From NCBI GenBank assembly GCA_963930775.1, contig OZ005699.1, forward strand, positions 7,833,501 to 7,897,500: a stretch of DNA of 64,000 nucleotides, given 5' to 3'. The stretch is from Cliona cf. orientalis. Taxonomy: Eukaryota > Porifera > Demospongiae > Clionaida > Clionaidae. The position numbers and the translations under genes were made by a program. Of this stretch, positions 1 through 64,000 are shown piece by piece (position 1 is the stretch's first letter; every line of letters begins with the position of its first letter). The notes beneath the pieces are model-generated. The model saw only the letters and a program-made list of their open reading frames with translations, was not told the origin of the DNA and searched no databases.

Positions 1-466
1 GGCAGAGTTCATGACCACATCCAAGACTATTACATATATAATATTATACTCTTGCTACATCAAAAGAAAGTGGCATTGGAAGGGTATTCTGAAAGGGCCT
101 GGATCTGCATGTTGCCATATTGGGATTAGAATCAAATTCCCAGGGCTTACCACGATTCTACAAACGTGATAAAGGCATCCTTCTATTGTGGCACCCCGCC
201 CACTGACTTCAACTGCTACCATAGCAACTATAATATACCATAATATTATATGCAGTATATTATGGTATATAGGCACATGCAAACACCTGTCTATGCCTCC
301 CATATTTATTTTTCGAGGCTGCACAGATGTATAGGTACAAATATCAAGGCAACCACTATAGAGAGGTGTAGCATAGCTACCATGTTTCAAGTGGATTGCA
401 GAACCAGATAATATTTACATGTATGCTGAGACTTGTCCATTCATGATGCAATGAATATAATACTAT
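1..466. other. No gene recognised at left edge
   Basis: I see no convincing exon on either strand. The sequence is AT-rich, with ATATTATA-type runs around 225-260. Later exons of the minus-strand DNAJC1-like gene would be expected further left, outside the window. Confidence 0.5.
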
Positions 467-547
467 TTACTCCACATGCTCATCGATATCATTGTCTGAG
501 CTTGCTGTGTTTTTGAGTAGAAGATCATAGGCACTTTGAAGCAAGCA
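467..547 (-). CDS. Possible third and terminal exon of the J-protein gene
   Basis: Read on the minus strand after an AG at 549-548, this stretch gives CLLQSAYDLLLKNTASSD, then an acidic tail NDIDEHVE and TAA at 469-467. It is in phase with the exon ending at 794, so the J-domain would continue EKFRK-CLLQSAYDLLL, where family members have a helix-IV sequence with an AY or IY pair. If real, the product is only about 111 aa and lacks the transmembrane segment and SANT domains of animal DNAJC1: a short ER-lumenal J-protein or an alternative 3' end. The acceptor has a weak pyrimidine tract, and two extra residues are needed relative to the usual helix spacing. It could equally be chance open frame or the end of another gene. 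Confidence 0.3.
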   Translation of the reverse strand, partial: CLLQSAYDLLLKNTASSDNDIDEHVE

Positions 548-714
548 CTCAAGATCTAGGCATCAAAGCCATGGCTGTACATGTAGGCCTTGCCATAACA
601 TAAAAGAATGGCCGTTTTTTTTTTTTAATTTACAAAAGTAATTTTTATTAAATTAAATACATGCAGCTTCTGACCAGATCCATTCCCAGCTTAATTATCA
701 ATGTTCATTTCTTT

Positions 715-764
715 CTCTCTCTCTCTCTCTCCCTCCCTCCATCCCTTCCTCCCCCCCCCCCCCC
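715..764. repeat. CT microsatellite followed by a C run
   Basis: A TCTC tract (about 715-735) is followed by CCTCC repeats and a run of 14 C (751-764). On the minus strand it lies just downstream of the exon 2 donor of the J-protein gene. Confidence 0.9.
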
Positions 765-793
765 TCTCTCTCTCTGCTCTCGTTGCCTTATAC

Positions 794-2377
794 CTTTCTA
801 AATTTCTCCGTGGCATCTGGGTCATCGCTCTTGTCCGGGTGAAGTTGGAGGGAGAGTTGACGAAAGGAGCGTTTGATCTCAGCAGCACTAGCAGACTATA
901 ATACCGTGTGTGTATGGATGGTGTATGTATGCAGATTATCGTTGGTAACCAAGTTTTAATTTATAATGTGCACATAATTGTGCTAAGTTGGACAATGGCT
1001 TAATTATAGACTCGTGAAAGAGAATTAAACCCTTGGTATGAATGAGTACTACATACCTGACAGCTACATTGTACATATACATATAGGCGTGCATTTATAT
1101 ATGGGATACATGTAGGTACATGTACAATGTATATTATGAGCAATGCTTGCAAATAATAATTTATAGTGCTATTACAGTGGAACCTGTCTATAATGGTCAC
1201 CCATGGGCCAGAAATAAATGGCTGCAATAGAGAGGTGGCTGCTTTAAAGAAGTGTTTAGTATATGGAATTTTGCCAATTGGGGCTTAAACTAAGTGGCTG
1301 TAATAAAGAGGTGGCTGCCTTACACAGTGACCACTATACACACGTTTGACTGTACTTCAATGACATGAAATTGATGTAGGCTTACATTGTACATATCAAC
1401 GTCAATAATGATCGACAAGTGTGTTGCAATGCGTTTTCTCTGTTACAGTAGCACTAATGCAGTTGTAGTCTAAGATGCACTTTCTCGCACTGGACAGACA
1501 TCATAACATCAGAGGCCATATTTAACTAACTTGCACATGCACAGTGAGTACATACGTTCTACGACCGATTCTAGACCTGGGGGTGTGGTCTATTAATAAG
1601 CTGACCTCCTTACTCTATCCAGCGGTAAGATTAGCCGGAGGTTGAAATAAAACCAGCCTTCTACCGGAATTATCAGAGCCCTTAGTGGTAACAGGAGTAC
1701 ATTAATTAGCATGTACTGTTGGTGACAACAATAATTATTATTGCAAGGTTGTAGTGAAAGGGCCAAACATTTCACTGCCTTGTAGACTAAACGGACAAAG
1801 GGGATTCCTTGAAGGAAGTGAACGGATTATTGAACATACATGTACATGTACATGTACACACTATAATAATAGAGTGCAATGGGTAGAGAGAGAGAGAGAG
1901 AAAAGAAAGATTTTTTGAAGCTAGATTTCGAATCACTCTGGCTATAATATGCTCCCCCTACCCCCACCACCCCACTTCACAGTATATATCCACTTCACAG
2001 CTTTTGAATACTTTATTGACATCCTGGATACATAATACCTGATACTGTACATGTATAAGCTGTAGCTACCCAACTATCAACGTGATCTCTAAATCTGGCC
2101 TATCATATCTATCTATTTACATATCGATCCCCGCCCACACATCTGAGCTGCCACGGGGGCTGGCATGAGCCTAGCCTAGCCCAGCGCCTACGATGGGTGG
2201 GGACGAGTAATTAAAAATTCTGACCTGCTCCACGTGAAGGATGTCGTAAAAGTTTTCCCCGACTTCTTCGACCAAATCGAAAAGGTCCAGCTCGGCTTGA
2301 TCCCATCCGTGGCAGCGATCGGGCGTACACAGTATCGCCAAAGCAACAAGAACGAACTTTACCACGATCGTGAACAT
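794..2377 (-). CDS. DNAJC1-like: DNAJC1-like ER J-domain protein, 5' part (two exons)
   Basis: Exon 1 (2377-2225, 51 codons) encodes a signal peptide (MFTIVVKFVLVALAILC) and then WDQAELDLFDLVEEVG and NFYDILHVEQ, the start of a J-domain. It ends CAG|gt. Exon 2 (895-794, 34 codons) starts after TATAG and encodes SASAAEIKRSFRQLSLQLH followed by PDKSDDPDATEKFRK, with the HPD motif that stimulates Hsp70 ATPase. Both exons are phase 0 and join cleanly. The WDxxELxLFDLVEEV leader before the J-domain is characteristic of animal DNAJC1 (ERdj1/MTJ1), an ER membrane co-chaperone for BiP. The membrane span and SANT domains are not seen here: they lie beyond the left edge, or the gene ends early (see 467-547). 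The gene is head to head with the HDAC gene. Confidence 0.8.
896..2224 (-). other. Intron 1 of the DNAJC1-like gene
   Basis: This is the 1.33 kb interval between the two J-protein exons. It holds a small inverted-repeat DNA element (1175-1352), an ACATGT run near 1836-1857 and a short GA tract near 1887-1903. No nested gene is evident. Confidence 0.7.
1175..1352. mobile_element. Small Tc1/pogo-type MITE, 178 bp
   Basis: The left end CAGTGGAACCTGTCTATA and the inverted right end (reverse complement CAGTCAAACGTGTGTATAG) form terminal inverted repeats of about 25 bp with a few mismatches. TA dinucleotides flank both ends (1173-1174 and 1353-1354), as expected for a Tc1/mariner/pogo target duplication. 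There is no coding capacity. A matching end fragment occurs near 23926-23950. Confidence 0.75.
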
Positions 2378-2665
2378 TTCTCCCTTTCGTGGCCAAGTGC
2401 GGGTCGACGCTCACACTAGTACACGCGACAACAACAGCTCAACACAAACCATTGTCCGGTTAGTTAATCATTGATGTGCATTTGGGTGGGCAGCAGTTGC
2501 TCCGTGGACGTCCGTAAACTCCCTCCGTGTCGTCATCCTTTTTGGTAAATCGTGCGTTTGCGAGGGAGATCGAGAGGATTGAGAGATTCTGAGTCGGTGT
2601 GTGTATTAAAACGTGTGGACATCGGGCTAGCGTGTCTTTGAGAGTTTCTACGGCAGCGTTGAGAT
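2378..2665. promoter_or_regulatory. Head-to-head promoter interval, J-protein / HDAC
   Basis: Only 288 bp separate the two divergent ATG codons (2377 on minus, 2666 on plus). The stretch is noticeably richer in CG dinucleotides than the flanking introns (for example around 2395-2430 and 2505-2560). No clear TATA box is visible. A shared, bidirectional promoter is inferred from geometry and base composition. Confidence 0.55.
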
Positions 2666-2705
2666 ATGGAGAGAGACGGGAACGGCGAAAAGGAGATATC
2701 AGTCG
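2666..2705 (+). CDS. HDAC4/5/7/9-like: HDAC exon 1 (start codon)
   Basis: ATG at 2666 opens [13 protein letters not shown] and ends in phase 1 at a consensus donor (TCG|GTAAGT). The first base plus AG of exon 2 gives Glu and reads straight into [17 protein letters not shown]. The clean donor, phase match and promoter position support it; no transcript evidence is available. Confidence 0.65.
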
Positions 2706-5700
2706 GTAAGTGCGCACGACTGGGCCGCCATTGCGCAAAATATTCGATTGCCACCATAGCGCTCTAAATATGTGGGTGGCGTGACTGGATCGAGGGAGCG
2801 TACAGCGGTGCATGCTGGTTCCTATGTTGCAGTGCTCCGCGGCTGTAGCTCGTTCGTTATAGCTTGCGGGGGTAGCTGGCGGCCATTTCGCCTTTGGCGA
2901 GGTTTGTTGCACGATTTTATATCTGGGATTGTATGCTAAATATGTACCCCATGGTCGTGATGTGAAGACCTACTCTACACGTATATATCCTTCAGTGCGT
3001 GTTAATTTAGACTACCAAAGTATGTGATTTGGCTGCGTGGTTGTGGTCATGATTTGTGTGAGCGAGTGAGATTGAGAGAGAGAAGGAGAGGGAGAGAGAG
3101 TAAGTAAATGAGATCGAGAGAGAGAGAGAGAAAGAGAGAGACCGAGTCCATGAGAGTGTGTATACCTTCCCTTGGTAAAAAATGACATGTTTACTCTAGA
3201 GCTGGCGATTGAAATTATGACAGTCATCTACCTACTCCTGGGTCCAAGTTCACAGGTGCATTGGGTATCCTGCTGCACCTTGGGGGTTGACTAGGGGATG
3301 GACCCTACTATTACGATGACCACATTAATTTCAATCACTACTGCTCTGATGCTATGTACATAATATGTTACTGCCGCTATTGTGGGTGATTTGCTAATCG
3401 AGGCTGTACGTTTGTGACGGCTTTTGTGTAAAGTCGGCCGTTTGCCAAACCGGTCCTTTTCTGCGAGTCGGTCGGCTCCCCTGAGTGAGAAGGATCCGTG
3501 CTAATTTGTGAATAGCTCTGCTAGGTGGTGCTAACTAGTATCAGGTGCTACTGGCAAGCCCTCCCTCCCTTCCTCTCTCTCTCTCTCTCTCCAATCCTCC
3601 CTCCAAACTGTCGTTTTTTCCTCACCACATAGAGCGATATCATTAAATTTTTCCACCTCTTTGAATTCTTGTTTTTATCAAGATTGGTATCTACATGTAC
3701 ATGTAGTTAGCTCATGATCATACCCCTTAAATCTATAAGTATTTGGATGAGTGTTCACCACTGCAGCACTGCACTGCACTGTAGGTGTGTGGAGCTAGCA
3801 GAGGGTGAGTGGGTGTGAGCATGATTGTGCATTTTTAGAATAGTAGTGATCACATTGATGTTAATGACACAGAGTAGACTTTGCTACTCATCTGTGTGGG
3901 AGGGAGGGGGCGGAAGAATGGACTCTTACTCCTCTCTCTCTTTCTCTTTCCTCTCCCTCCCTTTTGCCTACCCTCTCTTTCCTCTCCCTCCCTTCCTCCT
4001 ACCTTAATTCCTTCTGCTTCTCAATTTTCATTGCTGCTGCATTTTTCTCCTCTATCTACTCAATCAAGCACTCTCTGTATTTCTGTGACTATCTCTCTGA
4101 GTTATCCCAATAGCTGTTATAGATTCAACAAGCTAGGATACATCATACACTTCATTACTTGACCACATGTTCATTTGACCCTTTTCAATACGCGTAATAT
4201 TGGCTATTTCAGGAGTGCTTTTAAACTTGCCGACCTTAGAATAGTGTCAGGTATACATATCAGTTCGTTTGTTCGTTTGTTCGTTTGTTACCGGTCCAGC
4301 TGTTTGACAGACCACCAGTCGTGTTTTATGTCGGGTGCTCTTTTGCCTCAACTGTGATCTGACCCAGCCACTTTTTCTTTGCAAGATAATAATCTAGTAT
4401 GAATTTTGTATAAAATGGGTATGGTTGATATGCTTGAATACATATCTTTGAGACAAAATTTGGAGTACATTTCCATTACGTGCAATATTGTGTGTGTGTG
4501 TGTGTGTGTGTGTGTGAAGTGTGGAGCCCCTTGTTGCTGTTTAGTGTTATCCCTAGGTTCCGCCCACGTCAGTGTACACAACAGTTGTATAGAAATCGCC
4601 TACGCCCACGCATTATGCCAAATATGCCACCCAATATCTGTACCACCACAACACCAGGTCATGTTGATCAGGGTGCACTTAATTAGGGGGGATTACCCTG
4701 TTCCCCCTCAATTCTTGGTAATGTCTTGACTGACTGACTGACTGACTGCCAGAGCAATTTGTGTGCGTACAATCTTTGCTGTGTTAGTCAGTCTAGCTGG
4801 CTGACATAGCGGACGAATGGGATTAGTGTGTGTATGTGTGCGTGTGTGTGTGAGGTATAGATATTTGTGACTTGTGATGTTGAGAGAGAGAGGGAGACTG
4901 TAGGGAATTTCAGCTAGGGTACAAGAGGGAGGTGGAAGAAGAGAGAGAGAGAGGAGAGGAGAGAGGGAGAGAGAAAGAGCAGGAGTGGAAGGGGGATAGA
5001 AGGGGAAAATACTGCCAAGAGGAAAAGGGAGAGAGAAAGGAAGCAAGGGAAGGAAGGGAGGAGACAATTTAGAGCGTGTACACCAAAACAGCTGCTCCAT
5101 GGTGAAACTATCTTGGCCTGTGGCTGTTGAAGAGTTTTGCCATCTAGGAAGGTGGGTGTTCTCAATTGATTGCCTCTGATCCAGCCAGATTGGGAGGGCC
5201 TGGGTACACATTTTATGTACGGGGAGTCTTGCCAAATTGCGACAACCTTCATTCACACACACACACACATACATGTACATGCACTATCCTGGACTTGTAA
5301 AGATCTATACAGTATAAATAAAACTGCTTCAAGCTTTTTCTTGTCTGCCTTTCTATGGGTTGCATATGTGTATACATGTATACATATACACATTGAGCGG
5401 TGGCACCAGTATGATGTATACATTGTGTGTGGCTGCTAAGGATAGAAGACCTTTAAGAGGCCCTGCTTATTGAACTCTGGTGCCACTGTTTACATCCTAG
5501 CTGTCATTAAGGTCATCCATTCTCATCGTGGCTTTTCGGGGTGAGCTCCTGGCATTAACCAACGATTAAGTGGTGGTCTAATTTCTCTTTTGACAGTGCT
5601 TGGAATTGGTGTGTGGTCATGACAGTTTTTGTATCCAAAGAAGACATACAAAAATGTAACCTGTAGACCTTGACAATTGTATAGGGTATCCAAATATACT

Positions 5701-8700
5701 TTGCACCCCCACCACTGACCCCCTAAGTTGTTTAGGACTGGAGCTCTCCTGTTACTTCTATGGCTAATTATTGGTTAATTGGGGGGGGGGGCAGTGGGCG
5801 GTGAGGTGAAGGCCAGGTCAGAGTGAGATAATTATCTTTTCATGATCTGGAATTATCTGGGGGTATTGAATTATTCAGGTATTCATGCATGCAGGAGCAA
5901 AACAATCCCAGTAGAGTGGGTTCATAGTATGACACTCTCCTCTATAATTATGTGAGCTTTATGAATTCCAGGGAGGTGAAGTCAGTATCGTGAGTGAGTG
6001 CTCCTCACCCTCTAAATAAATCCATGAGTGCCTGTAGAAAGTTTGAGTGTAATGGTCCTACTAGTATCTCGTTCTTCTGTGTCACAGTATGTTAGTTCAG
6101 TTGATGCGGCTTCTACGTGCACTTGCCTATGCATACAAACATGTATATGTACATGTAAGATTTGTCAGAGTTGGTTGGATTTCGGAGTTAAGTCCACATG
6201 TAATTCCAGTAAGATTCACCCCCTCCCCTCCAATCTTCAATTCAAAGTAATTGACTTGAAACCCTGCATGGAGTGGTTGCATACGTGTACGTGTAACTGT
6301 TGATGCATTTGTAGGTTATTATTTACAGTAGGTTCTTCAGTGAGAGAGTAAAACCCTTTCATTATACATGTATGCGTACGTGGCATCACTCAAGTGCACA
6401 ACATTTCTTTGTAAAGGAATATTGATAATTCAGCATTCCTGTTGGATGCACTCCCTATTCAGGGGTCATGACCAGTGGAGGTTTACTAGTTCCACTGAAG
6501 ACGTGCACCCTCGTTTGCTTGTCCATTGATGTGTGAATGATAATGGACTTCCTTGATTTTCTCTACTGTACCTATTCCTTAGTCCTACTCTGCTGTGACT
6601 GTTGAAACATTTCCCCTGCAACACAGCCTGCCCTGCCAGTGTGTGGTGCAAGTTTTTACATGTACATGTACTTTTGTATGTGTACAGTATCTTCATGCAT
6701 GATATGAGTATGTATGTTTGGAGAAATTGAGAGAGGGGGAGGGGGGAGAAAGAGAGAGGGAGAGAGGGAGAAGGAGGTAAAGAGAGGGGAGGGAGGGAGA
6801 GGGAGAGAGAGAGGAGAAAGAAAGAGAGGGAGAGAGACAGAGAGAGAGGGGAGGGGGGAAGGAGAGTGAAAGAGTAAGAGAGAGAGAGGGAGGGAGGGAG
6901 GGAGAGTGGAAATGCTAAGTTTAAAGAAAATGAGCGATGCAGCAGCAGGGTACAGGACTAAAATTTCATTCCAGTTAGAATTGTTTGTCACCTAGATCAT
7001 GGCTGGAACGCCCACTCTCTGGCATGCCTAGCAGTCACTACTACTACCAATCAGAACAGTGTGTGGGCGGGAGTCCATAGCAACATACCCTGTGGGCAAT
7101 TTGTACCAGTGTACCCCAGCAGCTGCTAATTTGGTGGTCCAGAGAGCTATACAGCTCCATGAGGCTATAAATAAATAATAATTTTTAAGTTTTAATAGAA
7201 CGCCCGATCCAATAGGCTAAATTTAGTAACAAAGTAATATGTGTATGTGTGTAGTCTTGGGCTTACTATGAAATGTATTTTTCTCTATTCATGAGATTGA
7301 ATGCTATACAAAATAACGTAGTAACATTATGTGCATTCACCGGTCTACGAACATTAGTACATGTACATGGAGTTGAAAAGAAAGTTGTTTTTAAGAGCGG
7401 CGTCTAGTAGTCTTTGTTTTAAGTCACAGCAGCTTCAATGCTACAGTTCGAAAAATACTATGACATGATTTTGTACAATAGTGTGCCTCTGTAGTACGCG
7501 GTTTTGAACTGGCTGCATGGGGAGTTGTAATTAGCCAGTTTTTTTTGGGCATATCTCCATGTTCAGAAATTAGACGTATTCCTATACTTTAGCACTATTC
7601 CCTTAGACTATTAATTCTAGTACATACAATGTATAAGTAGTTCAGAACTGTTAATTCTAGTACATATAAGTAGTTCAGAATTAAAGGGCTATTCAACGAT
7701 ACATGTTGTATCAGCTGTGGATAGTTGCGTAGTTGTGACGAATCCAGCCTGCTGTTGAGACAGGATCAACCTACATGTAGTCTTTAGGTTATGGGATAGT
7801 GTTCTAGCTGCGAATAATTTGTGACTCACTCAGCAGAGATGGGCTTCACACAAGAGAATTCATGCTAGTTAGCTCTACTGGAGTGCCTTCATAAGATTGC
7901 AGCCAGCCGCCTACCTTCAATTTATATCCATGGTAACTTCTTTGAATGGAACTGCTTACACTGTACTAAGTACATACAATCATGTATATATACATGTAGG
8001 TGGTGGGGTTCTTTCTTGCTGGGTCATTCCATTCTTAATTAGTTGTTTATAATAAGGGGAGACTTGGGTTTAATTGGGTTGACAGTTAACTTCATGGCAG
8101 CTCATTATGCTAACTTCCTCAGGAGGTAGCTATAGCTACTTCATGCCACCCAAGTATTCCTAGAAATTACATATTTGGCAATTCAAACTTTGGTACTACT
8201 GGATACTGGCAGTGTGGGTGTTACAGAATCAGTGACCTCTAAAATTTTAATCCTCCCTGGGTGGTGGTGGTGGGGTGGGGGGGGGGGGGGTGAGTGCTGA
8301 TCGATAAATGTACCTGTGTATGCCCTCCATCAAGGAGCCTATCCTTCATGTTGGGGAAGATTATTAATATGCATGCTTGCAGTAGCAGCGGCTCTGCTTT
8401 GTGATGAATTAGGCAGACAGTGTCATTAAGCTATGCCCCGATTAGTTGTAGAAGACTTACTGAAACTTTCTACTTAGCAACACTGCATTGTTCTTTGCCA
8501 GAGGGGGGTAGCTAGTCAACGCCACCTGTATTATTGGGTGCATGTAGCAAGCAAATTAGCCAGGTTTCCCCGGTGCTTAACTTGTACATGCAAGTACACA
8601 TGTACCTGTAGGTATTCGCTGGTTATAGTGCCCCACCCATCCATTCCACCCACACAACATGCACAACATGCATACATTGCAATACTCTTGGTTCATTTTT

Positions 8701-9363
8701 CGTGGGGGGCAGTATATGTGTATAATGGCTGTGGCGTCTTGGAGCGCAGGTCATCCCCAGAAGCCCTGACAAGAAAAGTCTAACAGGCATCTCCTAGTTC
8801 CCATAGTGAAAGTACATGACATTGTCTATGTGCAGTATATCTTCCTGTATATGTGCTTCTACTAGTAACAGTGTACTTACATGTAGGTGAACCTTATGTA
8901 ATGTCATATATATTTATATATGGGGTACCCTTGTTGCCAATTATCTCTACAGTCCGCCCACCATTCTGTGAGTGTGTGTGGGTTTACAGGTCAGGCACAA
9001 GGGCTTCTGTAGTCTCAACACAACTGCCAAGTCATCTGCTGGCTCCATGGCTAGAGAAACTGGTGTGTGTGTGTGTCTGTTTGTTGCTGGGATACTGTGG
9101 CCACCCTAGCCTCCCACCCCCACACACACTAGCTCACTCATACACTATTTTGTAATTGTTGATGTCCCATGGCAAAATTAATGTGACAGTGAGCATGATC
9201 TAATACACATCTGACAAAATGTCTGCACACAGGGAAGTGATGGTACATGTAAGTAAGCTTGAAACATCCACCAAGAAATTGTTCTTTTCAGCTAAGCTTG
9301 TTAGTTTTAGAGGAATGGGAGAAAGGGAAGGAGAGGGAGAGGGAGAGAGAGAGAGAGGGGGGA

Positions 9364-9428
<65 letters not shown>

Positions 9429-9746
9429 AGGGAGAGAAAGAGAGGGATAAGGATGAGAGGTTGGTGTTGGCGTGTCTATGTGTGGGCGTTGGATTTCATT
9501 GCACATGTGAGTGGGTGAATAGGATTATTCATGCATGTGCTCATGTGGATATGCTTACATGTGTTTGTTAAGTGTTGAAAATGAATTTCTTCCTGATTGA
9601 TATTAACACCAATTTAAAACGAGGAAATTCCTTGTACATGTAAGCAAAAGCGTTAATTAAATGTATGTGGGAAAATAATTGAATTTCTGGTTAGTGCCGT
9701 TACCTAAAAACAGCCTACTAATTTGAATTAGGTACATGCATGTGTA

Positions 9747-9788
<42 letters not shown>

Positions 9789-12700
9789 CGAGATGCACAG
9801 GGAATTGAATAATTGTGTATGATCTATACACAAGATGAATGTAAATTTGAACATTTGTACATGTACATGTATATGTTCCCCCAAGTTTAAATGTACAGGA
9901 TAACATGTACATGTAGCTTGTTTTCTAGGTACTTGTACAAATACATCATACATGTACAGTATACATGTAGTTTGCTTGTTTCTTCACTTGTACAAGCATA
10001 CAAGTACATGGGTACTTGCTTGTAATATGTACATGGTACATTGTTCATTACATGCATTTCTTGTAGAGGAAGTGATTTGTGGATTGAATGATCTTCTATT
10101 TCCTGTGTTTTGATCTGCCTTCCCTAGGCCCTAGCTGACTAGGCTAGCTCTAGTCCCTAACAAGGAATCTCCTTTTTCCAAGAGCTGATGGTCATGATAA
10201 TTTTCCACTTCCTGGACATGTGCTTGTGTGTGTGTGGCAAAATATGGTACTGCATGTCCATGTAAACCTGCACATATGACAGTGCAATTGTATGAATAAT
10301 ATTATTATGGATTGGGTATGAAGTAGCTTTTGAAACTGTGATCTTGCTGGACTGTCAACATCCTATAAGCCCAATTTTTCTCTCCCTCTGAGGCTAATTC
10401 CCCCTCCACATACATGTACATGTAGAAAGTAGTACCAAATTGCTGGAACATGTGTAATCCTGCCTTGGATTCCCTCAGGACTTCCCTCTCAGCTTTTCAG
10501 TACTGGTATTACATGCAGTAATTGAAAAGCTGGGAGGGGGGGGCCTGAGGTGAGGATACATGTACAATGTATGAGAGCTAGCTTGGCTAGTACTGTGATG
10601 GTCGGGTTGGGTCCTCCACCCGAAATTAACCCTATACTACTTTCTACATGTACATGTATGTGCCCTTTAGAAGATCTAGGGAGGGAGGGGGAATCAGCCT
10701 CAGAGGGAGAGAAAAGCTGGGGAAGGCCTATACAATGTATGAGAGCTAGCTTGTATGGCTAGTACTGTGATGGCCGGGTTGGGTCCTCCACCCGAAATTA
10801 ACCCTATTAGCACGTGTAACGTAGATATTATCTCTGAATAGATTCGACAGCCACCCACCCACCCATTTATGCAGCCCTTCCTCTGTCTTACCCACCATCC
10901 AACCTACATGTACATGTACATGTACATGCATGTACATGTATTCATTAATTTTTCTCCCATGGCCTGATCCAATTAATCAGTCAGCCAATGTGTGGGTGGG
11001 TGGGGCCCTTCAACCAAATTGGCACTGGAGCACGTGTAAAGTGCTCATCTATACATGTAGATGAATAATAATTTTGATGGCCACCCTGTCCAAATTTGCT
11101 GATTTCTATATGCTGAAAAAAATGTGCCTTCTGCTACTCTGTAGCAGTGGGTGGGTGGATCGTGTATTTCATGGCAACCCTTCTTTGGTGCACCTACTCC
11201 TGTGCATTCCAAGGCCCTTTCAAGGTGCCTCTTCTTTTGGCTACCACTCTCTGCCACCCCCTGGGGCTAATTAGACATCATCTCTCTTAGCGATTTCTGT
11301 TGAATCTTTTGTCCACCCCCCTCCCCGCTCCTCCCTCTCCCCCTCTCCCAGCTGCCTAGCTTACAACCACACCACCAACAGGTCACCTACCGTATAAATT
11401 CACTAGCAGTGTCTCTGGCGTCTGTGTGTGCATGGTTATGGCCAGTGCATACATGTGCAATGTACATGTATCTGTTTATGGTGTATCTATGGAACCAGCT
11501 CTACCACATGCAAAGTTTGCTGAACCTTTTTTGTGGGGACTTTGCCTTAGTTTTCCTTTTTTTGCTCCTCTTTGATTTGGAATCTTTTTGCTACAAAATT
11601 TTGTGGGGTCAGGCACTTTGCTCTGCAAAGCTCGTTGCACTTGGCTGTAAAGGTTTAATGTGGCTATTGAATATCTGCTACTAAGGTTAGGGTACACACT
11701 GTGTATAGAGTGTTACATCTGTGAACACACAGGCATTTCATGGGTCTTTTGAACCAAACCTAGTGCTAACCATATTAGTCCTTTTGCCCTTATCGGAGAA
11801 TCGGTCTATGTGCTATATTTAATAGTCAGCGGTGTACCCCTTAACCCTGTTATTCTGCTGCTATACATACTATGGGAATGTAGTCCATGACACTCCTATC
11901 ATCCTTCGGTTACTTGAAGCCATGACAGTGGGCTATGTATGTCCTGTGTGGTGACTCTAATCCCATGGTGTTTGTCGGAAGACGTGTAGCTGAATTATTG
12001 GATATCTAAGAAGGTCTGACGGTTGATACTGTACAGGGAGGGGGAGAGGGAGGGAAAGGGAGAGAGGAGAGAGAAGAAGAGGGAGGGATAGAGAGAGGGG
12101 GGAGGGAGGGAGGGAGAGGGAGAGGGAGAGAGGAGAGAGAAGAAGAGGGAAGGATAGAGAGAGGGGGGAGGGAGGGGAAGAAGAAGAGAAGCTAAGCCAT
12201 TCTGCAAGTTTTATTCCTGAGTATAGAAGGAGAGGAGGGGAAGAAGAAGAGAAGCCATTTTGTACGTTTTATTACTGAGTATATAAAATATTATAGGCAG
12301 TACATTGGTGTCCACTGACTGTTATTACAGTATCTGGGAAAATTTGTTGCTGTTCCACTTCAGTTGATTGTGTCACTTGGCTGGTTGCTCAGAATTTAGT
12401 CTCCTCCTAAGTAGATGGTAGCGTGGGTGCAGTGACCTTGTGGAGGCGCATGGTGGGAGGAGGAATGCTGGCTGCTCTCAGTGTGTTTGTGATGTTAGCC
12501 CCAGCCATACCACTGTCCATGGAGTAGTAAATATAAATGGAGAGTGGGTTCTGGCTGGAAACTGAGATAAAGAAAGGATGTTTGAAGGAGAAGTTGCAGG
12601 ATAGGAGAGAGAGAGAAAGAGAGAGGGGAAGAGGGAGAGAGGAGATACATGTTACTGTATGGCAGTGGAAGGGAGGTGGAGAATATTAAATTTTAGGAAG

Positions 12701-12974
12701 ATCACAGAGAAAACTAATGTGCGTTTCTTTGTTTACTCCTAGTTGTTTCTATGGGTTATGTTGTGTCTCCTCTCTCCTTGTTGCTGGTAGTATTGTTTAT
12801 GAAGGTCAAAGCATTCCTTGCTACAGTCGGGCTTCCAAGGTTGAGGGTGTCAAGAGTTGTGTCCTAATTTACTTCATTCCAGGCTAATGAACTGCTAGGC
12901 AGAGTGTGGGTGTGTCCATGAGTGGGTATGACTCAGCTCTGTCTGTGCGTGTATGAGAGGGAGAGAGAGAGCGG

Positions 12975-13010
<36 letters not shown>

Positions 13011-13621
13011 GAGAGGGAGAGGGAGAGAAAGAGAGAGAGTACAATAAGCACGTGTGAGTGCACCACTACAGATGAGAGTTTATCAATGCTATAAGGAAAT
13101 AATATTATGATGTAGAATAATACATGTTCCACTCACTTGACCACACCCATTCTCGCGTTGCAGAGAATATGGAGGACGAAGAGGATGAGGAGATGGACCA
13201 AACCATCACTGTTGGCTCCGCCCCCACACCAGTCATCGTGTCCGTATCACGTAAGTCAAGGCTACAATTTGAACATCATCCAGAACTGCATATTGATAGC
13301 GACATCCCTGTACACATGTACACATAATACTTAGTGGTTTATATCCCCTCTCTCTCTTTCTCTCTCTCCCCCTTTCTTTTTGTCTCCATTCTCACTCTTT
13401 CCTAGCTAACGTGGACTTTGAACCTGAGCACCATACTTCACCAAGACAACAGTGAGTCTAATAGCTATCAACTTACAAATTAAAGATAGCTTGAATGAAC
13501 CGGAATTAATGTTTCTTTCTCTTCTTCCAGTTCTCCCCTCAGTGGTCAGCCAGTTAGTGGTGATCACAGACTATTAGTCAACAGAGCCCACTTACAAGTC
13601 AGGCAGACATGTGAGTGGAAC

Positions 13622-13662
<41 letters not shown>

Positions 13663-16600
13663 CATTGTATATTGCATTCTATTACCAATTTGCATCTAAT
13701 CCATGCTCTTTTAACATTACTCACTCTTATTGACACTCCCTCCCTCCCTTCCTCCAGTGTCAGAGCCAGGTCGCAATGCTCGTGTCCATCGTCCAAAGGT
13801 TGCCAGTCGTCTCAGTCCGACTCGCTTGAGTCCCATCCAGCCTCGGAAGTACGACCTCAGCAAGACTCTCTCCATGGGAGCAGCACTGGGTAAAGTTCAG
13901 TTAGTTGATTCGGAACCTTGCAACAAAAGTTTAAATGTTATTAGCATGAAATATTCACAATCTGCAATGGTCCACAATGTGCTTGTTTATTCAGTTATTC
14001 AGCTACAAGTTTTTGGTACTAGATGCTTGTTAATATGACGACCATTACCTAGTGCTGTGACGATCTTTACCTACTTGCTGCAGATTCGACCTCAGGCGGT
14101 CAGGTGCTGTGGAAACCAGTGGAGTCAACCGGTCAGCGTATCTCGTCCATCGCCGTGGGTACGTCTCTGGGGGTGGAGTCGATGCAGCAGGAGGCATCGG
14201 GCGGGGGTAGCGATGACTCACCGAGCACCACGCCCTCCACCAGTCCGAGGTCAATGGGAGGGAGTTCCCCTGTCGTATCAACAGCAGCTGGATTCAGGGT
14301 ATAGGAATAGTATAGTATCAATTTCATACACGATTATATTTAATAGTTAAATTTAAAGAAGGCGTTAATTTTCATGGGGGAGAGGGAAGAGTGAAGAGAG
14401 AGAGAGAGAGAGAGAGAGCTTGTCTTGAAATTAAAAAGACTTGAGGTGAATCAAGTAGTATAATGCTCTTGATTGCCTCCAATATGTGTATGCACATGTA
14501 CATGTATATCGTCTCTGATGTCATTCTATTGTTTTTGTGAGATATTTGAGCCAACATTCCCCCCTCCCAGATGCCGTATGTGACCCAGATGCCCACCCAG
14601 GAGCAGCTGGAAGCTCTCTATAAGACCATCCCTGCCTCTCAAGATCAACTCGAAGCCGTGCAGAAACAAATGATGGCCTTCTTGGAGCAGCAGCAAAAGG
14701 CAGCGACCGCCCTTGGATTGGTCACCTCCTCGGCAGGGGGCGGGGCTGCTTCCACTGTAGCTCCACCCACCACGGAGAACCAGGTGTTTCCATTTCCTTT
14801 GGTTTTTGCTCTTGGAGTGCCTGCTACTGCTGCACCCAGCCCACTCACTGTGAGTTGGTATTTTCTCCTTATAAAATATTAATACTGTAACAATGTTTTG
14901 TTTCAACAATTTTTAAATTTTTAGTGATGCAATGTATTAGCATACACAACTTTTCTGTTATATACATTGTACATGTATATACGTACATCTACATGTACAT
15001 GCATGTGTACGCACTTGTACATGTACGTACAGCATGTATAGTTTTGCAGGATATCTCAAGTTTTTCTTTTTCTTTCCCGTTTCACAGCAAATGCAGACGT
15101 CGTCTGGTACCAGCAGTGCCACGCCCTCTCCCACCCCCTCCAACTCATCCACTGACTCAGGGATATCTGGAATCTCTCTCATGTCCGGATTCTCGGGATT
15201 CCCTCAGACAACTGGCCTCTCCACAGGTATATATAGGTCGTATCAAATCATAGCTCTAATGTATATTGTAGATCGCTGGCTACATTGATTATGTGAGTAT
15301 CTTTTGGCAAGTTTCAGTACAGTGCATTGCGTACATGTACATACATGTGCATGTACATGTACATGAAAATAATATTTATCTTCTATACTGCCAATCGCTA
15401 TCCTAAAGGCAACCATCCCACTGCCTGCTCAGGCAAACCTAATCCCAGCAAAAGGCAGAGCAACTTACATGTACATGTACGTGCATGTACACATGTACAT
15501 GTAGGTACCTAGCCTTGAGAACTAGGGAGTGGTACATGTACATGTACATGTAGGTTTAGGTTTGGGTAAATATACATGTATATCTTCTTTTCCAGGAGCT
15601 GCAACGTTGGGAGCTCACCAGCGTCGTCCCCTCTCAGAGTCTCTCTCTGCCCCAGGCTTCCAACAGCAGCAACAGCAGGGGAGTGGCTCTCCTGGAGTGG
15701 GCGGAGCCATGAGTGCGGACATCACGCAGCAGTACGAGACACTACTGAAGCAGTTCAATCTTCAGAACCAGCAGCTTCTCCTCCAGGGACACCAAGTACA
15801 GCAGCACTACCTAGAGCAGCAGCAAAGGTACTTCGTACAGTGTACTTGATTATTCATACATGTATATTTGGGGGTGGGGGGGGGGGGGGGGGCGTGTATG
15901 AGAGAAGAGAATATTTTACTTTGTGTGTGTATCACTCAGGTGGGTATTAGCTGAACTATATACATGTTGCTGGACGACCTTTACCCATTAGTGTTTGCTA
16001 TCGTGACGATCCTTTACCTTTCGTCCAATTCCTTGCCCAACTATTTTCATGTGCTGCAAACTTAATAACTCTTATCCCCCATGCAGGCTAGTGCAGCAAG
16101 CCCTTCTTGAGCGAAAGCAGTTTGAGGACCAGCAGAGACAGCTGGCGGCCATGCACCTTCGACAGCAACAGGAGCTGCAGAAGAAACAGCAAGTGTTGAG
16201 GCAGATGCAAGAGGCCCAGGTAGCCACGCTCCAGAGGCAGCAGCTGCTACTCTACCAACAGTCGCTACAGCAACAACAAAGGGTAAGACCCTAGTAATCA
16301 ACTAGTCCCACAGTCCGATTGTAACAAACAATTGAGAGAACGCATTATAGAGGTATAGATGCATGTACATGTACATGTACATGTAATAATACATGTACAT
16401 GTACATGCAAGGATTATACATGCATCTTTCTCTCCCTTTTCCTCACACATAACTATACTATTCTCCCTCCCCTTCTCTCTCTCTCCCTCTCTCTCTCCCT
16501 CTCCCTCTCCCTCCATCAGCAGTATGCCCACGTCCAGGCCGCTCAGGTGCAACAGCAACAACAGTCTCCCCACAAACCAGCCGTGAGGCGAGCCTCCGCC

Positions 16601-18614
16601 AAAGAAACCGTCAGCCTGCCATTCCCAAAATCTGCCCTGTCAGCACAAGGCAGCAACAGCAGTGTCAATAGTCTACAGGAAGCCACCATCAGCGGCGGAG
16701 GCTCTTCAGAAATGAGCTCGTTATCAATCGACACGATACGAGGGTCAAACCGTAGCCCAAGTCTGACACCCAAGGCTTCGCTGACGCCAACTAATAGCTA
16801 CGAGAGTACGGCGTCTAATAATGGAAGGAGCTCCCCTCATGTGGGTGTGGCCAGTCCATCCTCTGGACAAGAAGTACATGTAAGAGTCATGATTGCATAT
16901 AGGAACTACATGTGACATGTTCACGTATAGATGATATGTGTGTATACATGTAGCTACCGTTACTTACAAAATTGTTCTCATTTCTCTCACTTAATTATCT
17001 CTCTCTCTCTGATTCTCTCTTCTCCCCTCCCCCCTCACTCTCTCTCTCCTTCTCTCCCCCCCCCCCCCCCCCCCCCCCCACAGGGTGGCACTGGTCTGGT
17101 GTATGACACCATGATGTTGAAGCATAGCTGTAGCTGTGGTGGTTCCCATGCTGAGCATCCCGGCAGACTCCAGAGCATCTGGGCTAGGCTGCACGAGACT
17201 AGGGTCATTATGAGCTGCAAGGTTGGTTAATTGTAAATACATGCAAGGTTTTCTATTTAAGAGCAACAGTGAACCAATTCATGAAAAATTGAAATCATGA
17301 GCATTAATTTCCGAGTGCAAAATTAGCCATATACATGTACATGTACATGTATATTATGCACATGCACTATTATCAACGCCTGTGTTCATACGAGTACATT
17401 CAACAAAACAATTTGTGAAATGAATCTTCTTATGCAGCAATACTTCATACCTATCTACATGTACATGTACGTTTATATGAAAATATTAAATTCATCCAGC
17501 GTCTGAAGGCACGAAAGGCATCGATGGCCGAACTTCAGTCCATCCACAGCGAGAACCACGTGCGTCTCTATGCCAGACCGACCCAACGGAAGCCGGGTGT
17601 CGAAAAGAAAGACTCAGGACGGGCCTTCATCCAGCTATCCTGCGGAGGGATGGGCGTTGACAGAGACACCTACTGGAATGAACAGCACACATCGAATACA
17701 GCGAGAATGGTATGGGGATGGAAATTATTGTACAATGTATAGCCAGAAATATTGGCGGAAATTACATGTAAATTTGGCGGTTGAGCCCAAAATCACTATT
17801 ACAAGAATATTGGTGGATTTTAATTTAGGCAGTTCGGTATGGGATCGCCATATACAAGTAGGAAATTTTGGCGGATTTTAATTTGGCGGTTGTAATATAG
17901 ATCACCAAACCGCCAAATTTTCCGGCTATACGGTATTACAGCTTCTTTGTGGTTAAGTTTCTGTTCTATTTTGCCTCAGGCTGCAGGTTCAGTGATTGAG
18001 CTTGCTGATAAAGTTATCAGTGGAGAGGTGAAGAATGGGTTTGCATTCGTACGACCACCAGGACACCATGCACTACCCAACCAGGCCATGTAAGAAAATG
18101 ATAAACGGCTGGTGATTAATTTTGATGCCCTTGTTCTCTCTCCCTCCCCCCCCCCCTCCCCCAAAAAAAAACACATGCAGGGCCTTTTGCTACTTCAATA
18201 ATGTAGCATTGGCAGCGAAAGCCATGCTTTCCAAGAGCAAGAAAGTCTGCGTTGTGGACTGGGTAAGTATAATGGAATGGAGTCCAGCAATTTGACGACC
18301 ATTTCCATATACGTCTTAGTAGCAACCTCGTGACGACCATTACCACATTCCATTATTTACTTACGTTACTTCATTCCGTTCCACAGGACATCCATCATGG
18401 GAATGGGACCCAGCACATTTTCTATGACAACCCAGGTGTGTTGTACATATCCATCCATCGCTACGACAACGGGACCTTCTTTCCCGGCACTGGTCGCCCT
18501 GAGGAGATCGGTTCAGGAGCTGGCCTCGGCTTCAATGTCAACATTGCCTTCTCTGGTAGCCAAAACTACCAGGGACTATCAGGTATAGCCCTTTCTCACT
18601 CCCTCCCTCTCTCT

Positions 18615-18653
<39 letters not shown>

Positions 18654-21600
18654 CTTGATGTGCATTCATGTGTATGTTGTATAATGTACCAGTGTGCCAT
18701 TAATTTTGTTTTGTGTGTGTACATGTATAGTTACTAAATCCTGAGTAATTTTATACACATCTACATGTATTATGTACATGTAACTGTATCCCTTTCTTTT
18801 TTACTTTCTCTCCCCTCCCTCTCCCTCTCCCTCTCCCTCTCCCTCTCCCTCTCCCTCTCCCTCTCCCTCTCCCTCCCTCTCACTCCAGTGTCCAACTTTG
18901 GTGATGCTGAGTATCTTGCCGCTTTTCGTTCTATCGTCATACCAATCTGTCGAGAATTTGACCCAGATATCATTCTAGTTTCCGCTGGTTTCAACGCGAC
19001 CGACGGTCACCCTCCCACTCTGGGAGGCTACTCTGTCTCACCAAAATGTACGTTTATGAATTACTGACTAATCGTTCTTGGGGTTGGGAACATAAAATAC
19101 AGTAACTATAGTGAAAAATTTGCCAGGAGAAAATTTTCACCGTTTTTGACCACCTGCTCTTATTGGCCACAATTGTATATTGATATGTACTATCTGCTCA
19201 CATTATTCTAAGTACATACATGTACATGTCTGTATATTATATGCATATAATAATGTACATACATGTAATTAGAATTTTATTGCCACTTTCCTGTAATCTG
19301 ATTGGTCAATGGGAGGTATATAACTAAGTAGCTTAGTTACTTGTAAATTTTGGCCAATAGGATCCATGGCATTGTGAGAGCTCCAAGACAAATAGCTGTA
19401 CTACTATAGCAACAGTTGTACATGTAAACTCTAAATAACTCTTAGCCCACCTCGGCCAATGGGATCCACAGTATTTAGCATCCCTCTGTCCCCTTAGTAA
19501 CACCCTCACTAGTTCGGGTATCACAGCTCAGGCCATTGGGATCCCTTGGCCTCCAGTGTCTATGATCAGGAGTACATTACAAGGAGTGTGCAACACACAT
19601 AGTAGTAGTATATACAATCATCTCTTTCCAGATTTGATGTCACAGAATATCATTAACACACAACCACTAAAACCATGAAGCCATGAATGTTGTGTCTGCA
19701 CTGTCCTATCAGTAACTAGCTGCAGCTGCAGCTATACAGAATACAACTCAGTGGTTGCAACTTGAGCACCTTTTAATGATATTCAGGCCCACTTACAAGG
19801 GTGGTTGTGATGTCAAGTCTATATCTGGAAAGAGATGTTTGTACTACTACACTGTGTGTGTGGCACTCTCCTTGTAATGTTCTCCTGCTATTATTTAAAG
19901 CTGGTAAAACCAGCAAATTAGACCTGCAACTGTACAGAGGTATGCTTGTTAAATTGTAGTTGGCCCTCAAACCAGTTTGGGCAGATTACTGACAGTAAAC
20001 ATTGTGTAGCCCTATGGATTCACCTGTGCATAATTATAGATATTGTGTAGCTCCTGTAATATTGATAGGACATCGTTTGATAGTAACTGATACATAATTA
20101 TTACAGTAAACATTATGTTGCTCTGTTCACTTTGTGTAGAGTTATAAGACAGGATACTGTTTGGTAGTAAATATTGTGTAGTTCTGTTCACCTTGTATGT
20201 AGGGTGCAGGTATTGCATAGCTCCTGAAATGTTGATGAGTATTATGAAATGCTTGGGACATGTAAGAGGGAGTAAACAATTGTTCCATCCACAACTCAGT
20301 GTAGTTGATGCTACTACGTTATGTAGAGTATGCTTACTAGCTACATGTGCACATAGTAGCCAGTGTAGTGGCAGGGAGAGGAGAGAAGTGAAGAGAAGGA
20401 GAGAGAGAGAGAGAGAGAGAGAGAAAGAAGAAGAAAGAGAGGTGGGGGGTGGGGGGGGGAAGAGAGTGTTTACACAGAATTGAGCCTGTGGTTGATAAAC
20501 TGCAGTAGACCACACTAGTGGTAAGTAATAATCGCCTGAGTAGCTACCACAAGGTTCAGGGTTCCTGCTTCTAGCCATAGCACACTCCTGTGTGGAGGCA
20601 TGCATCCTTAGAATTTCATGATATTAATTTTAACCAGATCCTCCAAACAGAAAACAAGTTGGTTTCTTAATGGCTAGTCCAGTTTAGTTAACTAGTAAAT
20701 CCAGTCACAAAATCTAGGCTGTCCTGTATCTAGGAAGTGTATGCAAGGGCCATAAGGTTGCAGACTACATGTACATGTACATGTATGTGCGGTGGTACCA
20801 TGCCACCCACATGCATGTATTCAAAACATTATTAATTTTTAATACTCTGTATATTATAGCATTTTTGCTGCTTCCCATGAAATGGAAATTTGATACCAAG
20901 TGCCCACTACAGTGAAGCTCTAGGTAGCCCCAGTGTCCCTGGAAGTCTGTGGTGTATGGGGATTCTTTACCCACTTAGTTGAGTAGAAGTGCTATTATTG
21001 TGTATCCAGATTGCTAAAAATAAGTACCTTTACCACTTACACTATATAATACATGTAGGTGCAGGTGTACATGTATACTATGTACATGTAATATAATGCT
21101 AGGACAGTTTGGGATTCTTCACCCACTAGCTGAGTAGTTATGCTATTATTATGTATCCAGATTGCTAAAAATAGGTACCTTCACCACTTACTATGTACAT
21201 GTACATGTATAGGATGTACATGTGCATGTAATATAGTGCTAGTACAGTTTGGCTTGAGACGTAAATGAATGTGAAGACCTCCCTCCACTGATCCATATAG
21301 CTGCTGGCTGAAGTGTATGGTCCAGGGAGAAAACTTTCACATAGGTGGATAGGGCATGTCTAAAATTTCATGGAGAAAACTTTCTAGGGTGGGTCATAAA
21401 TCATGAAATTCTGAAAGTTATCTCCTGAATCATGCTGCTCTGCTAGAGCCTCCTCTATCTCCCAGCTTGGAGATGAGACTGCTCTGAAGTTCATCTACTT
21501 GTAACCCTTACAGCAGTGGCAGCTGTTTTGAGCTGTAAATTTCGTGTATTTGCACAAAAAAATGTGTCAAGATGTCCATACTCACTTGTGGGTGTCACCT

Positions 21601-24600
21601 TGTGCCTTTGTGGTCAGTGATGAGCTTACAACTGTCAGTGCTAGGACAACATTGGAGTAGAGTTTGGCTGCTTTATTAACTTATCTTCTCTGGTGTGGAT
21701 GTCAGGTGGGGCTGTTTCCCTGGGTGGTGGAGTGATAAGGGATCAAATTAAACCTGGAAGTGCAGATGTAGATATGTTTTGGGCTGGGAACAAAATGTTC
21801 TCTGGTTGGTTAAATGCAAATATAGGCACTGTGGAAGAGATAGGGACCTATCTTCATGAATTTTTAAGCATGTACATGTACAATACATGTAGTATGTACA
21901 TGCAGTGCTGGTGCCTCACTATTAAATTTATCCTTTGTATGCACATAGTGTAGGCATCTGGAATACAATGTTAATGCTCAAAAACTTTAATATGCACACT
22001 CATCCCCCCCCCCTCCTTGCAGGTTTTGCTTTGATGACAAGAATGCTGATGAGTGTTGGTGCTGGGAGAGTGGCAATGGCTCTAGAGGGAGGGTAAGTCA
22101 GTGAGCTAACTGCAGCTCTCTCTCCCCCCCCCCCCCCTTCTCTCTCTCTCTCTCACCTGCAAGTACATGTACATGTATATTGTTTACTATGATAGTGCAT
22201 AATATACATGTACATGTACTGGTGGATGGACTCATACATGTAGTATAGTGCTTACTCAGGGTATCCACTATAGTGCTTCTATCAGTAGTGACTGATCTAT
22301 ATGGCATAGTGCTGCTTCTTTTCTTAATTTAGTGTCCATCCTTGACTCCATTCAATATGCATATGCATGTATCACATCACATCCAGCTATAATACCAAGG
22401 GTGCACTAGATAGAATGGTTCCACTGCAAACTAGTCCATTGAAAACCTACATGTACATGTAACTATGTATTCTAGTGAGTGCTGCAAGTGTATCTCTGCT
22501 ATTGCTGGCTAATCATAATTCTTTTCTATTGTTCTCTGGAGTCAGGAGGGTTACGTTCTTGGCCAGATTTAATAGACCTCCCTCTTTGAAGGCATTGTTC
22601 AAGACCATCCTGCAACACATCTCCCTTGGAGCCAAATGCACCCTTAGTCAGTAGTGGTCTCTCCTACATGGTCAAGTGCTTTGTCACACCCTACAGCCTC
22701 TCTGCTAGCTCAGCTGGTATTAATTCTGTAGCTATATTCCCCTAGTACACATTCCTAGCACCCGCTCGTGCTGGAGACTATCAGCCGCTAGTGTCATCCA
22801 TTCCACAGGCCCTCTAGCTCTCAGTTTCCCAGCTTTTAATATTACATGCAAAAAAATTAATGTTAAAAGCTGGAAGATTGAGAGAGAGCCTCCCTGTCTG
22901 CAGGCCTTCTTTCGATCTCCCATCTTTTAATGTTGCACGCAAAAAGAGAAGGCATACTCTCTGAAAGTGCAGAGCCAATGGTGCCTAGTACTGTGCTTTG
23001 CAAGTCCTTAGAGACAGGTGCCATTCCCTAACTTTTCTTAGATAACTGATCTACAAACCACAGTAGGCACCTCTTTATCCCTGTGTCTGTCTGGTGGCCA
23101 ATATACACTTATGCATAATGGGCATTGGAATGTTTGGAATGCTGGAGTATTAGCTTGAAGTGCCATGAGTTAATTGTGCATGCAAGTTTCCTGGCTATAC
23201 CAGTTTTACCAGTTTCTCTGAGCACTTCAAAGTGATGGTCCATAGAAGGTGTCCTTAGTGCTAAAGTGCCAGATCTCCTATGCTAAAAATTTAATGCTTC
23301 CTAGTTACACATATGGCATGTATGGCATTGGACATTGGAGTGCTTATCATAAAGTGCATCTGTGCTAATTAAGTGTCTATGTGGTGTAACTTTGTCCACT
23401 GCTTAGAGGTTTATCAGCTAGCTGAGGTGGAAATGTTTTGCTTGTAAACAAAAATGGTGCAAATTTGTAGTCCCATCTTCACATGCAGCTTTAGCTTGTG
23501 TGCTTGTATTAAGCCTTCACTCATGATACATTGATTGGGATGCACTATATACATGTACATGGTCAAATGATCCCAATTAATGTATTATTATTCGTAACCC
23601 TTTTTCACCATCACGTTACCCTATGATCATCTAGTACACTTGATCATCCCATAGTCGATCATTTACCTGTAAAACTTAAATATAGGTTAGCAATTGCTAG
23701 GTGATTACAATCATAATATACATATATACACTACAGCTACGAGCTAATGTCGCTTTGTGCCTCCGCCGAGGGTTGTATGAGAGCACTGTTGGGTCACGAA
23801 CTCCCCCAGTTGGACGGTAGTGCTATGGATCGACCACCCCAGGCTCCGGCTGTGGCCAGCATGGAAAAAACCATTGCATTTCTAAGTAAGTCACGACTAC
23901 TGCATACATATTATGTACATGTGAGTCAAACCTGTCTATACTGGACAATTCAAATTTTGAGGGTGGCATCTAATATTCCACAAGCACACAGCTTTGATAA
24001 TGAAAGCACTAAAGTGCAAAACGCTCGGCACAAATTCAGCACATCAAAACAGTACTTATGATGGTTAATAATGGTGATATTCAATTGTGCAACGTGAGTC
24101 ACAAATCAAGATGGAATAATAGTCATGTTTGTGCAAATGACGTTCTGGGGTGTTCTTGCAGTGATTACTATTTAAATTGTGCTGATGTGTGTGAGCTGTT
24201 ATTCATTAAAGTAGTAATACTGCCGGGCCAGGTTGCTGGACTGCAGAAAGCTACGGCCTATAATACTGTCATCAAGATACACTGTGACCATATGCATGCA
24301 AGCTTGGCCTCATGCACTACAAGGCTATGACAGGATAGTGAGTAGATGTTTGCAACTTACTCAAATTATTCTATTAAAGATGAGACCATATAGCTATGAT
24401 GTAGCCTCAGGCTCACTTTAGGAAAAGCCTATGACCAGGATGAATGGTGGGCTTTTAATAGACATGCACTGCCACGTGACAACTACAGATTGGCATTCCT
24501 GAGTTTGCTCTAGCTCTATATATAGCCTATGAAGTATATCCTGTAGCCATATATGGTTATAGGCATTACCACAGGTAGTATACGGAGGGGATTTAACCAT

Positions 24601-26488
24601 AGTTTACTATACTGGGAACTGAAAAATGGCTGACCTCGCTATGCTAAAGACAAAGAATAAGCTATAACTCGTGAGAGAAAGCTTTTTAGCAAAATCCCTC
24701 AGTTGAAAACCTTTGGAGTTTGGCGAAAAATTGGCTGGTACGTTCATTTTGTTGCATAAATGTTTTACGCTGGCAGTAGAGCGGTAACAGACAGACAGAC
24801 AGACAAACAAACAGACAGACAAACAGACTACTGTAACCCTCGTGCGCATGCGCCGAGCGTTAATAAGCCTATTACATGCACAATACAGTGCACATACATT
24901 GAACATACATTGTTGTTGACCCTTTACCAGAATTTGAGGGCAGTAAAATGTACTAATGTTAAATTGTTTATTAGTGTATACATGTGCATGTACATGTACA
25001 TGTACATATACATGTAGATGGCAAGGGTCATTAGCCACAAAAATTGCAAAATTGTATAATAATAATAATTATTATTATTATGCTTAATGCAAAATATTTA
25101 TGATCTCTAGAAATTATTTTTCATCACTTACAATTTTCCCTATTTGCTATGTTTCCTGTAGAGAACTACTGGCGTTGTTTGATTCGCTCTGCCAGCCTGT
25201 TACCTCTCTCCCACACCGAGGCGGAGAAGAGAGAGATGGAGGAGGCTGATACCGTCTCTGCCCTAGCCTCTCTATCAGTGGGTGGAGAACCACAGCATCG
25301 GTGAGTGCCGGTACATGTAAGTACCCGGGGCTGGGGGTAGTGAATCACACCATGCAAGATCATTGATCCATAGTACCGTATAATATAGCAGTGTATTGAA
25401 TGTTATATTAAATGTAACTAGAGCTCATAGAGCACATACCCCGCGTGCCATTGCAATATCACCCATGGCCATGCCTCTTGTTAGCTAGACTCGGACCTCT
25501 ATTCTTTAAAGTTTAATCTCTTGCTACTCATGAACTTTTTCGTTCCCTTCTGAGATCCATGATCACAAATGACATTAATTTTGTGCTAGAAGTATGTTGT
25601 AGAGCAGCTCGAGCATGCACAGTAGACTCCCTAGAGCAGCTTGAGCATGCGCAATAGACTTCATGAGGTACTACTACCCTAGTAGGTGGGCGTGTCCGAC
25701 ATACTCGCACAATTTGTAGCTTCCCTGAATCTCTTGCTTGCTACTCATGAACTTTGTCGTTCCCTTCTGAGGTCCACGATCACGAATTTTGAGCAAGAAG
25801 TATGCTGTAGAGCCGCTCGAGCATGCGCAGTATACTCCCTGGAAATAGAGAGCAGCTCGAGCATGCGCAATAGACTTTAGGAGGTACTAGGTGGGCGTGT
25901 CCGAAGTAGGCGTGTCCGACATACTCGCACGATTTGTAGCTTCCCTGGGTATTGCCTAGTGTTAAGAATGAGACAGAAGGTGTTTTTTCGCTGTCTTACA
26001 TCATTTTGTCCCATTTATTGATCCTACTTTTGCCTAAATGTTGAGATTTGCCGATTTTTGTGCGGACAGACAACAGACAACAGACGACAGACAAACCGAT
26101 TGCTTTACCCCCTGCTGCGCATGCGCGCACGCAGGGTAATTAGGTGCATGATATGGGGGGGGGGGGAGGAGCCACAGAAATTGGTGACTCAGAAATTATT
26201 TAGCCAATGTAGTGAGTATTGTTTGCGGATATGCACTTTTATAGTGTGTGAAATACACCAATTTCTGAGAGATCTATTATTATATTAATATCCAGGAAAT
26301 TTTCTTGGATTTTTAATGCAATACTGTAACAGATCTCAAACACTTCTTTATACAGTGGATCACTAGCTAGCTACAAAATATTAATTTTGTATATTAAGTT
26401 TTTCCTGAATTTTAACATAAAGGAAGAGTTTTATGAGTACTGTATCATAATTATCCCCAGGTCAGCGGCAATGCAGACAGCAGTCTAG
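2666..26488 (+). CDS. HDAC4/5/7/9-like: Class IIa histone deacetylase (HDAC4/5/7/9 type), 21 exons, 1,026 aa
   Basis: Zinc-dependent protein deacetylase family and transcriptional corepressor that shuttles between nucleus and cytoplasm. Exons: 2666-2705, 13164-13250, 13406-13451, 13531-13610, 13758-13889, 14084-14298, 14571-14849, 15088-15226, 15596-15827, 16087-16282, 16520-16873, 17084-17221, 17500-17709, 17980-18089, 18181-18262, 18387-18582, 18889-19047, 22023-22092, 23737-23885, 25162-25300, 26461-26488. All junctions are GT-AG and phases agree. Residues 1-600 are a low-complexity and Gln-rich regulatory arm, about 601-950 the deacetylase domain, and the rest a C-terminal helix and export signal. 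Length is close to human HDAC4 (1,084 aa). Two odd catalytic positions: Asn at residue 881, where a zinc-binding Asp is expected, and Tyr at 923, where vertebrate class IIa enzymes have His. The least certain part is exon 1, joined across a 10.5 kb intron by phase only; an internal ATG at 13169 is the alternative start. Confidence 0.93.
6723..6905. repeat. GA/GGGA-rich purine tract, about 180 bp
   Basis: An imperfect polypurine tract (GAGAGA, GGGAGG, AAAGAG). Long polypurine tracts of this kind can form triplex DNA; that is general knowledge and nothing here proves it. Confidence 0.9.
7607..7683. repeat. Short tandem duplication in HDAC intron 1
   Basis: TTAATTCTAGTACATA followed by AAGTAGTTCAGAA occurs twice in a row, the first copy carrying a short insertion. 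Confidence 0.75.
9320..9445. repeat. GA microsatellite
   Basis: A largely pure GA array with GGGA interruptions, about 125 bp, in HDAC intron 1. A second pure GA tract of about 36 bp follows at 9749-9785. Confidence 0.95.
10473..10550. repeat. Foldback (palindromic) repeat, copy A
   Basis: Left arm CCTCAGGACTTCCCTCTC then AGCTTTTCA; right arm TGAAAAGCTGGGAGG then CCTGAGG; the loop contains ACATGCA. The arms are inverted copies. Shares its AGCTTTT / AAAAGCTGGGAG core with 22806-22945 and 61428-61775. Confidence 0.7.
10560..10806. repeat. Direct repeat pair of about 70 bp
   Basis: AATGTATGAGAGCTAGCTTG, then GGCTAGTACTGTGATGG and TCCACCCGAAATTAACCCTA, appears near 10567-10637 and again near 10735-10808 with few differences, separated by about 100 bp including a GGGAG-rich stretch. 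Confidence 0.8.
12034..12285. repeat. GGGAGA minisatellite with internal duplications
   Basis: A block of about 65 bp (GAGAGGAGAGAGAAGAAGAG and so on) is repeated at about 12059-12113 and 12127-12176. It is followed by two copies of a segment with GAAGAAGAAGAGAAG and TTTTATT.CTGAGTATA (about 12178-12225 and 12238-12283). Confidence 0.8.
13164..14298 (+). CDS. HDAC4/5/7/9-like: HDAC exons 2-6: acidic N-terminus and Ser/Pro-rich arm
   Basis: Five short exons encode an acidic start ([16 protein letters not shown]), a linker and the Ser/Pro-rich stretch [17 protein letters not shown] and KTLSMGAAL. The long exon 6 (14084-14298) is Gly/Ser/Thr-rich with [16 protein letters not shown] do not recognise the MEF2-binding helix of vertebrate class IIa enzymes here. 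RLSPTRLSP is a candidate kinase target and basic patch, by inference. Introns 2-5 are 71-194 bp, typical of a compact genome, in contrast to intron 1. Confidence 0.85.
14571..16873 (+). CDS. HDAC4/5/7/9-like: HDAC exons 7-11: Gln-rich coiled coil and putative 14-3-3 sites
   Basis: Exon 7 has heptad-like [11 protein letters not shown] and [19 protein letters not shown]. Exons 9-10 form a long Gln-rich helix ([19 protein letters not shown], then [20 protein letters not shown] and onward), matching the Gln-rich oligomerisation domain of animal class IIa HDACs, although it sits closer to the catalytic domain than in vertebrates. Exon 9 contains [13 protein letters not shown] and exon 11 contains [14 protein letters not shown]: both resemble the phosphoserine sites bound by 14-3-3 in this family (inference). 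Exon 7 could also stop at 14783 (CAG|gt); the stronger donor at 14850 keeps the frame and is used here. Confidence 0.88.
16361..16410. repeat. ACATGT hexamer repeat
   Basis: GCATGTACATGTACATGTA, then AATAATACATGTACATG: one of many copies of a self-complementary ATGTAC repeat in the HDAC introns. Others lie near 9862, 10909-10938, 15344-15364, 15468-15504, 15533-15552, 17334-17352, 20767-20785 and 24985-25015. Confidence 0.9.
17057..17079 (+). repeat. Poly(C) run forming the polypyrimidine tract of exon 12
   Basis: About 23 consecutive C, then ACAG and the first exon of the deacetylase domain. Upstream 16998-17056 is CT-rich. In effect this microsatellite is the splice-acceptor pyrimidine tract. 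Confidence 0.9.
17084..18262 (+). CDS. HDAC4/5/7/9-like: HDAC exons 12-15: first half of deacetylase domain
   Basis: Begins [20 protein letters not shown] and [14 protein letters not shown]. His614, Cys616, Cys618, His622/625 and Cys694 (in [10 protein letters not shown]) fit the structural zinc site that marks class IIa enzymes. Exon 14 holds FVRPPGHHA, with the active-site His pair at 745-746. Exon 15 ends at VDW, just before the zinc ligands. Ala754 in AMAFCYFNN stands where HDAC4 has Gly (PMGFCYFN); this lines the active-site channel in other HDACs, so it may narrow it (inference). The 3' splice site of exon 12 is preceded by a run of about 23 C. Confidence 0.93.
17731..17935. mobile_element. 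Short inverted-repeat element in HDAC intron 13
   Basis: The left end GTATAGCCAGAAATATTGGC and the inverted right end (reverse complement GTATAGCCGGAAAATTTGGC) form imperfect terminal inverted repeats. Internal copies of TTGGCGGATTTTAATTT add further symmetry. About 205 bp, non-coding: a MITE-like element of unassigned family. Confidence 0.65.
18387..23885 (+). CDS. HDAC4/5/7/9-like: HDAC exons 16-19: zinc site and catalytic loop
   Basis: Exon 16 starts [17 protein letters not shown]: Asp781 and His783 are the first two catalytic zinc ligands. Exon 17 reads [20 protein letters not shown]: Asn881 (codon AAC, 18993-18995) replaces the third zinc ligand Asp of the SAGFD/SSGFD motif. The exon 18/19 junction spells [19 protein letters not shown], with Tyr923 (codon 23738-23740) at the transition-state Tyr position. 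Intron 17 is 3 kb and intron 18 is 1.6 kb. Fold-defining residues elsewhere ([31 protein letters not shown]) are well kept, so the gene does not look decayed. Confidence 0.93.
18812..18880 (+). repeat. CCCTCT hexamer array at the exon 17 acceptor
   Basis: About ten copies of CCCTCT run up to CACTCCAG, the splice acceptor of HDAC exon 17. A pure CT tract lies at about 18616-18650 in the same intron. Confidence 0.9.
19048..22022 (+). other. HDAC intron 17 (3 kb)
   Basis: No nested gene is seen. It contains GA tracts (20396-20440), ACATGT repeats, and a tandem duplication (about 20965-21110 and 21115-21250) sharing CTATTATTGTGTATCCAGAT and TGCTAAAAATA.GTACCTT. Confidence 0.75.
22806..22945. repeat. 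Foldback repeat, copy B, with partial second unit
   Basis: Left arm GCTCTCAGTTTCCCAGCTTT TAATATTA, loop CATGCAAAAAA, right arm TTAATGTTAAAAGCTGGAAG then GAGAGAGAGCCTCC. A further half unit (GATCTCCCATCTTTTAATGT then TGCACGCAAAAAG) follows directly. Confidence 0.65.
24630..24850. repeat. Dispersed repeat with CAGA-rich tail and GCGCATGCGC
   Basis: A body of about 150 bp ends in (ACAG/ACAA)n near 24787-24828 and then CTCGTGCGCATGCGCCGAGC. A similar arrangement (GACAGACAA tract, then CTGCGCATGCGCGCACGCAG) sits at about 25965-26142. Probably two members of one non-autonomous family, in HDAC introns 19 and 20. Confidence 0.5.
25162..26488 (+). CDS. HDAC4/5/7/9-like: HDAC exons 20-21: C-terminal export signal and stop
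   Basis: Exon 20 (25162-25300) encodes [14 protein letters not shown] and [17 protein letters not shown], aligning with the C-terminal YWRCL segment and the leucine-rich nuclear export signal (VTAMASLSVG in HDAC4). Exon 21 is only 28 nt (26461-26488): after a CCCCAG acceptor it adds RSAAMQTAV and TAG. The phase-2 junction and matched frame support it, although so short an exon deserves some caution. Confidence 0.85.
25510..25955. repeat. Two tandem copies of a repeat of about 215 bp in HDAC intron 20
   Basis: Copy 1 (about 25516-25729) and copy 2 (about 25730-25951) both contain CTTGCTACTCATGAACTTT, CGTTCCCTTCTGAG.TCCA, GAGCATGCGCA and GGTGGGCGTGTCCGACATAC, ending GTAGCTTCCCTG. Copy 2 has small insertions. 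Confidence 0.85.
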
Positions 26489-26970
26489 GCATTACCAACT
26501 CGGTATAATATTGTAGCAATCATCAAAACAATTGATCGCAGCACTTGAATCAAATCTAAGCTGCTTACTGTATATCTATGATGTAATCATGATGTAATAT
26601 TCTATTCATAGTAACATTCTCCAACCTGTAACCACCTTCTCTCATGCACCCTTTACTGTAAAAGTGTTAAATTTTGCTGAATTTGTATATTTTACTCAAG
26701 CAACAACAGTGTACTAGTTCATGCTTAGTCTTTCCTTGTGTACAAGAATTAATGTGAACATTTAATATTTTTTTTCTGAAGAACTAAAATTTAATACCGC
26801 ATGGATTCTCTTATTTCCCCATTCTATATTATTATTATTTTTTTGAATTTTCTACTCATTTATTCTATTTTACATAAATTGGAAGACAGTATAAGAATGT
26901 AATTAGATGCTTGAGGCCATGGTGGAGTTGTTTTCACTCTCACAATCATTGATTCTCTTGGTTTGAGATG

Positions 26971-26976
26971 AATAAA
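26971..26976 (+). terminator. AATAAA polyadenylation signal of the HDAC gene
   Basis: First canonical AATAAA after the HDAC stop, about 480 nt downstream. It lies less than 40 bp from the opposing signal of the convergent Cys-rich gene, so the two 3' ends may overlap. Confidence 0.55.
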
Positions 26977-27009
26977 ACAACTCACCTTCGAACATTATAG
27001 CTCCCTTAT

Positions 27010-27015
27010 TTTATT
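27010..27015 (-). terminator. AATAAA polyadenylation signal of the minus-strand Cys-rich gene
   Basis: TTTATT on the plus strand reads AATAAA on minus, about 245 nt beyond the stop of the Cys-rich gene at 27260. Confidence 0.5.
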
Positions 27016-27259
27016 GTGCATGTGCAGAAACTCCACAAAGATCGAACTATATTATAATATTATTAAAATGTAACTTGACAGTGATGTCATATCAATCAGC
27101 AATCCATAATGGCTACAAACTACTAAAATTAATACTAGATCTACAGATTCACATGTACAATAACTGTCAGTATTGTTCACTGTTCATAAATTAGTACTAG
27201 ATTTACAGATTCACATGTACAGTAACTGTTATTGTTCACTGTTCATAGTCTTTCCCTTC

Positions 27260-28139
27260 TCATTGCTGGACGTACAGTTCCAGCAGTTGTATTGGAGTGT
27301 TATCATCAGCTGGTGCTGCACTGCAGATGCGCACCTCAATATCATCAGTCGTTGGGTTTGTTAGGTCCACACTGAACCATGGAGGGGATTTCCCATTGCT
27401 GCAACACTCACCTTCACACTGCTCCCCATCCCAGAGTCGATCGGCAGAGTACAACTGACCTCGAACAAATTCAGTGGTAGGGTTGCCTGATTCGCAGTAG
27501 TAGTTATCTCCAACAAACGATGGGGGGTATAGGTTATCAGGATGACCAGGGTTGCTACATGGACAGTTATCTCGTAGATCCGCATAGCCTCCTTCCGATA
27601 AACCAGAAGCATAGGTCCAGATATGGTTACGAGGTATTCCGTGAGTGATACTGACTCCAGAGACGTAATATGTGTCGAGTCGTTGAAAACCAAAAGCATC
27701 TGTACTTCCGAGCTGATAGCCGATGACTCTCCCACACACTCTGCTGTACTGCATGGCGACCAGTAGAATAACCAATTCCTGGACAACCATCACTTGAAGT
27801 ATTTGAAATTCCACAAGCTCTGATTCCACCAGTGTTGTACTCCATCCAGGCAGATGGACACTGCTCTGAAGGATCACTCATGTTGAGGCTGGCCACTCGG
27901 TGCCATATCCCTGGTCCACAGTTTCCGACAATTGGTGCAATTTTTACCGTCACGTTTTGAATGATCGCTCTGATGCTTTGGATGGAAGTATCTCTCCTCT
28001 CTTGGGAAGGACATGTTCCAATAGGCCCTTCTCCTCCTATTATCGCTGGAGATATTGACTCATAGGTGCTATTAAACGATTGTGAAGGATGTAGCATTGT
28101 CAGCAACAGCGAGGTGATCAAAATGGTAGTTGCAGACAT
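27260..28139 (-). pseudogene. Secreted Cys-rich family gene (member 1), frame-broken
   Basis: From ATG at 28139 there is a signal peptide (MSATTILITSLLLTMLHPSQ) and then the family core: SLNMSDPSEQCPSAWMEYNT and GGIRACG. The reading frame changes once, around 27740-27765. The second frame then carries YSRVCGRVIGYQLGSTDAF, GVSITHGIPRNHIWTYASG, FVGDNYYCESGN, LWDGEQCEGECCSNGKSPPW and PTTDDIEVRIC to the stop at 27260. Intact paralogs (35928-36872 and 37521-38453) are single-frame, so this is a one-base indel or a sequencing error, not an intron. Everything else is well preserved, so the break is recent if real. The family's function is unknown to me. Confidence 0.8.
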
Positions 28140-28866
28140 CCTAGCCTTGGACTAGCAGTAGCAAATCAACATAATATGAATAGTTATAGATGTACAAATG
28201 GGTCGAATCTGACCAGTGGCCGGGGATATAATATTGTAGGATTTTTCTATGTGGGTGTAGAAATGTGCACGTAACCATCACGTGGCCAGCAATTTGACAC
28301 GAATAATAGTGTAAAATATCATCCATCAAGTCATGCATGACACACACTAACGGCTCATAAAAGTCATTAATCTTCTGGAAAAAGTATTTAATTACCGTAA
28401 CTACTTCAAGCCATTGAGTATGTGTTGGCTATAATAGTATTATTTGCACCTTTAATTAAGCACTATCCTGTTTCTTACTACCTGTGAAATGGACAGTCAA
28501 AATACTTCCCTGAATGTGCTTAATGATGCGAAGATATAGCTACAATGTAATTATTACAGTGAGTGATGGTTAGGGATACACACATTATGCTTTTTAAAGT
28601 TCCTATTATGCTATACTATTTTGTATTTTTATGCTCCAATTCCGAACACCAAGAAAATTATATTATATGCTCTCGATTTCTCTGAATTTTTTTTCATACT
28701 AATGTCTGCAATAATTCATTCGGAAACTTGTACTTTATGATAGCTTTATTTCACAGAAAAGACAAGCTATGACCATATTCAGAGACTATGCTACTCACTA
28801 AACGTGAGAAAAGTGCTATGTAGCTATACAGTCAATCACCTGCCAGGGTTATCTTCTATTATTTAA
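28140..28866. other. Intergenic, upstream of Cys-rich member 1
   Basis: AT-rich DNA with no recognisable coding segment. It should contain the promoter of the minus-strand Cys-rich gene. The right boundary is the TTAA target site of the element at 28867. Confidence 0.6.
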
Positions 28867-30705
28867 GGTACCATTAAATTGCGTGGGCGTGAGGTGGGGG
28901 ATATGACACCTAAACCACATCAAAGTCATTAGTGAGGTGCATGTTGTGTAACCACGCCCTTTTAATTGCACAGGTTTCAGGGGTGTGGCTGCTAGAGCCG
29001 GAAGTGTTCATTTAATATCCTCCATGGACCGGAAGCTGAGCCGGAAGGGAGGGGCCAGGCCACGCCCAAAACAGCCCCACCCTGTTCCCCAAGGACCACC
29101 ATTCTCAATCAAGTGCCTACTAACCACCGGATGTCCACCGGAAGCCCACAATCAATCCCAATTAAAACACACAGCTTCCTCAAGGCCAAAACACACACAA
29201 ACACTTGGAGGCCGTTCTGCCACACCGCCCACACAAGAGCTCACCTCATTTCCTGTGTGGGCGGAGTAACAACACGTCATCGCAACCACATCCGCTTCAA
29301 ACCATCGTCAGCTTCCGTCCAGCCGTACGGTCCCCTCCATCGCACCGGCGTACAGTGCCTCATTAACAGACATGGCCTCACCTTTGACCTCCTGCCACGC
29401 CCCCAAAGCCTCCTCGCGGGGTTCAAAGGTCACCACCGCTTCCGGGACACGCCCACCTATCGCCGAGGCCAAGTCCCAGGCGCCGATATCCAAGCACTGG
29501 CCCGTGAAGCCACGCCCAATCGGAAGCAATAAAACCTGCATTAACGCACACGCACACACTCCACACAGTGCCAGGAACACGCCCACATGCTTAATTAGGC
29601 CAAATAAGGCTTTTTTTTTTTTTTTTTTTTTTTTTCAAGGCGACCTGAACACTAAGCAGAAAAAAAATTGTCCAAAAACCACCATATAATTGAGCTGGGT
29701 GCATAGTTGAACCATACAATGCAAGCAGGCAGCCTAAATTTCAATTTTGTCAAAAAGTTGGTAAAGGTCGTCACGTTTATGTGCGCGCGTGGCCCCGCCC
29801 CTCACGTAGCGCGTGGGCGGAAACATTGCAAACGCATGGCTTCTCTGTACAAACATATGGGGAAACTTCAAAGGGCCGTAACTTTAATTGTAAGGTGTGA
29901 ATCAAAAATCTGTCCGGTCAAATCTCTAGTTTCGACCCATTCTGCGTGCCCATGTAAAAATTATCTCCCCAAGTACTCCCAAACCCCCCATGAATTAGAT
30001 TATTTAATTATTTAATTATTTAAATCTTTTCTTTTTTTCTACTTAGTGTTTAACAAGGCGACCAGAACACTAAGCAGAAAAAAAAATTGTCCAAAAACCA
30101 CCATATAATCGAGCTGGGTGCATAGTGGAACCATACAATGCAAGCAGGCAGCCTAAATTTCAATTTTATCAAAAAATTGGTAAAGGTCGTCACGTTCATG
30201 TGCGCGCGTGGCCCCGCCCCTCACGTAGCGCGTGGGCGGAAACATTGCAAACGCATGGCTTCCCTGTACAAACATATGGGGAAACTTCAAAGGGCCGTAA
30301 CTTTAATTCTAAGGCGTGAATCAAAATTCCTGAAGGTCAAATCTCTGCATTTGATCCATTCTGCGCGCCGGTGCAAAAATTATGTCCCCAAGTGCTCCCA
30401 GTTCCCCCCTGAATTAATTAATTAAAAATCTTTTTTTTTTTTCTACTTAGTGTTTAATTAAGTCGTTGCGGTTAATAGTTAAGAAAGAATGCTTTGATCT
30501 TGCTTTGAAGTGGGCAATTACCGGTGTTTTCTTCAGGGGCCACTTCCGGTCGCTAATTACACGCGCATAATCATCCCTGGCCGATTCTAGACACGCCCAC
30601 CTTCGACCAAAAGCACTCGTATGGCCTCTTCGGCCACGCCCCTTCACGATTCGCTAATTGAATTAGCCAATCCTGACGCTCACGCCCACGCACTTTAATG
30701 CTACC
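28867..30705. mobile_element. 1.84 kb TTAA-flanked DNA transposon-like element, non-autonomous
   Basis: The left end GGTACCATTAAATTGCGTGG and the right end (reverse complement GGTAGCATTAAAGTGCGTGG) are inverted repeats of about 27 bp with two mismatches. Each end abuts TTAA (28863-28866 and 30706-30709), the target duplication used by piggyBac elements. The interior is GC-rich compared with its surroundings and rich in CCGGAAG and CACGCCC motifs. It holds no recognisable transposase; the open frames of about 90-140 aa overlap on both strands and look compositional. A 25-base T run and a tandem pair of 410 bp repeats occupy its right half. Assignment to piggyBac rests on TTAA only. Confidence 0.7.
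29636..30457. repeat. Tandem pair of about 410 bp repeats nested in the TTAA element
   Basis: Copies at about 29636-30053 and 30054-30457 are nearly identical over AACACTAAGCAGAAAAAAA, GCAAGCAGGCAGCCTAAATT, GCGCGCGTGGCCCCGCCCCT and ATGGGGAAACTTCAAAGGGC. Each begins ACACTAAGCAGAAAAA and ends with its inverse TTTTTCTACTTAGTGTT. A 25-base T run precedes copy 1. This is either a small inverted-repeat element inserted twice or a tandem duplication inside the larger element. Confidence 0.8.
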
Positions 30706-30709
30706 TTAA

Positions 30710-31217
30710 CCCTATTTATACGCCGGCATAACAAAACCACCTATTAGCTATACTATGATATGCCCAAAGCAATGCCAGCACATTATTATGCGTGTCTCTA
30801 GTGATGGCCTATCAATAATAATATTATATCAAAATAATATGCATGGGACATCATCATAGGTGCAACTGAGGCAACTTACACTAATAATAATTGATCCACT
30901 CACTATAGCTTGTTTTTGCTGTGTGCATGCATGCGGCATCCATGCATCCATGGCATGCTGTCAAGAGTATATACCTGTGCTAACTTACACACCCCTTGGC
31001 ACCAATTGCAAACTCTAGCTGACTAGCTAGTGGGTGCTCCAGGGGTCCATAGAGGTGTTATGGCCAGGCTACTGAGTTGTTCAGTGTACGGTAGAGATCG
31101 TCAATCGGTGTGGTTAAAAATAATATTGAATAGCCACTCGTGTATTTAGAGAGAATCAATCCAACTGCCAACTCGGAGCATAAATCTGTCTGTGGCCACT
31201 TGAGTTGCTGATTCATC
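30710..31217. other. Intergenic region before the propeller/death-domain gene
   Basis: No gene is seen. It contains a palindromic TGCATGCATGCGGCATCCAT stretch near 30925-30950. Should include the promoter of the gene starting at 31218. Confidence 0.5.
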
Positions 31218-34200
31218 ATGGAAGGAGCTGTGTGCCCTGAAAGAAATAAACCCCTGGCAATAGAGGTGGGTTTAATTATGTTTAGGCAGTGTGTGAACTT
31301 TACTATGATAGCAGCCTCCGAAGTGTATCTAGTTTATATTACATACTATACTATCAGCTAAACTATTTAATGCATATAGATCCATTCCTACTGCTGGGAA
31401 ATCATAAACTTGAATAATATTTGATCACCACTGATATTGAAATTAATGGAGGGGGAAGGAGGGAGGGAGGGATTCAGGAAATAGAGTCAATTCTCTAACG
31501 CTAGCTATGCCCGTTCCAAAACCCGGATCATGGCATAATCATCACCCTCAACGTATGGCAAGATCTGACGATTACATTTTGTAGACTCAGATTTGTTTGG
31601 TAAGCACAGTCTGAAAAGATCAATGATCAGCCAAGGACCATCATAGGAATTAAGCTGATAACTTGATCACATACTCTCATTGTTGTTGGCCTAAACTCTT
31701 GTCGTTGCACTGTACAGATACGAGGCTGCAAATTTAGAGATCCACCAGTCATATATAGTCATGTTCAACTCTCATGCTCTCTATAATAGTGTGTGCCTTC
31801 TTGGCTGGGTAGTATGCAAATAAATGCATGATCGAGCATTTAGCCACACCCATTTATTGAGTGAGTATGTAATCACTACTCACTTTGAATTCATGCGTTC
31901 TTGGGTACAACTGTTTTATTTAGGTGCATATTACTGTTAGGTGCACCTCGCTATTTTTCTTCCTCTCGGGATATAAGTACATGCACTTAGTAACACAAAA
32001 ATATGGTACAGTCCAACCTCGATTATCCGAACCCCTTTGGCCAAGGAGAAATTTGGAACCGTTCGGATAAGCAAAAAGTTCGGATAACGTTGACCACACC
32101 CACTAGATCGATCATGCATGCAAAAACGTATCATTGACAGATTTATCGAGCTTTTTGACGATTTTAATCCCATCTTCGATTGATAGAACGCTTACCATGC
32201 GTTTCTTTTACTTCTCTGAGCGTTAAAACTATATTTGATAGCAGTGCAGCAGCTGGTTCTCGCGCGGCAACGACGCGACGTAGGTTTACTGCGCATGCGC
32301 AATCCAGTCACGTGGTCACAATCTGTACTTTGATCCTGAATTTTCTTTGCATCTCGAGTTCGGATAATCGAGAGTTCGGATAATCGAGGTTCGGATAATC
32401 GAGGTTGCACTGTATTGTTATTCAACAATAGCTTATATATAAGGCATTGTGCGTGACATTGTGATATCCATATACAGATATTATATACAGGCATGGTATT
32501 GTAATATATATTTTGCAGGGTAGTTTTATACATCCACTATCTCTATTAAATGTGAAGAAATGTTCCAAGCCACCTATGTCTACCATTGGAGTGTCTACCA
32601 GCAGTGGGAGATGCCAAATGGTGTGTCTTGACAATGGCCAGGTAGTTGTAGGAAATGAGTCAGAACTGCACAGGTATGATACTTCCAAGGACACGTGGTA
32701 TGCATTTCATGAACATGAATTGCCAGTCAAGGATTTTACTTTGGCTGTGTATCAATCCAAGCTACTTTTAATTGGTGGTGTGATAACGACACTAACACCT
32801 TCAATACCAATACACAATATGGTAACTGGTGCTGCTACAAAACCACCACCGTCTAAATTTGAGAGTGTAACGAACAAAATTTGGTACCTGGATGATGAGC
32901 GTGGGTGGATAGAGTCTCCTTTGCTCTCTCCAATGCCATCATCACATTCTAATTCTGCTGCTGTGGTGGATGGTGACCTCCTCATTATTGCTGATGGGCC
33001 TGGGATCATAGAGGGGAATGGTGTTGATGTTTTTGATGGAAAATATTGGAGACCAACTGTGTATGTTGAAGGTGCGCCAATGAATCAATACTCTGAGACT
33101 CATAAAAAATATCGCATGGACCTGGCAATTTATGATCATCATCTTTATGTGCTCAGTGAGTACTTGAATTATCAGACGAAACAGATTGATTACAAATTCT
33201 TTGGCTATGTATCCGTTAAATCACTTCTTGAATCGTCCACCGGTGCTCATAAGTATGCAACCTGGATGGAGGTAGAATTTCCTAGTGGATATGCATCTAA
33301 CCCAATTGCTTATAAGGAATATTTTGCATCAGTTATTGCTGCACGTCACGGTAGCAAGCCAGTATTGGGTATACATGTTTTTACTAATGATTCGTGGGGC
33401 GTGGTGATGGCCAACCCACATGTGAAATTCACCCCTGCTCTCCCGTGCGTTATAAGGCTGCCCAAGCAAGAACTGATGGTAATGATTGGAGGTGATGCTC
33501 TTGTGATGTCCATTGAGGGTAAGTATAACAATTCTGCATGCATACATGTATAATAATGTAGCTACCTGTAATATTATTAATGTTACAGTGCCTCCATACT
33601 GTCCAACGGCATGTGACACCTCAATTACATATTTTTCTCTGATGGCCTTGGAGGACTTGGTGGGGATTCCTATTTTGTCACAGCTGCGCGGCAAAAAGCT
33701 TGATCAGTTCAAGGACCAAGCTGGATTTGATTATATCCAGTTAGTAAAACCTCGACTGATCCAGTCTTTCGATATATTTTTAGCTGGAAAACTGATGGGA
33801 ACCAACGAGAACTGACACGTAAGCCATCTTGGCAAAATTTCATTCAGGTCTTGAAAGAGATTGACTTGGGTGAACTAGCTAAGCAGATAGAAGACTTCTT
33901 CATTCGAACATGTCCAGCAGGACCTCAACGAAAGAAAGGTATAATATTATAAATTTGCATTTTTTGCACAACAGTATCATGCATATCAAATTTTTGGTGC
34001 TCTTCTTAATGTTATAGAGGTTTCAGCTATAGATGAGATTGCTGCTGTCCACCGAAATCTCGACTGTCTGTTTGAAGAGTTGAGTGGAGAGCAGCAACCA
34101 ACTGCCCAAGTGTCAACTATTGCACAGAAAGTTGCAGCATGCCGTGATAGATGCTATTCAGCATTCAGTCTCCTTGGTAAAGAAAAGAAAGCATATGAGA

Positions 34201-34890
34201 GCAAGATTGAATCACTACAGAAAACTCCAGGTGAGGTAGATAATAGTTACAGTAGTTGCAGGATTCTCCATAGGAAAACTTCAAGGCAGAGTGGGTGGGC
34301 GTATAGTCTGGGCGGGATTTATGACCACATCAATTATTTTGTTAACCACATGAAAGAATATGTTCTAGACTATTGAAGGCATGGGGGGGGGGGCTATAGA
34401 CTGATTTGGAAGGGCCTGGGGAGAACATTGAGTTGTAATTATATGTAACATGTAAATACCATAGCCTTGATAATTAAAATTGATTGCCATAAGCCTATAG
34501 TGTTGGTGAAATAAGCTTTGCTAACTAAAATGTACTCACTCAGACACTGTTACAGTAACAGTCAGTTTTAAGTTGCATCATTTTTATATAGCTGATCAGG
34601 TGGAGGACAGCAAGCAAATGGCAATGCCTACCTTGCGTAATCTTTTTAAAGAGCTCTTTAAAGTGGCTAGCAATTGGGAGAATATAGGAGTTATGTTGGA
34701 TATTGATGAGGGCCCTTTGAAGAAGATAAAAGCTGACCACAAAGAAAGTGGAGACTGCTTAAGAGAGATGCTACGTGTCTGGCTGAAAAAGGTTGATCCT
34801 CCACCATCATGGAATCTTCTCATTGATGCTCTCAAATCTCTTGGAGAAGAGAAACTTGCTCAAGAACTAAATGAAAGGTACTGTGTATAA
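31218..34890 (+). CDS. Beta-propeller (kelch-like) and death-domain protein, 6 exons, 621 aa
   Basis: Exons: 31218-31265, 32519-33518, 33589-33739, 33784-33938, 34018-34230, 34592-34890; total 1,866 nt with all phases agreeing. Residues about 17-350 have kelch-like blades (RYDTSKDTWYAFHEHE, KLLLIGGV, GWIESPLL, DGDLLIIADG, LMVMIGGDALVMS). Residues about 355-450 resemble a shortened death domain (ELTRKPSWQNFIQVLKEIDL, GELAKQIEDFF). A helical linker follows, and residues about 524-621 are a clear death domain (FKELFKVASNWENIGVMLDI, CLREMLRVWLKK, SWNLLIDALKSLGEEKLAQE). Death domains are homotypic adaptors in cell-death and innate-immune signalling. There is no signal peptide, so a cytosolic protein. 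Exon 1 (MEGAVCPERNKPLAIE) is predicted by donor and phase only. The intron at 33740-33783 is just 44 nt. Confidence 0.8.
32009..32412. mobile_element. Pogo/Tigger-type MITE, 404 bp, in intron 1 of the propeller/death-domain gene
   Basis: The left end CAGTCCAACCTCGATTATCC and the inverted right end (reverse complement CAGTGCAACCTCGATTATCC) are near-perfect terminal repeats flanked by TA. The right end carries extra direct copies of GTTCGGATAATCGAG. CAGT...CTCGATTATCCGAA termini are typical of Tigger/pogo elements in many animals. No transposase is encoded. Confidence 0.85.
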
Positions 34891-35565
34891 ACTTTAGTAG
34901 TATAACACTGTACATGTTACATGTTACACTGTACTGTATTATGTATACTATAATAATGGAAATGAGATATTTTTTATTTTGACCATTCACGTGATTTGTG
35001 TGCATGGCTGCCTGAGAGTAGCACATGCGCGGCTATCGCAGAGTCTGTATGATTCAAACACCTCACTAGTACAGCACATGACATTGTGTCAAGATTTTAT
35101 GTCATTACCTTACTTGCATCATTAATTATTTTTTATAGTTGTTCCTCAGTACCTACAAGCATGAGGGCTATTATCTATCTGTCTCTGTGTCTATAGCTGT
35201 TACCATGCATGCTAGCTGCTATATACAGTACTCCACGTTCATACGTCCTACATACACGTGCAGCTACTAATATAGCTACTCGGTATATATACCACTCACT
35301 TGCTCCGCAAATGCTGAACCTCGCATTGTCACAACTAGTGATACGGTGAATATACAAGGCTACGAAATTGCATTAACCTTTTTAAATTACCTTATAGACG
35401 TGAGAATTGCTCATGGAATGACAACTGTAACAATTTCATGAACAAAAATTGTATGTGAACACTACTGGAACTACTAAAGACATTAAGAGTCAACGAGTGC
35501 AACAACCAATATTAATTATTATCATGCAATAAGGAAACGATAATATGAGATATATTTTATTCGAG
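34891..35565. other. Intergenic region after the propeller/death-domain gene
   Basis: AT-rich; no coding segment recognised on either strand. Confidence 0.6.
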
Positions 35566-35730
35566 TTTTCATTGATCCAGGATGTATAGTTCCAGCATTT
35601 GTATCAGGATAATATCATCAGTATACGTGTTCTCTGCAATGCATATGCGTACCTCATTGTTTGTTGAATTGGGTATATAGCTCGATACTGAACCATCCAT
35701 GGACATTTCCCATTTCTACAACCCTTCACA
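35566..35730 (-). pseudogene. Relic of the 3' end of a Cys-rich gene
   Basis: On the minus strand this stretch aligns with the last 45 or so codons of the family (compare 27265-27410): the CCATGG...TTCAGT, GAGGTACGCAT and CAAATGCTGGAACTATACAT parts are recognisable, with substitutions and indels. Nothing of the upstream exon body remains nearby. It is an old, truncated member lying just 5' of an intact plus-strand paralog. Confidence 0.7.
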
Positions 35731-35927
35731 CCTTAAACCTACTAATTTATAATTTTCACATTCAGATGATTATGACATCATACTGAAAGGTAAATCGAAA
35801 CATGCATAATAATATTATTATTATACTGTTTACGCTGTTGGTCTATCGAAACATCACACTGTGGTGTAGTATCTGTAGCTATATCACATGTAACAATTTG
35901 GAATTTAATCATTTTTAATAACTAGCT

Positions 35928-36872
35928 ATGAGGCTGACGAATAATAAGATGTATCTGTTTATTTTAAATTTCGTTTCTCTATTTCTGACGATACTACTGC
36001 CAGTGCAATCAGCCAGTAATATGTCGGCATCGAATGGAAAAGAAAATTCAATGTCTGGTGTCTGCTTTTCTGAGGAAGAAAGAGAGATCATGATCCGTAA
36101 CATTACAGCAGATGTTCAAAGCATAATATTACAGAACCTTCCCTCTATTGAATTTATACTTAACTGTGGACCAGGTCATTGGTTTCTAGTGGCCCACCTC
36201 AACATGAGTGACTCTCGACAGCAGTGTCCATCCACCTGGAGGGAGTACAACACAGGTGGAATCAGGGCTTGTGGTAGACCAGCTACGTCAGAAGGCAGTT
36301 GTTCATCTTTACCTATACCGAGTTATCAATCGAAGTACAGCAGAGTGTGTGGGAGAGCTATTGGCTATCAGATTGGAAGTACAGATGCTTTTGGTTTTCG
36401 GGCAATTGGTCAACCACTTGACTCCTATTATGTCTACGGAGTCAGTATCACTCATGGAACACCTCGTAACCACATTTGGACCTATGCTGCTGGTATATCT
36501 GAGGGACGGTATAGTGACCAGCGAGATAACTGTCCATGTAGCAACCCTGGTCATCCTGATAATGCACTCCCTCCATCATTTGTTGGAGATAATTACTACT
36601 GCGAATCGGGAAATCCAGATAATACATTTAATTATGGGCACATTTATACCGAAGATCGACTCTGGGATGGCCAGCAGTGTGAGGGGCAGTGTTGCAGCAA
36701 TGGGAAATATCCTCCATGGTTCAGTGTGGAGCTAACAAACCCAACAACTGATGATATTGAGGTGCGCATTTGCAGTGGGGAGGGTAATATTAATCAAGAC
36801 GAGACTCTGGTACAGCTGCTGGAATCTATATCCAGTGACAAGCTCATGGCAAAGGATGAGATACTCTATTAA
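35928..36872 (+). CDS. Secreted Cys-rich family protein (member 2), intact, 314 aa
   Basis: Single-exon gene. The signal peptide is probably MYLFILNFVSLFLTILLPVQ from the Met at residue 8; the upstream Met at 35928 is in frame. Residues about 80-110 hold CGPGHWFLVAHLNMSDSRQQ and CPSTWREYNTGGIRACGRP. Then come YSRVCGRAIGYQIGSTDAF, YVYGVSITHGTPRNHIWTYA, NCPCSNPGHPDN, FVGDNYYCESGN, LWDGQQCEGQCCSNGKYPPW and PTTDDIEVRIC. The spaced Cys pairs suggest a compact disulfide-bonded extracellular domain. I know this pattern from sponge and cnidarian predicted proteins but no family name or function. It differs from members 1 and 3 in strand and in a longer C-terminal tail (SSDKLMAKDEILY). Confidence 0.88.
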   Translation: MRLTNNKMYLFILNFVSLFLTILLPVQSASNMSASNGKENSMSGVCFSEEEREIMIRNITADVQSIILQNLPSIEFILNCGPGHWFLVAHLNMSDSRQQCPSTWREYNTGGIRACGRPATSEGSCSSLPIPSYQSKYSRVCGRAIGYQIGSTDAFGFRAIGQPLDSYYVYGVSITHGTPRNHIWTYAAGISEGRYSDQRDNCPCSNPGHPDNALPPSFVGDNYYCESGNPDNTFNYGHIYTEDRLWDGQQCEGQCCSNGKYPPWFSVELTNPTTDDIEVRICSGEGNINQDETLVQLLESISSDKLMAKDEILY

Positions 36873-37520
36873 TACAAACTTGTACAGTAGCATTGCAGGT
36901 TGTATACGTATACATAATATTCAATGCAGGTCATTATTGTTGACGGTGTGAGAACTTCAAGTGTACATGCTAGTGCACATTTTAATTTTTGTAGCAGCTC
37001 TGCTTTTCCCCCAGCATGCACTCAAAGTAATGGTAACAAGTCATGATCAACAGATCTATAGCTTTGGATAAGTATACCTAACATTTAATCACACAAGACA
37101 CTGTTATCTATCAAACTAGAAATAACATTAACCGCAGCAATAACTGTTACATTAAACTAGGTATCTGCTATATACTGCGGCTACAAGGCATGCACTGTTT
37201 ATTGTGCTGTGCCTTGATGATGCATGGTGGCCATATGATTTCATTCCCAGTTCCCATTCCCAGAATCGATGGTATGTGATATCTAATTATAGCTCAAATA
37301 GCGTACTAGCAGCTAGATAATAATGATGTCATGCGTACAATATTATGTACAATTAATGATTGATTCTAAGTACTGCAATAGCTGCTAACTACACAATTGA
37401 AAATGCCGGGGAGTAGAAAATAGTCAAATTTGGCATTACTGAAACCAATACTACAGCTAAAATTAAATAATTATGTTACTGTTTGTTTATTTTCCTTGTA
37501 GCAGGATTTGATATGTTCTG
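36873..37520. other. Intergenic between convergent Cys-rich genes
   Basis: AT-rich 3' flanks of two convergent family members. It contains the minus-strand AATAAA at 37492-37487 and nothing else that I recognise. Confidence 0.6.
37487..37492 (-). terminator. AATAAA polyadenylation signal of Cys-rich member 3
   Basis: TTTATT on plus reads AATAAA on minus, about 30 nt past the stop codon of the gene at 37521. Confidence 0.55.
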
Positions 37521-38453
37521 TTACTGGATGTATACCTCCAGCAATTGAATAATAGCATCCTGATAAGTGCGCTCCAGTGAGCAAATGCGTACCTCAATAT
37601 CATCAGTTGTTGGGTTTGTTAGCTCCACACTGAACCATGGAGGAGATTTACCATTGCTGCAACACTCACCTTCACACTGCTGGCCATCCCAGAGTGGATC
37701 AGTGTTGTATAGGAAATCATTCTTCCACCCGGTCCCATTGTTTCCAGACTCACAATAATAATTATCTCCAACAAACGATGGTATTGCCGAATTCATTTCA
37801 TTAGTAGGGTGAGCACAGGGGCAGTTGACAGATTTATCAAAGTAAGCTCCTTCGGTTAAACCCGCAGCATAGGTCCAGATGTGGTTACGAGGTGATCCAT
37901 GAGTGATACTGACTCCATAAACGTATGGTACATTCAGGTTTTGATTGTTCCACCTGTTAAGAAAGGCATCTGCACTCCCGTATTCGTAGCCAATCACTCT
38001 CCCACACACATTTCGATACATATCTCTACGGGGAGAGAAAAGGGTAGCTGAACAGCCTCCAGTTTGAGTATCACTGGATGGTCTACCACAGCCTCTAGTT
38101 CCATTGATATAAATCTCAGTCCATGCAGATGGACAGTGCTGTGCAGAATCGTTCATGTTTAGGGAGGCAATCCTCTTCCATTTTCCTTCTCCACACTCAG
38201 GGACCAACACAGGTATTCCAAGTTCTATCGCTTCTTGCACAAAGCTTGATATTGCACTGTCTATAGCACTTCTGATATTCGATTCATCTGCATTTTTCTC
38301 CTGAAGTACCTCAGGTCTTGTGGGACAAGAGTCTTCACCTGGCACTACTACTGGACGAAAGCTAGTCGTTGCTTGAACAATTTGAGTCCGGTGGTCCAGG
38401 AGTATTATAGGTACATTTAAAATGAGATAATAGCTGATGATGAAAGAAGGCAT
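37521..38453 (-). CDS. Secreted Cys-rich family protein (member 3), intact, 310 aa
   Basis: Single-exon gene from ATG at 38453 to TAA at 37523-37521. The hydrophobic start MPSFIISYYLILNVPIILL is a likely signal peptide. The core repeats the family plan: VPECGEGKWKRIASLNMND, CPSAWTE, RGCGRPSSDTQTGGCSATLF, VCGRVIGYEYGSADAF, GVSITHGSPRNHIWTYAAG, FVGDNYYCESGN, LWDGQQCEGECCSNGKSPPW and PTTDDIEVRICS. It is divergent (head to head, 1,055 bp) from receptor gene 1, and the pair was duplicated as a unit to give 43450-49033. Function unknown; the sequence indicates an extracellular disulfide-rich protein. Confidence 0.9.
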   Translation of the reverse strand: MPSFIISYYLILNVPIILLDHRTQIVQATTSFRPVVVPGEDSCPTRPEVLQEKNADESNIRSAIDSAISSFVQEAIELGIPVLVPECGEGKWKRIASLNMNDSAQHCPSAWTEIYINGTRGCGRPSSDTQTGGCSATLFSPRRDMYRNVCGRVIGYEYGSADAFLNRWNNQNLNVPYVYGVSITHGSPRNHIWTYAAGLTEGAYFDKSVNCPCAHPTNEMNSAIPSFVGDNYYCESGNNGTGWKNDFLYNTDPLWDGQQCEGECCSNGKSPPWFSVELTNPTTDDIEVRICSLERTYQDAIIQLLEVYIQ

Positions 38454-39508
38454 TATTGTTTATCTGAATATCTCATCAGCCAATCTTTAGTTTAGTCTTC
38501 ACAAAACTGATTGTTGGTGCACCCGCAGTTCAGAAACTCGTAGTAACCTATTTATGCTACATGAAATTGGAAATCTTGGAGCATTGCATGTGATATAGGT
38601 TTTCAATATTAAATTTTCATATTGGCTGGCAATATTATAGGTATAATAGTAACAAATAACTTATAGCTAACTTACGCAGATTGAGGACCAAAAACAATTA
38701 TTGACGTACCTCATCATTAATTGATGTAATAGATACTACGCGACAAAGGAAGTAATGACGCTAATAAATTTATCAATATGTCTTCGTTTCACTTTCATAC
38801 ACATTATAGTGAATAAGTTATAGCATACTAATTGCAAATCTATTGTCAGTGTGCTGTAAACAAAAAAATTAGACTAATAGTAGCATTATGATAGTTTCAT
38901 GGATCAGATGATGACTACATGTATAATAATTTTCCAATGTGCATAATTATGAGAATAAAAGATGGAATTGATATGAAAAATAGAGTTGAAAGTTTTCTAT
39001 ATAATATATCTACAGTGTTGCCACTGCATGCAATAGGTAGACCATGGCAGATAAACTGCAAAGTAGCTAATATTATTATAGCGGAGAGCAGGTCTAAGCT
39101 CGAGCACATAAGTATTATTATTATGCATAGGTTTCTGAAACAGTAACTTTCAGCTCAACATTGCATCTCATTATAGTATAGCAGGTATACTATGGGTTAC
39201 GTACTGCTTGCGATCTTGCCAAATGGGCAACCAGTGTTTACTTTCTGTGTGATGTATTATGGGAAATCAATTGAAATGTTGTTTTGACTTTCATTTCACA
39301 ACACTGCAGCAGCTGCAGCTAGTATAAGCCATATTATTATTGTTGCAGTATAATACATTGTATATATAATAGGGGAAAATATACATTAAATTGTCACTAT
39401 TTTCCCAATAATAACTGTATTGTCATAGTATAATTAATTTTTAGCTACGAGTTACTGAAATTCAATGATAGGTAGCTATATATCTTATGCCAGCTTTATA
39501 GTGCTATC
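38454..39508. promoter_or_regulatory. Divergent intergenic region, Cys-rich member 3 / receptor 1
   Basis: About 1.05 kb between two divergent start codons. Large parts reappear almost unchanged at 44366-45247 (for example TTTATCTGAATATCTCAT and TGGAAATCTTGGAGCATTGC). Conservation here reflects recent duplication and cannot by itself be taken as regulatory constraint. A shared promoter is plausible. Confidence 0.5.
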
Positions 39509-42500
39509 ATGGTGATGATGTTCACTGATTTTATCATTATTCTGCTGATTGCTCTAGCCAAAGTGCATTGCTATGAAAATAATACTTTTTGTGTGAAATC
39601 CAATGATTCTCAGCCGTGTGACTATGTCCAGTGTAAATCAGCAGTACACTGTGCTACTCTTGATATCTTTACGCAACCCAATAATAGTTCACGTTACTTC
39701 AAGTCTTTCACTCACTTTGTATTTCTACCAGGTTATCATAATCACGGTGACACCTTGATAGTGAGCAATTTGACGAATATGACTTTCACTGGTGTGATAC
39801 ATTCATCTCCTGTCATAGTCAGCTGTATAAAGAAAGATGTCGGATTTCAATTTTACAATTTCACTGGAGTAACTTTTGAGCACTTGATGATCACTAACTG
39901 TGGACAACTGTTTACACCCCATTATCCAGAAAAAAACTCACTTCCACAAACCACACGAGCGGCATTGATATTCGACATAGGCTCGGACATTACCTTCAAC
40001 AATATCACAATATCAAATTCTCCAACTCAAGGTTTTTATATCAACAGGGTGGAGGGACTGATAAATATTACATCTTCTACATTCCAGCATGCAGTTAATG
40101 AGAGTAGCGGTGAGAGTGACATCATAGCTGGAAATAGTATCTTTAGTGCAAATTGCAGCAACCCTGGACCTACAGCGCTTATAAAGAATTCCCTCTTTTT
40201 TAATAATTCAAACTTTGCTGATCCTAAGTGTTCAAGATTTGCCGCCGGACTAGTTATTGTCCTTAAATGTACCAACTTCGCGGTCACCGTTGATACAGTC
40301 ACATTTCGTAGAAACAAAGGATGTGAAGGTGGCAACTTAGCCCTAATTTTTTTTAACACCACTGAACCTTTCACAAAAAGCCTAGTGATTGTTAATAGCG
40401 TATTTCAGAACGGCTATGCTTTAATGGGTGCAGGAATATTTGTATCATTCGTAGAAGCAGCAGCGCAAGCCATCACACTCCCAAATTGTACACACAGTAA
40501 TTCAAAGGATGTCCTTAAAGTAACAAACACAAGGTTCATTGAAAACACGGCAAAACAATTCGGAGCAGGAGTCTATCTAAGATTCAAAAACTCCCTAACA
40601 TCTTGTGTCGACAGCTCAAGGATGTCATTCATCAATTGTACCTTTCAAGGGAATACCCAAATCAGCTATGGTGGGGTGGCAATACACAGTGTTAATTATG
40701 CTTCATTTCAGTATATTCAACAACTCTTTCCACAGTTTAATCTTTCAATTTTAGACTCAAAATTTCACGAGAATACTGTTGCTAATAACTATCATGGATC
40801 AGGCAGTGGAGTAATCTCAGTTAAGGATAACTATTGCGTCCACATTTCCGGTGTTGAGATCTTTGACAATACTGATTGCAGTGGACTGCTGGCAATTGGG
40901 AGCAATTTTGTCTTTTCAGGCGAAACACATATCCACCATAACAATGCCTCCAGTGGAGGTGGTGTACTCCTTTGTTCTAATGCAGTCATGTTTTTTCAGC
41001 CACATGCACACCTGATAATCACTGATAATCATGCAGTTCACACTGGTGGTGGAATTTGCGTCGAAGAGCGATGCATGTTATCTCTCCCAGTGTGTTTCTT
41101 CCAACTGGATCTCAATGCCACTTTAAATTTGTCCCTCATTAATACTATTCACATCACTATCGCTAACAACAGTGCTGAACATGCTGGTGACCAACTCTTT
41201 GGTGGATCAGTTGATTACTGCTACCTCATTGACTCTCCCTATCATGATCAAAAGACTAATCAAAGTCTGCCTGTGTACAGAAAAATTTTTCATATCTTAC
41301 CAAACTCCACATCTATGATATCATCTCCAGAAAGACAAGTTTGCATATGTGATAAGTCCAATAATAACACTGTAAACTGTACTCGTAGTTATGTGCTGCC
41401 CAGTGTTTACCCAGGGAAGACATTTCACTTTCAAGGTGTGTTGGTTGGACAATTGAACGGTACTCTACCTGGAACTGTCATGGCAAAGCTGGTGAACGCG
41501 GATGGCCAAAGGCTTGATCCAAGTGATACCGTGCAAGATGTTAACTCTTCAAGCTGTACTTTATTGAATTACACCATTATGACCTTCAAAGAAGACGCAA
41601 CTAATGTTACTTTAAAGCTTGAAACAAAGATAGTTGGAGATATGAGCTTTACTGATCGTCTTATGATCTTTGAACCCCTCTTGGTTAATATTTCCTTTAA
41701 GAACTGCCCTGTTGGCTTTTCGCTTAGTATGCAGTCAGGAAAATGTGAGTGTCTCTCGGCTCTCCAACCAATCGTAAGTTGTGATATTCAAAATATTTCT
41801 TTATCACTCAAAGACAACTGGATAGGATACAATCAGATATCAAGGAGAATTCTATATTTGTATGGATACAGCCTCGATTATTGCTATCCTAAAAGCACAG
41901 TAACCAATATTAGTGATTTTGATAGTCAAAATGAACAATGTAGGCACCACAGAATTGGTATTTTATGTGGTAAATGCCAAGAAGGGCACAGTGTGGTACT
42001 GGGATCTTCACAATGCAGAAATGATTGCAAACAGCACCACCTTTTGCTCATCCCAGTGTTTGGTCTGGCTGGTTTAATCTTGGTCGCAATCTTGATTGTA
42101 TTGAACATGACAGTAACAGTTGGAACTCTCAATGGCCTAATATTTTATGCCAATTTGGTTCAATTGAGCAACACACAATACTTTCAAGATGATAGCAAAA
42201 TTCCCAGTTTACCAATGGGTGTTCTGAAGGTATTCATAGCCTGGCTCAACTTAGACCTTGGTATTGAAACATGTCTGTACAAGGGAATGGATGACTACAC
42301 TAAGGCATGGCTGCAATTCATCTTTCCTATCTACATCTGGTTGATATTAGCTCTCATCGTCTATTTAAGCAGACGTTACAGTTTCGCTTCGACACTTATC
42401 GGCAATAATGGTGTAAAGGTCTTGGCAACACTCGTGCTACTTTCATACTCGAAGATGCTTCGGGCTGCAATCGCAACATCCCACATGAAGCTCATTCACC

Positions 42501-43273
42501 ACATACCAGTAGATGGTTCATATGATCATCGTCATTTATGCTGGATTTTCGACTGCAATATCCCTGGCTTTAGAGGTAAACATGTACCCCTATTCATTGC
42601 TGGCCTAATTGTTTCTCTGGTGCTAATACCCTTCACATTTGTACTGCTATTTATCAGACATCTCAATAAAATCTCAAATTGGCCGCTCTTTTGTTGGGTG
42701 TGGAAACTAAAACCACTTTTCGATGCCTACACTGGTCCATTCACGAATGAAGCGAGATGCTGGACTGGAGTACTGTGCTGTATGAGGCTAGTCTTGTTTG
42801 TCACTTCAACTGTAAGCTCAAGCGGACTTGCTAATCTTACAGTTGGGTTGTCAAACATTGCCACCATTTGTCTCTTATTTTTCGGATGGCTCGCCCACAC
42901 ACGCATCTACAAGAAGAAATGGCTCCAAATTCTGGAGAGCTCCTTTATGCTTAATCTTGGAGTACTGAGCATGGGAACACTCTTTTTTCGTTACGGTGGC
43001 TATGTTACCTTGTGCAATGCGCTGACTCATCTCCTGGTTGGCATGGCATTTATCATGTTCTTAGGGATTGTTGGATATCATGTACACACACAACTGAATG
43101 ATAATGTTACCAAGTTTTATCGATGCTCAAATTTTGTCAAAAGAATAATCACTAGGATCTGCATCTCTAAATCTGAGAATAATGCACTTGATGAGAGTGC
43201 AACCAGTGATGAAGGCATTGATGAACTTCTTCAAAATATTGAAAGGAGGCACCTTTTGCCGAAGGTATCTTAA
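39509..43273 (+). CDS. Large beta-helix / multi-TM receptor-like protein (receptor 1), 1,254 aa
   Basis: Intronless gene. A signal peptide (MVMMFTDFIIILLIALAKV) precedes an N-terminal Cys module with FVFLPGYHNH. Residues about 60-560 are N-glycosylation-rich repeats of parallel beta-helix type (LLAIGSNFVFSGETHIHHNN, ASSGGGVLLCSNAVMFF, HAVHTGGGICVEERC). A membrane-proximal Cys module follows (NCPVGFSLSMQSGKCECL, RIGILCGKCQEGHSVVLGSS). Residues about 845-1190 hold seven to nine hydrophobic segments with motifs YTKAWLQFIFPIYIWLIL, GNNGVKVLATLVLLSYSKML, GFRGKHVPLFIAGL and KPLFDAYTGPFTN. A cytosolic tail of about 60 residues ends ERRHLLPKVS. I recall similar unnamed proteins in sponges and cnidarians; ligand and signalling are unknown. 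Surface sensing or recognition is inferred from architecture. First gene of a three-gene array. Confidence 0.92.
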   Translation: MVMMFTDFIIILLIALAKVHCYENNTFCVKSNDSQPCDYVQCKSAVHCATLDIFTQPNNSSRYFKSFTHFVFLPGYHNHGDTLIVSNLTNMTFTGVIHSSPVIVSCIKKDVGFQFYNFTGVTFEHLMITNCGQLFTPHYPEKNSLPQTTRAALIFDIGSDITFNNITISNSPTQGFYINRVEGLINITSSTFQHAVNESSGESDIIAGNSIFSANCSNPGPTALIKNSLFFNNSNFADPKCSRFAAGLVIVLKCTNFAVTVDTVTFRRNKGCEGGNLALIFFNTTEPFTKSLVIVNSVFQNGYALMGAGIFVSFVEAAAQAITLPNCTHSNSKDVLKVTNTRFIENTAKQFGAGVYLRFKNSLTSCVDSSRMSFINCTFQGNTQISYGGVAIHSVNYASFQYIQQLFPQFNLSILDSKFHENTVANNYHGSGSGVISVKDNYCVHISGVEIFDNTDCSGLLAIGSNFVFSGETHIHHNNASSGGGVLLCSNAVMFFQPHAHLIITDNHAVHTGGGICVEERCMLSLPVCFFQLDLNATLNLSLINTIHITIANNSAEHAGDQLFGGSVDYCYLIDSPYHDQKTNQSLPVYRKIFHILPNSTSMISSPERQVCICDKSNNNTVNCTRSYVLPSVYPGKTFHFQGVLVGQLNGTLPGTVMAKLVNADGQRLDPSDTVQDVNSSSCTLLNYTIMTFKEDATNVTLKLETKIVGDMSFTDRLMIFEPLLVNISFKNCPVGFSLSMQSGKCECLSALQPIVSCDIQNISLSLKDNWIGYNQISRRILYLYGYSLDYCYPKSTVTNISDFDSQNEQCRHHRIGILCGKCQEGHSVVLGSSQCRNDCKQHHLLLIPVFGLAGLILVAILIVLNMTVTVGTLNGLIFYANLVQLSNTQYFQDDSKIPSLPMGVLKVFIAWLNLDLGIETCLYKGMDDYTKAWLQFIFPIYIWLILALIVYLSRRYSFASTLIGNNGVKVLATLVLLSYSKMLRAAIATSHMKLIHHIPVDGSYDHRHLCWIFDCNIPGFRGKHVPLFIAGLIVSLVLIPFTFVLLFIRHLNKISNWPLFCWVWKLKPLFDAYTGPFTNEARCWTGVLCCMRLVLFVTSTVSSSGLANLTVGLSNIATICLLFFGWLAHTRIYKKKWLQILESSFMLNLGVLSMGTLFFRYGGYVTLCNALTHLLVGMAFIMFLGIVGYHVHTQLNDNVTKFYRCSNFVKRIITRICISKSENNALDESATSDEGIDELLQNIERRHLLPKVS

Positions 43274-43274
43274 T

Positions 43275-43280
43275 AATAAA
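43275..43280 (+). terminator. AATAAA just after the receptor 1 stop
   Basis: AATAAA begins one base after the TAA stop (43271-43273). Receptors 2 and 3 do not keep it, so it may be fortuitous. Confidence 0.3.
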
Positions 43281-43429
43281 TAATATAATTTATAAACCCC
43301 TACACCGCAACCTTGAATTTTAATTTTCAGCATCAGTGAATAATATTAATATAGTCTAGCTTGATAATAATTATTATGTTTATCGTCAATGGCATTGTTA
43401 TGACATCATAATAAGGTGTTGTTACTACA

Positions 43430-44365
43430 ATCATGCGTAATATCATCAGTTGTTAGCTTGGGTAATACTATATTAAACCATAATATTATGAGATTTACCA
43501 TTGCTGCAACACTTGATCATCTTACCATTCCCGAGTGGATCAATATAATACAATTAAGTGACCAATAGCTGCATATAATATTATTGTTATAGTACATTGC
43601 CTTGATGTGTAACAAATCATTCTCCCACCTGATCTCTGGGTTGCCAGACTCACAATAATAATATCTCCAACAAACGATGGTACTACTGAATTCATTTCAT
43701 TAGTAGGGTGAACACAGGGGCAGTTGACAGATCAAAGTATAAACTTCTTCAGTTAAACCCACAGCATCTATAATAGGTCCAGATGTGGGCGATCCATGAG
43801 TGATACTGACTCCATAGACGTATGGTACATTCAGGTTTTGATTGTTCCACCTGTTAAGAAAAGCATCTGCACTCCCGTATTCGTAGCCGATCACTCTCCC
43901 ACACACATTTCGATACGTTTCTCTTCAGGGAGAGAAAAGGGTAGCTGAACAACCTCCAGTTTCAGTATCACTGGGTGGTCTACCACAGCCTCTAGTTTCA
44001 TTGATATTAATCTCAGTCCATGCAGATGGACAGTGTTGTATAGAATCCTTTATGTTTAGGGAGGCAATCCTCTTCCACTTTCGGGCCTTCTCCACACTCA
44101 GGGACCAACACAGGTATTACAAGTTCTATCGCTTCTTGCACAAAGCTTGATATATTGCGCTGTCTATAGCACTTCTGATACTCGATTCATCTGCATTTTT
44201 CTCCTGAAGTACCACAGGTCTTGTGGGACAAGAGTCTTCACAACCAGTCCCTGGCACTATTACTGGACGAAAGCTAGTCGTCGCTTGAACAATCTTAGTC
44301 TGGTGGTCCAGGAGTATTATAGGTACATTTAAAATGAGATAATAGCTGATGATGAAAGAAGGCAT
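43430..44365 (-). pseudogene. Cys-rich family pseudogene (member 4), duplicate of member 3
   Basis: Aligns along its whole length with member 3. The start (MPSFIISYYLILNVPIILL at 44365) and the middle (VCGRVIGYEYGSADAF, YVYGVSITHGSP near 43800-43900) are nearly identical. There are several frame changes and small indels: near 44150, near 44085 and 43925, within the NHIWTYAAG region near 43770, and a badly eroded 3' end at 43430-43560. Flanking non-coding DNA matches that of member 3. So it is a recently duplicated copy that decayed fast, while the neighbouring receptor copy stayed open. Confidence 0.88.
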
Positions 44366-45247
44366 TATTGTTTATCTGAATATCTCATAAGCCAATCTCA
44401 AGTTTAGTCTTCACAAAACTGATTGTTGGTACACACGCAGTTCAGAAACTCGTAGTAACCTATTTATGCTACATGAAATTGGAAATCTTGGAGCATTGCA
44501 TGTGATATAGATTTTCAATTTCATATTGGCTGGCAATATTATAGGTATAATAGTAACAAATAACTTATAGCTAACTTACGCAGATTGAGGACCAAAAACA
44601 ATTATTGACGTACCTCATCATTAATTGACGTAATAGATACTACGCGACAAAGGAAGCAATGACGCTAATAAATTTATCAGTATGTCTTCGTTTCACTTTC
44701 ATATACATTATAGTGAATAAGTTATAGCATACTAATTGCAAATCTATTGTCAGTGTGCTGTAAACAAAAAAAAAATTAGACTAATGGTTACTCACTATGA
44801 CAGTTTCATGGATCAGATGACAACTACAATATTGGGTTTGCCAACAAGCATAATAATCATCAGATTCTCATTATAGTATGGCAGGTACTATCACTAAGAT
44901 CTTGCCAAATGGACAACCAGTATTTACTTTCTGTGTGATGTATTATGGGAAATCGCCGATTAAAATGTTGCTATAACTTTCATTTAATTCACAACACTGC
45001 TGCAGCTAGAGTAAACGATAATATTATTATTATAGCTGCAGTATAATAGCTACAATGTATAATAATATTATATAATAGAGGAAAGTAGCCATTAAATTTT
45101 TAGCACATTAAACTGTCACTATTTTCCCAACAATAACTGTATTGTCGTATATAGTATGATTAATTTTTAGCTGCGAGTTACTGAATGATAGGTAGCTATA
45201 CATTGTCAAGCTTATGCCAGCTTTATTTTATAATATATAGTGCTATC
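44366..45247. promoter_or_regulatory. Divergent intergenic region, member 4 / receptor 2 (duplicate of 38454-39508)
   Basis: Very similar to the upstream region of receptor 1, with a few deletions, including loss of about 150 bp present around 38915-39140. It should carry the receptor 2 promoter. Confidence 0.5.
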
Positions 45248-48200
45248 ATGGTGATGATGCTCACTGATTTTATCATTATCCTGCTGATTGCTCTAGCCAA
45301 AGTGCATTGCTATGAAAGTAACACTTATTGTGTGAAATCGAATAATTCTCAGCCGTGTGACTCTGTCCAGTGTAAATCAGCGGTACACTGTGCTACACTT
45401 GATGTCTTTACGCAACCCAATAATAGTTCACGTTACTTCAAATCTTTCACTCGCTTTGTGTTTCTACCAGGTTATCACAATCACGGTGACACCTTGATAG
45501 TGAGCAACATGACGAATATGACCTTCACTGGAGTGACACATCCATCTCCTGTCGTAGTCAGCTGTACAAAGAAAAACGTCGGATTTCAATTTCACAATTT
45601 CATTGGAGTAACTTTTGAGCACTTGATGATCGCTAACTGTGGGCAGCCTTTTATACCCCATTATCCAGAAAAAAATTCACTTCCAAAAACCACGCGAGCA
45701 GCATTGATATTTGACATAGGCTCGGACATTACTTTGAACAATATCACAATATCAAATTCTCCAACTCAAGGTTTTTACATCAACAGGGTGGAGGGACTGA
45801 TAAGTATTACATCTTCTACATTCCAGCATGCAGTTAATGAGAGTAGCGGTGAGAGTGAAATCATAGCTGGAAATAGTATCTTTAGTGCAAATTGCAGTGA
45901 CCCTGGACCTAAGGCGTTTATAAAGGATTCCCTCTTTTTTAATAATTCAAACTTTGCTGAATCAGATCCTAAGTGTTCAAGATTTGCCGCTGGACTAGTT
46001 ATTGTCCTAAAATGCACCAATTTTGCGGTCACCCTCGATACAGTCACATTTGATAGCAACAAGGGATGTGCTGGTGGCAACTTGGCTCTAGTTTTCTTCA
46101 ACACCACTGAGCCTTTCACAGAAAGCCTAGTGATTGTTAATAGTGTATTTCAGAATGGCTATGCTTTAACTGGTGCGGGAATATTTGTATCATTTGTAGA
46201 AGCAGCAGCACAAACCATCACACTCCCAATTGCAAATTGTACACATAGTGTGATCAGTAATTCAAAGGATGTCCTTAAAGTAACAAACACAAGATTTATT
46301 GACAACAGGGCAAAACAGTTCGGAGCAGGAGTCCATCTAAGATTCAAAAACTCCCTAACATCTTGTGTCGATAGCTCAAGGATGTCATTTGTCAATTGTA
46401 CCTTTCAAGGGAATACCCAGATTGGCTATGGTGGAGTGGCAATACACAGTGTTAATTATGCTTCATTTCAGTATATTCAACAACTCTTTCCACAGTTTAA
46501 CCTTTCAATTTTAGACTCAAAATTCCACGAGAATACTGTTGCTAACAACTTTCATGGATCAGGCAGTGGAGTTATCTCAGTTAAGGATAACTATTGCGTC
46601 CACATTTCCGGTGTTGAGATCTTTGATAATACCGATTGCAGTGGACTGCTGGCAATTGGGAGCAATTTTGTCTTTTCAGGCGAAACAAATATCCACCATA
46701 ACAATGCCTCCAGTGGAGGTGGTGTACTCCTTTGTTCTAATGCAGTCATGTTTTTTCAGCCACATACACACCTGATAATCACTGATAATCATGCAGTTCA
46801 CACTGGTGGTGGAATTTGCGTAGAAGAGCGATGCATGATATCTCTCCCAGTGTGTTTCTTCCAACTGGATCTCAATGCCACTTTAAATTTGTCCCTCATT
46901 GATACTATTCACGTCACTATCGCTAACAACAGTGCTGAACATGCTGGTGACCAACTCTTTGGTGGATCAGTTGATTACTGCTACCTCATTGACTCTCCCT
47001 ATCATGATCGAAAGACTAATCAAAGTCTGCCTGTGTATAACAAAATATTTCACACTTCACCACACTCCACATCTATGGTATCATCTCCAGAAAGACAAGT
47101 TTGCATATGTGATAAGTCCAATAATAGCTCTATAAACTGTGTTCGTAGTTATGTGCTGCCCAGTATTTACCCAGGGAAGACTTTTCACTTCCAAGGTGTG
47201 TTGGTTGGACAACTGAAGGGTACTCTACCTGGAACTGTCATGGCAAAGCTGGTCAATGCGGATGGCCAAAGGCTTGATCCAAGTGATACCGTGCAAGATG
47301 TTAACTCTTCAAGCTGTACTTTATTGAATTACACCATTATGACCTTCAAAGAAGACGCAACTAATGTTACTCTAAAGCTTGAAACAAAGATAGTTGGAGA
47401 TATGAGCTTTACTGATCGTCTTGTGATCTTTGAACCCCTCTTGGTTAATATTTCCTTTAAGAACTGCCCTGTTGGCTTTTCGCTTAGTACGCAGTCAGGA
47501 AAATGTGAGTGTCTCTCAGTCCTCAAACCAATCGCAAGTTGTGATATTCAAAATATTTCTTTATCACTCAAAGACAACTGGATAGGATACGATCAGATAT
47601 CAAGGAGAATTCTATATTCGTATGGATACAGCCTCGACTATTGCTATCCAAAAAGCATAGTAACCAATATTAGTGATTTTGATAGTCAAAATGAACAATG
47701 TAGGCACCACAGAATTGGTATTTTGTGTGGTAAATGCCAAGAAGGGCACAGTGTGGTACTGGGATCTTCACAATGCAGAAATGATTGCAAACAGTACCAC
47801 CTTTTGCTCATCCCAGTGTTTGGTCTGGCTGGCTTAATCCTGGTCATAATCTTGATTGTATTGAACATGACAGTAACAGTTGGAACTCTCAATGGTCTAA
47901 TATTCTATGCCAATTTGGTTCAACTGAGCAACACTCAATACTTTCAAGATGATAGCAAAATTCCCACTTTGCTATCGGGTATTCTGAAGGTATTCATAGC
48001 CTGGCTCAACTTAGACCTCGGTATTGAAACATGTCTGTACAAGGGAATGGATGACTACACTAAGGCATGGCTGCAATTTGTCTTTCCTCTCTACATCTGG
48101 TTGATATTAGCTCTCATCGTCTATTTAAGCAGACGTTACAGTTTTGCTTCGACACTTATCGGCAATAACGGCGTAAAGGTCTTAGCAACGCTCGTGCTAC

Positions 48201-49033
48201 TTTCATATTCGAAGATGCTTCGGGCTGCAATCGCAACAGCCCACATAAAGTTCATTCACCACATACCAGTAGATGGTTCATACGATCATCGTCACATATG
48301 CTGGATTTTTGACTGCAATATCCCTGGCTTTAGAGGTAAACATGTACCCCTATTCATTGCTGGCCTAATTGTTTCTCTGGTGCTACTACCCTTCACATTT
48401 GTACTACTATTTATTAGACATCTCAATAAGATCTCAGATTGGCCGTTCTTTAGTTGGGTGTGGAGACTAAAACCACTTTTTGATGCCTACACTGGTCCAT
48501 TCACGAATGAAGCGAGATGCTGGACTGGAGTACTGTGCTTTATAAGGCTAGTCTTGTTTATCACTTCAACCGTTAGCTCAAGTGGACTTGCTAATCTTAC
48601 AGTTGGGTTGTCAAACATTGCCACCATTTGTCTCTTATTTTTTGGATGGCTCGCCCATACACGCATCTACAAGAACAAATGGCTCCACATTCTGGAGAGT
48701 TCCTTTATGCTTAATCTTGGAGCTTTGAGCATGGGAACACTCTTTTTGCGTTATGGTGGCTATGGTACCTTGTGCAATGCACTGACTCGTCTCTTGGTTG
48801 GCATGGCATTTATCATGTTCTTAGGGATTGTTGGATATCATATCCATACACAACTGAGTGATAATATTACCAAGTTTTGTCAATGCTCAAAATTTATCAA
48901 AAGAATGATCACTAGGATCTGCAAGTCTAAATCTGAGAATAATACACGTGATGACAGTGCAACCAGTGATGAAGGCATTGATGAACTTCTTCAAAATATT
49001 GAAAGGAGGCACCTTTTGCCGAAGGTATCATAA
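45248..49033 (+). CDS. Large beta-helix / multi-TM receptor-like protein (receptor 2), 1,261 aa
   Basis: Intronless, close paralog of receptor 1 over the whole length. I start at 45248 (MVMMLTDFIIILLIALAKV) because it matches the receptor 1 start. The frame is also open to an in-frame ATG at 45185, but the equivalent extension in receptor 1 contains a stop. The domain plan is the same: signal peptide, N-terminal Cys module, beta-helix ectodomain, membrane-proximal Cys module, multi-TM region, tail ERRHLLPKVS. Differences from receptor 1 include small in-frame insertions (an extra SD near ESDPKCSRF, and IANCTHSVISNS where receptor 1 has NCTHSNS) and scattered ectodomain substitutions. It forms a duplicated unit with the pseudogene at 43430-44365. 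Confidence 0.92.
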   Translation: MVMMLTDFIIILLIALAKVHCYESNTYCVKSNNSQPCDSVQCKSAVHCATLDVFTQPNNSSRYFKSFTRFVFLPGYHNHGDTLIVSNMTNMTFTGVTHPSPVVVSCTKKNVGFQFHNFIGVTFEHLMIANCGQPFIPHYPEKNSLPKTTRAALIFDIGSDITLNNITISNSPTQGFYINRVEGLISITSSTFQHAVNESSGESEIIAGNSIFSANCSDPGPKAFIKDSLFFNNSNFAESDPKCSRFAAGLVIVLKCTNFAVTLDTVTFDSNKGCAGGNLALVFFNTTEPFTESLVIVNSVFQNGYALTGAGIFVSFVEAAAQTITLPIANCTHSVISNSKDVLKVTNTRFIDNRAKQFGAGVHLRFKNSLTSCVDSSRMSFVNCTFQGNTQIGYGGVAIHSVNYASFQYIQQLFPQFNLSILDSKFHENTVANNFHGSGSGVISVKDNYCVHISGVEIFDNTDCSGLLAIGSNFVFSGETNIHHNNASSGGGVLLCSNAVMFFQPHTHLIITDNHAVHTGGGICVEERCMISLPVCFFQLDLNATLNLSLIDTIHVTIANNSAEHAGDQLFGGSVDYCYLIDSPYHDRKTNQSLPVYNKIFHTSPHSTSMVSSPERQVCICDKSNNSSINCVRSYVLPSIYPGKTFHFQGVLVGQLKGTLPGTVMAKLVNADGQRLDPSDTVQDVNSSSCTLLNYTIMTFKEDATNVTLKLETKIVGDMSFTDRLVIFEPLLVNISFKNCPVGFSLSTQSGKCECLSVLKPIASCDIQNISLSLKDNWIGYDQISRRILYSYGYSLDYCYPKSIVTNISDFDSQNEQCRHHRIGILCGKCQEGHSVVLGSSQCRNDCKQYHLLLIPVFGLAGLILVIILIVLNMTVTVGTLNGLIFYANLVQLSNTQYFQDDSKIPTLLSGILKVFIAWLNLDLGIETCLYKGMDDYTKAWLQFVFPLYIWLILALIVYLSRRYSFASTLIGNNGVKVLATLVLLSYSKMLRAAIATAHIKFIHHIPVDGSYDHRHICWIFDCNIPGFRGKHVPLFIAGLIVSLVLLPFTFVLLFIRHLNKISDWPFFSWVWRLKPLFDAYTGPFTNEARCWTGVLCFIRLVLFITSTVSSSGLANLTVGLSNIATICLLFFGWLAHTRIYKNKWLHILESSFMLNLGALSMGTLFLRYGGYGTLCNALTRLLVGMAFIMFLGIVGYHIHTQLSDNITKFCQCSKFIKRMITRICKSKSENNTRDDSATSDEGIDELLQNIERRHLLPKVS

Positions 49034-50117
49034 TAATGATATTGTTATAGTTTATAAACTGCTATGCCTCAGCCTTGGGGTTTCAGCATCAGTGAATAAT
49101 ATTAATAATAATAATAATAGTAGTCTAACTTGATAAAAAAATGATTGTTATGTTTATTGTCAATGGCATTATTATGATATTATCATAATAAGGTTGTTAT
49201 TACAATCATGTATTTATTATCATCAGAAGATTTACCATTGCTACAACACTTGATGATCGTATACCTTTCCAGAGTGGATCAGCAGAGTACAATTAAGTGA
49301 CCAGTAGCTGCATTGTGCCTTGTGAAATATATTAAATTATTCTCCCTCATTTAATTGACATAATAGATACTACGCAGCAAGGGAAGCAATGATACTAATA
49401 ACGTTATCAGTATGTCTTTGTTTCACTTTCATACACATTATCATAATATTATTATTGCCAGACGACTGTGCTGTAAACAAGAAAAAAGTATTACTCTATA
49501 TAATCATTACTCACTGTGAACATTTCGGATGACAACCAAGATGGCTTGTATATAAGGGCGCGTGATTATTAGCTGTTAGCTAGCTATTAATACGTGCAGG
49601 TGCTATAATCTGAAGGTGATTCAATGACATTCTCTCCCGTGGGGTCCGGTTTGCCAACATGTATAATATTATAGCTGTTAATACACATGCATGAACTCAG
49701 AGCTGCTCTCCATGTATACTTTATTCTACCTCACATACTCTCTTATTGTGACATATTATCAGTACTTAGAGTCACACAATTTATTCATAGCTGGTTTACC
49801 TAAAGTATGCACTTTTATTGCAAAAACTTTCAACTCTATTTTTCATAACAAGTTCAAGTTTTATTCCCATAAATATGCACTATACAGCTCATTAATATAT
49901 TATGGAATACCACAGTTGTTTCTTCATTAGAGTAATAATACGTGTTGGGAAATCTGGCACATTTATGGCTGTCAAAACACTCACAGTTGACTATTGGGAG
50001 AAACTGCCACCTTACTATGTTGACTTCTATTGCTCAGTGATAATATTGATTTTTTTTATTGAGTACACATACAACAGCTGTGAGAGGCTGTGAGAGGCAG
50101 TCCAGATTCTCCACGAA
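49034..50117. other. Intergenic region between receptors 2 and 3, with Cys-rich relic
   Basis: Holds a Cys-rich relic (49215-49340) and a fragment matching the upstream region of member 3 (about 49350-49445, TGTCTTTGTTTCACTTTCAT). Otherwise AT-rich. Two short open frames (49691-49930 and 49902-50093) lack homology to anything I know and I do not call them genes. Confidence 0.6.
49215..49340 (-). pseudogene. Cys-rich gene relic downstream of receptor 2
   Basis: GATTTACCATTGCTACAACACTTGATGATCG and CAGAGTGGATCAGCAGAGTA match positions 43490-43560 of pseudogene member 4 and the CCSNGK / DPLWDG region of intact members. Only this 3' piece survives. Confidence 0.7.
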
Positions 50118-53100
50118 ATGGCACTCACTAGTACTTTCATATTGTTACTTCTAGCAGAAGTGAGCCATTTTCCTAAGAGCTGTGAATTCGAAGCTGTTTA
50201 TTGTGTAGTTTCAATGAGAAATGATTCACGGCAGTGTGATAGCACTGTTCAATGTAAAACTGCAAAGGAGTGTGACACCCTGGATTATTTTACTCAAAAT
50301 GCTTCAAGATATCTTCAGCCACACTCTCGTTTCTTGTTTCTACCTGGCTACCATGAGCACCGTCGAAAAGTGATAGTGAATGGAATAAATGATATGAAAT
50401 TCAGTGGTTTGACTGAAGATTCAAGGCAATCTGTCATCGACTGTACAGTGAAAAATGTTGGCTTTCTATTCCATAATTTCAGTAGAATAGTCTTTGAAAA
50501 CTTGACTATCACCAACTGTGGGCAGATCTTTGTACCTCATTACTCTGAAAATTCAGATAAGAAAATTACTCGATCTGCAGCACTGGCATTCGACATAGGA
50601 GCAACTCTCACCCTTAACAACTTGAACGTGACCAACCCTCAGAGTCAAGGATTTTACATCAACCAAGTAGAACGAGAAATATCAATCTTATATTCTATGT
50701 TTCAGCATGCATCGAGTAGAGGCCAAAAAGGCGAGAAAATTGTAGCTGGAAATAGTATCTTTAGTGCAGACTGTAGTCTCCCCATGCCAATGGCTTATAT
50801 TTACAAGTCACACTTCATCAATAATTCGAATATAGATGATAGCTATCTCCCTACAGTCTCAAATGGTCAACGAAAATGTTCTAGGTTTGCTTCCGGATTG
50901 TTGATTGTGCTAAAATGTACCAATTTTGCCGTCACTCTTGATGAAGTAACATTTGATGGCAATAAAGGCTGTGAAGGGGGTAATTTAATCATTATTTTCT
51001 TCAATATTTCGAAACCTTTTACTGCGAGTTTGGCTATAAGCAACAGTCTATTTCAAAATGGCTATGCAGCCTTTGGTGGAGGGATCCTTGTATCATTAGT
51101 TGAAGCCGTGAATTTCAAAAACTTAACAGGTTTTCAATTGAAACAGTGTGGCTACAACGAAACAGAACTGAGAGATATACTGAAAATAACCAATACAAGC
51201 TTTATTAATAACACAGCACATGGTTTTGGTGGGGGAATTTCACTAAGACTCAAGAACTCTTTAACCTCTTGTGCTGATAGTTTAAAGATATCAATTAATA
51301 ACTGCACATTTCGAGGGAATTCTATCAGCCAATCAGGCTACGGAGGTGTTGCAGTACACATTGTAAATTATCTTACATTTCAGTACATAAGGCAGCTATT
51401 ACCCCAGTTTGAGCTCTCAATAACAGATTCTATTTTCTATGAAAATCGTGCAGTTAACAAGTATACTGGATCGGGTAGTGGGGTAATTTCAGTAAAAGAT
51501 GGCAACCATGTGAATATTTCCAATGTTGAAATTTATGATAATACAGATTGTAGTGGACTGCTGGCAATTGGGAGTATTTTAGTCTTCACCGGAAAAATCA
51601 ACATTCATCATAACAATGCATCTAGTGGAGGGGGCATACTCCTGTGCTCCAATGCGATCATGTACCTACAACCTTATGCACAATTAATAATCACCAACAA
51701 CCGTGCATATCACACAGGTGGAGGCATATGTGTTGAAGAAAGATGTCTAGTATCACTACCGGAATGTTTCTATCAACTAGGTTTTGATGCTACAATAGAA
51801 CTTTCACTCATAAGCTCCATAAACATCACCCTTGCTGATAATGCCGCAGAGTATGCAGGTCATCAATTATTCGGTGGGTCAGTGGATTACTGCTACCTAA
51901 TCGATCCCCCCTATCATAATCGGACAACCAACTCAAGCAAGGAAGTGTACGATGAAGTATTTCACATTTCACCCAATGTTTCATCTGCTGTCACTTCTCC
52001 AGAACGACAAGTATGCATGTGCAGGGAAACCAGTGTGGACTGTTCTCTGAGTCGTAATCTTACAATGCCACCAGTATACCCCGGTGAAATGTTTCAGATT
52101 CAAGCAGTATTAGTCGGACAATTAAATGGTATTCTTCCTGGAACTGTGCTGGCCAAACTAATAGACGAAACAGATGACCAATGCCTCAATCACACCAACT
52201 ATGCACAAAACATAAACTCATTATACTGCTCTAATTTGAGCTATACCATCATGACCACAAAGTTATCAAATGAAGCAACCTTAAAACTTGAAGCAGAATT
52301 TGATGGAGATGCTAGTTTTGCTGATCGACTTGATCTCTTTACACCACTGTTCCTCACCGTGCCATTTAAGAGTTGCCCTGTTGGCTTTTCATTAAGCAAT
52401 CGAGGAAAGTGCGAATGTCTCCCAATCCTGCTCCCAAGTGTACATTGTGAAATTCAAAGCAATTCATTATCGCTCACTAAGGATAACTGGATTGGATACG
52501 ACCAAAGCTCAAATAGGATTTTGTACTCGTATGGATACAGTTTGGACTACTGCTATCCCAATGCCACAGTAGTCAATATTAATGATTCTCATAGTCAAAA
52601 TGCACAATGTAGACACAAAAGACGCGGTATTTTATGTGGTAAATGCCAAGAAGATCACAGTGTAGTGCTGGGATCTTCACAATGCAGAAATGATTGCAAA
52701 CAGTACCACCTTTTGCTCATCCCAGTGTTTGGTCTGGCTGGCTTAATCCTGGTCGTAATCTTGATTGTATTGAACATGACAGTAACTGTTGGAACTCTCA
52801 ATGGCCTAATATTCTATGCCAATTTGGTTCAATTGAGCAACACACAATACTTTCAAGATGAAAGCAAAATTCCCAGTTCAATAACGAGTGTTCTGAAGGT
52901 ATTCATAGCCTGGCTCAACTTAGACCTTGGTATTGAAACATGTCTGTACAAGGGAATGGATGACTACACTAAAGCATGGCTGCAATTCATCTTTCCTCTC
53001 TACATCTGGTTGATATTAGCACTCATTGTCTATTTGAGCAGACGTTACAGTTTTGCCTCGACACTTATCGGCAATAACGGTGTAAAGGTCTTAGCAACGC

Positions 53101-53948
53101 TCGTGCTACTTTCATATTCGAAGATGCTTCGGGCTGCAATCGCAACAGCCCACATGAAGTTTATTTACCACATACCAGTAGATGGTTCATACAATCATCG
53201 TCATTTATGCTGGATTTTTGACTGCAATATCCCTGGCTTTAGAGGTAAACATGTACCCCTATTCATTGCTGGCCTAATTGTTTCTCTGGTGCTACTACCC
53301 TTCACATTTGTACTACTATTTATCAGACATCTCAATAAGATCTCAGATTGGCCGTTCTTTTGTTGGGTGTGGAGACTAAAACCACTTTTTGATGCCTACA
53401 CTGGTCCATTCACGAATGAAGCGAGATGCTGGACTGGAGTACTGTGCTTTGTAAGGCTAGTCTTGTTTATCACTTCAACCGTAAGTTCAAGCGGACTTGT
53501 TAATCTTACAGTTGGGTTGTCAAACATTGCCACTATTTGTCTCTTGTTTTTCGGATGGCTCACCCGTACACGCATCTACAAGAAGAAATGGCTCCACATT
53601 CTGGAGAGCTCCTTTATGCTTAATCTTGGAGCTTTGAGCATGGGAACACTCTTTTTGCGTTATGGTGGCTATATTAAGTCGTGCAATGCACTGACTCATC
53701 TCCTGGTTGGCATGGCATTTATCATGTTCTTAGGGATTATTGGGTATCATATCCGCACACAATTGAATGATAATGTTACCAAGTTTTTTCAGTGCTCAAA
53801 ATTTGTCAAAAGAATGATAGCGAGGATCTGCCGTTCTAAGGCGGAGAATACTGTATGTGATGAGAGTGCAACCAGTGATGAAGGCATTGATGAACTTTTT
53901 CAAAACATTGATTCAGAAAGGAGGCACCTTTTGCCAAAGGTATCTTAA
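50118..53948 (+). CDS. Large beta-helix / multi-TM receptor-like protein (receptor 3), 1,276 aa
   Basis: Intronless. Signal peptide MALTSTFILLLLAEVSHFP, unlike those of receptors 1 and 2. The ectodomain follows the same plan but is clearly diverged (FLFLPGYHEHRRKVIVNGIN, LLAIGSILVFTGKINIHHNN), with extra residues in several loops. From about residue 835 (GKCQEDHSVVLGSSQCRNDC) onward, the membrane region and tail are almost identical to receptors 1 and 2, even at DNA level. The tail has a small SE insertion (IDSERRHLLPKVS) and keeps the ERRHLL motif. The abrupt change in similarity points to gene conversion of the 3' third. Role unknown; a receptor or sensor by architecture. Confidence 0.92.
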   Translation: MALTSTFILLLLAEVSHFPKSCEFEAVYCVVSMRNDSRQCDSTVQCKTAKECDTLDYFTQNASRYLQPHSRFLFLPGYHEHRRKVIVNGINDMKFSGLTEDSRQSVIDCTVKNVGFLFHNFSRIVFENLTITNCGQIFVPHYSENSDKKITRSAALAFDIGATLTLNNLNVTNPQSQGFYINQVEREISILYSMFQHASSRGQKGEKIVAGNSIFSADCSLPMPMAYIYKSHFINNSNIDDSYLPTVSNGQRKCSRFASGLLIVLKCTNFAVTLDEVTFDGNKGCEGGNLIIIFFNISKPFTASLAISNSLFQNGYAAFGGGILVSLVEAVNFKNLTGFQLKQCGYNETELRDILKITNTSFINNTAHGFGGGISLRLKNSLTSCADSLKISINNCTFRGNSISQSGYGGVAVHIVNYLTFQYIRQLLPQFELSITDSIFYENRAVNKYTGSGSGVISVKDGNHVNISNVEIYDNTDCSGLLAIGSILVFTGKINIHHNNASSGGGILLCSNAIMYLQPYAQLIITNNRAYHTGGGICVEERCLVSLPECFYQLGFDATIELSLISSINITLADNAAEYAGHQLFGGSVDYCYLIDPPYHNRTTNSSKEVYDEVFHISPNVSSAVTSPERQVCMCRETSVDCSLSRNLTMPPVYPGEMFQIQAVLVGQLNGILPGTVLAKLIDETDDQCLNHTNYAQNINSLYCSNLSYTIMTTKLSNEATLKLEAEFDGDASFADRLDLFTPLFLTVPFKSCPVGFSLSNRGKCECLPILLPSVHCEIQSNSLSLTKDNWIGYDQSSNRILYSYGYSLDYCYPNATVVNINDSHSQNAQCRHKRRGILCGKCQEDHSVVLGSSQCRNDCKQYHLLLIPVFGLAGLILVVILIVLNMTVTVGTLNGLIFYANLVQLSNTQYFQDESKIPSSITSVLKVFIAWLNLDLGIETCLYKGMDDYTKAWLQFIFPLYIWLILALIVYLSRRYSFASTLIGNNGVKVLATLVLLSYSKMLRAAIATAHMKFIYHIPVDGSYNHRHLCWIFDCNIPGFRGKHVPLFIAGLIVSLVLLPFTFVLLFIRHLNKISDWPFFCWVWRLKPLFDAYTGPFTNEARCWTGVLCFVRLVLFITSTVSSSGLVNLTVGLSNIATICLLFFGWLTRTRIYKKKWLHILESSFMLNLGALSMGTLFLRYGGYIKSCNALTHLLVGMAFIMFLGIIGYHIRTQLNDNVTKFFQCSKFVKRMIARICRSKAENTVCDESATSDEGIDELFQNIDSERRHLLPKVS

Positions 53949-54064
53949 CTGTAGCTATAATATACACCGCCGTGCCTCAATGAATAGTCTAGCTAGCTGG
54001 ATAAAAATATAGTTGCATGATAATCATTATTATACTGTCGATGACATAATATAATTTTTGTTAC

Positions 54065-54185
54065 TACATGCATATCATCAGTTATTTGAACCATAAATCT
54101 GCTGCAACATAATATGTACATTCACGTGCACCTTACTATCCCAGAGTAGGTCTGTACAGTGGCTGCATTGCTAGTGATATTGTCT
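54065..54185 (-). pseudogene. Cys-rich gene relic downstream of receptor 3
   Basis: ATCATCAGTTATTTGAACCA, then CTGCTGCAACA and CTATCCCAGAGTAGGTCTGT align in order with the 3' end of the family (compare 43442-43560). Heavily eroded. It shows that each of the three receptor genes is followed by a convergent Cys-rich gene or its remains. Confidence 0.6.
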
Positions 54186-55600
54186 GGGCTGATAGAAAGC
54201 CTGATCATGCAGTTTCCAGAAACCCCCTCAAGCTTGAGCCACCACTGTATGATTGATCATCATCCCCTAATTCTCCCTCACCCCAAAACATATGTCGACT
54301 TCCTTTAATGTCAGACACAAACCCTATAAGACCCTACACTTGTTTGGTAATCCAAGCAAGCACAGTCTTTGTACTAGCTACATAGCTTGCTTTGTTTACA
54401 AGCTCTGGATAGCTTTAAAAATCCCCTAACTGGCTACAATTGAGTTAACCACTCCAAACAAACTTTCTAGTGGTCAGTAATCTGTGGAGTGTGCCCCCTT
54501 CCTCCCTTCATAAGGCCTCATGCCTCTGTAATTCATTTTACATTGTGTTGCTAGACCCTCTATGTAGCTCAGCTACTGTGCATACATCCTGCTATTGTAA
54601 GGTAGTCTACTTAGTGATATCATAATTACTGGTAATAGTATTATGTCAATATCACCATCAGTGGCTTCCTGGCGTCAGAACTCTCTATAGAGTTGAGGCA
54701 TTGTGGGCAGGTAGAGGTTTACCATTATAGGTGTGGGCTTTAACCACTGTCTGTATTATTATGCACATGTATATCTGACTTTCAGTGGCCATCGTTAGAG
54801 GTGAACCATCTTAGGTCTTCACCATAAAGTATCGAGCAATCAGCCTACCACTAATCCCTTTTGCTGGAGATTCAAACCAGTTTGACTCGTATACATGGCA
54901 ACAGTTGCAAGGCTGCCTCTTCACATGTACACACATGTGCATGAGCAGAGTATATATACACTTGAAGAAGCTATACAAGAGGTTGCTAATTGTTCGGTCA
55001 AAACAACAGTTGGAGCTTGGGTTGTAATTGTGACCAAAGCGGCAGATTTTGGAACCAGTGGATGGCATTAATTTCATTACCTCTACCATTGGGTTTACGA
55101 CTATGGTAGATCTTTCCACTAGATAAGATGGCTAGGTCACTATTGCGGAAAAGTAGAACATCTGCAGCTGTCACCAATACAATATTGGTTGAGGTCTTAA
55201 ATTCATATAAGTTGCTATAGCAACTCTACATCGAAATTGACGCATACACCAGACTGAGTCCTATGACAGATTATAACAGCATGCATAGTAACATAGTGAA
55301 GAGTCAATTTAGCTTCTATATGAATACTGAAGGATGTTATTGTGTATTCAGCAGCTGTCATTTAATCAACAAAGAGCTGGCTGTCTAAATTGTAAACATG
55401 TATACTTAATCACGCGTGCATGCATATAGGCAAAGTTTATCATGCTGCCCTACTTGGCCATGGTAACATTAAAGCTATAACTGATTATCAATTAACTGAT
55501 CTTAAAGCCCATAAATTAAATAGTAAGGAATCACTTCATCATTTAATTATTAATCTTAAACTGATGCACTACTATAATATTATTATAAGCCTTCTTTGCC
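54186..55600. other. Intergenic, no firm gene
   Basis: The longest frame (54811-55119, minus, 102 codons) shows no recognisable domain and I leave it uncalled. Remaining sequence is ordinary AT-rich DNA. Confidence 0.5.
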
Positions 55601-55602
55601 TA

Positions 55603-55790
55603 TCAGATAGCTCGGTGCAGTGGACTCTGACTGAAGCAGTGGACTGCTGATTGTACCGTAGTGACCGAGTTGATGTCGGGTTCATGCAGTCCAATCAGGT
55701 CCGAATCACAGTTCATTTCCAACCAACTGAAGCACTAATCATGAATAAAGGGAACCTTGCTGCAGCTGGCCGGAGGCAAAAATACTAGTC
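55603..55790 (+). mobile_element. tRNA-derived SINE-like repeat
   Basis: TAGCTCGGTGCAGTGGACTC resembles an RNA polymerase III A box (TRGYNNANNNGG). About 60 bp further, GTCGGGTTCATGCAGTCCAA resembles a B box (GGTTCGANNCC). The body ends near ATCATGAATAAAGGGAACC. No poly(A) tail or clear target duplication is seen. It could also be a decayed tRNA pseudogene. Confidence 0.45.
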
Positions 55791-56025
55791 TCACTGTATG
55801 GATGCGATTCATTGTGTGTACCTAGGCCAAGGTCTATGTGTGTGCGCATGTGCAGATGAAAGTGAAATTAATAATTAACAGTGCCTTGGTACTGGTGCCA
55901 AATGAATGGATGATGCAGGAGCCAGGTCTTGATCCAATTTAGTGATGAATGTTTACTATGGTTCTTGTAATATTGAAACTTAGTACTTACGTACGGAATT
56001 GTATACGTCGTGTACCTTGTACCTG

Positions 56026-56177
56026 TTTACCCACGTGTAGTAACCGTGCTGAGACCGTGCGCGCTTCATGCTGAGTGTCATGTTGCGCGCGCGAATGGCA
56101 CGATCTTCCATGCCAACAAACACACATGCACACACTCGGAATATGAACGAAACACAGTGAACTAGTTTCTCTACCAT
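56026..56177 (-). CDS. Possible first coding exon of an unknown minus-strand gene
   Basis: ATG at 56177 opens MVEKLVHCVSFIFRVCACVF then MEDRAIRARNMTLSMKRARS and HGYYTWVNR, followed by an AACAG|GTAC donor at 56026-56025. The stretch is richer in CG than its surroundings, and basic in its second half. No domain is recognised and no downstream exon was found, so this is tentative. Confidence 0.25.
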
Positions 56178-56199
56178 AGATTCTATAGTAGTGTCTCTA

Positions 56200-57769
56200 G
56201 ACTAGTCTAACGCCAATTCTCGCCCGGAGTTGAAGGGTCAGCCGATCGTCCTATGGTCCGATCGCCGATGTAGCGCACTTGACAGAGTAGTACAGGTCTG
56301 TAGCTGTCTACCAACAGCTGTTTCATATTTGGACTATTTCGATCCACCAAAAGAAGAATGATCTTTCGCTGATCGCCAGACAAGGTGAGTCCGCGCATGG
56401 CTGTATCGTGTAGTATGTCAGACTCACTGCATGATGTGCGTATAAAGCTAATACGTGTGTATGCTATATACCGTACAATAACCAGATTTCATAATTACCG
56501 TATTGCATACTGGCGGCATGGGGTTTATCTGTCGAAGTTCGTGCAATCTGTGTGGTATAAAATTAATGTTTAGGGAATTACATGAAACATATTATCTTAT
56601 GTAAATTATGAAGCTGGTCAAATCGTCACAGTCAGGTGATAGTCATCATTATTAATTACAGCATCGTTATAGAGAGTTATGTCTCTATATTAAGATCAGG
56701 AGAGCATTTCCCTCTGGAGAACCTTAATTGGTTTTCATCGGCAGACGTGACCATGACTCATGATCACCCCAATACCTATACTGAACACTAGCCTAGATCC
56801 TATATTAAAACGTAAACGTATATAGCTACGATGTGACTATATATTGGTATGGACACTCCCACCCCACTCCCCCTTGTGACCCCAGACACTCCCCTAGTAT
56901 TGCCTTTCCCTTGAACCCTAAACATTAACAGTACAGCTACAAGTTGTGTGCAATCCAGCATTTAATTTGGACAGTACATTAGCATGGTCTGCCAATCACC
57001 TCTAATGTCCAAATTATTCGCTTGGCCGGCCATTTGGCCACATGCAGGCTCCAAGCTATGGATCAATAGGTCGTTAGGTGCTTGCTTGTCAGTGTATATA
57101 AGAATTGTGTCTAGCAACAAACTACCATGTTGGGTTGTATAGCTACAAGTGAATCCCAGTTTGACTGGTCATGAGACTGGAATATAATTCTGGCTTGCCT
57201 GGTATGGAATCTAATCTTTGTTTATTATGGCAGTGATTTGGGTGGACTTGATGAAGAACATGGCTTGAGTTTCATAACACACAGTGTGTGGGAGGTTTCA
57301 GTTTTGGCAAGGCCAATTGGCTGAATTATGATACTCTATAGTTCATGAATGTGTATAGCCATAGCCTAGGCTACATGATGTCGTAAATGGTTGTACGGGT
57401 TAGTCCAGCTACGATGACTTGATTGTTTAGTTGATCACATGGGAAATAGGAAACAGGGCTATTCCTGTCAGTGCCAGACGTGAAGCCAAATTCATCAAGG
57501 ATATCCTTAAACATACATTGTCCGATCTTAGTGAGAAATCCATATTTCCCGCTTACCATACATGTAACTTGGGGGGTGTGTTATGGGCGCTGTCAGTACA
57601 CGTGACCATCCTAATTAGCAGGAAGTAAACATTGCTGAACTGGACTGACGGGTTCTGCAGTTCTATGTGTGCGCTTCCAGTATAAAATTGTGATGTTCGA
57701 CGTGCCAAAAGTTTGGATAGTAAAGTAAGAACTAAGGTGTTTAATTTAAGAGTAGACGTTGTTTTGTAG
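56200..57769. other. Possible promoter and untranslated exon region, otherwise no gene
   Basis: A CG-richer island at about 56040-56400 ends in a good plus-strand donor (ACAAG|GTGAGT at 56384-56385). It may be a 5' untranslated exon of the plus-strand gene(s) at 57770-59155. The rest is AT-rich with no recognisable coding sequence. Confidence 0.35.
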
Positions 57770-58051
57770 CCGTTTAAAGGAACTGTACGCTCCAAGAAGT
57801 TTAAAGCCACAGAGAAATCGTCAAAACGAGCGAACCAACCGAAAAGACAAGAAGCGCCAAAGATTTCAAGTGCAGCTGTTGCTACAGCCGCTATTTTGAG
57901 CGAAGTCCTCCTGCCTTTAGTGAACGATTCAAATTCTGCTGACTCGAGCAAGCACTCAACTTTGTACTGTGCCGTGCCGCCAGAACAATCATTGTTTGGT
58001 GATATCAGCAAATTTTCAAAAAGCTTCGCGCTATTCCACCAAGGTAACTAA
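57770..58051 (+). CDS. Possible terminal coding exon of an unknown gene
   Basis: After a good acceptor (TTGTTTTGTAG) the plus strand is open for 93 codons: PFKGTVRSKKFKATEKSSKR, then KRQEAPKISSAAVATAAILS, SLFGDISKFSKSFALFHQGN and TAA. It has no Met, so a start must lie in an upstream exon that I could not find. The composition (Lys/Ser-rich then Ala/Leu-rich) looks protein-like and is more plausible than the opposite-strand frame here. A donor (CAAG|GTAACT) overlaps its stop, so it could instead splice into the next gene. It ends only 30 bp before the ATG at 58082. Confidence 0.35.
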   Translation, partial: PFKGTVRSKKFKATEKSSKRANQPKRQEAPKISSAAVATAAILSEVLLPLVNDSNSADSSKHSTLYCAVPPEQSLFGDISKFSKSFALFHQGN

Positions 58052-58081
58052 GCCGGGTTCTTTGCACCTACCTAGAAAACG

Positions 58082-59155
58082 ATGAGTTACTCGGGTCCCA
58101 ACGTGCCCGCTTCGGCCGTCAACCCAATGATCGAGTCACCGTATATTCCTTCGACAGAGTCCACGGTGAGCGGTCGCTCGTCTAGTCCAGAGCACCCCGG
58201 GGAGAGAGTAGCCGATAGCTCAATGCCCCAGCACACTTCGCTGGCTATGCAGTACGTGAACCACGCTAACGTATCTTCGACGGGCTACGCGTACACTGAA
58301 CATCGGCTTCACGGAGTCACCGATGTGGACGTTGACGAAAAGCCGCACCTCGTCTACGAGACTATGACGGATTTACAGACGGCCCGACAGCGCATGGGGC
58401 CGGGGATGAATGGAGGTCCTCCAGGGTTCGCCTCCAACCACGTAGATGGCCACGGCCATAACTACGCAGGAATACCCAATAATTCGGTGAAGCAACGCAA
58501 TTCTACTTGTGCAATCTGTCTGATTAAAGTCATCTGGAACCTCTTCCTGTTTATCGTGGTGGTCGGGGCCTTCAGTCTTTCAGTTTACAATTTCCTCAAT
58601 AACAACAGTACCAGCACTACTGTGGTCACACCTTCAGCAGAACCGCCTTCAGAGAATTTTGTTGGTATTCAAGAAGGCGCTGGTGTCTCGTCCACCGAGT
58701 TGAATAACTCATTGGCGGATTTACGGGAAGAATTGGAAAGCCAATTTGAAAGGCGTTACAGAGAGCTAAACAACACAATATACGCGGTGGTGAATTCTGT
58801 GAGTCCCGTTAGTTCTAACAATGAATTGGACCTTACTACTGGATGCGTCCAAACTGAGGCCACATGTGTCATCAATCACCTTAATGTGGGTACTCCTCCA
58901 GCATCAGCACTATGTGAAACGGATACAAACGATGTAGATATGCCAGGCTTTAGGAATGTCAATATGTTCTGTAATATTGACAACAGTGCTGGAGAGACAA
59001 ACCCGGTTACTTCAACGCTGAACATCTTCAACGGTGAAGTATCTTGTCTTTGTAACCTTATAGCTCTCACAAGACCTACTGCCAGTCCTGAATGCAGACT
59101 GACCATTCAGAGATGCCCCGATAGGATCAGCCTCAACACAACAAACATGCGGTAA
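58082..59155 (+). CDS. Intronless type II membrane protein with Cys-rich ectodomain, 357 aa
   Basis: There is no signal peptide. Residues 1-140 are a Ser/Pro/Gly-rich cytosolic region (VNPMIESPYIPSTESTVS, PGMNGGPPGFASN). A single membrane span lies at about 144-171 (CLIKVIWNLFLFIVVVGAFS). Residues about 205-240 form a short coiled coil (LADLREELESQFERRYRELN), then an ectodomain from about residue 250 with about eight Cys (GCVQTEATCVINHLNVG, LNIFNGEVSCLCNLIALTRP, ECRLTIQRCPDRISLN). The layout (type II anchor, coiled-coil stalk, Cys-rich head) suggests a trimeric surface protein, but I recognise no named head domain. The ATG is preceded by AAACG, and codon use is more GC-rich than in the receptor cluster. 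Confidence 0.85.
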   Translation: MSYSGPNVPASAVNPMIESPYIPSTESTVSGRSSSPEHPGERVADSSMPQHTSLAMQYVNHANVSSTGYAYTEHRLHGVTDVDVDEKPHLVYETMTDLQTARQRMGPGMNGGPPGFASNHVDGHGHNYAGIPNNSVKQRNSTCAICLIKVIWNLFLFIVVVGAFSLSVYNFLNNNSTSTTVVTPSAEPPSENFVGIQEGAGVSSTELNNSLADLREELESQFERRYRELNNTIYAVVNSVSPVSSNNELDLTTGCVQTEATCVINHLNVGTPPASALCETDTNDVDMPGFRNVNMFCNIDNSAGETNPVTSTLNIFNGEVSCLCNLIALTRPTASPECRLTIQRCPDRISLNTTNMR

Positions 59156-61427
59156 TCGCAATGCCAATGCATAACCATTGATTTTCTCTGAATTGAAGTA
59201 CTTATCAGAGAGTGAGCACTTTTAACACTAATATGAAATGGCAATCCATATATCCAAATTATGTTGGATGATGCAGGTAATCATTAAAATACTTTTTTTT
59301 ATCAAGTATAATTATCTATCACTCTTACACTGGTCCTGATCATCAGTATTTATTTTTAATTAACCCTTCCTGTTCATCCATTCATTGACAAATCCTGACC
59401 AATCATTCCTGTTTTGTTAAAGCACCGTCCGTTTTTGTGACTCGTTACTTATTTGTTGCTTGTATTATAATGGGCGATATAGCGATATATGCACTTGGCT
59501 TTCATCTATGATTATGTGTCGGGTTCGGGTTTGTTGTGGGTTTATGCATCAATTGCATTCTAAAAATTCCTCACATGTAATCAATCAGTAACAATCTTCC
59601 CCACTCCAATATGGAATCTCGTTTAATTTTTATGTTGGACACAGTCCCTAATATGTCCTATCTTATATCGGAGCATTCATTCATTCATGTGTATAATTAA
59701 ATGTGTACCTGATATCCAACAATTTCACCATCATAATTATTTAATACTCCACTACACGTAATGTTTACCAATAGACTACGTACTTAATTTATACCGAGAG
59801 ACATCAATTTTTATATAGTATCAGTACAGTATATTTGACTTGTGACACAATAATTTATGACCGACTTATCAAGTGAATGCTCATTAATCATTTATTATGA
59901 TGGAATACATTAAATTTTGACAACACGTGCGTGAAGCGAAATGAATAGCTTCCATCAGTATTCAACCATTCGATTTTGGCTATTATTGCTCTATAGAATG
60001 TTGATTACTATCCCCAATCTGTGTTGGCCCCACTTATGTAAGAGTCATGTGCCTGTAAGTTGAAACCACACTCAATTAGCAGTGGATGTAAGTGACCACA
60101 TGCATAACTACAAGTACACTCTGAGGGCAATGGTTTCTTGAATGCTGGTACATCTCCATGAAAGCTACTTTCGAGTGTCCAGCTCTACATGTAGCATAGA
60201 CTATAGTAACTGGCGTTTTACAGCTATATTAATTGTTTGAGTACTGATTTTTACATCGAATTTAGACCATAATATGTGTGTGGCGTACATAAAAATCGAC
60301 AATGTATGTGTCGAATACGTATGTATGTGCTAGGGCTGTGTTTGGGTATTTGAGTAATTTGGCGTGTTGCGTATCTGCGTGGACGTTCTTCCTGTGGCCT
60401 GGAATTCTAGACAATAAACAGTACTCGAATTACGGCTGTGGTTTTGTGGGTAAAGTGGCTTCTATCATTTGTCGCCTCTAACAGACGGACAGTCTCCTTG
60501 TTTGGTGGTGTGCGTGTTAGATCAACGGGAAATTTGAAATTACATGTACTAGTATAATTATTATTATAGTATGGATTCTCACGTTATGAAGATCTAGATA
60601 TAATAGTGTGTATTTTTGTGTACGTATGTAAGTGCTCAAAAGAACGTTCGGAACTGTTTAAAATATTTATCAAGCAAGACACACACTACCCCTCAGAATT
60701 AGAATAGTGATACCTAATAATAAGGACACTATCTAAGTAGCTATTATCCGAGCTGCATACATAGCCTATGAAATGAGAATACCTCTTAAAATCGAGACAC
60801 TTGAAGGGTGTGAGATCGAGCAAGGGTATCTGTGGAGCTAGAAACCTATAGCTGGAATTAGTTAACGTTTCCTCTGCTGTTGTGTTGCATTGAAGCAATG
60901 GACACTGACTGACTCCGCTTGGCTTCTTATTAGTTGATTGTTTACTCTGCTTGGCCATTTGCGCTAGCTATGTGTATTTTTGTGTGCGTACAATGTGATT
61001 GTTTACTATGCTGTGCATACATGGTGCTATAGGAGCGATGTATGTCCGGTGGTGTTGCATCATAACCTTGGCATGAAGATTGGTCGTAGTGTGTATGTGT
61101 GTGTGTGTGTGTGTATGTGATATATAATAATGAATATGTGTAGGTAAAGAAATATGTGTAAGTATGTGCACGCATGCATGAATGTGTACTTAGTATCATA
61201 AAAATTGTGATTATTTTCGGTATGAGTGCGTGCTTGAGTCGTTAAGAAAAATTCTAGGGAGAAAATACATTTAAATAGTACATGTCCGTCACTTTGAGGT
61301 GTGCCCATAATTAACAGCTGTGAGTGATCGTTAATTTTCCTACTCTACCTCGTTTACCTCCCACACAAAATCCGATCTGATGTCAGTAGTTAAGTTAATT
61401 CAGTTTCATAAGTAAACCAAGGGGACG
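59156..61427. other. Intergenic region after the type II membrane protein gene
   Basis: Includes the likely long 3' untranslated region of 58082-59155; the first clear AATAAA is at about 60413. A GT run lies at about 61090-61114. One minus-strand frame (60686-60958, 90 codons) has no recognisable domain and is not called. Confidence 0.5.
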
Positions 61428-61775
<348 letters not shown>

Positions 61776-62190
61776 AGGATGAGGCTACAAATAAATAATA
61801 ATTATGACAAAGTATACTGAAAGCTGTGCAATTGAAAGTGCATGGACTTGTATTCAGCAGTTTTAGTATGAAGCTATGGCTTATAGACCCCAATTTGAAA
61901 TGGGAATTTAAGAGGGGATGTAACTGCCATACTTATCCTAGCAAAATTCGAATTAGTGAAAGAGAGAGAGGGTCTGGGGACGAGGCTAGCTTACCTGTAT
62001 GTATGTAAACAGGACTGACACTAGTTCGATTTGGTCACGGGGAAATATTATCGTATTTGTGTGAATGTGTGTGCAATTAAGCCAAGCATGTCAAAAGGAC
62101 AGCTACCTTACATACCTCAGTTCCTGCATGGAACTGAACTATGATAAGAGCAGTTAGCTTAGGAATACCGTGGTATGAATTTGACTCATG

Positions 62191-62192
<2 letters not shown>

Positions 62193-62248
<56 letters not shown>
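62193..62248. repeat. GT microsatellite, about 56 bp
   Basis: Uninterrupted alternating GT, a potential Z-DNA former. Confidence 0.95.
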
Positions 62249-62249
<1 letters not shown>

Positions 62250-63390
62250 ATGAGAATGTATATAATTATATTATTAGTATACGTACATGTGTGCATGTAT
62301 GTAATTATTAATTAGTAAGTACGTTTAGACGCTCCAGCATGTGCTAATTATATGTGCGTCACTGATGAGGAAACGAGCGCGTGACACATGTGCATGGGTG
62401 GTCAAGTCTACGTCTCAATAATTTATTCAACATATTCCTCTACGGTACATAGCTAAGATGATCGAGGCCAGACTTTTGTCTACTGCCGCCTGCAACAGCG
62501 CATAGCTATGTCCTTTGAGATGTCTATATTATATAGCTACCCGCCCTCTAGATCTGTGTTGGATCATAGGAGTTAGTATCATGTGGATATATCGGCGTTA
62601 CACAGTTAATATTGTGTCAATCCACTCCTGTGAATATAGAGTTGTAGTTTATTAATTTCAAATATTAAAGCAATGTTGGCTACTTATTAATATGATCATA
62701 GTGAAGTAAAGTACACATATACACTACTTAAGCTACATTGTGTGTACACATCGCTGGCGTAAATATGCACCGTATTACACCATTACAGTAATGAACAAAT
62801 AATCGCTGCTTCTAAGTTGATTTTTTGACAAGTATACATGCACATGTACATGTGTTGCATTTGACGGCATTTAAGTTGTTTACACTGTAATAATATAGCT
62901 TCACACAAAGAGGAAGGCTAGCTTACAAGTGCCGGTACCTTACAGTCCCATTAAACCAGAATACCCCGCAATTCCCGGAGACTAATTGGTCACTGCATTG
63001 ACGGGTTTTTCAAGAAACACTCGTAGACTACACACATTCTTGACTTCTTCGCATTCTTCAACTAATTTTTGGGTGTAGGTTTACTCTATGGTTAGTGGTT
63101 AGATGGCTTTTGAGGTACGTATCTAGCTGCCATGAACGCACGTAGGAGCTCTTAGGTCATGTTACTGACTAATAGCCCTGAAAGGTGATCTATGGACTAT
63201 TGCGGTTTAGAATTGAGTTGTAACACATGCTCACACGTACACATACTTGCATGCGCATGTCCATGACATTAGCTGTAAATATTCATGGACATGTAGTACA
63301 TGTATGTTTAGAATCTTAACTTGTACTTCCATACATGGTCATGTAAACAAACCACTTAATGATAATATGATGGAGGGGGAGGAAGAGAAG

Positions 63391-63504
<114 letters not shown>

Positions 63505-64000
63505 ACAGAAGGGGAGAGAGGGGGGGAGAGAGAATAATTATAGGCATTAGGGAGGAGAGGGATAATTTTCTGTTAGTACTGATAACAATCTACAATACTA
63601 GACTCTGAAATTTAGAAACAGCTCAGCTTGAAAGCAAAACCAGATGAAAGGAGTGTGGGGGAGAGAGGTACTTTTAATTGTGTACTCTTGCTGTTTCATT
63701 TTAGTCACTGTTTCAATAATTGCATCCGAACATGAAACACTTACAAGATACTTGGTGTGTCCCTGTCGGGCTAAAAATAGTAAACCCACCTATTACTGTA
63801 TCTGGAATACATGTAGCTCTTAATTAGAGTTCAAAATTCAAAATATACAATGGTGAGTGTTGATGCAATATACAATCGCGTTTACTTAATCACTGAGTAT
63901 ACACTCATGTATGGTGAGTGGATTGCCTTACCAACTAAAAATTTTACAAGCACACTAATTATCATAATGAGATGCATAAGTTTACTAGATATCGTAGGGT

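Follow-up and report, generated by a model that had tools for sequence, protein, structure and literature searches.

A tandem array of intronless beta-helix, multi-pass proteins in the sponge Cliona cf. orientalis, plausibly glycan receptors, with a membrane half best read as homogenised by gene conversion

The window analysed here is a 64,000-nucleotide stretch of the Cliona cf. orientalis genome (contig OZ005699.1, positions 7,833,501–7,897,500) and contains no N. Three receptor-like genes, termed R1, R2, and R3, lie in it together with members of a second, cysteine-rich (Cys-rich) family. The genes and other features are given below in window coordinates.

35928..36872, plus strand: another intact Cys-rich gene, encoding 314 aa and convergent with the one at 37521..38453
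37521..38453, minus strand: intact Cys-rich gene for a secreted-type protein of 310 aa, divergent from R1
37703..43574, no strand: segmental duplication unit 1 (Cys-rich gene and R1)
39509..43273, plus strand: Receptor 1 (R1), single exon
43439..44365, minus strand: decayed Cys-rich copy with in-frame stops, between R1 and R2 and within the duplicated unit
43603..49313, no strand: segmental duplication unit 2 (Cys-rich pseudogene and R2)
45248..49033, plus strand: Receptor 2 (R2), single exon
49046..49441, minus strand: scar left by a Cys-rich gene together with its upstream region in the R2–R3 interval (stretches 49046–49313 and 49345–49441)
50118..53948, plus strand: Receptor 3 (R3), single exon
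52626..53948, plus strand: putatively homogenised tract of R3, in which dS to R1/R2 falls from ~2 to 0.14–0.16

The initial annotation proposed three intronless receptor genes starting at 39509, 45248, and 50118, and these are borne out as single-exon open reading frames of 1,254 (R1), 1,261 (R2), and 1,276 (R3) codons. An alternative upstream ATG at 45185 would extend R2 to 1,282 codons. R2 is 92% identical to R1, while R3 shares 61% identity with R1/R2 in the ectodomain and 90–91% in the membrane half. When unit 1 is compared with the window by BLAST, it matches unit 2 over two long alignments of 90–91% identity. The two units are thus one duplication of ~5.9 kb, and the tandem duplication read from the sequence at the outset holds. 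Since they are a single segmental duplication, the two units are not independent evidence that receptors and Cys-rich genes are paired.

A repeated alternation of Cys-rich and receptor genes had also been described. One intact divergent pair agrees with this description, but elsewhere the Cys-rich gene is decayed (between R1 and R2), reduced to a scar (between R2 and R3), or absent (after R3). The copy at 44365–43439 (minus strand) is considered a pseudogene because its scored match contains five in-frame stops. For the region beyond R3, a tblastn search using two Cys-rich proteins as queries (E 1e-3) detected no Cys-rich sequence. The structure model of the Cys-rich protein (pLDDT 60.7) shows weak matches to Eph ligand-binding domains, MAM-bearing meprins, Bt Cry proteins, and L-type lectins, all within the noise range of the fold tool; the protein may be a jelly-roll beta-sandwich. 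In Pfam, one of 23 Cys-rich members matches Furin-like_2 (E 0.038) and one matches CPW_WPC (E 0.044), and sequence searches of the PDB with the Cys-rich family returned one chance-level match each.

The receptors have a common layout, which is described here for R1. The N-terminus is hydrophobic and signal-like. It is followed by a predicted beta-helix from residue ~22 to ~565–607, a beta-rich linker and Cys-rich neck to ~840, a hydrophobic bundle at 847–1189, and a tail ending in ERRHLLPKVS. According to the predicted structure and a fold search, the ectodomain belongs to the right-handed parallel beta-helices, being a parallel-strand solenoid with repeated rungs. The beta-helix and multi-pass architecture with a short tail that had been assigned to these genes therefore fits, the beta-helix by the structure model and the bundle and tail by hydropathy. 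The suggested glycosylation of the ectodomain also agrees with the sequences, as R1, R2, and R3 carry 31, 26, and 23 N-glycosylation sequons in this part against shuffle means of 11.6, 11.3, and 10.5.

Family-averaged hydropathy, with overlapping blocks merged by eye, gives nine hydrophobic blocks within R1 residues 847–1189. The block at 899–923 is weak (1.3) and is only a 13-residue helix in the structure model; the bundle is therefore given as seven to nine hydrophobic segments. The best reading of this predicted topology is nine segments with the N-terminus outside and the C-terminus inside. With the N-terminus outside, lysine and arginine counts are 5.6 and 2.4 for two inner loops, 5.5 for the tail, and 1.3 for another inner loop, while an outer loop carries 3.8 and one inner loop is left uncounted. 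The fold matches are taken up by the beta-helix, include none to the bundle, and are uninformative on its fold. The bundle may be a channel or transporter.

The tails of R1, R2, and R3 all contain ERRHLL, an acidic-dileucine motif of the strict form. The pattern [DE]xxxL[LI] is an acidic-dileucine sorting motif, and in the receptor tail, predicted to be cytosolic, the dileucine motif may act as an endolysosomal sorting signal. Of the 27 sampled tails, 20 have EPL[LI] within their last 15 residues (0.13 in shuffles), 21 have ExL[LI] (1.7 in shuffles), and only 12 have the strict [DE]xxxL[LI] (2.7 in shuffles). These counts are not independent because the tails are drawn from related arrays. The sample consists of those tails, among 38 receptor ORFs, whose ORFs contain the motif region. 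Among the 11 ORFs left out, L045 has EPLL, L056 has ETLL, and L060 has EVLI. The tails of L035, L054, and the broken frame L067 have neither dileucine form.

The divergence between the three receptors is not evenly distributed. R1 and R2 differ with a dS of 0.14–0.15 in both halves and show no step. R3, on the other hand, has a saturated dS of ~2 to R1/R2 over ~830 ectodomain codons and of 0.14–0.16 over the membrane half. Codon use at identical residues follows the same pattern: R1 and R3 use the same codon at 216 of 445 such residues in the ectodomain and 332 of 364 in the membrane half, while the values for R1 and R2 are 634 of 696 and 335 of 369. A change-point model whose identity rates were chosen manually puts the junction at codon 836 of R3 (window ~52,626), which falls within the final Cys-rich motif. 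This model improves on a single old segment by 211 lnL and on a single young segment by 1,009 lnL. The tract thus delimited starts within the Cys-rich neck, immediately ahead of the first hydrophobic block, and runs to the stop codon. Past the stop codon, local alignment scores are 47 for R1–R3 (shuffle maximum 27), 32 for R2–R3 (28), and 171 for R1–R2, so the 3' flank of R3 has weak similarity to those of R1/R2.

The membrane halves had been described as fixed signaling parts accompanying divergent ectodomains. The membrane half is indeed conserved, but this is not a matter of protein conservation only, as synonymous sites are alike too; the low dS and same-codon use in the R3 tract rule out protein constraint alone. 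The membrane half of R3 is best read, from its sequence, as a bounded tract of gene conversion with R1/R2. A rather improbable alternative is that the step marks an imported ectodomain, brought by cassette exchange into a young duplicate. The stretch at 49345–49441 upstream of R3 is 86–88% identical to units 1 and 2 and sits within a longer local alignment at ~49334–49530. With such young sequence upstream of R3, the old segment looks like an island, and it is for this reason that cassette exchange is retained as a reading. Against it, no closer donor for the R3 ectodomain is found among 12 other full-length receptors (R1/R2 61%, next 38%), and the weak similarity of the R3 3' flank to R1/R2 is what is expected of a tract bounded on both sides.

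The sharp step is seen only in the R1–R3 cluster, with a milder form in other clusters, where eight of nine measurable pairs, which share members, have a dS that is lower in the membrane half by a factor of 1.1 to 2.6. The pair L042/L057 goes in the opposite direction, with a higher dS in the membrane half (0.56) than in the ectodomain (0.31). Two further pairs are saturated. Read as gene conversion, the step in R3 would be a clean case of an intragenic process keeping one module uniform, which could otherwise be mistaken for protein constraint.

The extent of both families was measured by searching 216.8 Mb of the genome in 149 contigs; the assembly, odCliOrie1.1, has a published span of 217.17 Mb in 307 scaffolds (PMC12639293). 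Of 1,802 first-look candidates in the search with R1, 37 were scored and yielded 39 matches. Internal stops are lacking in 36 of the 39, and open frames range from 989 to 1,357 codons. A codon pattern for the receptor motif DAYTGP gave 87 matches against 2 in the reversed control. For the Cys-rich family, three divergent queries gave 128, 134, and 143 matches, and a Cys-rich motif gave 207 against 0 in the control. Genome-wide, there are at least 106 receptor loci and at least 365 Cys-rich loci, these counts being lower bounds where only the best candidates were scored. By these searches, both are large families arranged in tandem arrays on many chromosomes. No published description of the receptor family was found in a topical literature search covering titles, the starts of abstracts, and passages of PMC5041008 and PMC12909245, with most subscription papers falling outside it. 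In the C10 and C4 arrays, the longest frame is below 1,100 codons in nine of 11 stretches, whose ends were chosen approximately, and birth-and-death evolution of the receptor family is therefore likely.

Judged from substitution rates, R1–R3 and the close pairs compared are under purifying selection overall, rather than the general diversifying selection that an arms race would impose. Among R1–R3, omega by half is 0.13–0.32, and in ten overlapping close paralogue pairs it is 0.26–0.42. Short windows with dN>dS occur near codons 181–270 in four of five C10 pairs, which share members and have only two to four synonymous changes each. Other such windows are scattered, with six in L041/L059, and among the 13 windows of R1/R2 one has an omega of 1.17. 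None of these windows is claimed as selection.

Taken together, the genes belong to a large sponge family of beta-helix, multi-pass, and possibly tail-sorted proteins, which are plausibly glycan receptors. Our preferred but tentative reading, drawn from the modeled architecture, is that R1–R3 are endocytic glycan-recognition receptors of a large intronless family whose array formed by duplication and conversion. The beta-helix would bind, but not cleave, polysaccharides or glycoconjugates carried by microbes, algae, or food particles. Via its dileucine-type motif (ERRHLL here and EPL[LI] in most sampled paralogues), the tail would route the receptor and its cargo to endolysosomes. The family would in this way serve particle and symbiont discrimination. 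The array grew by tandem duplication, and gene conversion between R1/R2 and R3 would have made their membrane halves alike while the ectodomains remained old, separate lineages. A wider proposal is doubtful: that the genome encodes ~100 or more germline glycan receptors with a tailspike-like beta-helix, a nine-helix anchor, and an endolysosomal tail for discriminating microbial or algal symbionts from food, in which conversion keeps the membrane module uniform while the ectodomains age independently. A beta-helix fold is not in itself proof of sugar binding. The family offers a concrete and testable candidate for the means by which an animal that filter-feeds and has no antibodies distinguishes its symbionts from food. 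It combines numerous ectodomains, whose fold is used elsewhere on polysaccharides of bacteria and algae, with a common membrane half and a sorting-type tail.

It is possible, though unlikely, that the proteins are instead chemosensory or signaling receptors or ligand-gated channels, with the bundle as effector, the beta-helix as sensor, and the tail motif as incidental trafficking. Large tandem intronless gene families are typical of chemoreceptors, and the bundle is somewhat more conserved than the ectodomain, with R1 showing 33–49% identity against 24–39% to ten paralogues of other clusters, a gap that is small (0–4 points) for four of the ten. However, no Pfam receptor or channel family, including 7tm, is among the matches of 25 receptor members, and a sequence search of solved structures returned chance-level matches only, including a channel at E 0.07. 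A membrane-anchored polysaccharide-degrading lyase or hydrolase facing the water canals has little probability. Many of the top fold matches of the ectodomain are lyases, epimerases, and glycosidases, but in an alignment of 13 full-length members the only acidic or basic residues of catalytic type conserved within the helix are H77 and D569 (kept in at least 12 of 13). Beta-helix polysaccharide enzymes have conserved catalytic acidic or basic residues.

The initial annotation took the sequence for sponge DNA, which is right, and read the locus as a recognition system. A recognition-type role fits, but the receptor/Cys-rich pairing that formed part of this reading occurs at chance level genome-wide. 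For the linkage test, the 106 receptor loci comprised 87 motif places and 19 loci from the R1 search, merged at 1.5 kb (two more receptors encountered in flanks, L045 and L051, were left out), and the 365 Cys-rich loci came from the three query searches and 13 of 100 listed motif places (207 in all), merged at 900 bp, with repeat or fragment matches removed by hand. Distances were measured to the start of the Cys-rich locus, beginning at either the receptor motif or the middle of the gene, and Cys-rich loci included pseudogenes. A Cys-rich locus lies within 10 kb of three of 106 receptors, against 2.5 expected from circular shifts (P 0.40). All three are in the window, leaving 0 of 103 outside it (2.3 expected) on lists that are both incomplete. 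At 50 kb, the count is 10 of 106 against 6.3 expected (P 0.21). A smaller list of 37 receptors, obtained from the 39 R1-search matches by removing two second pieces of a locus, gave three within 12 kb against 0.74 expected (P 0.08), all again in the window. Moreover, tblastn with 30 query frames found no Cys-rich match at ten receptor loci or in eight 3.5 kb flanks of four receptor loci other than R1–R3, the queries being longest frames that include some fragments and, for L009, a frame other than the Cys-rich one.

Chance-level linkage on these lists, empty flanks, and the decayed unit-2 copy lead us to reject a receptor and Cys-rich gene as a fixed unit, and the pairing is read as a local accident that was later duplicated, with the Cys-rich genes forming an independent, even larger neighboring family. 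A paired immune or allorecognition system, in which the adjoining receptor would recognize the secreted Cys-rich protein as its ligand, is highly improbable: one intact divergent pair, its duplicated second unit, and the lean of the smaller test speak for it, but the larger lists, the empty flanks, the breakage of the unit-2 Cys-rich gene beside an intact R2, and the lack of overall diversifying selection speak against it. Apparent gene pairing in duplicated arrays needs to be compared with how densely both families occur across the genome.

Among known systems, the closest to the receptor ectodomain are the beta-helix polysaccharide lyases, epimerases, and glycosidases RbmB, AlgE, PL6, and GH110. 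The receptors differ from them in sharing only 9–15% identity in those fold matches, in having no conserved catalytic-type residues across paralogues, and in carrying an attached multi-helix membrane bundle. The receptor-binding domains of phage tailspikes (Pam1, Sf6, and P22) have the beta-helix fold and a similar span in common with the ectodomain. Tailspikes recognize surface polysaccharide, which offers a parallel for how the receptors might work; unlike the receptors, they are trimeric viral fiber proteins. In pattern-based scans, none of 107 and 49 pattern matches in viral contigs, nor any of 22 in prokaryote genomes, was confirmed as a relative. Some family members match Chlamydia Pmp-type repeats or DUF7630: at E up to 0.01, Chlam_PMP (PF02415) is found in nine of 25 members and DUF7630 (PF24633) in seven, with the R1–DUF7630 and R3–Chlam_PMP matches only below the curated cut-offs. 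Bacterial Pmps are autotransporters, unlike the receptors. Gene conversion is known in the SpTransformer family. With the large tandem immune families of invertebrates, namely sponge NLR and SRCR and the lineage-expanded SpTransformer genes of the sea urchin (PMC8634487), the receptors share lineage expansion, while the domains are unrelated.

In the Cliona cf. orientalis genome, the secreted-type Cys-rich family forms very large tandem arrays in the following regions:
contig C2, 0.3-1.14 Mb
contig C5, 9.19-9.29 Mb
contig C7, 3.58-3.68 Mb
contig C11, 5.6-6.9 Mb
contig C18, 1.6-1.9 Mb

At least 365 distinct loci have been found genome-wide, pseudogenes included, and this count equals 1.4% of the annotated gene number, which is given as 25,502 (PMC12639293). 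A Pfam search of family members returned no good match. An additional copy in the window is spread over two frames and is, therefore, probably disrupted or intron-containing. This copy and three ORFs of the window are located as follows:
27260-28151, minus strand, Cys-rich family copy
32576-33553, Kelch-repeat ORF (Kelch_2, E 9e-6)
34618-34890, Death-domain ORF (E 2.7e-7), after the Kelch-repeat ORF on the same strand
58082-59155, plus strand, 357-codon ORF

The Kelch-repeat and Death-domain ORFs may belong to a single gene or to two adjacent ones. The translated 357-codon ORF has a single, central hydrophobic stretch and several cysteines in its C-terminal half; a Pfam search of it found no family above the cut-off.

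Adjacent receptors are not invariably close paralogues, since two additional receptor ORFs, more distantly related, adjoin C11 receptors:
L045, 507-3416 of the fetched stretch, minus strand, beside the 5.22 Mb receptor
L051, 553-3468 of the fetched stretch, minus strand, beside the 3.58 Mb receptor

Receptors also form dense arrays (stretches L064-L074):
contig C10, 1.50-1.56 Mb
contig C4, 8.59-8.61 Mb

The longest frame is below 1,100 codons in nine of these 11 fetched stretches, a likely sign of birth-and-death turnover. Between array neighbours on C4 and C10 (L071 and L073; L043, L061, and L068), the dS of the membrane half is 1.7-2.6 times lower than that of the ectodomain, perhaps reflecting a milder form of the homogenisation seen in the R1-R3 receptor cluster of the window.
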